Of a stretch of DNA of 64,000 bases, positions 1-64,000 are shown piece by piece. The DNA comes from Polytrichum commune (lineage: Eukaryota > Streptophyta > Polytrichopsida > Polytrichales > Polytrichaceae): positions 33,046,001-33,110,000 of the forward strand of contig OX485803.1 of the NCBI GenBank assembly GCA_950295325.1, read 5' to 3'. Position 1 is the stretch's first letter. Every line of letters starts with the position of its first letter. Under the pieces are notes generated by a model. That model made no database searches. It was not told the origin of the DNA and saw nothing but the letters and a program-made list of their open reading frames with translations. The position numbers and the translations under genes were made by a program.

Positions 1-944
1 ACATCGTTTGGCTGAGTTGGGTGGCAATCTTGCAATGTGCCACTTAGAAGCAAGACAAGCAATCTCTAACACGGATGTAGTATGAGCCACACCATGAATT
101 GCAGAACTCAACGATTCCTCTATGCGTTGATGAGTTGCTCGGGTGTTGGGATGAGGAATGAAATAGTTCATTTTGTCGGGTCGATAAGAGTCACAATCAA
201 CACCCAGTGATAGGTTGAATTTGCGTTTGGTGCACCAAAAAGCTCTGACCCTTCCAATGTATAATCTCTAGTGTTGACGTATTTTGCCCCTGGATAAGAC
301 TTCATGGCATCAACCAATATTTTTGGATCTCCACACCTGACAACCGCTTTGAGTTTCAAGGGTGCCGAATCAAGACCTTTACCATCAGACCCCCTTCCAA
401 CCATGTCCGGTAATTTGCAATTTGCATGAAGGCACGGATTATGTCGTCCACTGTAGTTTCATATAAACAAGTCATCTTGTTACCGGACTGTTGGAGCCAT
501 TTTTGTGTAGATTCTCTACAAGGTTGGATGTTGGCATTTCCGCACGTTCTTTTATTGTTATATCCTATGGACAACACACAAATATGAGGATAAGAAAGAT
601 ATAAGATATATATAACAACGGAAGAAAAATGAATGACATTGAATAATGAATTTTGATATGTACTTACAAATAGCATATGACCACCCATTGTCTGTAACAA
701 AAATGCCAAAAATCCAACCACTCTGAAAGGCCAAGGCAGATCCGGATGACAACCACCAAGAACAAATCACATGATACTTAGTCTCGGTGTCGTCCATTGT
801 TTTCGCGTCTTTGTAATCCTTGCATATTTGCTTGTGTTGAAACTGCAAGAATTGTTTGATATACTTTTGGGTCACCTCATCCAAGCTCGTAGACCAATGG
901 AAAAGACATGTACGCTCACTTGCAACCATGGAAAAATACGCCAC
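1..944 (-). pseudogene. Fragment of a multi-exon gene of unknown function (WW/SSG-type, possibly transposase-linked)
   Basis: The minus strand carries coding-like exons. The first (about 944 to 665) includes FHWSTSLDEV, a Q..H...C..YK stretch and YHVICSWWLSSGSA. I associate that HW...SL / WW.SSG pattern with plant element-linked proteins that also have SWIM fingers, but I cannot name the family. A donor GTAAGTACAT follows near 665 and an acceptor TTGTCCATAG near 566. The second exon carries DDIIRAFMQIANYRTWLEGG. Reading then needs a frame change near 390-405 to continue with KLKAVVRCGDPKILVDAMKS, and it runs on towards the left window edge. The gene is therefore broken by at least one frameshift and cut by the window. 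The SWIM-like fragment near 4.7 kb could be a related piece on the other strand. The coding nature is fairly sure; the function is not. Confidence 0.45.
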
Positions 945-1379
945 ACAATACGAAAAAGAAGAACAATCTTCTAAGGCAGAGATGGAGGTAGGTTGTACGA
1001 ACGAAATGGTAAGAGAATAACTTCAAAATCAAAATAAATTTGGAGGTATGTAATGTATACTATATTGTGCACGCTGATAATACGATTCCAACAGTATATA
1101 GCATGAACAAAATGATTTTGCTTTGCATGTTTTAGAGCCAAAAAACAATTAAAGCATCTTAGATTCTTCTAAAATCTTCAAAAAATGAAGATTTTATGCA
1201 GGAAATCTAACCATATTAATTTCAGTAGACTTTGGCGATTTATGTAAAATTGATATCATATCCAAAAATTCTCAAAAACGTTGGAGTAAATGGCAAGGCT
1301 ATAATCTATGCACTTGATTTTTTGCGGAAATAAATTAGAATATTTGAAAATGTTATAGCAACTCCAGTAAGTAACTTAA
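945..1379. other. Non-coding stretch
   Basis: AT-rich sequence between the minus-strand gene fragment and the palindromic tandem array. I see no conserved coding frame, RNA gene or terminal repeat. Confidence 0.4.
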
Positions 1380-1394
1380 ATCAAGGTGCATTTC

Positions 1395-2070
1395 TCTTCC
1401 AAATGGGTAGCCGTTAACGGCCACCCTTTTTATGATGCCAACTTCTATGTTCTAGTTTAGGGCGGCCGTCAACGGCCACCCTTTGTATGATGCTAACTTC
1501 TCTGTTCTAATTTAGGGCAGCCGTTAACGGCCACCCCTTCTTGGGTTTCAGTTTTCATTTAACAACATAATTTTTTTGAAATAAAATCAGATATATACAT
1601 ATATATCTTATGTATGTTTCATGTAAAAGTGAGGCCACCCTTGGTTGCATTTCAGATTTATTGGTATATGTGTTTTTTTTTTCATGTATACACTCATTTC
1701 CGTCATTTTTTGTCCTTCAACAATGGTAGCCGTTAACGGCCACCCTTATTGAAAAATTAGATTATTTTCTATATATGTTTCTTTCTTTATGTATACACTC
1801 ATTTCCTTCATTTTTTTTTCCTTCCAACAAGGGTGGCCGTTAACGGCCATCCTTATTGAAATTTCATATTCTTTTCTATATGGGTTTTTCTTCTTCTTGT
1901 ATACACCCATTTCCTTACTGTTTTTTTCCTTCAACAAGGATGGTCATTAATGGCCACCCTTATTGAAATTTCATATTATTTTCTATATGTGTTTCTTTCT
2001 TCATGTATACATTCATTTCCTTAATGTTTTGTCCTCCAACAAAGGTGGCCGTTAACGGCCACCCTTATTG
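1395..2070. repeat. Tandem array with a 22-bp palindromic core (GTTAAC centre)
   Basis: At least seven units each contain a near-perfect palindrome with arms GGGTGGCC and GGCCACCC around GTTAAC, at about 1404, 1463, 1515, 1725, 1829, 1938 and 2044. The last four share a unit of about 105 bp: palindrome, TTATTGAAATTT, a T-rich middle with CTATATGTGTTT, GTATACACTCATTTCC, then CCTTCAACAA. The first three are more closely spaced and share TGATGCTAACTTCTCTGTTC-like spacers. The copy at 1938 has decayed symmetrically to TCATTAATGG. The array stops about 150 bp upstream of the decayed ParB-like gene at 2.2 kb. Confidence 0.85.
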
Positions 2071-2210
2071 AAATTTTAATTTTTTTTGTATGTGTGGTTT
2101 TCCCTTATGTATACTCTTACTTTTATAAATATTTTTGCATACTATTTTAGTTTGCATATGTGATTTCTTTCATATGTATATATTTCTTTTGATTTGTTTT
2201 TGTCTTTCAT

Positions 2211-3860
2211 ATGGGTGATATTTTTTGTGCTTTAGATATGAAAGTTGTACCGCTTTCTGAAGATCAATTGGAATTGCAATTGCATGTATTTTTTTTAAAA
2301 GAAACTGTCAACACATCTTCCTGTTTTGAACGGTTGAGGTATCAACTAAGGGCAAAATTAAAATTCAACATTCCACTATGTCGAATGGTTGCATTGCCTG
2401 TTGTTAGGTCTTTTTTTTAAAATAACCTTATGAACCTGACTGCACATTTTGTTGCTTGTGATTATATGGAGGGCAATGGGGTTTTTTATGTGGCCTTGGA
2501 AAACAATGAGGGGAAAACAATAGATGTTACCGATAGTAACATTGAATCATGAAGTGAGAATTGAATACAGACAAATCATGCTTTTAAAAAAATATTGCAA
2601 ACTGATGAGGACCTCAAAGTTTTCTCTTGCAAAATATTCATGGTGTGGGACGGAAATTACCGTTTGCAAGCATGATTGCATATTATTAATCAAGATCATA
2701 CACATGATCATACTTGACATTATGTTGTTGAAAATATTATTTTGGACGTCAAGGGAGATATTGCAACCATATTGGCAGCTTTACATGAAGTGAATTGGTA
2801 ATTCCTTCATTCTTCTCTTTTTATTTGTTCGGTTCATTTGGATTTATTTTTAGATTTATTTATTTATTGTATATTTCTTTTTCTTGGCTAAACATTGGTT
2901 GTTTTATTTTGTCAGAAGGAACCAAAAATCCCATGTTTGTACGAATCTTGTTTATAAATTTTTTCGCATTCAAAGCATTGATGGACAACCACTTTCATAT
3001 TTTGAAAAAAATGTCTCCAAAGAAGATTTCATTTCCGCTGATGCCAAATAAAAATCCAAACATAAGACTTGGTTCACTTTGACTGTTGAGGCTCTTAATG
3101 GATTTCTATACTAAGTATTAGTTTTTCACGCATTTTTTTTCTCTTGTATATTTTTTTTGTTTTGTTTTCATTTTGATTTCTATAACTATATGTTTTATTG
3201 CATCTTATTTTTATTATGTGTGATTTATCATACTCTTATATGTTTTTTCCATGGTATAGCAAGAGTTGGGAGATACCGCTGCTACTGCTCAAAGGAAATT
3301 TTATGAGAAATAGCCTGATCCTGCACATTGGACTTTAAGTGCAGTGGATGAATTTGTTTTCAAAGTTGTTGAGAGGGTGAGATTGACTTTTCATTGGGAA
3401 CTAAAGAAACAACTTCCCATTGCAGATCATAAACATTCTCCTATGTTCTTAGAGCATGTGAAGTCTCATTATGAAACTCACGATGAAAATCCTGAGATGA
3501 CTCAAGAAAAGCTTTGAATGTTAGCAACTTCGGCAATGGATACATCTATGAAGATTAAGTTATTTGAGAGGTGGAACAGTTCACCTGCTCTTCGTGAGGC
3601 TCTCAAGTTTCCGAAACCAAATTCAATGATATAGATTTTCCTAAGTAGCTTCATAAAGCTACTTGGTTGGCTCAGGTGATAATTTTTTGTCTATGTTTTT
3701 TATTTTTTTCATATTTTTTCAATCATTTAATTTTTCTAATTTTTATTTTGTATTTGGCAGTTAGCTATTGAGACCGAGAAGCTCTTTGATGCTACCGTGG
3801 CTGATATGCATGTGTCCATCAACTATCTTCCAAATGGTATGGATCATTTGCCCACTATTT
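2211..3860 (+). pseudogene. Decayed multi-exon gene with a ParB/DGNHR-like motif
   Basis: Several coding-like exons share the plus strand. Exon about 2431-2793, read through stops, contains FVACDYMEGNGVFYVALENN and then KIFMVWDGNYRLQA, which matches the core of the ParB/sulfiredoxin-like DGNHR/DGQHR motif (Asp-Gly-Asn-x-Arg). Four in-frame TGA codons interrupt this exon; two sit where Trp would fit (QA*L, HT*HY). A GTAATT donor at about 2796 and an acceptor TTGTCAG near 2915 lead to the next exon. A further exon at about 3258-3680 reads HWTLSAVDEFVFKVVERVRL and FHWELKKQLPIADHKHSPMF, with three stops, and another starts near 3761. The gene is clearly dead. The family assignment rests on one short motif. 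It differs in sequence from the ParB-like gene at 39-42 kb but has the same motif type. Confidence 0.5.
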
Positions 3861-3879
3861 TTTATTTTTGATATTTGAT

Positions 3880-4440
3880 TTCCAAGAACTTCAACAATTT
3901 AAACCTACTACCCAATTTATATCTACAATCCACTTTTGTTTGTTCTTTATGTTTTGGACTTCGTAAATGTCACCCTCATGATGGTGTTATGATGTATTCA
4001 AATTTTATATTGATGTGTATTATAATGAGATTTTCTAACGTGCTACACTTGTTTTCAACATGAGTTTGCTTACACATTGTCTCCAATTACATAATTATTA
4101 TCTCAACAGTTGAATGTATATTAGTTCATTTTTAGTACAAAATTGTTATAGCAACATTCTCATTTGTTGTTCATTTGGACTATAGACCCTTACATGTAAT
4201 TCTACAGTCATAGGCCCCCAACGGATCTACAAACCATAACTGGAAAAAAATTGAAGGCTCACAGGTTTACACTCGCATGCTCACATACTAGCAACCCCGA
4301 GTCGTGTACATATTGGTTTTTTTCATTGCTCACTACTTGCAATCTAGCATTCATATTGTTTGTCTTGCCAAATCTTCTTATTATTGAACCCTAAAAAATT
4401 GTTTCTTTAGGCCACGGTTATAGGTTACTAGGGGTCCTAT
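3880..4440. other. Non-coding stretch
   Basis: AT-rich sequence with no supported coding frame, between the decayed gene and the CGCTCACYG minisatellite. Confidence 0.35.
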
Positions 4441-4467
4441 TACCAAATATTTTGTTTTCTACACCGC

Positions 4468-4594
4468 TCACAAATTACCGCTCATCGCTCACCGCTCATT
4501 GCTCACCGCTCACTGCTCACCACTCACAAATTACCGCTCATCGCTCACCGCTCACTGCTCACCGCTCACTGCTCACCGCTCACAAGATAGCACT
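4468..4594. repeat. Minisatellite of about 10-bp units (CGCTCACYG type)
   Basis: Short tandem units ACCGCTCATCGCTC, ACCGCTCACTGCTC and close variants repeat across about 125 bp. A longer period is superposed because the AAATTACCGCTCATCGCTC block occurs twice. Confidence 0.8.
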
Positions 4595-4704
4595 CCCCGT
4601 TCCTAGCTAGCCACTAGTACCTTGAAGATACCGGACATGGTATCCCCCCAAAGGGCTTTGAGCTACCCATACAACAAGGTCCAAGGACCCCCCACCATAG
4701 TTTA

Positions 4705-5391
4705 GTGATAAGTGAAGAACAATTATTATTCCGTGACAGAAGTGAAAGTTGTCATACCATAAAGTACAATGTTTCTCTACAAGGGTACTTTTGTGATTGT
4801 ACGGCGTGCATGTCAAGTTACAAGAATATCTTGGGAGTTCAAATGATTGTAAATATGTACTTATTTGCATGTACACACAAAAATGATGGATTCAAAATAT
4901 TTTCGCCTATAGAAGGTACGTGCGTTGCAACGACAAGCTTGGATGTGACGAATGAGGAGAACATGGAAGTTGCATTACCAGTGGAATCAAAGGAACAAGA
5001 GTTGTTCGTCTTGCTTCAAGAATTAGAGGTTTTAATGCAAGAAAGTAAACTTTCAATTCACAAGTACAAAAAAAATGAAGTTCTCCACAAAATTGAAATA
5101 GGGAGAAATTTTTTGGCATCGTTCAAAGAGTTATTTTCATTTGACCGCCCTCAAATAGTTGATCTTCCTTCAAGGGGATCCATAGCTTCTCTTCAAGCAA
5201 ATGTACAACGAACAAGAATGGGACATGGAGGAAAAAAAGCTATTGAGGATACACGAAAGGAAATTAGTAAGAGACCGCCTTTGAAACATACTTTTCACAA
5301 GTTAGTATCCATTGCCAAACGGGAAAGAGCAATTTTTCCTAAAATTCTCAAAGTTACTTGTGACATTTGTAGCACAAAGACAATGGTATGA
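4705..5391 (+). pseudogene. Fragment of a SWIM-zinc-finger-like protein C-terminal region
   Basis: A 228-codon open frame. Its start contains YNVSLQGYFCDCTACMSSYK followed by NILGVQMIV, which resembles a SWIM finger (CxC...CxH) followed by the usual I-L-x-V-Q helix, but Tyr-Lys-Asn stands where Cys-Lys-His would be expected. Downstream it is a helical, charged region (LLQELEVLMQESKL, then RNFLASFKELFSFDRP), then a basic end with KAIEDTRKEISKRPP and a CDIC pair. SWIM fingers are common in MULE-type transposases and in proteins derived from them. The intact length suggests this exon has had some constraint. No start context or promoter is apparent, so I treat it as an exon of a broken gene. Function unknown. 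Confidence 0.4.
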
Positions 5392-5564
5392 AAAGATGAT
5401 GAAGTGGTGACTTATCGCAATTTTGACCGTGCTTTAAAGGTATAATAGCATTATCATAGACAAGTTTGCATTTAACAATGCTATGTACAACAAATACATA
5501 GATTCAAAATCAATTGTCTTTACTATGATAGCTTTTGATAAATACACTATATTTTGTTTGAAAG

Positions 5565-6556
5565 TTATACCTTCCATTTGCCTTGTGTTTTGCCTTTAGC
5601 TTGTGTCTTGCCTTTGACTTGGTTTTTAGCCTTGCCTTGTCCCTTACGTTTGATTATCTTCTTGCATTTCACATTGGTTTGTGATTCTTCTCGTTTTCGC
5701 TTAAGTCTTTCTTTAGTTTGTTGACTCTGGAGGGGATAAAGAAGTGCCCACTTCCTCATTTTTTTCGTAATCCATGCTTTCTTCCATGCTTCTTCATCAT
5801 CCCACAAAGACTTGGCATAGTTGTACTCATTGGCTTGGAGTACACAAACAAGAGCATTTGTCCTGACAATTTGTTTATCTTTGATGTTGAACATTTCTTT
5901 CTCTCCTTCAATTTTGAAACAAGTAGTTTATGAGCATATTACAAAATTCTAAATGAGGGCTATGCTATTTACTTTTAATTGAAATTGATATAAGATAATG
6001 ACTGTTGAAAATGAAATGAAAATGAAAATGACATGTGCATTCTAATGAACTAAAATTCATTGCATTAACATTAAAAATTTACAAATGTGTGAAAAGAAAC
6101 AATAAATGAGAGATAGAGATTTTCATTTGAAAACTCACCTAAGAAACCCCACTCACATTGATTCAAATTATTTTGAATCTCATCATATCCATCTTCATCG
6201 CCGGTCAAATCGTCACCATAGACACTCAAAACATCTCGAATTGCTTTAACGTGGGGGTCGGTATATTCAAAGAGTAGATTCACAAGGAAGCCCTCGTTCT
6301 TTATGCGGTAGTGTTTTAGAAAATCAAGTCTTCCATCCTCCATTGCGGTGACCAAAGCACAATATTTGACTCCATCACTTAATTTTGTTGGCCTTGGGTA
6401 TTTCACACGCTCACTTTCCAATTTCACCATCACTGTATCGTTTGCTCTTTTCAAAGCTTGATTGTAAGAGTTCCTCTCATTTTCCGCCAAATGAATCTCC
6501 CTCCTTCTTTCCTTTTCTTCCTCGGTTCTCCACTCTTTCTTCTTGGCAAGAGCCAT
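5565..6556 (-). CDS. Hypothetical two-exon lysine-rich coiled-coil protein
   Basis: Exon 1 starts at an ATG at 6556 (MALAKKKEWRTEEEKERRRE) and runs to about 6139, ending in ...CEWGFLG at a good donor GTGAGTTTTC. It carries a highly charged helix, then RPTKLSDGVKYCALVTAMED and an acidic end (GDDLTGDEDGYDE). Exon 2, near 5911-5565, contains YNYAKSLWDDEEAWKKAWIT and a strongly basic C-terminus with KGQGKAKN / KGKTQAKGKTQGKW repeats, typical of a nuclear or nucleic-acid-binding tail. The acceptor is my weakest call; a GAAG just upstream of MFNIKDKQ would fit. I recognise no family. No stop codon interrupts either exon, so this could be a live small gene or two exons of a larger one. Confidence 0.4.
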
Positions 6557-6599
6557 GTTGAAGAAAAAAAAGAAATCCTTACAATCCACAATGTGTCAT

Positions 6600-7340
6600 A
6601 GTTAGATTCTAAACGATTATCAACAAAGTCGTAGACCTCTAATTATAACAACACAAATCTACAAACATTTTATAATATACTCATTCTAATCATTACTATG
6701 AAGCTTTAGGCTTCATTAAAGGACATCACAAAAGTGAAAAAAAAACGCACGTACTATCATAAAACCTTGAAAAAAACCTCGAACCCCTAAAATCAATGAA
6801 ACAAATGTTTACATGAATGGAACCATGAATGGATTGAAATGTCCCAAAACTCCCTATTCCAAATTCAAATCATCAGAATTCTAATTCTACATTAATCCTT
6901 CCATGAGATTAATTAACTAACAATTTGAAACAAGTTTAAACCCTTCAAAAAATACATCATCAAACCCTAAACTATGAAAATTAGAACCTAAATCTCAAAT
7001 TCCAAATCCTACTTTCAAACCCATTCAACCAAACCCTAAATACTATACATTTTCCACACTATCACCCCTAAACCCTAAACCATTAGAAAGAACCTTGGAA
7101 ATCAATAAAATAAAAAACAAAACAAAAACATAGTCCTAAATTTTACATAAAGTCACTTCTTTCGAGAAAAAGAACTCAATACAAAAAAAAACCACATGCT
7201 TACCTCAATGCTTGTGGTGCTCACTAGAAACTCACTCCCCCTCGTCTACCTAGAGCTCATTCTTAGCCACACACTTTGCTCATTGTTTGTGGAGCTCTCT
7301 GTGAAACCCCGAGCTTCACAGATGAGGGGCGGACAACAGA
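6600..7340. other. Non-coding, A-rich sequence
   Basis: A-rich sequence with scattered CCCTAAA-like words. A degenerate telomere-like character is visible around 6960-7080 but there is no array. No coding frame is supported. Confidence 0.35.
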
Positions 7341-7766
7341 GTGAGTCGGGCAGCAGCAGAGTTCAGTCTCGGGAGTCGGGCAGCGGCAGCTCCTCACAAA
7401 CGAGGAGCGCCACTTCACACACGAGCCAACAACCATGACCATGAAATTGTGAGGGCCCAAAAGAAAGTGTCCAATGGCCGTCCAAGACACCTCCAAAATC
7501 ATATAGTGTGGTCACGGACCCTCAAGTGTAGTGTGAAGTCATATGTGATCGGTCCCTCAATCAATTGCCATTTCAATGAACTTCTATTCATGTCGGTCCT
7601 CACACATAATAAAATAAAATAAATCAATGATTGTGAGAGTTCAAAGTGCATGGTCTCCAGGTTTTGTGTTAGGCCTACCTCCAAGAGGTGGTTTTTGAAA
7701 AAAATCCAAGTGACCATGGAACATAATCCATTTGATGCCATGTAGAAATCCATGTAGACTATGGAC

Positions 7767-8005
7767 ATCCATCTTGCATTCACATACTCCGTTGGTCCCT
7801 CAAGTGTAGTGTGAAATGAACTTGGACCGGCTCCGCCTTTTCCACCAATGAAAGTGATTGAAGTGTAATGGCCACAGGCTCTCAATTACATCCATTTTGC
7901 ATTCACGTACTCCGTTGGTCCCTCAAGTGTAGTGTGAAGCAAACTTGGACCGGCTCCGCCAATGAGAGTGCTCGTGTAATGGCCACGGGCTCTCAAACTC
8001 GTGTG
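7767..8005. repeat. Imperfect tandem duplication (about 125 bp)
   Basis: The block CACGTACTCCGTTGGTCCCT...TTGGACCGGCTCCGCC...GTGTAATGGCCACGGGCTCTCAA occurs twice in succession with small indels. A shortened relative, with GTCCCTCAATCAATTGCC, lies near 7550. It is non-coding. Confidence 0.7.
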
Positions 8006-8059
8006 TGAAGTGGCCCTAAGGGCACTTTACCTAAGAGCTTGAGGGCCCATGGTCATTGA

Positions 8060-11000
8060 AATTTAAAATATGTCACTGGTGGAAAATGTTGAAATCAACC
8101 CATGTGTCACTATAGGGCCCAAGGAGGTTTGAATAATAGGAAACCCGCATGGCATACAAGGCAAAACATTTCATGGTCTACCAAACCTTGCGTGAAGCCC
8201 ACCTCAACAATGTGAGTCTAACACAAAACCCTTGATTTATTGTAATTAGTTGCGTAGAAGGGTCCATAGAGAATAGGGTGGTTATAAAATACATTCAATT
8301 GAGAGCTCAATTGCAAATGTTTTTTCACTACACTTGTACGATCACACAACATTCTAAATCAAATTTTCGTGGTATGGCCTTTGGATGAGTTTCAAGGACC
8401 TTCACAATCGCATGGTCCGACCTTCGTCCATAGTATAAAGTGGCTATAAGACTTAAGCAAGGAAGCAACTTTGTTACCAATGGGTATTAGATGTTGTAGG
8501 TATTCACCATACTTTGCATTTTGGACAACATATCCACAACATCCCAAACCAAATACTCTTCAACAATGGCATTCAAGTTCAATATGGGAGGCTTCCCTCA
8601 TCCAACAAATGCATTTTGACCACCTCTACACCACGCATATAAAATCCCAAATTTGACAATCTAAATGCTCATTATTATATTTTTAATTTTGAGCAAGCAT
8701 ATGTATTTCTGTTAGGGTGTTTCTCCATCGCGTCATCCAAGATAATAATAAAAAAGACAAGAATTTAACATTACAGCCATCGGAAATCTCAACACATGAA
8801 TGAAAGATTATTACTATTATTATTATTATTATTAACTCTTTGCAGGTACTCATTGTAGCGTTGGCTTCTCCATACAAGAGGTAAATCAAATACACAATGT
8901 TGATAATAGTGGGCTTTGAATGCTATCAACAATGCAACATCAACTTGTTGACATGCACACTTGGATTAGGTTTAAATAATAATAAATAAGAATTCAACAA
9001 AATGACCCCCCCCACACGCATGCACGCACACCACCATCACCATTGATTAAGGACATGTTTACACTAGTGTCCAATGACCATGATCACCACTTTTTAAAAT
9101 CACTCATTGTTGAGAGATGAGTGGATGTCCTACTTTGTTTTACACCAGGTCATCATAATTAGAAGCAATAATGGATGAGCGTGTCAGTAAATGAATGAGA
9201 AACTGACATAAAAGTGACTTGGAATCCTACATGTCCAAATACATATAATGTTTGGTGATCACGTGCATTTTGTGGAAAGAGAATCCCATAGATTGTCTTA
9301 GTAGACAATAAAGTGACCATGACAATGTATATATATATAGAGAGAGCCAAACTTCTATAGTATTTTGATTCTCATTAAAAACACTTTGTCTCAGTCTCAG
9401 TCCACTTTACACTATGTCCCATGACCAAGGCTTTTTTAAAGTGATGTAAGATTCTCTTGGTCATCGTCTTTGGATTGCCTACCATGACCATGAGAAATCC
9501 TTTAAAAAAAAATCTCGTGGCCCTTGATCATGTGAACTGCCCTAAGGGTGAATTCACACGAGTTTTGAAAACCAAAGAAACTTCAACCTATCATATGACA
9601 GTCGAAAATTGGTCCCAAGAAATTTACACTAGGGTTCGAGTCCAAAACATGAGAAATTGAAATGTCGCTAGTGGCACCACTTTCTCGCAAATCTAGTCAG
9701 TCTTAACTTGAGAAATTACTCCATCCAAATTTGGAAACCAAACTTCAAACTTATTAGGTCCAATATCGAATTCAAAAGTGAGGTGGTTTCTTCTTAATTA
9801 ATAGGCCACCCACACATATTGGTGGAGGGCAGCATTGAACAGGCAAACTCCGTTCACTGCCACCAATAAGTGTGGGCCTATGTTTGGGGAGAATCAACAG
9901 TTAGGTACAGATGAATTGATTGAGTTTGAGAAATAACCAAGTTGAAGTTCGAGACTTCATGAGGATTACCGATTATTTTTTAGGAATCTATAGAATATAT
10001 CTAAAATAAATAAAGCAAAACCGGAAGATGTCAACATGTCAAACAACAATTACACACAATTAGTAAATTTATGCTTTTAAAAAATCCTTGATAAAGTATT
10101 TATATTTTATCATGAAAATGTTTCATGAATAAAACTTAACTTTTCTTATAGATGAAAATGGTGAAAATAAGATGATTCGGTCATAAATAGTCACTTGCGA
10201 GTGTGCAAAAAATATCAAAGATGGAGTAGAGGAAATGATGAGGAATGTAAGTTGTTTCATAATTTTATTTCATGTCAATAATTAGTTACATGACCCCAAA
10301 GAGGTAAGTAAGTCAAACTCCCTACTTGTATGGCTGAGGCTCCTCAATTTGAGTATCAATATATCTTATTGTGCATACGAATGCACACAAGAAACGGTGA
10401 ATTCAATGGCACCCAAAAACGATAGTAAGTGGTGTGGGATAACACCTATCCGGCCAATCACTACATCCCACCTATCACTGCATCCTTTTTAGGCCACCAC
10501 TTTTACAATTAATTGTTTTGGGTCCACAAAAGCATCATTCTACCCCTACTCTAGTGCATTAGTAGTGAACATTCATCGTTTTGATTTTTGTACCTTAAGT
10601 TACAAAGATGAACTAGTTTAGTTTGCGAAATAATTGATTGAACAAGACCTCACAAAATCATTATAGAAAAATGTAGAGAATATACCTCAAATGAATAAAG
10701 GAAAAACCGAAAGTTCACGCAACATGTAACCCATCGGACTTGGAAGGAATAGAATTTTAACCGATCATGCCAAAAAATCTCCATGGACAATTAGTAAAAT
10801 ATGATATTTAGTGTGACTTACTATTTGGATTTACACAGTGCTATATCCTTTTACTAATGAAATATTTTTTTATCAAGTAAAGTTGTCAATGTTTTATAAT
10901 TTCCAAACTACCAATTTGAAATTTATTGGTCAAATACGAGATGTGCAATAAATATATATAGCATTGCGTAATTCCAAATAATAAGCTTTGCCTAAATATC

Positions 11001-11540
11001 ATAGTTATTGTAGTTATAGAGGGATATGAAATCGTGGCCACTATGTAAACTCACTCATTGTGAAGGTGAAAACGTATTGAATTATCTCGCTTGAAATTAT
11101 CTTGTAGTGCGGAATTAGCTCGCGCATCAACGAACAAGCGAGTGGCATGACCGATGGGACCAGTCGTTGCCACTGTTGTAAAGTCACTTAAAAGTTGGAC
11201 CCGGCTACAGCAGTGGGAGTCGCCGACTGGCCTCATCGGCAACACGTGTGGGGTTAATATGTTAATATGTTAAGGGTTGTTTTTGGATCCCAAGCTTCGT
11301 GGACCTGGACCTGTTGTAAACCCACCCTTTTTTAATTAATTAAGAGGGAAGTACCACATACCCACCCCAACCCTTCTGCTCATGCCACACGGCTCACATA
11401 AAAGTCGGTAGCATGTCATGCTGACACATGGCATGGTGGACTTCAGCTGCTCCAGCCAAAGTGACTTATATTTAACTTATGTGTGATCATGCTTGCTTTT
11501 CTGCTAATGCAGTGTTGACCTTTGAGGCTCGGAGCATCTT
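8060..11540. other. Long non-coding stretch
   Basis: About 3.5 kb with no supported gene. It holds an ATT microsatellite (about 8810-8835), an imperfect inverted repeat at 9802-9881 and otherwise unremarkable AT-rich DNA. Confidence 0.4.
9802..9881. repeat. Imperfect inverted repeat (hairpin)
   Basis: The left arm, TAGGCCACCCACACATATTG then GTGG, pairs with the right arm CCACCAATAAGTGTGGGCCTA, leaving a loop of roughly 25 nt. It could be a small MITE remnant or a foldback. I see no clear TSD. Confidence 0.45.
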
Positions 11541-11559
11541 ACTTCTTTTCTTTTTTTTG

Positions 11560-12240
11560 AGACAGAAGGCCAACCGCCAACGCCAAAATGAACAAGAAAA
11601 CGGTAGAACCGTGAGGCTCTGTCCTTTACTATGAAAGACTACAATTGTAGATGTCCACTTTGCTCATGCCAATCCATGGCTATTCACTATACAAAACCTT
11701 CCTTGGATTTTGTGCACCTTCTTCTCAAATGCGGGTCAAGGATTGAAGCTACTCATTTATCACCCGAAAATTTTAAAATGAATAATCAAGAATTGTCGAA
11801 ATAACTATAGTTAACTAGATTTCTTCCAATGCATTCAACTTTCTCTCTCTCTCTAGAGAGAGAGAAAGAGAGAGAGAATCCACATTAAATAAAGTGGACC
11901 AAAAATAACAAGAACAAGTAACGTTCAAGTGTGAACGCAAAGTGGTTAGGAAATTTGCTCTTGAAACGAAGAAGTTGATGCATAGTCTTTGTCCTACTGA
12001 CAGAGCCAATAAAACCAAGAGAAAAAGGACCCCCACGCCCACACCGAGGGGGAGCGTGAGAACACCGCCACGACCGAGACAACGACCCGCACAAAGAACC
12101 ACCAAGGACAACCCACCAACCCACCCAACCAAGGACCACCCCCACCCCACCGGCCAAGGACAACCTCCAAACCACAAGAAAGTCACCAAAAAAGGCTCAC
12201 TCCTAACCAAGTGAGGCCCCCTAACCCCTACCTAAGATAG
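11560..12240 (-). other. Probable LINE 3' untranslated region
   Basis: No supported coding frame. It includes a GA/CT inverted simple repeat at about 11839-11879 and a C/G-rich block near 12030-12170, and ends at the A-rich tail. The assignment follows from its position downstream of ORF2 on the minus strand. Confidence 0.45.
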
Positions 12241-13506
12241 TTACTTCTTTTTTTTCCAATTCCACTCGATGTGGAGGTTGTTTCTTCTACAAAGAACATT
12301 CCTAGCTCCCCACGTTTTGTCAAAACCTTGGAGCAACGCCAAAGCCGAGAAAGCACTAATCTTGATATTCTTGAGCACCCGTTCCCAAGCCGTCTTGGCG
12401 TAGAGGATAAGTTCATCCCAAACATGGTGTTTGAGTCGCGTTTCATGCCATTGTTCGTGGTTGAAGACCCTATCATTCCGTTCAATCCAAATGGCCCAAA
12501 GCGTAATGCCCCTAAGAAGGTGCCAAATTTTAATTTTGGGGCCATACTTCTTGGGAAGTCTTTCCCCAAAGAGAGCTTGTTTCCAATTGAAACAATCATG
12601 ATTGCCCGTTCTCACCCCACAAAGTTCTTGCATGATATAGGTGGCCCACCTCCACGCTCTCCTCGCTTGGATGCAATCCCAAAACTTGTGTTTAACCGAT
12701 TCGCTAGTATTGGGGAGACAAAAAATGCATTGTTTTGAAATGGATGCCGGAGCAATCCGTGCCCTCCACTCATTAACCGTGACCGCCTTATGCCAAATCG
12801 ACCAAATGAAAGCCGCTTCCTTGCCGGAGCGGTTCGAGTCCCACACTTGAGACCATTGGAATCTATAGTTGCCCGGTAAATAGCCTTGCCACTTGTCCAC
12901 CACCCGTGAGGAGCCTTGACTTCTACTAGTAAGAATTTCTCGTCCTTTCTTCGTAGTGTAATCGAGAAACCGGCCACCATCTCCCCACCTCCACCTATCC
13001 GGGTCCCAAGGAAGAGTGGCCACTTTCCCGTAGAAGAACGTGACCTCTTCCCTCACTTCTTCTCCTTCTTTTTTAGCTCCTTTATTGGTGTGAATAATTT
13101 TGACCTCATGAAAGTGACCTTCAATCTCTCCTTCCGGATGTTCCCATTCTCTAAGGCATCTAGAGTAGGTACCGACGGTAAAACATTTAGTCGGAATGGG
13201 TAAGGTCAAAGTGTAGAGTTGGAAGCAAGGGGGGGTAAACTCCGACTCGCATCTTACCACCAGTGTGGGGTCCTCCTTGCCCACCTCATATAACCCAAGC
13301 CACATTCTGGGATGGGTGACGTCCGAGTCATCTTCGAGCTTCCCTCTCCACTCCTCCAAGAGCTTACTCGTAATTCCCTCCCAATCGCGCTCATCGGTTG
13401 GTTTAAGTTGGAACTTCTCTTGTGCTTCGGCCCAAGTTAGGAATTCTTCTTTACCGTTGTCCCAAACATCGTCCATGCTCCTAATGCCTATGCGGTAGAG
13501 CTCCAA
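12241..13506 (-). pseudogene. LINE ORF2 C-terminal part (zf-RVT region)
   Basis: An open frame of about 421 codons that follows the reverse transcriptase. It contains FIWSIWHKAVTVNEWRAR followed by ISKQCIFC...SVKHKFWDC, the typical zf-RVT layout (W...C..C......H.F..C) found after the RT in plant LINE ORF2 proteins. It is in a different frame from the RT segment, so at least one frameshift lies between 13507 and 13640. It ends in a lysine run, WNWKKKK. I see no RNase H motif. Confidence 0.8.
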
Positions 13507-13640
13507 GCCCTTAGTATATGTGAAGCCCTTTTTGAGTAGCTCGACCCCATCCGACTACCAAATGTTAGAGTGGAGAAGCTCCATCCTAGTGCGTGGCGGG
13601 AGTTGGTAAATGTTTTTTGCCATGCATTTCCATGCCTTAC

Positions 13641-15797
13641 TTATGTGGCCCCACACTTTAGACCTAGAAAACCCTTGGTGTTGTTTGCTAGTGAACCATT
13701 CAAGGTCAACTCCCCAACTCCGTCCTCGTTGTGGGTTAAATCTTGCAACCCTCGTTGTGGGTTATACCTTAGCATGATTTGAAGGTTGGATTCTCCGGGT
13801 TCCATTGCTTTGACTATCCACTTGCATAAGAGGCTAGTTTTAGCCTCTTCCGGGTCCACAAGGCCCAACCCCCCGTATTTCTTCTTTCGACAACACTCTT
13901 GCCAACTAACTCTAGTCCGGGTTAGTTGCTCCTTGCCAGACCACATGTAATTTCTAATTGCCCCCCGTATTTTCCTTAAGATCTTATTAGAACCTCCCCA
14001 TATCGTGATAAAGAACCATATTGTTGAGAGTAACACTTGGTTACATATTACAATTCTACCGGCTAGGGTTAACTTCATGCCACTCCAATACTCTAACTTC
14101 TTTTTTATTTTGTTGTAAAGAAATTGGTCAATATCTCTAGTGTTGAGATTTAGGCCAAAGGGTGTGCCTAGCAACTTGGAAAGGTTGCCCTCCTCCGCCC
14201 ACTTCCAATTGTAGCCAAGGAGCCAATCCGGCTTGTGGGTGTATTTGTTGAACCAATATGCGCTCGACTTCTCCCAATTGATCTCCATTCCGGATGCCTT
14301 GCTAAATGTTTCAAACAACCTCACAAGCTCGTCTACGTCCTCCTTGGTGCCTCTTACCATAAATAAAGAATCATCCGCATATTGGAATATGCTTTGTTGT
14401 TTCTTCTCCCCGGGTAAGTAAACTCCTTTGAGCCTATCTTCCGCCACCGTCTTTTTGATTACCTGGGTAAGAATCTCACCCACAATTAGGAATAGGTAGG
14501 AGGCTAGTGGGCACCCTTGCCTCACTCCCCTTTCAATTTTGAAGTTCCCACTGGGGTTACCATTAAGGTTAACCGCCGCGGATGCATGGGTAAAAAGTAG
14601 TTTTACCCATCTTATGAACACCTCAAGAATATTCATGGCCTTCATTGCACAAAAGAGAAAGCGCCAAGACACCTTGTCATATGCTTTAGAGAAGTTTAAT
14701 TTAAGGAAGATTGAGGGTTGCCTACATGCCTTAGCCCAATGAAGGGTCTCTTGGGTATGAACAATATTATCTAGTATAAACCTAAGAGGTAAGAAAGCCG
14801 TTTGCTCCAGGCTAATGACATCTTTTAACACGGGTTGGAGTCTAATTTGTAGAGTTTTGGCAAAGATTTTGTAAATCATTGTAAGGAGGGTGATTGGCCT
14901 CCAATAGTTGAGGTCTTTGGCGTCCCCCTCTTTAGGTATTAAACTAATCAACCATCTTGTAATTCCCTCGTGTAGTTTCCCCTCATCCATGCTTTGAATA
15001 ATCATTCGGTGAAAGTCCTTACCAATGATGGGCCACATCTTTTGGTAGAACTCTACCGGGAAGCCGTCATATCCCGACGTCTTTCCCTTTGCTATTGAGT
15101 TGACCGCTCCCCGGAGCTCCCTTTCTGAGACCTCCTTAACTAGCACCTCGTTTATAGCAGGGGTAAATGTAGCCGGTACTCCCTCCATCACTTCTAGAAA
15201 CGCCTCCTCCTCGATGTCCCTATGTCTATAGAGGTCTTGGTAAAAGTCTTGACAAATCCTATTTAGGTCCTCCTTCTTGGTAAAACTCCATCCATGCTTG
15301 TCCTTGAGTTTCGTAATTACCATGTGTGTGTTTTTTTGACTCACGGATTTAAAGAACTCTTTAGAACATCTATCATCTACTTGTTGCCATTTGACCCTAG
15401 ACCTAATGGCGGCCCCTATAGCTTTCCTAGTTTCTATGCTATCTATGGTATTCTTAAGTCTATTCACCTCACCTTGTTTCTCAAAGCTATGGATATCCTC
15501 ATGTAGGTTGGCCATGACTACTTCTAGTTTGGCCTTTCTATCAAGCTCTATTCTCCTATTCTCCTTTGCTTTTTGTTTGCATGCTTGTCTATAGAATCTT
15601 GAGATGTTTCTTAGTTTGTGGAAGAAATTGGCATCCTCCGGTAAGCTCACCCACATTTCCTCTAGTTTCACCCTTAGCTCTCCTTTAAGGTGTGTCGTAT
15701 TCCACTTAAATGCCCCTTTCCGTTCTTCTCCACTACCAATATTTACCTTTATATGTACCGGGGCATGGTCCGATCCTAGGCTGGGGATTCGTGGCAC
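13641..15797 (-). pseudogene. LINE ORF2 reverse transcriptase segment
   Basis: A 718-codon open frame. It begins inside the endonuclease C-terminal motif (LGSDHAPVHIKV), then an H/K-rich linker and the RT fingers and palm: KGKTSGYDGFPVEFYQKMWP, YWRPITLLTMIYKIFAKTL, the LNFSKAYDKVSW block, RGVRQGCPLASYLFLIVGE and the catalytic QYADDSLFMV (YADD, near 14380). It is followed by a thumb-like region and a TRVSWQECCRKKKYGGLGL motif typical of plant LINEs. Catalytic residues look intact. The upstream junction is disrupted by the MITE at 15779-16023; removing that element plus one 9-bp TSD brings the endonuclease and RT back into one frame (254 bp, remainder 2, matching the frame offset). Confidence 0.9.
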
Positions 15798-16023
15798 TCA
15801 AGTAAAATCATCCATCCAAGATATTGTGGATGAAGTGGCTCCAATAAAAAAAGCCCCCCTATGAGGTTGAGGACCGATTCATTTGAATGTGACGTCATTA
15901 GACTAATTCAGGGCCTTTGACTCTACTTCCGGAATCAAATTGCCCAAAAATAGCCATTTAGATGATTTTGTGTTTTTTTCATCCGCACGGATGATTTTAC
16001 TTGAGTGCCACGAATCCCCGGCC
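15779..16023. mobile_element. Mutator-type MITE, 245 bp, 9-bp target-site duplication
   Basis: Terminal inverted repeats of about 35 bp begin GGCTGGGGATTCGTGG on the left and, reverse complemented, GGCCGGGGATTCGTGG on the right, with one mismatch over the arm. The 9-bp duplication CCGATCCTA flanks it at 15770-15778 and 16024-16032. A 9-bp TSD with long TIRs is the hallmark of Mutator-like elements. It has no coding capacity. It sits inside the endonuclease SDHAP motif of the LINE. Confidence 0.92.
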
Positions 16024-16032
16024 CCGATCCTA

Positions 16033-16747
16033 TGGCATATCCGTGGATGAAGTAGGTTGCAATATGAGTATTAAGTTGACTTTGGGATGGCGTATAGAAT
16101 CTATCTAGCCTAGCTAGTCTCCTTCTTACTCCCTTTTGCCCGTTGTCCCAAGAAAATCGCGGACCCCCTTGATGTAGGAATTCGTCTCTTACTTGTAGGG
16201 AGTTTAAAAATTCCTTCCAAGTGTAGCTCTCCAAATCGCTAATGGTTCTCCCACATCCATGTGATTTGTCCTCCGGTCTTTCGGTCATGTTGAAGTCTCC
16301 CCCAATAATCCATTCGCAATCCTTGGGAAGCGAGTCGACTAAGATATGCCGTAAGTGTCGCCTATCCGTAGGAATATTTGGGGCGTATATGCAAGTTAGT
16401 CCAATATTTCCCCCTTCCACACCTTCTAACTTAATCCATACTACCCTATTCTCATATAAGGCCCTGGTGGCCGTAACTAATTTAACATATTTGTTTGCTA
16501 GTAGAATACCTACTCCTCCTTTTCCGGCGGCATTTGGGTTGAGCCAACTCCTCTCCCCCGGAGCGGCTTCTAGTATCCAACTTGCACATCCGGGCATAAG
16601 TCTTGATCCCAAATTTTCTAAGGCTTTCCTTCTAAGTTTATGTTCTTGTATCATTACTACGTCGGCTTTAGGCGTTAACATACTAAGAAACCCCCACTCT
16701 CTTACAATACTCTCCGGGTCATTGAGTCCCCTAATGTTGTGTGTAAT
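16033..16747 (-). pseudogene. LINE ORF2 endonuclease segment
   Basis: It encodes ITHNIRGLNDPESIVREWGF, then VVMIQEHKL (catalytic Glu of the EEP endonuclease fold), CIYAPNIPTDRRHLR, the IIGGDFNMTERPEDKSHG block and the RFSWDNGQKG...RLDRFY segment. These are the ordered motifs of plant LINE AP-like endonucleases. The N-terminal codons (about ten, from an ATG near 18487) are separated from it by the CACTA-type insertion at 16748-18469. The C-terminus is cut by the MITE. Confidence 0.88.
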
Positions 16748-17019
16748 CACTACAAGAGAAACAAAGGTTTTTAGTACAGTGTTTTAGCATGCATGTGCTA
16801 ATTGGACCACCACTTCATGGAGAAAAAAAATCGACATGTTTCTAGTATAAGTGTTGGAAAATAGTCATTGTTGACACATTGACGCCCCGATATTCTTTAT
16901 AGGACGACTCACATCGTCCTATAAACAATCAGACAATTTGCCCAATAGATTGTATGAATTATGGTCGGTAATTTTTAGGGCGTATGTGGAAAATCATGTA
17001 CACAGTAAATAATAGACAA

Positions 17020-17930
17020 TTTCCAGTATATAATAAATAAAAGTCTGTTAATAGTAAAATAATATACTATAAATAATAAATAAGAATAGCACACCGTTAA
17101 TAGAACAAATATAATAATATAACAAAATAATAAATATCAGATCATAAATAGTATATAATATATAATATATAGTATATAAGAATAACATACTGAAAATAAT
17201 AAATAATATACTATATAAAATAATAAAATACTATAAATAATAAACAGAAGACCATTAATAGTACTAATATACTATGAATATTGAAAATTAAATATCATAC
17301 TATAAATAGTATATTATATACTATATACATTAGATAATAATAACATACTAAAAATAATAAACAATATACTATATAAAATACTATAATAATAAAATACTAT
17401 AAATAATAAGCAAAAGACCATTAATAATACTAATATACTATGAATATTGAAAATTAAATATCATAATATAAATAGTATACAATATACTATATACATTAGA
17501 TAATAATAATATACTGAAAATAATAAAGAATAAACATTAGACCATTAATAATAATAATATACTATAAATAATAAAGCGTAAAAATATCATACCATAAATA
17601 GTATATTATATATTATATACAATAGATAATAATAACATAATGATAAATTATAAATTACAAATACTATAAATAATATACTATAAACTATAAACAATAAATA
17701 TTAGGTAGTACATAATAAATATGATAATATAAACAATAAATATGAGGCAGTAAATAGCAAATACGAGACACTTAATAATAAATAATAGGCAGTGTACAAT
17801 AAATATTGAATAATAAATTATAAGCAGTAAATAATAGACAGTAAATAATATATGCCGTACATAGTTGATATTATATTGTATACAGTAAATAAAAAATAAA
17901 GAGTAATTTGGGGCCTCTATATACAAATGT
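17020..17930. repeat. AT-rich degenerate tandem sequence inside the CACTA-type element
   Basis: A run of variations on TATAAATAATAAA / ATAATATACTATA, with partially repeated blocks of about 150-200 bp; for example AAATACTATAAATAATAA followed by a CAAAAGACCATTAATA-type block occurs at least three times. The open frames here are compositional artefacts. Confidence 0.7.
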
Positions 17931-17953
17931 TTTAAACACTTCTACTATATCAT

Positions 17954-18135
17954 GCGCGGAGTGGTGACTTAGTGGCTAAGGCCTTTATGTGGGAGCCAAG
18001 AGGTTCAAGGATCAAATCCCTTGGCCCTCGCCCTTGGCTTAGCCTACCAGGTAAGTGGCTAGGCACTTAGAACTATAGGTGTTTATAGATGGCAAGGCTC
18101 GGGAGGTGAGGATTGGACTTACTAATGGGGGATAT
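17954..18135 (+). mobile_element. tRNA-derived SINE
   Basis: It begins GCGCGGAGTGGTGACTTAGT with an A-box-like TGACTTAGTGGCTAAGG at 17964-17980 and a B-box-like GGATCAAATCC at 18009-18019, spaced as in a tRNA gene. The sequence then continues without a tRNA acceptor stem, as in plant SINE bodies. The 3' boundary is uncertain. It lies inside the CACTA-type element. Confidence 0.6.
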
Positions 18136-18525
18136 CTATTTTAAATGGTATTCATATGTTAAAAAATAGGACCACTCATTATTCAACATATCAACCAATG
18201 ATAGCCCTACACATGCATGCACGCTTTAACGATAAGTAATAATTTAGTGTGGAGCCCGTAAAACTTTTAGTATATTTAGACATCATAAGCAATGGTCCTA
18301 AACATATTGGCTATGTCCAAATAGATGATCCATGGGGTGTAGGGCATGGTCCCCCAAGACATGTCGTAGACAATACACTTTCTAGTAATATATGCTATTA
18401 GGTCACGTCTTTGTTTACTTCAATAAATGTCTTGTTACATGTCTAGATTGTACACAATCTCTAGTAGTGAATTATGTTCCACTTCATAAGCTAAGCTTTT
18501 GAGAAAATGAATCTCCCCTCTTCCT

Positions 18526-20358
18526 TTAGTTAGGATTGGTATCCACACCCCATAGTCTCCCTCGTCGTGGGGTGATGATATGTTTACCTAGGGCTATTAA
18601 GCTTGAAACACTATTTCGGATGGGTGTATTGACAAATGATGCTCTTTGGCCATATTCTCTAGCCACATCTCCCCTAGTCTCTAAAGAGGTGTTTGGGCTA
18701 TCTAGGCCAATGCTAGCCATTATGTCCCTGTAGACCTTTCCCTTGTTATTATTTATTGGGTGGGGTTGTGTCTCCCATACTATGTCCAATGGTCTATTAT
18801 CATGCGGATTCTTGGCATCCGGATATGAGCTACCAATGAGATCCATGTCATTGTTGGGGTATGAGTCCAACCACTTACCGGATCTTTGGGCATTGTTGAT
18901 ATTCCGGTGGTTGGGAGGTTCAACCTCCCATGTTTGTTTTCCCCATATGTTCGCTCCGTGTATGGTGATGTGTTGGTTGTCTCTTCATTCCATCTCGCTG
19001 GCCTTGTCTCATTGGGGCCTTCTGTAAAATCCTTATCTCTTTTGCCCTCCACTTTACCATTTTGATTACCGTTACCTTCTTCTTCTACCGGTAACGCACC
19101 GTCTAAGTCACTTTGTGTGTGGGGTCCCTGGGTTAGCCGTTGGCTCCCTCGGTTCTGAGGGGCCACCTGCCCTTGCCGCTCTATTGGCTCGTCCTCAGTG
19201 TACCTCCGTTAGCTCCTTCCCTTCTTTCTTCTGTCTCCTTCCCGCTGCTCTTCCTTCGATGTGTTCTCCCTTGGTTGCTGCGGAGCGGTCCCTCTTCTTC
19301 TTGTTGGGCGCTTCGGGGACCCTGCTCCCCTTCTTCTCCGCTCCCAGTCCTCAGCTGCTGCTCGTCAAGGCAATCTCTTGTTTGAGTCAGAGCGCTTGCT
19401 TCTAACCTCTTGCCTGGTCCCGTCCCGTCCCTGGTTGCCATCGGCAGGTTTGCTGCCGCCGTTCCCCACTCTGCCTCGCTTCCTTTGATCTCTCCCAGAT
19501 CTACTGTCTCCTGTTCCGGGGCTTGGCAATCGGTAGCGGTACTCACCAACCTTATAGTCTCGACTTCGGTCTCTGTTCCTCCTCCTCTTCCGAGATTTCT
19601 GCGTCCTCCACTTCTAGCGGACGTTTGTAGCCCGCATGTTTTATGGGTGACCACAACATTGTCGATGTTGGGTCACCTCTGCCTTCTGTTGGTGACCTTA
19701 CCTCTTGCACACCCCACAAATCCAGCACCATCGTTTCTGCCTCCGGATTCGCAGCTCCCGTTTTTGCTGTATCTGGTTCCCCAATCTGAGGCCTTACTCT
19801 CGTCTGATTACGTACCTCATTTATGTCTACGTTAGATTTGACCTGCGCCTCCAGTGCCTTGTCTGCTGAGGTATGAGCGTCTCCCCCCAAGAAGGTTTCG
19901 GCTGGTTCCTCGCTTTGTGCCCGCATCTCGGTGTCTTTTATTCATGCGTTTTTTTGTGTATTTCCCTGGTGATCCTCCCTCCTGGTCCACCTGTCCAGCT
20001 CTTCTCCTGCTATCCTCTGCATAATGCAGGTTATTCCTATGTCTGGCTGCCCTAACTTCCTCGGCTAATGCAAATGCACTGGACCTCATATCATCATTTA
20101 CCGTATCGAAAATGTTCCTTCCTGTATTTCTCCGATTTTTAACTTGTTGGAAGCCCTCTTCATCAACCATTATTTTTTTCTTTTTTCTTGTTGGAATGCG
20201 TATGGTGCCCTTGTTGGTCTCCTTCCGCCTCTCACGTTTCTTTTTTGAATCTTATTGCAGTCCCTCATTCTATGCTTCCAACTTTGACAAGCTTTGCATC
20301 TCATTGGGAGTTTATCATAATCCACTAGAACACTGGTTTCGTTAAAAGTGCAATTCAA
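18526..20358 (-). pseudogene. LINE ORF1 remnant (zinc-knuckle protein)
   Basis: Consecutive minus-strand frames in changing phases together look like one ORF1. At the 5' side are ETSVLVDYDKLPMRCKACQS and WKHRMRDC, a C..C....H....C knuckle of the DUF4283/zf-CCHC_4 type. It is followed by EEGFQQVKNRRNTGRN, a recurrent linker in plant LINE ORF1 proteins, and then a long low-complexity hydrophilic tail to a stop at 18526. At least four frameshifts separate the segments, so it is not functional. In the element it would serve as the RNA-binding ORF1 protein. Confidence 0.7.
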
Positions 20359-20671
20359 TATGTAAAAGTGCAGATAAACAAATTATTGCAAACGCATAGA
20401 TTTCAATGAAAATACAACCATATTATAATTGTATTGGCAATAAATAAATAAAATTATAAATATGGGTACATTTAGATCAATGTTCTTGGTCACTAATCAA
20501 ATTATAATTTGATGATTTTTGTAAATAGACTTCATCCTATGTCACCAAAAATTCCCCACCCTTCGATTTCGTCCTAGCCCGAGTGGAAAAATTATAATGA
20601 CACGTACAAAATCCTCCCTCGGTAATTCAATAAACATCATAAGTCAAAAACATCATAAGTCAAAAACTATA

Positions 20672-20945
20672 AGAGTGTGTCACTATTTTTTTGGAAGTTT
20701 GGATATAGTCTCGGTTTTTTGGCTCTCAAAAATTCATATGAAGTCCAAAAAATGAGTTCTTGGTATCCATAGATAGGTAATGAAGTCCTCTACATGAATA
20801 TGCAATAATATTTTTACTGCCACAAAGTATATGGTCGCAATTCTACGTTGTTCCTTTTGAATCTGCATTTTTTCACTAGTTTTTGGAAGTTTAGACATAG
20901 TTTCGGTTTTTTGGGTCTCAAAAATTCATATGAAGTCCAACAAAA
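20672..20945. repeat. Short direct duplication
   Basis: The block TTTGGAAGTTTGGATATAGT...CTCGGTTTTTTGGCTCTCAA...AAATTCATATGAAGTCCA occurs twice about 200 bp apart, with a few substitutions. It is non-coding. Confidence 0.65.
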
Positions 20946-20989
20946 CTAAATGCTCCAATAAGAGACTTTGCACATCCGCATAAGTATAA

Positions 20990-21594
20990 GGTTAAACAAT
21001 TGTAAATCCAAATATTCAAACAAAGCCATAAATTGAACTTTAAATCATTCACGCCGAACTATTACTAACAAGAGGTCAAGCCCTCTTCAAGGCCAACTAG
21101 CATTGGCTCATAACCTTACATCCATGCACACACACGTGCTCCTATCTTGCTTGTCACGCACCCACACTTATAACACGTGGGGTGCCAAGGAGCACGAAGG
21201 AAAGAGAGGAGGAGTGAGGGAAAAACGAGGTTTTAAATAGTGAGTTTGAGGAGGTAAGCACCCTCAAGGCTCACGATAAGCCTTTGAAATCTCCTCCTAC
21301 TTTGTGGACTCTCATCTTATTTCTTGAGCCATTTTCCTAAAACAAATACCAAAGGTCCTAATTCAATCATTTAACTACCCTTAGGTCTCTACCTACTACG
21401 CTGACCAACTACGGAGCTTCCTTTTACTATTACACTTTTAATCAATCCACTCTAAATGAGCCTAATGCTTAAACCTAACTTCTTTCAAGGTTCAGTCTTT
21501 TTATATTTTTGTAAATAATCATAAAACACTAAAACATCACTTGTAATGGTTTACAAGAGTTAAAACAAATATGTGGGCCCATTTTGGGCTCACA
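20990..21594 (+). mobile_element. LTR fragment related to the gypsy LTR family at 46-57 kb
   Basis: It aligns by eye to the distal third of the full LTR: CAAGAGGTCAAGCCCTCTTC, ACACTTATAACACGTGGGGT, AGGAAAGAGAGGA, AGCACCCTCAAGGCTCACGA, and the terminal TTTTGGGCTCACA. The first part of the LTR (TGTGAGGCC...) is missing. It is diverged, so it is an older family member inserted within the left inverted-repeat arm. Confidence 0.7.
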
Positions 21595-21652
21595 TCCTAC
21601 AATAAGATGAGGAATTTATTTTATGGGAGTTATTTATAATTATTAAATAAAA

Positions 21653-22123
21653 ACCAATTACAGCTTCACAAGGTGTGGCATATGCCTCACCCCTATAAAT
21701 CTTCACAAAAACCAATTACGGCTTCACAAGGTGAGGCATATGCCACACCCCTTTAAAACTTGAAAAAAAAAACTAATTATTGCTTCACAAGGTGAGGCAT
21801 ATGCCACACCCCCTTAAAATTTGAAAAAAAAAAACTAATTATTATTTCACAAGGTGAGGCATATGCCCCACCTCCTTAAAACTTTAACAAAAACTAATTA
21901 CTGCTTCACAAGGTGAGGCATATGCCACACCCCCTTAAAACTTGAAAAAAAAACTAATTATTGCTTCACAAGGTGAGGCATATCCCCCACCCCCTTAAAA
22001 CTTGAAAAAAAACTAATTACTGCTTGACAAGGTGAGGCATATGCCCCACCCCCTTAAAACTTGAATAAAAATTAATTACGGCTCCACAAGGTGTGGCATA
22101 TGCTTCACCCCTTTAAATCTTGT
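21653..22123. repeat. Tandem array of about 60-bp units with CATATG palindromic core
   Basis: About eight units, each with TTCACAAGGTGAGGCATATG followed by CCWCACCC, then CTTAAAACTTG, an A-run and ACTAATTA. The core GAGGCATATGCCTC-type palindrome is perfect in some units and one base off in others. The same unit in the opposite orientation forms the array at 57.95-59.54 kb. Confidence 0.88.
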
Positions 22124-22610
22124 TTTTTATAATATATATTATAATAAATTATATATTGAAGTTATATTATAATATTTAGATTAAATATTAAATATTTATA
22201 GAAATTCTATTTTATTTCCAAAAACTAAATAATGAGTAGGTATGAGTAGAATAATGCCACCGGCCCACCTAAAAAAATTCAAGTGTAACTACTTAAATTT
22301 GTGCATGATAGACCAATACAAAGTTTGTCCACACATATAAAATTAAAAAATAAACGTTTACCCTAAACCCTAAAACGCCACTTAGGATTAGGTCAAGTTT
22401 TTTAGCCGCCGCTCTTCTCCACCGCCGCTATTCTCCAACACGGATCTACTTCGGCGCCTCTTACTCCTACAACTCTTACTCGAACACCTTCTTGTTTCTC
22501 TCCGATGATACCTCTTCACTCCTTCTAATTATTATTCCTCAACAGTTTAGAAGTTTTTCTAGTACTACACCGTCTAACCTATTGCTGCAAATTTTGATCC
22601 TTCAGCTCTC

Positions 22611-23095
22611 TGTCATCTTATTGCGTTCAATCCACTGTCCAATAACTCTAATGTCTTCATTTCCAACTCAACTGATCTTCGACTCTACTTTCAACTTATA
22701 TAGGCGCTTCAACACCAACTCTTATTCAATATTAAAATACCATCGTATTTTACATATTTTACGCTTATTTTTAACTTTATTCAGAATGTACTTCAATTCA
22801 ACACTCCATTCATGTAATTGTGTAACTCTTCAATTTTTTGGGATTCAGATCTAAATCTGATTTCGTTTTTCAAAACAACACAATTTATTAATTATTACAA
22901 AAGATTACAGTATACTTAGTACATGTAGTTCATACTATGAAATTTTCATAATAAATGCCTCATCCTCATTTTTCAAACTCTGGAATATATGATGTTTACC
23001 CTTATATAACCCTTCAAAATCGGTATTACTCATCCGTATTGTTGAATTTTGTTTTCTTCATTCTTGATTACAAAATATTGTATCACGTCTCTTCC
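22611..23095. other. Non-coding, T-rich
   Basis: The frame at 22492-22854 is compositional. I see no family, splice or terminal-repeat signals. Confidence 0.35.
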
Positions 23096-23099
23096 TTTC

Positions 23100-23800
23100 A
23101 AGTTGAGGCACATGCCTCACCCTCCTTGAAAAATGTGAATTTCTCCTTAAGCTTGTGCTTAGAGGTGAGGCACATGCCTCACCCTTATGAAACAAAAATC
23201 TAAGTTTTTTGATTTTTTTTTTGGGTGGGCCACATGCCTCACCCTCCTTGAGAAATCTGAATTTTTTCTTAAGCTTGTGCTTAGAGGTGACGCACATGCC
23301 TCACCCTTATGAAACAAAATTCTAAGTTTTGAATTTGTTTTTTTGGGGTGAGACACATGCCTCACTCTACTTAAAAAATATGAATTTCTCCTTATGCTTG
23401 TGCTTAGAGGTAAGGCACATGCCATACCCTTATGAAACAAAATTCTATGTTTTGAATTTTTTTTTTGTGAGGCACATGCCTCACCTTCTTGAGAAATCTG
23501 AATTTCTCTTTAAAGTTGTGCTTAGAGGTGTGGTACATGCCTCACCCTTATGAAATAAAATTCTATGTTTTGAATTTGTTTTTTTCAGGTGAGACACATA
23601 CCTCACCCTCTTTGAAAATTTTGAATTTCTTCTTAAGATTGTGCTTAGAAGTGAGGCTCATGCCTCACGCTTATGAAACAAAATTATATGTTTTGGATTT
23701 GTTTTTTTGGGGTGGGGCACATGCCTCACCCTCCTTGAGAAATCTGAATTTATCCTTAAGTTGGTGCTTAGAGGTGAGGCACATGCTTCATCCTTAGTGA
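23100..23800. repeat. Tandem array with CACATG palindromic core (about 60-bp monomer, about 117-bp dimer)
   Basis: About twelve copies of GTGAGGCACATGCCTCACCC or close variants are spaced about 60 bp apart. Two spacer types alternate: TTATGAAACAAAATTCTA plus a T-run, and TCCTTGAGAAATCTGAATTT plus CTTAAGCTTGTGCTTAGAG. The core matches the CATATG array at 21.7 kb except for one central base, so the two arrays are related families. Confidence 0.88.
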
Positions 23801-23958
23801 GAAAATCGATTTTTCTTGTGATTGCTTAAAACGTAATGTGTTTAGAGGATATTTTTATGTCTTTAAAATGGTTTATGTGTGCTTGAATGAAGTGAGGTTG
23901 GAAGTGATATCATGCGGAACAAGGGGGGTGGCCTTCCAAGGCCCCCCTGAATAAACAT

Positions 23959-24306
23959 TTGAATCCTTCGAATGCTTTTAAGAATTATGGATGGTTTCTC
24001 ACACGCGATGACAAGCATGTGCTCCTAAAGATTTATACTTATCTGTGGATGGAGAACAAAGTATGGTGTTCTAAAGCATGGTCCAAAGAAGAAATTGTTC
24101 AAAAAATTGTTATTCATGCCTATACTCAAGATCTTGTTATATACAAATATGTTGAACGAAATTTTGGACACAATCATGATGAAGAACTTGAAGTAAATAC
24201 TAGTATATTTGGAGCAACAGAGTTTGAAGAATATGCATTGGTACATCCAGATATACGAAAAAATATGTTTTCTCTAGGTTTAGGTTTAAACTCTTTGGAT
24301 GGTTAA
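23959..24306 (+). CDS. Small hypothetical ORF
   Basis: A 115-codon frame beginning with ATG (MNPSNAFKNYGWFLTRDDKH) and ending NSLDG. It has a mixed, protein-like composition (WSKEEIVQKIVIHAYTQDLV, FGATEFEEYALVHPDIRKN) that stands out from the surrounding low-complexity frames. I recognise no family. It could be a lone exon. Confidence 0.3.
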   Translation: MNPSNAFKNYGWFLTRDDKHVLLKIYTYLWMENKVWCSKAWSKEEIVQKIVIHAYTQDLVIYKYVERNFGHNHDEELEVNTSIFGATEFEEYALVHPDIRKNMFSLGLGLNSLDG

Positions 24307-24309
24307 AAT

Positions 24310-24990
24310 TATTTTAGTTCAGATTTGTATTTTATTATATAGATATATATATAATTTGGAAAGAAAAATGTTTGTTATATTATATATTGATATTTCAATA
24401 TAAGATGACACAAGTATGTCGTTATTTTTTTTGGAACCATCTACTTCAATATTATTACTTCTATGGTGAAGCAAGTGTTGTGTCACTTAGTTTCAATTTA
24501 TTTTCATGTGTTTGGTCCAAGGATGAGGTGTATGTGTTGCACTTTTCATTAAGTTTATAAATAATGTATTTTAAGCTATGCACAAATGGATGTGTTTTAT
24601 TCCTTTGATTTATTTCATAATCTAAATTTTTTTACTAAAAAAGTGAAACACAATATAAATATGATGGTCATATAGTGTATAAGCCTTGTCTTGGAATTAT
24701 TTGAAACTAATAATATTTGAAAGTATTTGTATCAAAGAACAAATTTATTGCGCAATCATTCCAAAAGTTGAGATGGCCTTATCAACTAAAATGAGACAAT
24801 TGGTCCGCTCAATTTAATGTAGGGAACGTGATGGGAACGCAATGATTGCCAATTGGTACGAGAGAACACCCGTTGAGAGTTCCTAAACTAAACCTCAAAC
24901 ATTCTAATACACCCATATATGTTTATAAATAGATGCAAATCATCAATTGCATTATGGAAGATCTCATCAATTGTCACAAAAGTATTGTGC
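24310..24990. other. Non-coding stretch
   Basis: AT-rich, with no supported gene or repeat, between the small ORF and the first palindrome of the 25-28 kb cluster. Confidence 0.35.
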
Positions 24991-24997
24991 TTACACT

Positions 24998-25250
24998 CCA
25001 CGGGCGATTCCCCGTGGGTTGTTTGGGGCCACCATGCACATTGAAGGACGTAGACAACATGTTCGCAACATATAACAGTGGCCATGTTTGTTTACATCAA
25101 TGATGCGAGTTAAAGGAGTAATGCCTACACTCTCAGAGTCATGTCAATATGTGTTACTCCCTACTTTATGCTCTCATATATCAAAATTGAGCATCAGACA
25201 TGATAGCCCGTGTCTACCTCAGGTGTCAACCCACGGGCTTTCGCCCGTGG
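24998..25250. repeat. Two copies of the dispersed CCCACGGGCG palindrome
   Basis: Copies at 24998-25018 (two mismatches near the centre) and 25230-25250 (centre TTT). They lie just beyond the 3' end of the minus-strand DUF7869-like gene. Confidence 0.85.
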
Positions 25251-25284
25251 ATTCCAAAATTACCTAGAGCAATGCATGTTCAAT

Positions 25285-28200
25285 CTAGACGCCTCCTGTC
25301 GGTACCCCATCCTCAAATTGAACTCCATTGCTCATATGCTCGCTTCTTGTGCATCGATCTAAATTATCCTTAGCGAAGAGAATTTGCCTCGCTGGGATGA
25401 TCACATTGTCATCGGACGCATTCTTTTGTCTTGCCCATGATGCCACAACACAATCCAGAGATTGACGAGCTGGAGCATAATCCTTGAGCCTCGTCCACCT
25501 AAAACATTTTGCGGTGTCCCATTCCTCATAACGATCATCCAATGTCTTCTTGCTCCTCTGCCCAAGGACCGGTACATAATATACAATCTCAATTGAACGA
25601 GGATGAGGACCAACATGTGCTAAATTTGGCTCGGAAATCACTCGTCCCATCCAAACAGGATTAGGACAATCATCACTAGGACGTAGTAAGACATAGTGAC
25701 CGACCCTAATGTGTGCACCCGGACGAAAGGTCTCGGCGGGTCGAGAACTAGCTGGCCCCACATATGCATAGTCGGTCATGTTCTCCTCAAGTAGATGCAC
25801 ATTGTCCTCATGTAGGGCTGTTGCAATCGAGAACCGTGAAGAAGGCCAAAAGGGCTCGCTAAGCTCAGATGGAGTTGGCGGTAAAGGAAGATCCATAGCC
25901 GCAAGCACATTCTCCCAATATGAAATTGTTGGCGCAATGGACTCCATATATTTACCCGAACTATCTTGATCTGCTGTATCCTTCCAATACTTAATAAAAC
26001 CTTGAAGTCCAAGTTTTATGTTGACAGAATCCTTCATCTCCCTTTTTGGGACGGGTCGGGGACAACCTACAAGAACAAACATACATTGAGGTCAGAGCTA
26101 TACCTTGGATTAACGGTCCACGGGCAATCGCCCGTGGGCCACGGACAACACACCTTGTAGTAGGTAGTGCACTTCCATAGCAATACCAACCTCACAACCA
26201 CTAACCTGGTGGGAACATGGTTTTCTTCGTGATTGGATCCACATTCCAGAGCGCAATCCCACCTTTTGGTGACCAACTTGGATCTGTACAAAAAACTTTG
26301 TATTGCATCAATGGCACTCCTTGAGGGTCGACATAAAAACGAAATTGGTGTGCCTTGGAATGCCCTATAAGTCGGTCTTGACCAAACTCACTGTAGTAGC
26401 CTTTCACCCATCCCTTGAAGTCAGCAACCTCATGTATCAAGGACGGGACAATAGTGGGATCCCCAGCAGCCATGAATGACGCCATGAGGTCTGGGAGGGT
26501 ATGGCAATCCTCAATCTTCAGCCTTTGTCCAAACCTACCGAACATTGCATCCACATCCTCATGCGTATGTCCAACAATTAGGAAAGACACCCGGACTTCA
26601 CGAAAGATTCCCTTTGCCGTCAGAGCAGACCAAAACAACATGTTGTATTTTGATTTGTTATCCTTCGCACAATTGTCCATCTAGACAAGCAAGAGGGGTG
26701 GCAAACTCGTAGGTGGAATAATATCGGTTGGTGGTAAAGGAAGTGTTGCTGAACACTTCTCTACACCGACCACCAGTGCATCGTGCAAAGGGTCACCTAT
26801 GGAAGATATAGGAATGTCTCGACTGGAGCACACGGGTTCGACCTCAAGTTGACAAAGCAACTTCATGATGGATGTGATGGTGAAGTTCGCATCAGATGGG
26901 TACATGTCAAGAACATAATGCGCGTAATTCACATCAGAGTGTCCATGTGCAATCATCTCGGCAATGGATATTGGGAACCGCTCGTATTTATCAACACGTT
27001 TGTTTTTGTGCGCGAAAACAGGAAGCGTTGTTTTTCCATAATCCATTTTGTCATGGATGATACAGAGGACCTCATTCGGAGAGTACTTTGATAAGATCCT
27101 ATCTTTATAGTAATTGTTTCTATGGGACTCCTGCAATGATAGATGCCTGTTGCTAGCCTTCGAGATGGCCAAGTACCCAGAAGTGCCTTTTGTATGTATT
27201 CGTAACAAATCCTTGAAAGCTGCACAGGTTCCACAACGCGAGAAGTTGTCACCAGGGTTCTTTATAACATACTGCTTGAAATGTTGCCGATGAAGGCGGC
27301 TTAAATTTGACATAGAGACAGGCGCGTAACCGAGGTCTTTGTCCAAGTCGTTCACTTCTTCCAATAGGTTGGTCCACGTTGTTCCTACAGGGAGCATCTC
27401 CGTTTCAATTTTTTCACCAGTTGGAAGAGTCCGAGTCATATGGGGCATTGAGTCCGCTCTACCTTCAACCAAAACTCCAAGTGTAGCTTGTGCCTGCACT
27501 GTGTTCGCCCTTGGCTTTTTAGTTCCTGTATTCCCATGATCGCGGGCCCTAACCCCCATCAAGCTCTCGGTCTTGTTCCTATTAAATTGTGCCCTTGATA
27601 TCATGTAGATGTTCATCCAAGCACGAGTGCAAACTGTTCTTCCTTCCACAACAACCGTCTCCCTACCACTGTGCTCTTGTCTCTGGATCGTTTGAAACAT
27701 TGCAAGGGCAATGAGCTTCCGGGCATTGAATGGCAATGCAAAGTAGTGTTCCCGAATACTTATCAACAAAGGCCTTGGAAATAACTGGCAACAATGCTCC
27801 TTGCAGCAATCCACCGTAGACAACATCCGTGCCCCCTCCTCAGTGGCTCCCCAAATTCTTTTCCCAGGTGCCCGAGGTGCAGTAATCCTTGCAGTGTTGT
27901 ATCGGCGCTTTCCAAGCAAACGCCGACGACTCGTATCTTCGTGGGTTGCACTATGATGGGCCATCAATATTTCCGCCAATGTATGTCTTTCAAATTTCGT
28001 GAGGGCCAGGGGCCATCGGTGTAGAGTATTCTCCCAATCCCCGGAAATGACATTTCCAGTGGGGTTCAAGATAATAACTCCAACATCTTCATCGCCCAGT
28101 ATATTGTTGTCAACACAATCCAACGGGTTGGTATTGCAAATTAGCCCATCACACAAAGGGCGATCCTCTTCATCAAAGAGAGTAACTGCCTTACCCTTCA

Positions 28201-28786
28201 AGTCCTTCCTCGACAATCCAATGTAATGCGGAATCTAAACATCAAGAATGAAGTAAGTTAATGCACTATAAAACCATATAGAGAACACGCATCATCAAAT
28301 AGACCCTGAGTAGCCAAACTTAACCTTATATTGTGGAATGTATACGCTTATCCATGTAGGTGAAATTGTGGCATGTAGATGAAATTATAACTCCTATGAA
28401 GAAACACGTAATACAAATGTAGTAACTTGCTCCAACAATAACACTAAGATATATAAGCTCAAAAAGAGTACATCCCAGATACTTCCACGGGCGATCGCCC
28501 GTGGGGGCTCTCAACCCCTGGGAGGAGACTACCACGGGCGATCGCCCGTGGGGGTTCTAAACTCCTGGGCGACGACACCCACGGGCGCGCTCGTGAGATG
28601 ACTATACTACTGCTCAAGGGAATTTGAGGTCACCACGGGCGCACCCGTGAGAGGCGCCTCCTATTGATAAGCTAATGCGTTTGGAGACACTACGGGCGCC
28701 CTCGTGGGGGACCCCACGGGCTCACTAGCGTGCAACATTGGATTAGAGACACTAACCTCTTCATCTACTTGAGCCCCTCTCTCCAT
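25285..28786 (-). CDS. DUF7869-like, transposase-like protein (three exons, one in-frame stop)
   Basis: Proposed exons on the minus strand: 28786-28757 (MERGAQVDEE, donor GTTAGT), 28234-26206 (acceptor TTTAG, starting IPHYIGLSRK) and 26066-25285 (acceptor TTCTTGTAG). Phases agree at both junctions. The protein would be about 945 residues. Motifs in order: a cysteine pair (FSRCGTCAAFKDLL), IHDKMDYGKTTLPVF, MDNCAKDNKSKYNMLFW and VGHTHEDVDAMFGRFGQRL. I know these as the signature of a widespread eukaryotic family (DUF7869) often taken for an RNase H-fold transposase, with Asp, Asp and Glu/Asp as candidate catalytic residues. An in-frame TAG at 26683-26681 stands exactly where Gln would precede MDNC (CAG to TAG). 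The last exon is a DNA-element-typical tail without a recognised domain. Both introns contain copies of the 22-bp palindrome. The exon model is inferred, not proven. Confidence 0.7.
26118..26138. repeat. Dispersed palindrome inside intron 2 of the DUF7869-like gene
   Basis: Arms CCACGGGC and GCCCGTGGG around AATC, within the 139-nt intron 26067-26205. Confidence 0.88.
28485..28725. repeat. Cluster of dispersed palindromes in intron 1 of the DUF7869-like gene
   Basis: Two perfect copies (28485-28505 and 28532-28553, centre GATC), then degenerate ones near 28578-28598, 28632-28650 and 28688-28725. The degenerate copies keep CCCACGGGC but have lost the matching right arm. Confidence 0.85.
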
Positions 28787-30411
28787 GGTTTGGTTTCTCA
28801 AGAGTCAAGAGGATGGGCGTCAATGAGAAGAAACAAATGAGCATCCAAATGGTTGCCCTTATATAGAAGGTGAGCATTCCCTCCAATTTCAAAGGTACAT
28901 AATGTGCATTCCCTCCAATTCCGCCTACCACAAGGTCATCGCGTACTATCTCTCTACCATATAACTTAATCATGACCGATGGTAGTGGAGTTCTATGTCG
29001 TATGTTCATGACGTACAAATAAAGTACTAGGGCAAGGAGATTCTTAGTTGGTACTTATTGGGCTCAAGTTTTTCACCACCATGCATGTAATATTTGGCCG
29101 CTCGTAGCCTACATGCAAGGCTAATTCATACGGACATTGTATTAAGCTTAGGAACCCACTTAGGTTCAACTTCACATCCAAAGTGTCACGTGTCATAAAT
29201 TTTATCATATTCCTTGAATTCATTCTAAACTTGGGGTCATCGTGATTGTGTTTTCAAAGATTGCTTTCCAAATGTTTGTGAATTTTTATTTCTTAAAATT
29301 CCACGTTAGTATATAACTTTGGATCACTTTCACTAAAACCTTTGCAATGTAATGGACATGTCCACTTTACCGTGCTTCCACCCATGAGTGTGTGTGTGTG
29401 ATTATTGGTAATTAGTGTTACTAGACATATACGTGTTGATACCTTCCATATTGCAACCCCTTCTTGTGCCTCCATAGGCATACAATTCCTAATGCAAGAC
29501 ATCTATCCGCATTCTTGTGAGGATTCCAAATGAGGGACATGTATAGGACCAACAGTTTACAAAAATCTCATGTTAAGGTTAATGAAAAGAATAAATCTAG
29601 TAGTTCGTTGGGAGGTTGTACATTTTTTCTCAACATGGAAATGCACCTCTAGTATTTCAAAGGCTAAATATCATGATAGAGCGTGAATAATCAACAATCA
29701 TCATTGTGATATCAACATTATATTTTAGAATGGGGATTGATCGTTCAATTTTGAAGTATCAATACACATACCGAAGGCTTTCATTCCTACAAACTCCTAG
29801 TATGCCTATTAATGATGAATATGGCTCATATACTTCAAGGTTTACAACATTGGGTTATTTTATGTGCAATTAAAATGCATATCAGTGAATTTTTAAGAGA
29901 GACACAACTATATCTAGATGATGCCACTATTCGAACTCTTAAATAATATTTAATTAATTTAACTCTTAAACTCTTGGTTCTTGCGTTTCTTAAGGCTACT
30001 TTACACGCGGAGCAAGAGTTGTGACCATGAAAATCTACGTTGACCATTTGGAAACCATCCATATGAAAATAGAAGTCAACTTTTTTCAAGTTATGGGGCC
30101 TCAAGCTTAGTGTTAAGTGAAAGTAAGCGGAACAATTTAATAAGTCTAGAACCCAAGTGTACATGCACAGTTGGGGTACCCAAAATGAATGTCCCTCGTC
30201 AATGCTTAGGAATATAATTGAATTATGGAACTCTTATTACATGTGATTGTGGACTGTTGATTCATTTATCAAAGTGCTGCAGATATGGTATTTTACATAT
30301 ACAAACATATCCATATACAGAGACATGTATATATATGTATGTTCAAACTTATATATATATATATATATGTGTATTTATATATGTATGAACTAATACAATA
30401 TACAATGAACT

Positions 30412-30598
30412 TGTATATGTTCAATGAATCAAGTATATTGTGTAGTATGTCAAACCTATAGCTTGACTATCTAGAGCCAAGAATAATGATTATTCATTGA
30501 AATAGAGTTCTATTATGGTGTTTCATTTGTTTCTCAAGCAGTAATTGAAGAAGTGAAGAAAAAAACGATACCACCTAGACTTAGTCTTTGGGAAGGGT
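30412..30598 (+). repeat. Direct repeat R1, copy a (187 bp)
   Basis: It begins TGTATATGTTCAATGAATCA and ends CTTTGGGAAGGGT. Copy b is at 31871-32057, nearly identical and of equal length. Confidence 0.9.
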
Positions 30599-31691
30599 CT
30601 ATAGGATGCGCCACAAAACTAGCAATAAGTGAATTGGGTATTGACAACAAAGTGACCTTTAAGACCGACCTTCCAATATGCCAACATAATTTTGTGGGTA
30701 GCAAATTAAAAAAGGAACAATGTGGACCTACGATTTGACCAATCATTTGCTGGTAGAGTTAGAAACCATCATTACATTGGCTACATTGACTTATATTGTA
30801 GTCACTGAAGATACTATGTGATTGGAGATACTTATATTGATTGAAGATAAATATAAGTTTGAAAGTTTGGCAGCAACAAGAGCAAAGACATGAGCTGACC
30901 TTTTACCATGCCAACTTATCTTTAAAATTTGGCTCTCTTAATAAGCCTTTAGCCCACCTTGAACTGACCCGAGATAGAGGCCGGTGTGAGGTGGCACCAC
31001 TAATGGCACATAAAATTGTTTGTCCGTGGGCCTTGGCATTTATATAATGTTGGTTTTGGGCGGGGTGTTGGTTCTAGCAACCTCTACCTTATAGGTACTC
31101 AACTTAATAATGCAAATAATACTCTGTCTATGGTATTTAGTGTCACATACTTAATAATGCAAATCTTTCCCAAGGCTTGCCATATGAGATAGTCAGTGAA
31201 TGCATGTTAATACTTTGTCTATGGTATTTAGTGTCACATGTAGAGTAGTGTCACTTACCCTAGTTTGAGGCATTTGTTAGAATACACTAGTGACCAACAA
31301 CTTCAACATTAGTGTGACCTCATGACACTTGGCATTCAAGTGCACTTACTAATTATTTGGCATGGGCATGTTCAATAATGTTATGAGGTGTATGCCTATG
31401 CTTCACACATGATCTACAAGATCACTAAAGAGTACACAAATGACGCTTGGCATTAGACTTATGCTCAAGAATATCTTCCTCAATCATTCTAGAATGTAAA
31501 CACATGACATTTGCCATTTAGTAAGCTCAAGAATATCTCCTCTTTGCACACTAAAACAAAAAATCGTCATCTAAAGTATCGCAATGTGCTACAATAAATG
31601 TCATAATTTAAATATTTGTTCACTTTGAGCAGTTTCTTATGTTGACAAATAATATCATATTGCCAACACTTTGAGACCCCTAGCTAGGCAT

Positions 31692-31869
31692 CTAGTATAG
31701 GCCCTTCACAAATAGCGCACATGACACGAAATACCATGAACATTGGACACCAATGTCACTTATTAGGGTGGTTCAACATTTTAATTTATGTGTTATCTTT
31801 AATCACGTGATTTATGTCATGTTCCTTAAAGTCCAAACTAGCTATTATACTATTTGGGTAAATCAAGAT
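31692..31869 (+). repeat. Direct repeat R2, copy a (178 bp)
   Basis: It begins CTAGTATAGGCCCTTCACAA and ends TTTGGGTAAATCAAGAT. Copy b, of the same length, is at 35898-36075 with only a few substitutions. One base separates this copy from R1 copy b. Confidence 0.9.
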
Positions 31870-31870
31870 G

Positions 31871-32057
31871 TGTATATGTTCAATGAATCAAGTATATTGT
31901 GTAGTATGTCAAACCTATAGCTCGACTATCTAGAGCCAAGAATAATGATTATTCATTGAAATAGAGTTCTATTATGGTGTTTCATTTGTTTCTCAAGCAG
32001 TAATTGAAAGAGTGAAGAAAAAAACGATACCACCTAGACTTAGTCTTTGGGAAGGGT
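31871..32057 (+). repeat. Direct repeat R1, copy b (187 bp)
   Basis: Nearly identical to 30412-30598. It is followed at once by a long TA microsatellite (about 32060-32092). Confidence 0.9.
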
Positions 32058-32058
32058 G

Positions 32059-32094
<36 letters not shown>

Positions 32095-35000
32095 CACCCC
32101 ACCCTACTTAACCTTATGGTATGTTAGTTTTGAAAATTCTCTAACATGGTCAATTTGTAACCACCCTAATTTATTTGTATTGCAAAGTTCAATATATAAC
32201 TTGGTCATTGTTACAAATATAGGTTTTATAATTTGTATGTAGCAACTTCAAAGTGGACTCCATATGGTTCTCACATAGTTTTGTAAAATATGGGAGTGAC
32301 CCCCCCACCCCCCCCCCCCCCCCGCCTTCTCCACATGAAAAAACAAAATGAGGGAAATTATACCTAGCTACATGTGACAACTGGTTCCTTGTACAAGGGT
32401 ATAGACAAATGAAAATGGTTCATCTTCATCCACTATCATGGATGTTTTTATAGGACACATTTTTATCTTGTCAGCCCTAGGATATTTGCCTCTGCATTTT
32501 AGTGGCTTTTGCATTTTGTGTATTTATCATGCTCGTTTGCATGGCACTACGCATTTTGAATGACTTTGATGAGGTTTTCAGGGGTGGGGTTTTTTCAACA
32601 AACATATCCCTCAATTTATGCAACAGTACAATTTTTCTAACTAACTATACGGTATCTTGAAATCAATAAATGACGTATATATACTACCATGCACCAAACT
32701 TCTCCCCTTTTAATTAAGCTCTAAACGCATGGGTCCTAAGTGCTAGGTGATCAACCTGAGTCCCCTACTAACCATCACGGTGGGTGTAAAAGGCCCCCAT
32801 ACATGAGCCATCAATGGAAAAACTCAAGAACCTCAACATACCCAAAAAATAATGAAATCCTTATACCAACTTGCCATAAAATACCTCACCTATTCAATCA
32901 TATACAAAATAAAACTAAAAGTAGTCCATTGACAAACCACCATAGAACCCTGTTAAAATACCTCAATACCACCCACACACCCTCAACTACGCCCCCACCC
33001 CTCTCTTCAAACTTCCACATAGAAGCCCACCTTTCAAAAAAAAAAAACGGGTAGATACCTCACCTTACATCATGGACACCCATTATCTACGTTAGGAGAA
33101 TGGGCTCATATTTACGCTAAGGTAAGAGGAGGCCACTTAAGTTAGCTTCCTATTGGACACTTATATTTGGCTTGGAATTGGCAATATTGTTGCTTTAATT
33201 GAAAGGGTGAGTAATACATGTTGATTTAGCCACCTTTGCAAAAAACAAACTACACCTATCATCCTTCATAATTAGGAGTGTTATCCACCAACCTATGACA
33301 CATTTGATTTTGTAAGTGAAGTGGGCAAATTAAGAGGTTGCATATGGTTGTGAGGTGCCAACCACTTGCATAGTGGGTATTTTATAATGATAACCTAATT
33401 TGGCAACATTTCATCTTATTCATGACCACTTTAAAAACATGACACAACAAATGTTGGCATTAAACTTCGTTTTCATTGACAAATGACCCATGTAGAATTT
33501 GCTAGTGTCGCCATCCACTTACACAACATTGAACAATGTAAGAGTTGCTTGCTTTAAAACCAAATTGGAAAGTAGAGAATCTTTGATTCCAGAGCCTAGA
33601 CGAACACCTTCCTCAACTCCAATTTCAACAACTTTAGATTGCTTGGTCATGATTCGCAATTGTTATCCTGCTCAAGCTTCTAATGCTCGAATCCATCACC
33701 TAGATAATTTTAAGTAGGCTAGAGGTTTCCACAATAGCCTCATCAACCTTAGTGCATGAACACCAATGTTTCAACATTTTTAATATATATTCTACATTCC
33801 ATACTTGCTCACAATTATCTTCCTCTTGCATGCTACATTGTAATACATGACACTTGGGTGTGTAGTTAGGATTTTAAATAAGACATAAAGCCAATGAAAT
33901 ATTCAAGGAAGATTTCAAAGGTGATTCCGATATCATCTTGGTGTCACAAATTAATTTCACTAAGACATTCACATGATTAATTAAGGTTGTTTTGGTTTTG
34001 AATCGGTGTTTGGATGATGATTCATAGGATAAAGTCTTACAAACTCTTACAACAATACATGCAATCGTAGTTGTCTCTCAATTCACACTATTTGCCCACC
34101 CAAGAGCTTGGCAGTGAGTTGATTTCATTTAACAAACCCCTAGCAAAAGAAACTAAACATCTTTGAAAGCTGCATTACAATTGACTGATGGAGAGAGCAT
34201 CCCTTGTAGGTTGGTCACCCAAACTCAACTACCCCCAAAGAACGCCCAATTTATGGTAAAGGATAGTGTTTTCTTGTCATCATGTTTCTCATTATCGTCT
34301 ATTAAGGTTTCGAACCCTCGATCTTCATCTCACAAAAAGCCACACGCCCCCCCCCCCCAAGAACACTAAGTTGAAGTCACACCCAACCCAACTCCTCATT
34401 AACACACTTAATAACCTCTCACCAAGACCTCTCCCCAAATGTCCCATCTAATCAATCCCTACCTAAGATACAAAACCATTCATAAAGCCACGGTCACAAA
34501 GTTCCCCACCAAAAGGCAGTAAACACCTACATGTGAAGAGACTCTCTATTTACATTTGCTCGCTTGCATAAGAAGTTGGTGATGCTATTTATCTATTTGC
34601 ATGTCAATCTTTCACAATGATTACTTGGTCAACCGTTAATTATTGAAAAGCCAAAGCGCTTACAAAGTCTCTACATATGTCTTAAGTACTAAACCTACCT
34701 AATGTCCATATTTGAGCACATATAAGTCCAATCTTTTCTACACACTCTCTTTCTACCTATGGGGGGGGGGGGTGGGTTTTTCTTAGCTTCACACCTATTC
34801 ACACAAATAAGTGAAGGCCCTAAACGTCCAAACAACCTTTTCAACATGAGTGATTATGAACTCATAAGTAATACATTTGAATTGCCCAATGGAATAACAG
34901 TACATCGTGCGATGCCAAATATTAATGTAAAATAATGTTAATTCTAATAGGGTTTAGGGTTAAATGTAATAGGGTCATATATTTGCGTGGTGTTTTTATG

Positions 35001-35897
35001 GTTATTATTTTAAAAATTAAAATTCATGTATTTGCCAAACCCTAAACCTAAACCTAAACCCTAAAACCAAACAATCACATTATGGAACCGGCTGGACTTG
35101 GAAACATTGGGATGTTGACCGATTATGCCCAAAAATCAGACTGGCCACTCCCACCATCATGGAAGGTTCGCACGCACTTTCTAAATTCACTGTCGGTCCA
35201 ACAAATCATTGGCTCGGATTCCACTAATGTTATGGGTCCACAATGCCATGGGTGCATCTTAAAAACATAATCAACCTTGAGTGTTGCTAACCACAATTTC
35301 AGTATTGAGTACATGTTTAATACATGGAAATGGGTCATGTGTTAGTTATTGGCCCAGGGGTGATGAAATAACATCTTTCCCCATCTTCAATTGTTTTTAT
35401 GAACAACAACGGGTATTATAAGACAATACTAGTTGTGACCATGAGACCCCATTTTATTGATGTTGTCAAGAAACACTTGGAAATATTGTGTAATAACACA
35501 TCTTGGGTAGTAAAAATTCACGCCCTACTTTTGGGGTCCATTACTAGAAGCAAAATGAATTAGTATATTAGGTGATTGACATACAAGTGTGTGCAAGAAA
35601 CATTACCACTACTATGATAATGATTTACATTACTATTTGTTTGAAGTTATTTTTCAATAGAAAATCAATGCAAGCCACATTCATTGTATTGCTCAAATCT
35701 TAATGTGGTTAATTATTTGTATTTTGTGCTTCAGAATAGTCTACTAGACGAAAAGTCTACTAGACTTTCAAGTGGTATGCAAAACCTACATGGCATGGTC
35801 TACTATATATTGTGAGGAGCCCCTCAAACATTGGTAGGTCCAATGCAAAATTAGGGGTCATGGCAATCAATCAAATTGCCCTTGGCATCTAAAATTG

Positions 35898-36075
35898 CTA
35901 GTATAGGCCCTTCACAAATAGCGCACATGACACGAAATACCATGAACATTGGACACCAATGTCACTTATTAGGGTGGTTTAACATTTAAATCTATGTGTT
36001 ATCTTTAATCACGTGGTTTATGTCATGTGCCTTAAAGTCCAAACTAGGTATTATACTATTTGGGTAAATCAAGAT
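35898..36075 (+). repeat. Direct repeat R2, copy b (178 bp)
   Basis: The partner of 31692-31869. A further short duplication (TTATATTG / GAAGATACTATGTGATTG) links about 30790-30840 to 36250-36320 in the same region. Confidence 0.9.
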
Positions 36076-36599
36076 AGTTGGGGGTCATATTTGAACGGGT
36101 GAGTTATATTTTATCCTTTAGGCCTCATTGGATGGCAAAGGGTTAGCCACTCCAAACTTTGTTGTCAAAGGAGGGTGGGATTGTCTTTTGGAGCATGTTA
36201 AAGTATGTCTTTCAAAAACTTTGAATAAAGTATGTCTTTTAAGATTCTATCAATAACTTATATTGATTGAAGATACTATGTGATTGAAGATACTTATATT
36301 GTAGTCACTGAAGATACTATGTCATTTTTTATTATATATACACATTTACACATACACATACACATACACATACATATACATATATACATATATTGGTTCA
36401 TGTTGGTTCATTTTGGTTCATATCATGTTCCCATTGGGTTCACATCCTGTATGTTTGTTCTTGTAGGTTGTTCCCATTGGGTTTTACATTGGGTTTGAAC
36501 ATATAGGCAACTCCCAACTCAAGTGCTCATGTAGGCTCTCTTCCAATGATGAATAGTGAAGTGGGCATGTAGGCTCACTTCACATGATGGCCTATCGTA

Positions 36600-37191
36600 G
36601 GTCCAATCGCAAGGAGGACGTGTACCTCGGCCGTCATATTCCCATCCCTTCATCTCCCTCACGTCCCTCCATGGCCCTCCCATCCATCTCCTCTCCCACC
36701 CATCTTTTCTTTTGTTCTTTTTTTGGTTTTCTTCTCCCTCCAGCCTCTTCCCGTCTCTCTTTCTCTTTCCCTCCCTCCCAAGGCGCCTTCAATGCTCTCG
36801 GACCAGCATTGAATTCCTCCCACCATGCAATGAATTCCTCCCAACATGCATTGAATTCCGCCAACAATGCCCTCGTTTCGTCTCCCACCTCCCCCTCACT
36901 CACCTCTCTTCCCTCCTGGCTCCTTCCTCCATCCCTCACTCCCTCCCAGGCGCCATTGCCGGAATTCTCTTTGTCTTTCTATTTCTCATTCTCTTTCTCT
37001 TTCCCTCCTCGCCGTTTGGGTCGCACCCTTTGGGTCAGAACCTCTTCCCTCCATATTCCATTGCTCACACCCCTTTCTGTGGTTACATTTCTGGCACATT
37101 TGGAAGAGCCTGGCATCAATTCCCATTTCCCACTCATTGCATCTTTCTGCAGTCCCAAACTCTCCATCAAACCTCCTTCAATCCAATTAAG
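36600..37191 (+). promoter_or_regulatory. Probable pyrimidine-rich 5' leader exon of the H3-mimic locus
   Basis: A C/T-rich tract of about 550 bp, with repeated GCATTGAATTCCTCCCA words, that ends in ATTAAG followed by a strong donor GTGAGTACT at 37192. The first good acceptor downstream (TTGTGTGCAG, ending 37930) opens the ATG-containing exon at 37931. Pyrimidine-rich leaders followed by a leader intron are common in plant genes. The transcription start is not visible. The long frames across this tract look like composition artefacts. Confidence 0.4.
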
Positions 37192-37930
37192 GTGAGTACT
37201 CAACAGAATTTCACCTATTCTTTGCAATCTGGTATGAGTGTAGGAGGCGAAATTGCTCCATTGATTCTTCTTTTTTGCTTGGTATTGATTCTTGGAAGTT
37301 TTTTGCTTGGTATTGTCCCAATGATCTCATTTGTTTGCTAAATTCTCCATGTTTCCTCCATTTTCATGTGCGCCATTGGTGTCCTCAATGGAATCAATCC
37401 TAAAGTGTTGTTTTGTAGGATTCTCTACAATCAGGGTATGAATGCATGTCTTTAGCCATAATCTGAAATGAGCTCCCATTCCCTTTCCTCAATTGCATTG
37501 CCCACTCTATGTATCTTTCTCCACTCTTGTTTTTTGCCTGTTATTGATTCTTGAATGTGCCCACAAATTTTGGCACATTGTTTGATGAATATCTATTTGT
37601 AGTGGCCAAATTGTTGATCTCATGTGTTTGCTGCATTCTCCATATTTCCTTCTTTTCCATGTAGGCCATTGTTGTCGTCAATGGAATCAAACCTAAAGTG
37701 TTTTTTTGTAGGATTCTCTTCAATCAGGTTATAAATGCATAGGTGAATGAAGGTCTGAATGTGGCTATGTGATCATCTATTGAAGACATGATTAGCCAAA
37801 CTCATATATTATTGGAGTGAAGAAAGGTCTGCATTGTGCTCAATTTGGGTTTTGAAGCTGATAATTGGGTTAGTTGATTGAATTTGTTCACTTTGTTTCA
37901 CACATATGCTTTTGATTTCCTTGTGTGCAG

Positions 37931-37983
37931 GCAATTCTATTGACATTGCAGAGCAATTGCAATGACCCCACCAAGGAAACCTG
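37931..37983 (+). CDS. Alternative first coding exon (MTPPRKP) of the ParB-like locus
   Basis: The exon lies between an acceptor TTGTGTGCAG and a donor GTGAGTT. Its ATG at 37962 reads MTPPRKP and leaves one base (G). It ends in the same phase as the H3-like exon at 39309-39339, so it can splice directly to the acceptor at 39437 and give MTPPRKP-VSGGM. If it instead splices to the acceptor ending 39266 (TTCATTCAG), it becomes a short upstream ORF stopping at TAG. The two readings cannot be told apart here. Confidence 0.4.
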
Positions 37984-38064
37984 GTGAGTTCCAATTCTTA
38001 TAGTGGATATTTGTGGTGGCAGTGTGAAAAGGGTCAATTTGTTTGTCATGTAGAAAATCAAGCT

Positions 38065-38244
38065 CCACGGGCGAACGCCCGTGGGCTCTATGTGAGTCAA
38101 TGGTTTAGGGTTTAGGGTTGTTGCCCCACGGGCGTTCGCCCGTGGGACTTGTTTGTTTTCATTTAGAAAATCAAGCTCCACAGGCGAACGCCCGTGGGCT
38201 CTAGAACGAGAAGTGGGGCTGCCTCACGGGCGATCGCCTGTGGG
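38065..38244. repeat. Four dispersed palindromes in the intron upstream of the H3-like exon
   Basis: Copies at 38065-38085 (centre AA), 38125-38146 (centre TT), 38178-38198 (one mismatch) and 38222-38244 (two mismatches). Several share the flank GAAAATCAAGCTCCAC, so part of this cluster arose by local duplication. Confidence 0.9.
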
Positions 38245-38357
38245 CCCTGTATGGAGGAAACTAATTAGGTAGTATAAATTAAAAATGAGAATAAATGTTT
38301 GAGTAGGAATGAGACAGCTATATAGATGTATGAATTGAAAACTAGAAGGGGGGAAGG

Positions 38358-39089
38358 CCCACGGGCGAACGCCCGTGGCCCTTGTATGAAGGAAACTAGG
38401 TATGTGAGAGGAAACTAGGCCTTGTATGAAGGAAACTAGGTATATGAAGGAAACTAGGGAATGAATGAGAGAAATAATAGAGGTATAGAATTAAAGATAG
38501 ATGTGAGAAGGCCCACGGGCGTTCGCCCGTGGGCCTTGTATGAAGAAAATTAGATAGAATGTATGAATAAAAACTGAAACTCTCATATGAGAATCATTAT
38601 ACGAATATGAATAAAAGATGAGAATGTTTGAGAGAAGTAAGTGGGTATGTTTGAGAGAAATATGTGTTTGAGAAAATATGAGTATGTGTTTGGGAAATAT
38701 ATTTTTGAGAAATATGTGTTTGAGAGAGATAAATGTTTGAGAGAAATATGAGTATGAAGAAAATTAGACAGATAGTATGAATTAAAGAATGAGAGTGAAT
38801 TAGAATACTAGATAGATGAATGAATTAGAAAAGGAAAGGGGGAAGGCCCACGGGCGAACGCCCGTGGGCCTTCCTCCTTCTCTTTTTTGAGACATAACCA
38901 TGTTTCTTCATATAGCTCCCACGGGCGAACGCCCGTGGGCCTTGTATGAAGGAACCTATCTAGGAACTAAGAATTCAAAAGGGGTTGGCAAGGTCACTGC
39001 CCACGGGCGAACGCCCGTGGGCCTTGCAACCAGAGACTTGGTTTGCAGAGACAAATGACAAGGACTTCCCACGGGCGATCGCCCGTGGG
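38358..39089. repeat. Six dispersed palindromes in the same intron
   Basis: Copies at 38358-38378, 38512-38533, 38847-38868, 38918-38939, 39000-39021 and 39068-39089. Several extend to arms of 14-15 bp (AAGGCCCACGGGCG on the left) and are followed by CCTTGTATGAAGGAA or CCTTGTAACA-like flanks. GAAGGAAACTAGG and GAGAAATATGTGTTTGAGA words between them form minor tandem repeats. Confidence 0.92.
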
Positions 39090-39308
39090 CCTTGTAACAC
39101 AATGTAGAGGCATCTTATAATGTAGAGGCATTCTATTTGGCCATTCTATATGGGCTATATAACAAGCAAATATGTGGTTAACAGTAGCAAATGAAATCAT
39201 CCTTTCTCTTTTGGAAATGTGCAGTATAGTGCAGAACTTAAAATAGACAATGCTTGTTTCATTCAGGTACATAGACGTTTTGAACTGAAATCCTTCTGTT
39301 CATGAGCG

Positions 39309-39339
39309 ATGGCAAGAACGAAGCAGACTGCTCGAAAAG
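39309..39339 (+). CDS. Coding exon identical to the histone H3 N-terminal tail (MARTKQTARK)
   Basis: ATG GCA AGA ACG AAG CAG ACT GCT CGA AAA G, followed by the donor GTAGGA. It reads Met plus ARTKQTARK, all nine first residues of mature H3, including the K4 and K9 positions. The ATG context GCGATGGC is a strong plant initiation context. A competing ATG seven bases upstream, in another frame, ends after 13 codons if unspliced. Splicing over a 98-nt intron (39340-39437, acceptor TACGCAG) gives ...ARK-VSGG, which parallels the STGG of H3. Ala at position 2 favours Met removal, which would expose the free Ala N-terminus that H3 readers recognise. It is not a histone gene: no histone fold follows. 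Confidence 0.8.
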
Positions 39340-39437
39340 GTAGGACAACGGCACCTAAGACAGACTCGACATGTTTCTAGATAGTCGAAAGCATCGACTT
39401 GCCTAGGGTATTAACATGTCCATTTGTTTGTACGCAG

Positions 39438-40321
39438 TGTCCGGTGGAATGTCCAGGACAGTGACCTGGGACATAGTCGATTTGGGAGAGAATGTCAAGT
39501 GGTTCATGCAATATAGTGGCTTTGGGGAGACAACGGTGTTGTCATTGTACACCAAAACAGAGATTGATACTACATGGAGGAGATATATGAAAGCAAAGCA
39601 CGTGTTGGACCTTCAAGCCGATGGAAAAAGGGTTATGATAATGTGCAAGTCTTCAGAGCGAAAGAAGGATTTCAAGGTTGCTGGCTATGTGGACTCGTTC
39701 GCATATGAAGATGTCAATGAAGAGCTAAATCATGAGGGAGAAAATATCAGGTCTACGAATGGCGACTTCCTAACTTATTGTATCATCTACGGCGAGACAA
39801 ACAAGCACACAAAGACCCAAGAGGAGAGAGCATTCATGATCGAGCAGGACTACAAAGCTGCTCTCCGCAGGGTGCAGGTTATAGTGGAGGAGGCAAAGGC
39901 ATCAAGGCTGGAGGCATTATCGAAGAAGAAGCAAATCCGTGAAGGCAAGAGAAAGGCAGGAGATGAGGTTCGAGAGGCGGCAGCGAGGAAGAAAGCAAGA
40001 CAAGATGACGTCCTGGACTTGACTGTACAGGACAATCCCGAAGAAGATGAGAATCAAAGGAAGGGAAAGAAGAAGCCAAGTGATCCTAGTCCTTTCCTAG
40101 AGGTGGAGAAGATTCCAAAGAAGTCGAAGAGTGGGCCGCCGGATAAATCTGTTGGAGATAGGTTGATGGACTTAGAGGTTTTTATGAAGAAATATAGTAG
40201 AGTGTTTATCTTTGGCGAGGGTGTCTCTGGATATGTAAATATCGCAAATGTTGAGCGGGGAGATGCGGGATACAATTGTCGACCCATATCAGAGGCGCAT
40301 TTGAGAGAGATGAAGACGTGA
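39438..40321 (+). CDS. N-terminal region of the H3-mimic protein, with a SIM-like motif and the start of the ParB-like domain
   Basis: Continues in frame from the H3-like exon; together they give a product of about 304 residues before an in-frame TGA (40319-40321). It starts VSGGMSRTVTWDIVDLGENV, a region I do not recognise. A long charged helix follows (EEAKASRLEALSKKKQIREG), with basic nuclear-localisation-like runs (GKRKAGDE, ARKKARQ). At about residue 200 is DDVLDLTVQD, a hydrophobic core flanked by acids as in SUMO-interacting motifs. The end, YVNIANVERGDAGYNCRPIS, fits the first strands of a ParB-like domain that continues after the stop. Even if the stop is real, an H3-tail plus SIM polypeptide could be made. 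The TGA may be a CGA to TGA change, since a preceding C would make a CpG. Confidence 0.6.
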
Positions 40322-42004
40322 CTCTTCAATTTTGCGTTCATGCAGAAGAACCATCCGAACTTTCTGACCATCGTTCCAGCAGATAGAAGTTCGAAGCCAG
40401 GAAGTTTTGAGGAGGTCGAAGACAAGAGATTCCATGTGGTTAATGGACAACACACGTTGGCTGCCTGCCTGGAGTTCGTCAATGACCCAGAGAGCACTCC
40501 GGAGGTGAAGAATTTTTTTTCTCGATGGCCATGCAATGTGGTATGGGCTCCTGAAGGTGATGATGACCCTTTGTTCCATATTTCTGGTGTTCTAAACTTG
40601 GATAGTGAATATAGAAAGCACTATCCAACATGGGTGGAGTGCATTCAGCACACAAGGAAGACGTGGATTCGAAGAGGAAAGCCGCCTCGAACAATCCGGA
40701 AGAGTGCAACCAACAGTGAAGCGTTCAGGAAATGGAAGGAATTCACCACGTGCCTCATGTGGACCTTCCGTGTGGAGAAAGAATCCAATTTGATAATGGA
40801 ACACATCTTCCCGACGTTGGGTGACGAACTCTGGAGAAAGTGGGAGCGAATTTTCATGGATTTTGAGAGAGGCGAGTATATAGACAAGAAAACCCTGGCG
40901 CTGGCGAAGGAGAAGAAGGGTTTTAAACCCAAAAGTGTAGTGAAGAACGACATGAAGCACACTCGCGGCTTGACAAAGGTGGAGCTTGACATGGCAGTGG
41001 ATCAATGTCTGGTCACCAGAGAAGGTGAAGAGTATCCCCGCCATACCTTGAAGACAATTGGTGAGTGGGCATACAATAGGAAGAAGAAGAATGAAACATA
41101 TATTGCGATGGCGGAATGTTTAGATCCCCCCCCACGGTATGTTATTCAAGTTGATCAGAAGAACACTATTGACCGCGACGAATGGCATGCATGGAAGGAG
41201 ACGAACAATTTTAGACGGCTGCAGAGGGAAAGACTACTGGACCTGCTGGGAGCGGATTACCTAGCTGCCGCTTTGAATCCCGCCAAGAAGAAAGTGCCGA
41301 TTCCTGCACGATTTAAGGAGGGAGTGAACAATATACTTAGCACTTGGGTTAGGGAAGTGTCGGAGGAGCACACAGTGTTGTCTATAGACAACAAGTTTCG
41401 GGTTAGTACTGAGGGACAAACGTTTGCTCCAATAACCCATGCTTTCATGGACACGAGGTTTCTTCCAGGAGTTAGGTACGGAGTGGACAGTGGCTTCCGC
41501 GTGAAGGAGATTGTTGAAGGCACTCTGCAAGGTCTTCGTCGGGACCTCCCTGGAATACTGCAAGCCCCACAATTGTGGACTGTCGTGTCGGAGTATCCTG
41601 ATCGACACTTTATACACAATGTGTTGAAGGCGTATCTCCCGTACAATGTGAGGTTTTGTGAAGCCTTGTACAGAGGATGCAGTGAGGAGAAACTTACTTC
41701 GCAAGGCTGCTTTTACCGGAATAGTTCTTTGAGGGTAACGACTTGCATTTTCCCCCAAAAAGGGGAGTCAACCGAAGAGGTAGCAGTACGGATTTGCGGC
41801 GGGAGGAAGATGTTGGACATGCATGACCCCCGAGACTACAAGCGATATTCAGTGAAGAGGGCTTATGCCAGTGAGGCGTCAAGATCCATTTTCAAGGGGG
41901 AGCTCAGGATGCAGACGTACATTGACATCATCAAGCCTTCCTGTCTGGAAGGGACAATTTTCCTTAATGTTTGCGGAGGAAACAAAGCTCATATCGTCGC
42001 ACAT
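40322..42004 (+). pseudogene. ParB/DGQHR-like domain region of the H3-mimic protein (after the in-frame stop)
   Basis: The same frame as the preceding segment, about 561 codons to a donor GTAAAAATT at 42005. Near its start are PNFLTIVPADRS and RFHVVNGQHTLAACLEFVND, the central ParB/DGQHR signature with Thr for the usual Arg (NGQHT for DGQHR). ParB-family domains bind or hydrolyse nucleotides and in bacteria spread from palindromic parS sites; the role in this eukaryotic protein is unknown. The remainder is a large, well-composed region (WRKWERIFMDFERGEYIDKK, PARFKEGVNNILSTWVREVS, YLPYNVRFCEALYRGCSEEK) without a family I know. The codon use looks protein-coding throughout, with no other stop, so the decay is recent. 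Confidence 0.6.
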
Positions 42005-42118
42005 GTAAAAATTCACATTTTGTATCCTTATTATGTACTCATATTCGTTTTTCCAACAATGACCATGAATTACGTATATGTCCGCCATTTCTAAATTTAT
42101 TTTATCTTATTTTTGCAG

Positions 42119-43881
42119 GTGCTGGGTATGAAGGTCGTGAACATTGTTCCTGTGGATGTCGTTGGCACGGCAAAGGCAAGAATGTTGGCGGCCGTTGACT
42201 GGAGCCTACAAAGGTGGTATGAAGAAGGGAAGGACTTGGGAGACAACATCGAGGATGAGGATATTGATCGCGAGAGGAGAAGAAAAACGTGCCAACGATA
42301 TCGAAGAGGAGGAGGACGAAGAGGCGGATGATGAAGAGGAGGAGGATGAAGAGGAGATTGATGAGGTGGTGCTTGATGACGAGGAGGATGAGGTTAATGA
42401 GGAGGAGGTTGACGAGGATCCTCGTGAAGAGGAGCACGAGGAAGGCCATGATGAGGGAGATGATTATGATGATGAGGGTGCTCCCCCTGAAGCTCCATTG
42501 CAAGAATTGGGAGATGATGAGGATGAGGGGGATGCAGGTCCATCCCACGGGCGATCGCCCGTGGGGCCTGTTGAGGGAGACTCCCGACTGGCTGGTGGTC
42601 CCGACTCAGAGAGGAGCCTTCAGCCCCCTGGGTCATCATATACATCTGGTATCCCGCCAACTCCGGGGCGCGGATTTCAGCCGTTTGAGGCTTCCCGACA
42701 AAGTCGGGAGCATGAGGAAATCGGAGAAGAGCAAACGCCAAGTGATACTCGGGAACAGGAGATACATGCTCCAAGGTTTACATCGAAGCCGGTTGCTCGA
42801 AAGAAGGTTAAGGCTATCCGACGAAAATCTCTGCGAGCTCCTAGGGGTGGAGAAGCATCTCACTCTTCGGAGGATATAAGACAATCTAGCCGCGATGACG
42901 AGGGCGAGACTGGCGCTGTTCATGAAGGTGAGGTTGACAATGTTGATGATGTAATCGATACTATCATCGATACTATCATGGATACCCAATTGGTGAGTGG
43001 GGAGAGATCAGATTTGAACGTGTCTTCACCTGTGGAGGAGGTTGCTGCGGCCGTTCTAGAGGTCCTAGGACAAGCGCGCCCAAATGTGGAGCCCTCTGCA
43101 GCCGTGGTTGAGGAGGAACCTGCAGCTGCTTTGGCTTCAGGAGAAAAAGAGACGGTCATCCGGACAGAGGTCATTTGCCTGGACAGCGATGATGATATGC
43201 CCCAGAGACGTGTTGATATGGATGTGCGGGTTAAGGTGAAAGACCCGGTTCCATATCGTGTTCAGGGAACGTTTGCCGATTATATGACAGACGACTCGGA
43301 GGACGAGGACTACGGCAAGCCTGGGTACAGCAGGGTGAAACTAAGCTTCGCTGATGATCATCACCCCCTTTTTGCGGCAAGACCTCCACCGAACGCATCC
43401 GACAAGGACAAGGGCAAGGGCAAGGAGTCAGATGAGAAGGACAAGGTCCATTTTGCGCCTTTCGTGGACAAGTATTTGTCGGAGGTTCCGGAGAATGTGC
43501 GCTTGAACCTGAGCAACATGTACAAGTCCTATGACTATCACAAGATGTTTGCGTATCTCTCCACGCCAGCGTTTTGTGCAGCTGTGAAGGTCAAGCATAT
43601 CCTCCATGCTGCCTCGTTGAAGAAAATGCGAAAGAGGTGGACATTCTTCGATGCCCCACCAGAACGTCCAGGACGAGGTCAAGGTCAGGGAGCCGCTGTT
43701 GGGCAAGCTCAGAGTGTTGTTGACTCTACGCTGGAGGTTATTGACATTAGCGGAGCACAGGAATCTCCCGTCCGTGAAGTCCATGTTGGAGCTGCTGGGT
43801 CCTCAAGCCCTCGTGATCATCGTGCGAGTTCCCCTGTCCGTCCCGACGCTGCCTCAAGTTCACCGGGCCCTCGAGCTGAAG
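42119..43881 (+). pseudogene. Acidic, SIM-containing middle region of the H3-mimic protein (one frameshift)
   Basis: After the acceptor TTTTTGCAG it reads VLGMKVVNIVPVDVVGTAKA in phase with the previous exon. Near 42268-42285 (GAGAGGAGAAGAAAAA) the frame must change by one to continue. It then enters an acidic tract of about 60 residues made almost wholly of Glu and Asp, like those of histone chaperones. Further on are TEVICLDSDDDMPQ and LEVIDISGAQES, canonical SIM-like motifs, and a conserved-looking block YLSEVPENVRLNLSNMYKSY. A 22-bp palindrome at 42544-42565 is translated as SHGRSPVG. It ends at a donor GTATGC (43882). Acidic plus SIM motifs suggest a chromatin role; this is inference. 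Confidence 0.6.
42544..42565. repeat. Perfect copy of the dispersed palindrome inside a coding exon
   Basis: Arms CCCACGGGCG / CGCCCGTGGG around AT. In the open frame it gives SHGRSPVG without disturbing the frame. Confidence 0.95.
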
Positions 43882-43995
43882 GTATGCTATAATATTTACC
43901 TTCATAGAGGTTGGCTTACATTTCATTCAAGTAAAGGTCTACACTATGATTTCTGCCTAGGTACTCATGAACTTTGTTTGTGGATTTTGTCTCAG

Positions 43996-44953
43996 GTCGC
44001 TCATTGGAGGATCAAGTGCCAGTGACGGTACGGGATTCTGCTAGATTTCGCCTAACTAATTGATTGCGTAGCTACTTTGCCCTCTTATGTATGCTATACT
44101 TATATCTAACCATAATATTGTTTCGTTAGATGAGAATCCATTAGAATGACTTTCGATTTTGTCATCGCCAGATCCCCACCTCTCCAAGTACAGTTGTTCA
44201 CCGGAGAGAGAAGATATGGTTAGTGCTGGATGTGAACGGGATTCTGGTGAGGAACGCAAAGTGCGACAATCAACACCAGGAAGGCACTTGATTCACAACA
44301 TAGCCCGTTAATAAGTGGGGAAGTGGCTCCACTATTTCTCCCTTATAGTGCCGTCATTCCCAGGAAGGGATTGGGACGGTTCTTGCGCTTTGTGCTTTCA
44401 AACTTCCATGTTGTCATTTGGTCCTCCAAGCTTTTGAAGAATCTCAAGCCAATTGTCCAATACTTCTTCAAAGGTTGTAGGCAGCCTGAGTATGTATTCG
44501 GCCAGGAGATGTGTCAAGTTTTGGCCGATGAGCGCAGAAAGAGTTTACCCAGTCCTGTGAATGTTGAGTCAAGCTTCTTCATCAAGGACCTCTGCGCATT
44601 TTTTGAGTGGAGTCGGATGCATCCCCTGCCGCATTCGAAGCCACCTACTCATAGAACCACATTGCTTGTTGATGACTCCCCTTACAAGTGCATAGCAAAC
44701 CCTTCAGGGAGTTACATTAATCCCCCCCCCTTTTCTGTCAAACCAGAGCTTGGATACTCTCCATAATTACTTGCAAAACCTTTTGACTTCACAACTTTAT
44801 GTTCCAGATTTTGTAGGGAGCAACCCTTATCCATCAGGCCAGGGACCCTTCAATCTAGAGTTACCAAATTCACAGATATATAAGAATGCGTTGGCTAGAC
44901 ATAGAGAAGTGACTACGGATCGTAGAATTCCAGCGGCGCAGATGCCAATGTAG
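43996..44953 (+). pseudogene. FCP1-like (HAD) phosphatase domain, frameshifted
   Basis: A 32-nt exon (43996-44027, RSLEDQVPVT) and the exon from 44172 join in phase. The latter encodes REKIWLVLDVNGILVRN, the first HAD motif in the D-x-N form I know from plant FCP1-like proteins (nucleophile Asp kept, second Asp replaced by Asn). A frame change near 44275-44290 leads to VIPRKGLGRFLRFVLSNFHV, VIWSSKLLKNLKPIVQYFF (motif II with Ser) and TLLVDDSPYKCIANPSGSYI (motif IV, DD). A second frame change at the poly-C run near 44719-44728 leads to LDTLHNYLQNLLTSQLYVPD and a stop at 44951-44953. FCP1-type domains dephosphorylate RNA polymerase II tails. Here catalysis is doubtful because of the Asn and the frameshifts. 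Fusion to the upstream protein rests on matching splice phases. Confidence 0.65.
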
Positions 44954-45159
44954 CCAGCCAAAGGCAGTTCTGGCGAAGTGTACATATTTTCAATTTGTAC
45001 TGCATATTGGACTAATGAGGAACTCACACTATGCATGAATTTGTTTTGGTTTTTTATCCTAAGTTATGTAATGTTGTTGTATCGGCACAGTCATATGTAC
45101 ATGAATATATCTAATGCGATTATACTGCTTTGCATCACTGGTTGTTCATCTGTCATTGT

Positions 45160-45180
45160 CCCACGGGCGTTCGCCCGTGG
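45160..45180. repeat. Dispersed palindrome downstream of the FCP1-like domain
   Basis: Centre TT. It is 207 bp beyond the stop codon of the FCP1-like segment. Confidence 0.92.
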
Positions 45181-45410
45181 CAAGCACTGTGACTAGTTGT
45201 TGCGTTTACCGTCAGCCTAGTTGTTATTGTGGTTTTTAGTTTGGGACTCCTTGTGCTATCATAAATTGTTTTTGAATTTGCACAACGTTTCCACTGACCA
45301 ACAAAGGTGCTTCATATAATGTTCCTCTTCTATGCAATAACATCCAACTATCTTGACAGCATTCCCCATTGCATACACGTGCCAAGCATTATATTTCCAC
45401 TCCACCATCC

Positions 45411-45908
45411 CGACAGCATGGTGCAGATGCTGATGCGGACTTCGCCGAAGTGTCGTCACCGTGTCCTAAGGTAATTCATTTGCCATTTGAATGCCCATTT
45501 GCATTTGTTTCTTATCCCTGGGGATTTTCATAATATTGCGTTATGTTGTTCTTGTAGGCACATATGCTCCAATCACGTGATGTCGCGATTGCGGTTGCGG
45601 TTGAAGCTCCGGTCACAATGCCGCACCCTCGGGCGAAGAGACAACTTGCTCTCCAAACCGCTCGCCCTAGTGAGCCTACGGGTTCTGGAAGTAGTTCAGG
45701 ATGTTGGAAGTGCGGCTCTCCCAAGGCTACATCATCAATGTCTGATTACATTGCTACAAGGGTGAAGCAACTTCATGATGCCACAATTCTGATGAATGAC
45801 AAGCTTCGTGTTGAAGAGCTAAAGCGCAAGCAACAAGCTGCAGCTCAAAGAGAACTCCATGACAAGATATTGCAAAGGATTAAAGATTCATACTCCTATT
45901 GTGCTTAG
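45411..45908 (+). CDS. Hypothetical protein, at least two exons, coiled-coil C-terminus
   Basis: A first coding exon near 45415-45470 (HGADADADFAEVSSPCPK) ends at a donor GTAATTC, and the second starts after TTCTTGTAG at 45559 with AHMLQSRDVAIAVAVEAPVT. It then has SEPTGSGSSSGCWKCGS, with one Cys pair, and a helical C-terminus MSDYIATRVKQLHDATILMN followed by DKLRVEELKRKQQAAAQREL, ending at TAG 45906-45908. The frame is open and splice phases agree. No family is recognised. It lies between two copies of the 22-bp palindrome, so it probably belongs to the same locus, either as a separate small gene or as 3' exons of the larger one. Confidence 0.45.
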
Positions 45909-45958
45909 GTGGACCTTCATGATTATAGATTTACACGCCTGTGTATTAGCGGTTGTTT

Positions 45959-45976
45959 ACGGGCGTTCGCCCGTGG
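45959..45976. repeat. Last copy of the dispersed palindrome
   Basis: ACGGGCG / CGCCCGT arms around TT, with the outermost bases partly lost on the left. No copy is seen to the right of this point. Confidence 0.88.
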
Positions 45977-46125
45977 TACATTTATATTTTAACTCTCTGC
46001 AATATGATGTGCCCACTGTGGTATCTATGATTCAACCATTAATTTTTGGACACAAATATAGTCATGTGTATGGTAGTGTCTTCTTTGTGTGCACATATCT
46101 TTGGTGTGATTTACATTGTGTTGGT

Positions 46126-47962
46126 TGTGAGGCCAAACCCCCCACCCTTAAGCGTCCGTAGTCCGAGTAGTGGGTTTGGGCTCACATTCCTCCGCGGTAT
46201 TGGATTTGGACTTGGATGAGTCCATAGTGCAAGGTGACTATTAAGAAATACTTATGTGACTTATGTCAATCTCTCCCTCGCACCTTTGGTCTTTGCTTCC
46301 TTTGTCTTGCCATCGCGAGAGTGCTCCACATTCTCCATTAATTTGTGCACGTGGTTTATTTTTAAAGAGAGGATGCAAGTGTTAAAAAAAACACTATTCT
46401 CTATAGTCAATCTCAAATACATTTACTTGTGAAAGCCACCATAACACTAACTAGCATAATGTAACTAACTACTTGTCTATGAGCTAATTAGGTAGGCTAT
46501 CTACTTAGCTCCTTCATGAACCCATCTCTTTACTTTCTAATTACATAAACCTAGCTCCTTCATAAACCCAGCTCCTTCATAAACCCAGCTTCTTAGCTTC
46601 TAACTAAACAAACCCAGCTCCTTCATAAACCCAGCTCCTTCATGAACCCAGCTCCTTAGCTTCTAACTAAACAAACCCAGATCCTTCATAAACCCAGCTC
46701 TTTACTTTCTAACTAAACAAACCCAGCTCCTTCATAAACCCAGCTCCTTCATGAACCCACAACTTTGTAGTTGTAATCCCCAACTACCTCACTAATTATT
46801 CAAGCCCTTAACTAATCTTCCTACCTAATTTCCCTAATTCTACTAACAACCCCTTTCTAATCACACAATTCTTCTCTAATCCTAAAATCCTAAAATCCTA
46901 GAGAGGAGAGGGGGAGAGAGAATTTCCTAACTTCACTAAGACTAACTAATCCACACAAGTATATTTTTGCAGTCATCACAACATCAAGTGCTCAACTCTT
47001 AAACATGGAACTTGCAACCACGTGTATTCAAAACATGAACTTAAAGTACCACAAATTGGAATCATGAATTAACTTTAAAATCCTTCACGTCAACACTAAT
47101 TCTACCAAGAGGTCAAGCCCTCTTCAAGGCTAACAAGCCTTGGCTCTCAAACTAAAAACTAAGCACACACATGTGCTCCAATATGGCTTCCCACACCCAC
47201 ACTTATAACTCGTGGGGTGCCTTGGAGCACAAAGGAAAGAGAGGATGAGTGAGGGAAGAATGAGGGATTATATAGTAAGCTTGAGGGGGTGAGCACCCTC
47301 AAGGCTCACGATAAGCCCTTGAGATTTCCTCCTACTTAGTAGGCGCCAATCCTATCTTCTAAGCCTTCCTCCCTCAAATGATCAACAAGGATCCTAATTC
47401 GAACATTTAACTAGCCTTGGCTTTCTACCTACCACACTTTACCAAACTTGGGATGCTTCAACCCAAACTTAGCCTCCTTCGCTTTCCGCCGCCATAACTT
47501 TCTCCCCTTACTTTCCCAAATCGTCGCTCACCACTTAATTCAAACCACGATGCTTAACTCGTGATTTGATTGGTGCTTTGAGAATTTGCTTATCCTCCAC
47601 CTTGCATTCTTCCTTGGGCCTTCCCCATTAAGTGGCCATGATGAGGTGGTCCACTTGTGCGCTCCATGTGATCCTCCATTCATCCCAATTTGAATGCACT
47701 TGCCTCTTGAGTCACTTTGGTTGTCTCCATCCATTTGTACTAGCCTACTCACTAACTACTCAATCCAAGTTCTCCTTACCTCAAATCCTTCCGAAGGTAA
47801 AAACACAATAACAACTCACATCCTAGCCTCTTACAACATGGTACTTCTAAGACTAACATTTCACTCTTTTTATATTTTTGTGAAGTAACATGCTACTTCA
47901 AAGTGCATCAACTAACGTTTCAAGGGTCTAAGACTAAATGTGGGCACCCTTTTGGGCTCACA
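46126..47962 (-). repeat. 3' LTR of the gypsy element (with an internal deletion)
   Basis: 1837 bp. Compared with the right LTR it lacks about 315 bp between GTGCAAGG and TATTAAGAAATAC, replaced by TGAC. It contains a tandem block AACCCAGCTCCTTCATAA / AACCCAGCTCCTTAGCTT-type at about 46550-46760. Confidence 0.92.
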
Positions 47963-47990
47963 TAATTGGCGACCATCGGGGGATGAATCC
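47963..47990. promoter_or_regulatory. PBS-like sequence at the wrong end, no polypurine tract
   Basis: Next to the 3' LTR the plus strand reads TTGGCGACCATCGGGGGA, which looks like a plant gypsy primer-binding site in the opposite orientation to the gag-pol. On the minus strand, where a purine tract should precede the 3' LTR, none is seen. Confidence 0.4.
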
Positions 47991-48023
47991 AAACATCTCT
48001 TGCTCCAAGGGTAAGTTGCCTAG

Positions 48024-51000
48024 TCAAGCTCGGTACTCCTTACATCTACTTCCCGATGTACGGGTAGGAAAGAGCTCACCATTCAACGTTTCCAATTGAA
48101 TTGAATTATTAGGAAAGACCTCATAGACAAGGTAAGGTCCTAACCATACCGCATTGAATTTCGCCGGAAATTCAAGCTTTCGTGCGTCTTGAATCATGAC
48201 CATCATTCCCGGTGTTAGGGCCCTTCTCTTATGTCGTTTGTCGAAAGTAATCTTTCTCCTTCTTTGGATTGCCTCAATATGTTGAGCCGCCATTCTCCTC
48301 CCTTCGTCAAGTGCTTCCAAATCGGTTAGTCGATTTCGTAAGGATTGACTTTCGGTAAGTCTCGTACTCACGGCCACCCTAAGTGACTCGACTTCATATT
48401 CGATTGGTAGTGTCGCTTCAAGACCATAGACTAAGGAAAATGGTGTAGCACGCGTAGTTACCTTATAGGTTGTACGGTATGCCCAAAGTGCCGCCGTTAG
48501 TTTCGTATCCCAATCCCGCTTCGAGTCTATAACCGTCTTGCGTAGTATACTCACCAAAATTCCGTTAACCCTTTCCGTTTGTCCATTGGTTTGTGGGTGG
48601 TAGGGAGTAGTCTTCCGGTGATCAATTTTAAATTTCTCTGTCATCTCTCGAATCAAGTCATTCAAAAAGTGAATACCCCTATCGCTTACTAGGATCTTCG
48701 GCACCCCGAACCGCGAAATTATGTTTTCGTACATAAATGTTGCCGCGTGTTCCGCCGTGTCGGTCTTCACCGCTTTGGCTTCCGCCCATTTGGTGAGGTA
48801 CTCGGTTGCCACCACAATATATTTCATTCCTTTTGAAGATTGGGGATGGACCTCACCCACATAGTCGATGCCCCATTTTTCGAAAGGAATTAAGGGTAAT
48901 GATACATGTAAAGGCATCTCCATTCTAAGGTCGTTTCGGGCATACCGTTGGCAAGCGTCGCATTTCCTTACATAGTCATGGGCGTCCTTAAATAGTGTAG
49001 GCCAAAAGTAGCCCGCTCTAAGTATTTTTTGCCCGGTGAGTTGACCCGAGAAGTGACCGCCGCAAGCGCTATCGTGGCAAGCGATTAAAATCGCTTCAAC
49101 CTCCGTTTTTGACACGCATCGTCGTAAAATACCATCGGACCCCCTTCTAAACAACCTATGGCCCACTACAACAAATTGCCTACTATTTACCCTCACCTTC
49201 CTTCTCTCTTCTTTTGTCCACTCTTTGGGCAACTTGTGGGTTGTTAGAAATTCCACTATGCCCGCATACCACTCCGGTGTAGAAGTGACCACAAAGAGGC
49301 TATCATCTACTAACATATCATTTACCGGATTTTTTCCTATCTCCTCCGACAACCTAGACAAGTGGTCCGCTTGTAAATGCATACGACCCGGTTTATATTC
49401 CACCGTGTAGTCGAATTCTTCTAATAACAAAACCCACCTAGCTAACCTACCACTTAACTCCGCCTTGTTAATTAGATACTTGATAGCCATGTGGTCAACA
49501 AAAAATACAACCGGGTTGCACATGAGGTAATGCCTAAACTTTTTAACGGAAAACACCATGGCTAGGCACTCCCTCTCCGTCGTAGAGTAGTTTCTTTCGG
49601 CGGGGGTCAATTGCTTACTCGCATAAGCTATAGGTTGATCCTTCTCTTTTTCTCCCGTTGCTTGACAAAGCGCACTCCCTATTGCCACATTACTAGCATC
49701 ACAATAGACGTGAAAAGGTTTACCCCAATTGGGTGGTATCAACACCGGATAGGTGCTCAACCTATCCCGCAATTCCTCAAAGGCTTTTTGACAAGCATCC
49801 GTCCACTCGAATTTGACATCCTTTTTTAGCAAATGGGTAATGGGCACCGCTATCTTTGAAAAATTAGGAATAAGTTCCCGGTACCATCCCACATGTCCTA
49901 ACAACTTAGAGATCCCCTTGGAATTGGTTGGAGTTGCCAAGTCGCTTATGGCCGCAATCTTATCCGGATCGGGTTCTCTACCTTTCTCACTAACAACATA
50001 ACCCAACAACACTCCCTTATTCACTCCCAAAAATGTCTTATCCGGGTTTAATGCTAACCTCATCTTCCTACACCTAACCAATGCCTCCCTAACACAATGT
50101 AGGTGATCATCCACATTACTTTGTGTGCTAAAATCGTCCACAAAGACGGTCATGGATTTGAACAACAAGTCGGTGAAGATATACATTACTAATCGTTGGA
50201 AAGTAGCCGGGGCATTACATAACCCAAATGGCATCACTACCCACACAAAAGTACCCCAAGGTGTAGTAAAAGCCGTTTTATGGATATCTTGGAGGGCTAT
50301 GGAAATTTGATTATAACCCGCATACCCATCCATAAAGGTATATCGCGAATGACCTCCAACCTCCTCAAGCAACAAGGTGATAAAAGGTAAGGGGAAGTGA
50401 TCCTTTTGTGTGCACGAATTCAATTTCCTATAGTCGACACAAACCCTTAATTTCCCATTTTTTTTCTTTACTAAGACCATAGGAGAAACCCAATCCGTGA
50501 TTTCCACCGGCTTGATAAACCCGGCCTTCAATAACCTTTCCAATTCCGCTTTCACCAACAATTGCAATTGAGGATTCATCCTCCTCTCCTTTTGTCTAAT
50601 TGGCCTCGCCCCCGGAATTAAAGGAATCCGGTGCTCTACCATTTCCCTAGGAATTCCCTTAAGCTCATCGTAGGACCATGCAAAAGTATCACTAAACTCA
50701 TCCACCAAATTGCTATACTCCCTAACCTCTTTCTCCCCCAATTTGGAGCCCATCTTCATTTGTCGGGTTTTTCCATTCTTTAATTTCACATCCACGTACC
50801 GCCAATCCGCTTCCGACACATGTGCTTGTTCCTCTTTGTTCCGATACCAATCGGAAGGCACATTGGGGTAATCTTTCACATCTTGACCTACAACTATCCC
50901 CGTAGACGTGGTCTTGAAATGTAAAGGCTCCTCCAATTTCGATGACTCAATAATCACATCCTCCTCTTGAGTCCCATCTACATGAATTAAACTAACCTCA

Positions 51001-54000
51001 CCCTCTTCCACGTCATCTACCCAAGGTGTTAACCCACCGCTAACCCACTCTTCCTCGGTGAGCACCTCACATGGCTCCAACAATGAGCCCTCTCCTAAAC
51101 TAACACTAGGAAATTCACTCCCTAAGCCTACTTGGTGAAATGTAACCATTACATCAACCTCGGACTCGGGGTACTCCCTTAGCCATTGGGCATAATCCCC
51201 ATTATCCCCATAATTGTAAAAATTAGGACCTAGACTTCCCGAGCCCGAATCTATAACAACCCTTTGACCTTCGGGATGGACGACTCCCACCAATGCCTTG
51301 CCAATCTCATTCTCGTTTAAGTCATCAATTTCCTTCTCCAATGGCAAATACATCTCCTTCTTCATCCATCCTTCTAATGAACCAATGGACACTATGACCC
51401 TATTACCCTCCGGACCATAAGTGATGGATGGTTTAGGTCCACCCCAATTGACCATAGCATTCGCCATCCGCAACCAAGGCCTACCTAGCAAAATGGGGAA
51501 GGTGTCCTTGTTGGAGTGCATTTTAATGACATGGAAGGTGACCAAGTACTCCTCACCTCCCGTAGTCATTCTACAATCCTTGATCATCCCCAAAGGCGTA
51601 GTCGAACTTTGATTTGCCATATTTATGACCAAAGGTGAAGGCCCCGTGAGTCCAAGTCCCAATTTTTTCATAGTATCCTCCGGTAGTATATTTAGACTAC
51701 TCCCTCCGTCGACTAGCACATTAGGAACCACCTTATCTACTATAACAACTTCTATTTCTATAGCTTTCACGTCTCTTCCACCTTGTGATTGGATCCTAGC
51801 GGCTATTTTAGCTTTCACCTTCCTCATCCTCTTGTGTACCGGCATTCCCTCCTTTAATGTTTTCCTTGCCGTGGGTGAAATTTCCAATAGTTGGCCGAAA
51901 GTAATATCCGCCTTGAGTGTACTAAGGTCCGCCCACAAGTCGTACCCGGTAGATCTTTCCACCTTAGAATTACCCACTACGTCGAATTCGTCTACGGGAA
52001 CCCCCGGTCCTTCCCATTCACCCACATCGCTATTATCCAAGTCATGTACCGCATTAGTCCTCTCCCTATCTTGTAAAATTATATTTTCCCTCTCCACATC
52101 CTTAGTAGCTCTTCTAGCTACCCTATCCAACTCGGAGAGATTAATCTCTTCATCCGAAGAGTAATTTCCTTGCTCTCCTATTCCTACCTCCAACGGGGCA
52201 TCCCCTCTCCTAGCCCTAGTAGTTACCGCTAGTGCAGGTGCTTCTTCAACCACACCCTTACCCTTCACTAACTCATATGTAATAGCATTGGTGTGAGGAG
52301 GCCATTGACTTTGCTCCTCTCCAATTCTCGTTGGGAGAGGAAGCATGTCATCACATGTGGCCTCCAACACTCCATCCATGAACCTAACATCTTGGAAGTT
52401 AGATGGTCCCGGATCCGTTGGAGGCGCTTGTCTCCCGTTACTACCATTAGGTGGAACTCCTTGTCTATTTTGTATTGGAATGTAACCGGTTGTAGTTTGC
52501 AAGCCCGCCGGTGGATGAAAAGTTTGCCTAGCATTACTATGGTCATAGTATAAGTTAGGTGGCCTAAGTTCATTGGCCGGTACTCCTTGTGGCCTAGCAC
52601 CTCGCATATTATCCCTTGCTTGTTGTTGTGGATTAGCCACCGGGTAAGGGACATTAATTATTTTGTCCGGTTGGCGACACGTATCCGAGGGATGACTTCC
52701 TCCACAATTGCTACAATTAAATTCTTGACCTTCGGACCAACATTGTCCTTGAGCGTGCCACCTTCCACAAAAGGGATGAAATTCCTTCTTCTCTAAATTT
52801 TGGCCACCTTGCCCTCTAGGTTGTGGTCCTCTATTGCTTCCATTTCCATAGTGAGGTGGCGCTTGACCTCGTTGATTTTGTTGAGGTGGGTTACCGTTTC
52901 CTCTTTGGTCACGGTTTTGTCCACTTCTACAAAATTGACGCGTGTGGCCCGGTTGGCCACATTGGACACACCATAATCCGGAAGAATGCCTACCCGACTC
53001 AACCGGGGGTGGAGGCCCCGGTTGTTGACTCCGGATCATTAATGACATTTGATCCGTGAGGCTTTGCATTTGTTTTATCATAGCCTCTTGGAATCCTAGT
53101 TGGCTAGCACCTAGTCTTCTCTCAACCTCCTCCAAGTGTGGATCCGTTCTAGGGGCCGGTAGTGCCAAAAGAGGTGCCGGTTCCCTAACCGCTAAAGGTC
53201 GGGGACCGGTGTCCACAATGGCATATGGAATTTGGTTCTCATACTTAGCGGGTTCTACCGCTACCACCCTAGGGCGTATGGGGATGAATTGTGGGATCAA
53301 TTCATCCTCCCTTCTCCATAGCCTTTCGTGATCTTTATCCAAGTTTTCAATATCTCTAGCCGCACGCTTGGCATCCGCCAAGGTCAAGGGATTCCTTTCT
53401 AGAACACCCCTAATAGTTCCGGACTTAAAAAACCCTTGAATGAAAAATTGCTTTAGCGTGTCGTCGTTGAGCATGGTACCCACAAATCTAGTGCACACTA
53501 AATCAAACCTCCTAATGTAAGCCGAAATTTCTTCCTCCCTTCCTTGCTTCAATGACGACAATGCCCTTAATGCGGTACTTTGACCCACTTCCGGCCTAAA
53601 TTCGTTAAGAAACTCCCTTTGTAATTGTTCCCATCCCCTAAAATGTCCCTCGGCATGATCCCGATACCATTCATAGGCTTCCCCCTCTAGAGTGGTAGGA
53701 AACCACACTAACCAATAACCCGGGTCGGTTATGAGGAAGCTAGCCAACCGTTCGATATACCGTTCCATGTGCCGAGAGGGGTCCTCATCCTTGGTCCCAT
53801 AAAATTTAGGGAGATGAGATGGCATATCCATCGCCGCTAAATTTTGTGGAACCACAATTGGTAGGCCTCTTGGCCTAACCAATGGGTCTATTGGAGGTAT
53901 AGGAGGTATGGGCGGAATTGGGGGTATGGGTGGTGGATCCATCCCCCGTTCCTCGGCCATGGTGACCGGTGAACTATTCAACAATCCCCTATCAACTTCT

Positions 54001-54263
54001 ACCGGGAATTCTTCTCTAAGTGTGTAATTTTCCGAAGAAGTTTCACCACTCAATTTGGAGGGAGTGATCTCCTCTTCAAGTTGAGCTCCAAGTTCTAAGG
54101 TGTCTAGAATTGACCTAGTCCTAGGTTCGACGTTCAAACAACTCTCTATTCTAACATTATCTTGTTCTAATCTATCACTGATTTTAGAGGACCGCCTCTT
54201 CCGAGTAGATTTCTCTAGTCCTACTATCAAACTTGGTTTTTGTGAGCGAGTCCTACCTTGCAT
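48024..54263 (-). CDS. Ty3/gypsy Gag-Pol polyprotein
   Basis: A single open frame of 2079 codons. In order: a Gag capsid-like region (about residues 140-320, with EAYEWYRDHAEGHFRGWEQL); a CCHC knuckle CVQCGQPGHTRQFC near residue 430; a second Cys-rich segment, CSNCGGSHPSDTC; a protease with VLVDGGSSLNIL near 848; a reverse transcriptase with PFGLCNAPATFQ and VFVDD near 1374; RNase H with VYCDAS near 1521; an integrase zinc finger (CHDSACGGHFSG ... CDACQRY) near 1735; and an integrase core with DDE residues near 1797, 1861 and 1893 (SDRGIHF, TNGQTERVNG). The PR-RT-RH-INT order defines Ty3/gypsy. I see no chromodomain after the integrase. The protease type suggests the non-chromovirus branch. 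Catalytic residues appear intact. It would be made from a genomic RNA started in the right LTR. Confidence 0.95.
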   Translation of the reverse strand: MQGRTRSQKPSLIVGLEKSTRKRRSSKISDRLEQDNVRIESCLNVEPRTRSILDTLELGAQLEEEITPSKLSGETSSENYTLREEFPVEVDRGLLNSSPVTMAEERGMDPPPIPPIPPIPPIPPIDPLVRPRGLPIVVPQNLAAMDMPSHLPKFYGTKDEDPSRHMERYIERLASFLITDPGYWLVWFPTTLEGEAYEWYRDHAEGHFRGWEQLQREFLNEFRPEVGQSTALRALSSLKQGREEEISAYIRRFDLVCTRFVGTMLNDDTLKQFFIQGFFKSGTIRGVLERNPLTLADAKRAARDIENLDKDHERLWRREDELIPQFIPIRPRVVAVEPAKYENQIPYAIVDTGPRPLAVREPAPLLALPAPRTDPHLEEVERRLGASQLGFQEAMIKQMQSLTDQMSLMIRSQQPGPPPPVESGRHSSGLWCVQCGQPGHTRQFCRSGQNRDQRGNGNPPQQNQRGQAPPHYGNGSNRGPQPRGQGGQNLEKKEFHPFCGRWHAQGQCWSEGQEFNCSNCGGSHPSDTCRQPDKIINVPYPVANPQQQARDNMRGARPQGVPANELRPPNLYYDHSNARQTFHPPAGLQTTTGYIPIQNRQGVPPNGSNGRQAPPTDPGPSNFQDVRFMDGVLEATCDDMLPLPTRIGEEQSQWPPHTNAITYELVKGKGVVEEAPALAVTTRARRGDAPLEVGIGEQGNYSSDEEINLSELDRVARRATKDVERENIILQDRERTNAVHDLDNSDVGEWEGPGVPVDEFDVVGNSKVERSTGYDLWADLSTLKADITFGQLLEISPTARKTLKEGMPVHKRMRKVKAKIAARIQSQGGRDVKAIEIEVVIVDKVVPNVLVDGGSSLNILPEDTMKKLGLGLTGPSPLVINMANQSSTTPLGMIKDCRMTTGGEEYLVTFHVIKMHSNKDTFPILLGRPWLRMANAMVNWGGPKPSITYGPEGNRVIVSIGSLEGWMKKEMYLPLEKEIDDLNENEIGKALVGVVHPEGQRVVIDSGSGSLGPNFYNYGDNGDYAQWLREYPESEVDVMVTFHQVGLGSEFPSVSLGEGSLLEPCEVLTEEEWVSGGLTPWVDDVEEGEVSLIHVDGTQEEDVIIESSKLEEPLHFKTTSTGIVVGQDVKDYPNVPSDWYRNKEEQAHVSEADWRYVDVKLKNGKTRQMKMGSKLGEKEVREYSNLVDEFSDTFAWSYDELKGIPREMVEHRIPLIPGARPIRQKERRMNPQLQLLVKAELERLLKAGFIKPVEITDWVSPMVLVKKKNGKLRVCVDYRKLNSCTQKDHFPLPFITLLLEEVGGHSRYTFMDGYAGYNQISIALQDIHKTAFTTPWGTFVWVVMPFGLCNAPATFQRLVMYIFTDLLFKSMTVFVDDFSTQSNVDDHLHCVREALVRCRKMRLALNPDKTFLGVNKGVLLGYVVSEKGREPDPDKIAAISDLATPTNSKGISKLLGHVGWYRELIPNFSKIAVPITHLLKKDVKFEWTDACQKAFEELRDRLSTYPVLIPPNWGKPFHVYCDASNVAIGSALCQATGEKEKDQPIAYASKQLTPAERNYSTTERECLAMVFSVKKFRHYLMCNPVVFFVDHMAIKYLINKAELSGRLARWVLLLEEFDYTVEYKPGRMHLQADHLSRLSEEIGKNPVNDMLVDDSLFVVTSTPEWYAGIVEFLTTHKLPKEWTKEERRKVRVNSRQFVVVGHRLFRRGSDGILRRCVSKTEVEAILIACHDSACGGHFSGQLTGQKILRAGYFWPTLFKDAHDYVRKCDACQRYARNDLRMEMPLHVSLPLIPFEKWGIDYVGEVHPQSSKGMKYIVVATEYLTKWAEAKAVKTDTAEHAATFMYENIISRFGVPKILVSDRGIHFLNDLIREMTEKFKIDHRKTTPYHPQTNGQTERVNGILVSILRKTVIDSKRDWDTKLTAALWAYRTTYKVTTRATPFSLVYGLEATLPIEYEVESLRVAVSTRLTESQSLRNRLTDLEALDEGRRMAAQHIEAIQRRRKITFDKRHKRRALTPGMMVMIQDARKLEFPAKFNAVWLGPYLVYEVFPNNSIQLETLNGELFPTRTSGSRCKEYRA

Positions 54264-55172
54264 TCCATAAGAATCGATCGACCCTCACTTGACCACACAT
54301 AATCCTAACAATTCCCCTCTTAATATTTTCACTTGTCTTGGTGTGGTTATAATTTTTTTAGGAGGTGAGGAAAAGAACCTGCAAGCCCACTTAGGTGAAA
54401 GAATCCCAATAGGGGATAGGCATGTTCATGTTAATTTTTTGGTTAAGTCGGAGCATCACCTCCGCACCTTCCCGCAAATTAACACTCACCACAATACCGA
54501 TTGTGAGGGGGTGACCTTCCGAGTAGATTATGTTAAAAGTCGAGGCTTCACCCTTCAACTTCTCACACCATCCACAATTCGGGAATTATCCTCTACAACG
54601 GATAACAACAATCACGAGTACAAAAGGCATTCCTTAATTAGTTAATGAGTTCACTTTGAAGAAATAAACATACCTTGAGCAATCGCATCCCCCTGTGAGT
54701 TAGCACTCCCCTCAATCGTGACTCAATGTAACAACACCATAAACTTTGTGAAATATTAATTTAATCTAGAGCATGAAATGACAACTCCCAAAACTTTGAG
54801 ACTCACCCCGAGGTGAGTGTCAAAGTTCAATGTCCTAAGGTGAATTTACCCTCTAATGTTTTAATGAGCTACTCGGTTATAGGTTCCTTTTAAGTTCTTA
54901 GCAAATCCCCAAAAAGGTTGAGGACGTACCTTCGCCGCGCTCCTTCCTCAAAAATGAATTTGCGTAATTGACAATGCAATTCATTCCAAGGAATAGTTGA
55001 AATACAATGAATTCAAATGTAACCCAAAGAGAGAATACTTACCGAGTTTCGGGTGCTCCTTCCCTTCTCTCAAGTTTGTGTCTCCAATTTTTCCTAGTTG
55101 CCTCCAAGTCTCCTAGTCGCCTCCAAGTCTTGTAACTACCTTCCGCTTCGCTCCCGGCGGACGCACCAATTA
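54264..55172 (-). other. Leader between 5' LTR and gag
   Basis: About 900 bp of untranslated leader with no supported frame. The first bases next to the LTR hold the primer-binding site. Confidence 0.6.
55151..55168 (-). promoter_or_regulatory. Primer-binding site of the gypsy element
   Basis: Read on the minus strand four bases after the 5' LTR: TGGTGCGTCCGCCGGGAG. The TGG start complements a tRNA CCA end. It does not match the initiator-Met type, and I cannot assign the tRNA. Confidence 0.5.
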
Positions 55173-57324
55173 TGTGAGGCCAAACCCCCCACCCTTAAGC
55201 GTCCGTAGTCCGAGTAGTGGGTTTGGGCTCACATTCCTCCGCGGTATTGGATTTGGACTTGGATGAGTCCATAGTGCAAGGTTCACCCTTCAAGTGGTCT
55301 TGGATTTAACTGGAATTTCACTTTTAACAACTCAATGTACGATTTCAATACGTATGTGGAGAATGCACAAGTTAACTATGTTATTTTAACCTCCTTATGC
55401 TCGGGTGCTATTTTGTCTTTGTTTGCTTCTAACGTCCATCCGGCTGCTTTAGCTACACAAGCCCTTAAGGATATCCCTCTCCTAAATGGAGTCCGTGCCG
55501 TTGACTCTATACTACCACTTGAACTATCACTTGTGTATTCCGTATCGCTACTATAAGAGGTCTCACTTGGTGTCTCCATACCGTACATAAGCCTTTAAGT
55601 ATTAAGAAATACTTATGTGACTTATGTCAATCTCTCCCTCGCACCTTTGGTCTTTGCTTCCTTTGTCTTGCCATCGCGAGAGTGCTCCACATTCTCCATT
55701 AAGTTGTGCACGTGGTTTATTTTTAAAGAGAGGATGCAAGTGTTAAAAAAAACACTATTCTCTATAGTCAATCTCAAATACATTTACTTGTGAAAGCCAC
55801 ACATAACACTAACTAGCATAATGTAACTAACTACTTGTCTATGAGCTAATTAGGTAGGCTATCTACTAAGCTCCTTCATGAACCCATCTCTTTATTTTCT
55901 AATTACATAAACCTAGCTCCTTCATAAACCCAGCTCCTTCATGAACCCAGCTCCTTAGCTTCTAACTAAACAAACCCAGCTCCTTCATAAACCCAGCTCC
56001 TTCATGAACCCAGCTCCTTAGCTTCTAACTAAACAAACCCAGGTCCTTCATAAACCCAGCTCTTTACTTTCTAACTAAACAAACCCAGCTCCTTCATAAA
56101 CCCAGCTCCTTCATGAACCCACAACTTTGTAGTTGTAATCCCCAACTACCTCACTAATTATTCAAGCCCTTAACTAATCTTCCTACCTAATTTCCCTAAT
56201 TCTACTAACAACCCCTTTCTAATCACACAATTCTTCTCTAATCCTAAAATCCTAAAATCCTAGAGAGGAGAGGGGGAGAGAGAATTTCCTAACTTCACTA
56301 AGACTAACTAATCCACACAAGTATATTTTTGCACTCATCACAACATCAAGTGCTCAACTCTTAAACATGGAACTTGCAACCACGTGTATTCAAAACATGA
56401 ACTTTAAGTACCACAAATTGGAATCATGAATTAACTTTAAAATCCTTCACGTCAACACTAATTCTACCAAGAGGTCAAGCCCTCTTCAAGGCTAACAAGC
56501 CTTGGCTCTCAAACTAAAAACTAAGCACACACATGTGCTCCAATATGGCTTCCCACACCCACACTTATAACTCGTGGGGTACCTTGGAGCACAAAGGAAA
56601 GAGAGGATGAGTGAGGGAAGAATGAGGGATTATATAGTAAGCTTGAGGGGGTGAGCACCCTCAAGGCTCACGATAAGCCCTTGAGATTTCCTCCTACTTA
56701 GTAGGCGCCAATCCTATCTTCTAAGCCTTCCTCCCTCAAATGATCAACAAGGATCCTAATTCGAACATTTAACTAGCCTTGGCTTTCTACCTACCACACT
56801 TTACCAAACTTGGGATGCTTCAACCCAAACTTAGCCTCCTTCGCTTTCCGCCGCCATAACTTTCTCCCCTTACTTTCCCAAATCGTCGCTCACCACTTAA
56901 TTCAAACCACGATGCTTAACTCGTGATTTGATTGGTGCTTTGAGAATTTGCTTATCCTCCACCTTGCATTCTTCCTTGGGCCTTCCCCATTAAGTGGCCA
57001 TGATGAGGTGGTCCACTTGTGCGCTCCATGTGATCCTCCATTCATCCCAATTCGAATGCACTTGCCTCTTGAGTCACTTTGGTTGTCTCCATCCATTTGT
57101 ACTAGCCTACTCACTAACTACTCAATCCAAGTTCTCCTTACCTCAAATCCTTCCGAAGGTAAAAACACAATAACAACTCACATCCTAGCCTCTTACAACA
57201 TGGTACTTCTAAGACTAACATTTCACTCTTTTTATATTTTTGTGAAGTAACATGCTACTTCAAAGTGCATCAACTAACGTTTCAAGGGTCTAAGACTAAA
57301 TGTGGGCACCCTTTTGGGCTCACA
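55173..57324 (-). repeat. 5' LTR of the gypsy element (full length)
   Basis: 2152 bp with TG...CA ends. It contains the 315-bp segment missing from the other LTR. The small open frames at its ends (for example 56902-57114) are also present in the other LTR and are not genes. Confidence 0.93.
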
Positions 57325-57944
57325 GTAGCAGTAGGTTAGATGATGTAGTACTAGAAAAACTTCGAAATTTTGGAGAAATAACAATTAGAAGAAGGAGTGA
57401 AGAGGTACCATCGGAGAAAAACAAGAAGGTGTTGGAGTAAGAGTTGCAGGAGTAAGAGGCGCCGAAGTAGATCGGTATTGGAGAAGAGAGGCGTTGAAAA
57501 AAACCGGCGTTGGAAAAGAGCGGCGTTGGAAAAGACTGGCGGCTGAAAAACTTGACCTAATCCTAAGCGGCGTTTTAGGTTAGTTCAAAAGATTATTTTT
57601 TAATCTTATATGTGTGGACAAACTTTGTATTTGTCTATCATGCAAAAATTTAAGAATTTACACTTGAATTTTTTTTAGGTGGGTCGGTGGCTTTAATTTA
57701 TTCATACCTAGCAATGTTTTTAGTTTTTTGGAAATAAAATAGAATTTTTAGAATTTTTATAAATATTATAAATACAACTTCAAAATATAATTTATTGTAA
57801 TATATATTATAAAAACATATTTACATCAATATCCATATTTGTTCAAATTCAATTCAAGTATTGTGCATTTTAACTTAGGAGTAACGGGAGGTTGTTTATA
57901 TTATATTCTCCCGTGTTTGGTATTTACCCTTGCATATTTTAGAG

Positions 57945-59540
57945 CGATGAAGCACATGTCACACCTTGTGGAGCCTTAACTGGTTTTTTGAAGATTTAAA
58001 GGGGTGAGGCATATGTGTGAGGCCAAACCGCCCACCCTTAAGCGTCCTAGTCCAGGTGAGGGAATGGGTATCACATTCGTGTCTCCATACTCCATTTACC
58101 AAATTCGTGAGACTCCATTAATTCCCATCAATCATTGCACACCAATCCATTCCACGATAATATTACAAGCGTTAACAAACGCTCTTCTCTATTATCCCAA
58201 TCATAATACCCCCTATTGCTATCACCATCTCATCCATACCCCAATGCAACCGCTAATCCTACCATCCAATCCGTCTTATTTTCCTAGCTTACTCACGAAC
58301 TAATGATTTAAACTAATATTAAGTGACCACCTAATTCACTATCTATTACCACGTCAAGTGTGGCACCACGGGCTTTACCCCCTTTATATCCCTTGGTCCC
58401 CTCAAGCCCCCTAACTAAAATCTTCCACAGCCTAGCCTTAAATCTTCGGCAGCTTCAAAAAAACCAGCACTCTTAGCTGCAGAAACCAACACCATTTAGC
58501 TGCCGAGACCAGCACCACTTAGCTGCATAAACCAACACCATTTAGCTGCCGAGACCAGCACCATTTAGCTGCATAAACCAACACCATTTAGCTGCAAAGA
58601 CCAGCACCACTTAGCTGCAGACCAACACCATTTAACTGCCGAGACCAGTACCATTTAGCTGCAGACCAGCACCACTTACATGCATAAACCAGCACCCTTG
58701 AGCTAATTCACACTTTACTAGTTAATCCCACTAAGCCCTAACTAATTCCGCTAATTAACTTCACTAATTCCCTAAAACATCCTTACCTAATTCACACATT
58801 TTTTCCTAGTTCTAAGAGCTCAAGAAGTTCTAGAGGAGAGGGAGAAAAAAAGGAGAGGGAGAAGAGAGAATGAAGAGAGGAGAGGAGGAGGAGGAGAGGG
58901 CACCCAAGACCACAAGCCCCTTAGCCTTCTCCTACTTAGTAGGACCTTATCCTATCCACTAAATCCTCACCCTTTAAACCAACAAGAGTATGTTCTAATT
59001 CAAACATTTAAATCCAAGGACCTTCCTCTTGCTTCATCAACCACTACTCACTTAATCACAACACTCCCTAATATCACTAAGCTTCTACTTAACCACACAA
59101 AATAGGCTTAAAGCCTAAAACATAAACGACACCAAGCCTCACTCTTTTTATACTTTTGATTGTTTCAATAACACTCCAAATGCAATTCTAAATAAATTCT
59201 AAACATAAAACAAATATGAGCACTCATTTTGGACTCATAATATGCCACACCTTGTGGAGCCTTAATTGGTTTTTTTCAAGATTTAAAGGGGTGATGCATA
59301 TGCCACACCTTGTGGAGCCATAATTAATTTTTGTTCAAGTTTTAAGGGGGTGGGGCATATGCCTCACCTTGTGAAGCAGTAATTAGTTTTTTTTAAAGTT
59401 TTAAAGGGGTGGGGCATATGCCTCACCTTGTGAAGCAGTAATTAGTTTTTGTTCAAGTTTTAAAGGGGTGGGGCATATGCCTCGCCTTGTGAAGCAGTAA
59501 TTAGTTTTTTTTTTAAGTTTTAAGGGGGTGGGGCATATGG
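57945..59540. repeat. 60-bp tandem array with CATATG core, split by a solo LTR
   Basis: Six or seven units of GGGGTGGGGCATATGCCTCA-type followed by CCTTGTGAAGCAGTAATTAG and a T-run. These are the reverse complement of the units at 21.65-22.12 kb. The interruption is at 58016-59239. Confidence 0.85.
58016..59239. mobile_element. Solo LTR with perfect 5-bp TSD (ATATG)
   Basis: It starts TGTGAGGCCAAACCGCCCAC, almost identical to the start of the gypsy LTRs, and ends ACTCATTTTGGACTCATA, where the canonical end is GGGCTCACA. ATATG at 58011-58015 is repeated at 59240-59244. The body (1224 bp) is diverged and includes a minisatellite of AGCACCATTTAGCTGC-type units at about 58460-58700. It is a product of LTR-LTR recombination of a related family member. 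Confidence 0.88.
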
Positions 59541-59640
59541 TCATATTTTAATTGAAATCTATGCGTTTGCAATAATTTGTTCATGTGCACTTTTACATAT
59601 TGAATTGCACTTTTAATGAAATCGGTGTTTAAGGTAGAAA

Positions 59641-62235
59641 GGTTTCAAGAGGTGTATCAATATCCTTCAAAACATATCCCATATATATAACCATATCATT
59701 AATAATTGATAGCAATATGATTATTTAATGATTGTATAAGTCTCTGAAAAGAGTTAAAACTCTTAGTTATAAGTTTCGTAGTTCATAAACGTCAATTACA
59801 TTCATTAATATTCTTTTAATAACATTATAAGTATATTACTTTTATAACTTATAACAATAATGAGGAGTTAGCATGTTCTTGAGTCTTTCTTCTTTTAAGC
59901 TCAAGTGTTACTACTTATAATATAATATTACGATCTCAATAATAAGCATACATATGGTAATTAGTACGTCAATCTTACTTCTACTTAATCACATATCACA
60001 TGCTTAGACAATTCTTCTCCGATTGTTTAATCTTTCAACTTGTAATGACATCCAACAACTCACAAAGAATCTTTAAGAGAAAGAAGTTTCAATTTGAATA
60101 ACAATCGTTGTGAGTAGTTCATCAATAGCCAATATTAATTCATTCATGTAGAATCAAACTTTGATGTGTTAGTTTACATAGTATCTTGTCAATGTCTTTA
60201 TAATTCTTTAGAGTGTTAGGCATAGAATAAGTTCAATACTTGAACATATGTCATATAATATATTATGCATAATGGTTATCACATATATGAGTCAAACATG
60301 TAGTTTATAGTAATAAACTTCTCTTCAATTTATCATATTTCTTCTTTTAAAGGAGTTTTGTAATCGTTAAGAAGACTCGCTCATAATTATTCAAGACGTG
60401 TGTATAATTTTTATAACTCAATCTTAATCATTCAACCACTATTATATATTTCTCTTTTGAGGAGTTCAATTATAATTTCCACTTTGTAGGACAAACTTGT
60501 TCTCTCTATTCAAGTCGTATGAATTGAAGTTCAATTCAACATCACGATGTCTCTCAAAGTTCCATTGATTCTCCGAATATCCTTGAGCGCTTTGTTCTCA
60601 CCCTCACACTATTCTTTTGAGTTCTTGCTTGAAAGAGTCTACTCTCCTCTCGGTTGCTTAATCACTCAAGTAACACAAGTACCGCTTAGCAACTTATAAG
60701 TCCAATTGAGAGAGAAAAGAGAGGTCACATGTATTTGTGGAAAAGATAAGTATATTGCAATAGTGCTCCGGAAAGAGAGGTACAAAATAAGCTCAAGTGG
60801 TTTTGACACTCAATCTTAAGATAACTTCGTCGCATTGAAATGAGGTGTTAGTCCCTAAAAACTCCTTGCCTTATATAGTCTTTTCTTACTATCCAAAATC
60901 TACATTTAGAGTGGTTGTTAACTCCACTTCCTTAAATATCTATCTATCTATGATGTTTGTAGATAGTGCTTATCACAAACGGTTATAACCGTTGTAACAT
61001 TCTAATGTTCGTATCTTTAAGATTTCACTATATCCTTGCGGTGGCTACATTACAAATTCTTCTTTTAGAATCAACCAAATCTTGATTGATTCAATCAAGA
61101 TGATTTGTACTTAGTAAAATTATACTAGTAGAATGTAAAACATACTCCTATATACTTCTTAAACTCCTCATAATAAGTCCTTACATTCCTACATAATGGT
61201 CCTTAAGTAAAATCCTAAGTTTTCCTTCATTAAACGCGAATGGTCCTATAACCGTGGGTAAGGGACCCTATGACCGCGCTTGTCCTTGCATTTCAGTGGC
61301 AGAGGGTCCTATAACCGTGGACGAGGTTGCTTCGTCTCCGAAGTGTATTCTTCGGCTGTTCCTTTGAATTTCGGTGTTCCTCTTCTACTTCCACTTGCTT
61401 GTCTTTGATGTAAGATCGAGATAATGTTGTATTCAACATGCATTTTAATAACCATGTTAATATCAACATTGAATTTTTGTCTCTCTCAACCAATGAAATG
61501 TCATCTAGTCTAGTAGAAGTCCCAAGCTCGAAGTCTCAATTCACTTAAGGTCAATCCGTGCAACCTTAGCCGTTGAGAGAATAGAAGTTGGGACTTACCA
61601 CTTCACACATGGTTCCAAATCTTGAGTTTTAAGCATGACATGGCAACCTACATGGCAACAATGTTTTGGAGGTGAGGCACAAGACTTATGTTGGGAGTTG
61701 GGTTGAGCAAAAAGTTAATTATACCCAACTTGCAACAAAAGTCCCGATAATTATTTTGCATAAAATAATCAAAATCCCATAAAAGCCATGTTTTAATGGG
61801 CTCTTGAGACTCAGAAGTTGGGATTTGGGACTCCATGTGAGTTGGCCCTCAAAACAACATCATTGAAATTCGTTTTGAAATACATATCTTCCCACAATGA
61901 CCCGTAACACATGTTTCCACATTAGGCACTTCTACCTACTTATCAATACATGAACAATATTTTGTGAACCCCCTCCCCTGAACAAAGTAGTAAAATTCAG
62001 ATAATGCTCATACACTCATGCTTGCACTTGAAAATTTGGGTGGAGTTCTATTCCCAACATTATTCACAAAAAGCATGACCCTATTCATTGAAAATAATAT
62101 TCATAGTGGCAATATCAATGATAATACCGACGCTATTCATACCAACGTCAATTTCTTCTTCTGAAGGCAAGACAATGTTACATCCTGTCACATGCTACAT
62201 ATAGAAACACACCCCAGCCATAAGACTAAATGATG
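59641..62235. other. Non-coding stretch
   Basis: About 2.6 kb of AT-rich DNA without a supported gene. Near 61240-61320 a GGTCCTATAACCGTGG-like word occurs twice, with a degenerate third copy between. No terminal repeats were found. Confidence 0.4.
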
Positions 62236-62238
62236 TTA

Positions 62239-63486
62239 TTGTTCTCCCTCTTTAGTATGACACCTTTGGGAAACGCAAAAAATGTCGTATTATTGAGGTG
62301 TCGTCTTCTCGTTAATATGACAAATGGCCTAAAAGTGTCGTACTATCGAGGGAATACAAAAACATAAGAAATATGAGATTTAAACCATATACATTGAGTT
62401 TAGGGTTTAGGAAGTGTATGAAATAATAACTTATAACTCCAAACAAATACAAAAATTCTCAAGAACTCTTGAAATAAGAGTTCAAAGATCTCTGGTGTTG
62501 CCTACCTAAGTTAGCAACTGTCATCTTCTCTAAATTCCCTACTAGCTTTTGAAAACTAATAATTTCATTAACACCAAAATGTAAAGAGTTGTCTAATAAG
62601 AAATTAGACAACAATGATGCATGATGTTTAGCATCACTAAGCTTTACTGTAGGTGGAGCAACATCATCCACATCTACTGAATGCAAACCAACATTAAGAT
62701 CAAAGCCTTGTGCATGATTGACTCCCAAAGCGGCATCCACCAACGCATCAGTTGTCAATTCTAGCTCAGTAATCTCTTCCCCTTCCATCTGAATATAAGT
62801 CTCGATAGACATCTCATCATCACCCAATCGCAATTTTGAAATCAGAGCACCAAGTTCATCTGATTCTTCTCGCATTCTATTCTTCTCCCTTTCATCAACT
62901 AAGGCAAAATCGGCATTCCATGTTGCAGGTAATATACGCGCCATCCTCCAACAATTCCTGACTATTTGTGCATCCAACTCACTCCATACTTCATAACTCC
63001 ACATGATAGCTTGTCTGATATTGGGCACCACCTTCCTTAAGTCCTTCAATGTAGCATCATCATATTGTGACAAAACCCACTGGAAACTGCAAGAATGCAA
63101 GAGAGTGCACAAAGATTGGAGATTGCAAGAATCCAAGAGAGTGCACAAGAGGCAACATACTAGGGAGGAGGCCCCTCTAACCCTAAACCAAGTCCATTCT
63201 ACACTTGTAACCCTAATTATCATTAAGTTCCCAATGATAAGTGAAGTTCTCAAGTAGTTCCCAAGTGAAAATGGATGTATTCTAGATGTACATATCATGG
63301 ATGAAAGGAATTTTAGCATTTATTCCCTCTTTAATATGACAAAATGCACGCTCTAAGTGTCGTATTATCGAGGGTCATAGTCGTCTAAAAGAGGGAGTTT
63401 TGAACTAAGAAGTTTGGTCGCGCAAAAATGTGTCGTAATATCGAGGGTGTCGTCTTAACGAGTGTCGTACTAACGAGGTTAGACTG
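62239..63486 (-). mobile_element. Pogo/Tigger-like DNA transposon remnant
   Basis: The right end, read on the minus strand, is CAGTCTAACCTCGTTAGTAC followed by GACAC, next to a TA dinucleotide. The CAGT...AACCTCG form and TA target are typical of pogo-type Tc1/mariner elements. The left side has a related but decayed CTCTTTAGTATGACAC. Both ends carry repeated TGTCGTAYTATCGAGGG subterminal words. The element is short and its coding part is truncated. Confidence 0.65.
62459..63075 (-). pseudogene. C-terminal part of a pogo/Tigger-like transposase
   Basis: The open frame contains LKDLRKVVPNIRQAIMWSYE followed by VWSELDAQIVRNCWRMARIL, matching the conserved tail of the pogo/Tigger DDE region (A-I...W..v....I.nCw...gi). 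After it comes an acidic tail (MSIETYIQMEGEEITELELT). The catalytic DDD core and the DNA-binding domain are missing; the frame upstream of about 63075 is unrelated sequence. It is non-functional. Confidence 0.65.
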
Positions 63487-63489
63487 TAC

Positions 63490-64000
63490 GATGGATTGTC
63501 AGATCTTTCGTCCTTCAAATAGTGTAACATCGTTGATATTCATTTTGAAATGCAGAACTACATACAGGTGTCCACATGAGGCACTCCTACCTCCTTATCA
63601 ATACCGGAAGCATGCATGTGGGGCACACTCCCTTCCCTTGTGAGCTTAGCTTCTTGTGGTCGGTGCTAACCTGCACTAGGTATACCACCCCTGTTGTCAG
63701 CCTCCTCAACCTTACTTAACTTGGTGGTTTGGAAGAATCAAGGGAAGGGAGCGTAAGTGGGTTACACGTACCCATGTCACACTGCTCCAGCTCTTGTTCT
63801 GTGTTGCATGTGTAAGTTAAGCATTTGTGATGATGTGGAACCCCAACATGGCATTAATTGCATGCGGACAGAATCATCATAAGTTAATGTTTGCAATCCA
63901 GATTCTGCGTGACTCAAAAGTGCTGCCGTGTCGATCCGAGACGAGTTGAGTTACCTTACCCACCTACAGTCCACCCTCGATAAATGTTACACTTATAAAC
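63490..64000. other. Non-coding stretch at the right edge
   Basis: No supported gene. A frame at 63428-63643 overlaps the transposon end and is not credible. Confidence 0.35.

Follow-up and report, generated by a model that had tools for sequence, protein, structure and literature searches.

Histone sequences, or peptides resembling the H3 tail, are known from several parasite and host proteins. The viral mimics of the H3 tail named in the part of PMC10208167 available to us are influenza NS1 (ARSK), SARS-CoV-2 ORF8 (ARKS) and HDV S-HDAg (KXXR). In the accessible text of PMC3538342, a hAT element of Pyrenophora tritici-repentis carries an H3-like gene, H3L, and an extract of PMC9145170 describes a bracovirus histone, CvBV-H4, that acts through its N-terminal tail, with other viral histones also known. 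SNAG-domain transcription factors such as GFI1 recruit LSD1 (PMC7649360, in the portion at hand).

Here we analyze a 64,000-nt stretch of Polytrichum commune DNA (the window) containing a gene whose predicted protein starts with the exact H3 tip, encoded on a small exon of its own. The comparisons that follow hold for the systems as those excerpts present them. Like the viral mimics, the protein would be a parasite's non-histone protein that copies an H3-tail motif used by host chromatin factors, but theirs are four-residue motifs, that of NS1 being C-terminal, whereas here the first nine residues are exact, at a potentially free N-terminus, on their own exon and in a gene family repeated within a plant-like genome. 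The Pyrenophora element likewise combines mobile or repeated DNA with H3 sequence in many copies, yet H3L is a separate ORF with a globular domain, while here only the tail is present, fused to an unrelated large protein. CvBV-H4 and the other viral histones share the parasite-encoded histone sequence and differ in retaining the histone fold, which was not found in the tail-bearing family. The SNAG domain mimics the H3 tip only loosely; the likeness is that an N-terminal peptide on a DNA-binding protein docks a chromatin enzyme, and the difference is that here the residues are identical and DNA binding is putative. Among the matches listed in the open-licence literature, none described a plant repeat or transposon with a fused H3 tip, and none of the nearest systems, as far as these excerpts go, joins the exact H3 tip to an unrelated large protein encoded by a plant gene family in many copies.

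Results

The H3 tip of the window copy

Positions 39309-39339 of the window (plus strand, 31 nt, ATGGCAAGAACGAAGCAGACTGCTCGAAAAG) encode MARTKQTARK and the first base of codon 11, and are directly followed by GTAGGA. An in-frame TGA at 39303-39305 is separated from the ATG by a single codon, so that the methionine is the earliest possible residue of this frame in exon 1. The ATG context is strong (GCGATGG), as the first-pass annotation had stated; another, weaker ATG is found 7 nt upstream, out of frame. The same annotation had held a chance match to be very improbable, and indeed ARTKQTA-coding stretches occur once in the 64-kb window and in none of 100 shuffles. Splice motifs and the comparison with a database protein, P0006, delimit a predicted phase-1 intron of 98 nt (39340-39437, plus strand, GTAGGA...GCAG); its acceptor, GTACGCAG, ends at 39437, and exon 2 begins in phase as VSGGMSRTVTWD. 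Joining exon 1 to VSGG gives MARTKQTARKVSGGMSRTVTWD as the spliced reading of the window copy, with MARTKQTARKVSGG as the predicted product. This start, ARTKQTARK-VSGG, equals H3 1-13 at 11 of 13 positions, the differences being S10 to V and T11 to S, and the likeness extends to the GG of positions 12-13.

P0006, which was found by its exon 2 and is about 70% identical, reads MARTKQTARK, then a 102-nt intron by read-through, and then VSGGMSR. Between it and the window copy exon 1 is identical (10/10 residues), and codon compatibility is 86% over the opening 40 codons of exon 2 (0/5000 shuffles). The introns show a weak likeness when compared from the 5′ end (53%, equalled by 48/5000 shuffles and lying mainly in the first 6 codons) and none from the 3′ end (46%, 1390/5000 shuffles). 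The putative splice from exon 1 to exon 2 is thus supported by the window sequence and by P0006, and the first-pass reading of this junction was borne out also by 37 of the 38 genome copies described below.

The beginning of intron 1 (window 39340-39375 and other copies) is itself kept: 22 of the 30 long loci encode GITTIPMCTSM there, and the first 6 codons of the intron are 83% codon-compatible between the window and P0006; retention of the intron would yield a short H3-tip peptide of 23 residues in the window copy and of 25 in many others. A derivation of the intron from H3 coding sequence, starting at codon 10, was unsupported: 504 of 3000 nucleotide shuffles reached its score, as did 577/3000 with the first 6 bases held and 1418/3000 peptide shuffles.

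Downstream, exon 2 (39438-42004, plus strand) encodes VSGG, a candidate PH-like domain with a long helix, a basic linker, a conserved region containing NGQH and a C-terminal half; its 3′ end at 42004 was placed by comparison with P0007 and by a GT. The predicted conserved body of exon 2 is about 855 residues long. A putative exon 3 (42119-43881, plus strand), delimited by splice-like sites and P0007, would encode an acidic region and VICLDSDDD. At 42544 it includes a palindrome in frame (P0007 residues about 556-580), which adds HGRSPVG to the coding sequence in the manner of a hairpin insertion. Pfam and the reading frames further mark a region of NIF/FCP1-like phosphatase fold (44170-44766, plus strand, LVLDVNGILV ... 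LVDDSPYK), where the ORF at 44251-44766 matches the Pfam family NIF with an E-value of 3.6e-7 and 30.4 bits against a cut-off of 21.8; this region may be the C-terminus of the tail-bearing protein or a neighbouring gene. A short basic/coiled-coil ORF (45558-45908, plus strand), whose membership in the gene is uncertain, has no Pfam family above the cut-off. The window copy is damaged, with an in-frame TGA at 40319-40321 in exon 2 and a frame change near 42.29 kb relative to P0007.

The tail across the source genome

Exact ATG-ARTKQTA starts were found 55 times in the 407.8 Mb genome and never in the reversed control. Seventeen of them are H3 genes, which continue with STGGKAPRK, and none of these 17 places has the tail-bearing gene family nearby. 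The remaining 38 all begin copies of the tail-bearing family, on contigs C1-C7, and were examined on stretches of 6.5-6.9 kb (30 copies, including the window) or of 301 bases (8 copies). No family copy shows the STGGKAPRK of histone H3; instead, a GT directly follows the 31-nt exon in 38/38. MARTKQTARK is encoded in 37 of the 38 and MARTKQTAHK in one, L030, a rearranged copy with no recognisable acceptor. The codons after A7 lay outside the first search pattern, which fixed the residues through A7, and in them R8 is kept in 37/38 and K9 in 38/38. In 37 of 38 copies an AG at the expected place leads in phase into V[SP]GG, a count obtained by a script seeking that very motif, and in the 15 copies whose intron length was determined (window included) the intron is 97, 98, 102 or 103 nt long.

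A relaxed search, free at the residues that the first pattern had fixed, allowed up to three mismatches over 34 positions and reported 57 sites, 37 without mismatch, 17 with one and three with two, against none in the reversed control; its counts cover copies that have exon 1 and lie within three mismatches. K4 and K9 are intact at all 57 sites, and so are A1, T3 and Q5. The full nonapeptide is present at 37/57 and the other 20 depart from it (17 A7T, two of them also R2K, one A7S, one T6I and one R8H), so the nonapeptide is not inviolate; some of the departing copies, not all, are visibly decayed. Family sequence was recognised at at least 55 of the 57 sites. Among the 19 sites new to this search, the family motif was detected automatically at 16 (L077 without a found acceptor) and by eye at L081; L065 splices to VSGGVG and then diverges, and L078 has no family sequence within its 301 bases. 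The recurrent A7T is a G-to-A change at 17 of the 57 tail sites (e.g., L064-L070, L081, L082), in differing subfamily backgrounds, as would be expected if methylated cytosines on the opposite strand had been deaminated. The earlier claim that a repeated, element-like protein mimics the H3 tail at its extreme N-terminus is therefore strongly supported, with MARTKQTARK in 37/38 exact-start copies and K4 and K9 in 57/57.

Relatives and apparent selection on the tail

The first-pass annotation had named intact relatives without such a tail as a refutation of its claim, and wherever exon 1 could be seen the outcome favoured the claim. Of the 42 database proteins, P0006 alone extends far enough upstream to inform on the tail; the other 41 are fragments or begin past exon 1. 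P0006 and the window copy fall on opposite sides of the midpoint split of the protein tree (100/100 support). We compared five subfamily representatives, chosen by us as one per subfamily out of the 30 long loci. Over the 14 codons of the tail and VSGG they differ at 4-9 synonymous and 0-1 nonsynonymous positions, and over the next 384-385 codons of the same representatives pS is 0.36-0.78 and pN 0.08-0.19. The tail codons and the VSGG codons alike vary between subfamilies almost solely at silent positions (VSGG: GTATCGGGAGGT, GTGTCCGGTGGA, GTATCTGGGGGC, GTCTCCGGAGGA and others). Given change that is nearly all synonymous, the retention of K4 and K9, and a P0006 tail across the deepest split, the tail seems to be ancestral and is apparently under purifying selection. 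We consider it very probable, on these sequence comparisons, that it is a real and selected mimic of the H3 tail.

Palindromes upstream of the family

An array of 22-bp palindromes of the form CCCACGGGCG(AA/TT/AT)CGCCCGTGGG lies upstream of the tail exon (38064-39089) and includes 10 of the window's 18 near-copies of CCCACGGGCGNNCGCCCGTGGG, all 18 of which fall within 24,997-45,977. Between the array and the ATG, CTATATAA (39155-39162, plus strand) is a possible TATA box by its letters and may be a chance occurrence. Perfect GC-rich palindromes of 22 bp were found upstream in 30/30 long family loci, 164 in total within 1.1 kb, a number that, like the copy counts, is inflated by near-identical copies, versus none in 12 H3 loci (65,755 bp, covering all 17 H3 places). 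They are mostly spaced by 47-48, 53-54 or 56-57 nt, and the nearest one starts 175-276 nt before the ATG.

Two versions of the palindrome exist and were never found mixed. Twenty-three loci carry CCCACGGGTG...CACCCGTGGG upstream and no exact CCCACGGGCG...CGCCCGTGGG, and the other seven the reverse. A protein tree with 49 rows, 21 labelled as one class, 5 as the other and 23 unlabelled, separates the classes by a single change (100/100 support), and the two versions follow the deepest protein split. Six of the labelled rows are database proteins whose class was read from translated palindromes (C for P0001 and P0029; T for P0005, P0008, P0011 and P0012), and since P0011 and P0012 group among the source genome's own copies, four database rows are independent. 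Palindromes occur in 10 of the 42 database proteins, four of these 10 being outside the tree. Such pairing of palindrome and lineage is what one would expect if the protein bound the palindrome, but it would also arise from common descent by itself.

Other palindrome families (GGCCGTTAACGGCC, GAGGCACATGCCTC, GGTGTCTCGGTACCGAGACACC) are found in repeat arrays of the window (1405-2095, 21645-23800 and 59240-59539), and a further array lies in L019, 4528-5500 after its ATG; each family is perhaps tied to another element family.

Homology and fold searches with the protein body

Searches with the main protein found no Pfam match above the cut-off for the exon-2 pieces, a best Pfam E-value of 0.036 for 24 family members, no NCBIfam match and a best PHROGs E-value of 0.098. 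No histone family appeared in the Pfam scans of the exon-2 and later ORFs and of relatives. Against solved structures, one search gave nothing at E≤1 and another a single match at E 2.1; fold searches listed nothing for the middle region, whose structural model is poor. Relatives of the main protein were absent from viral contigs, GTDB contigs, plasmids (by DNA) and phages (by protein), and H3-tip DNA was absent from viral contigs. No DNA-binding fold was demonstrated in the protein body. The NGQH motif and the palindromes had raised the idea of a ParB/parS system, which was unsupported: an hhalign comparison of 35 middle-region sequences with seven plasmid ParBs gave a probability of 0.90% and a score of 18.35, only slightly exceeding the top score among 30 column shuffles (17.7), the N-terminal domain scored 12.96 (8.94 when reversed), and tblastn of the ParB-candidate region against plasmids gave two chance-level matches (E 2 and 3).

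Mobile-element-like character and neighbouring elements

Copy number, near-identical copies and decay point to a family that is mobile-element-like. Stops occur within the first 420 codons past the junction in 10 of the 29 copies with a found acceptor, and 19 are stop-free. Some copies share roughly 1.2 kb of upstream flank at up to 100% identity, and the upstream homology ends at differing distances. No element ends, target-site duplications or transposase or integrase of its own were found for the family.

The window holds further elements. Two DUF7869 ORFs on the minus strand (26201-28234; E 1.2e-34 on 26201-26680 and 0.0046, below the cut-off, on 26681-28234), which we take to resemble a transposase-type fold, are surrounded by palindromes of the tail-gene type (24997-28552), a candidate link to the tail family; no paper on DUF7869 was found in the open-licence literature. 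A Ty3-type LTR element (46239-57324, minus strand) with a single open frame of 2086 aa and LTRs 99.4% identical is a young insertion immediately downstream of the tail gene. Collinear inverted-repeat blocks at 20329-22586 and 57327-59629 are 83-94% alike, with unmatched stretches between, and the right block ends where the Ty3 LTR starts. These blocks (20.3-22.6 and 57.3-59.6 kb) are at most candidate ends of one giant element. A LINE matches zf-RVT, a domain biased to plants, at 1.1e-5, just below the cut-off, which suggests a plant host. Rfam and tRNA scans of the window were empty.

Discussion

Our preferred reading is that of a mobile-element-like family whose protein carries the exact H3 tip on its own small exon and whose tail engages H3 factors at the element's DNA; we give it a probability of roughly 0.55. 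The initial methionine would be removed, as position 2 is alanine, leaving the free N-terminus ARTKQTARKVSGG. Host H3K4 writers or PHD-type readers would then treat the free tail as they do that of H3, reading or modifying it most likely at K4. In the accessible part of PMC12551112, MLL4-WRAD can methylate ARTKQTARK in vitro as a bare peptide, and in that of PMC5415848 residues A1-K4 of ARTKQTARKS add a beta strand to the PHD finger that binds this peptide. That the tail acts by engaging such H3-tail factors is somewhat more likely than not. The rest of the protein would carry it to the element's DNA, possibly via the palindromes upstream of the promoter, and the element would thereby bear nucleosome-independent docking sites of the H3-tail kind, which may promote its expression or protect it against silencing. 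The function proposed in the first-pass annotation, that the protein may recruit or titrate chromatin factors and possibly so evade silencing, is plausible. Action of the protein at its own palindromes is possible but doubtful. In its fullest form the proposal describes a plant selfish-element family that builds its own chromatin signal, where the protein would bind the promoter palindromes and display H3 tips, host H3K4 machinery would mark and read the protein and not the nucleosome, and protein lineage and palindrome version would have changed together; we regard this version as rather speculative and hold it to be somewhat unlikely.

Position 10 is valine and not serine, so the predicted protein is not a full H3 mimic. 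This departure, together with the strictly kept A1, T3, K4 and Q5, leads us to prefer recruitment of the K4 type, at the promoter of the element itself, to the two alternatives that turn on K9. In one, the tail of an abundant protein would act as a decoy that titrates or inhibits H3K9/H3K4 enzymes (H3K9 methyltransferases, LSD1-type demethylases) and so weakens the silencing of all copies in trans. K9 is as intact as K4 (57/57), the match reaches GG, many near-identical copies exist, and ARK is the consensus core of non-histone G9a/GLP targets, according to the excerpt of PMC6172828; but S10 is V in all 37 copies whose junction was read, high expression would be required, and the conserved exon 2 body and the palindromes are left unexplained, which makes a decoy unlikely. 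In the other, the K9-methylated tail would be a beacon that draws the silencing machinery to the family's copies and limits their spread. There is a precedent in the same excerpt, where MPP8 binds ATF7IP at a methylated site resembling H3K9 and proviruses are silenced later when that site is mutated (PMC6172828), K9 is intact at 57/57 sites, and the recurrent A7T is what C-to-T decay of methylated copies would give. Self-silencing is, however, hard for selection to maintain in a selfish family and K4 is as strictly kept as K9, and we find such self-restraint quite improbable.

The remaining alternatives dispense with reading of the tail. Some purpose other than chromatin reading could maintain it, such as N-terminal processing, protein stability or the splice site, or selection could act on a short peptide made when the intron is retained, in line with the somewhat conserved intron start (83% over its first 6 codons; GITTIPMCTSM in 22/30 long loci). 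None of these would require residues 1-9 of H3 to be matched exactly while synonymous codons vary freely, and VSGG, past the splice site, is kept too, so that we see little chance for them. A passive relic of a captured H3 5′ exon, persisting by chance and recent copying, is the least credible: an H3-like gene on a hAT element is indeed described from a fungus (PMC3538342, in the text available), but the synonymous sites of the tail have strongly diverged between subfamilies while the residues have not, the tail is common to both sides of the deepest split, and no H3 remnant was detected in the window intron (504/3000 shuffles).

In the literature examined, as far as the excerpts go, histone mimics are short motifs of animal viruses. 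If the preferred reading is true, the tail-bearing family would be a genomic parasite that exploits the H3 code itself, and its protein would offer a natural tool for separating the action of H3 readers and writers on the tail from their action on the nucleosome, with the linked palindrome arrays as a directly testable targeting system.
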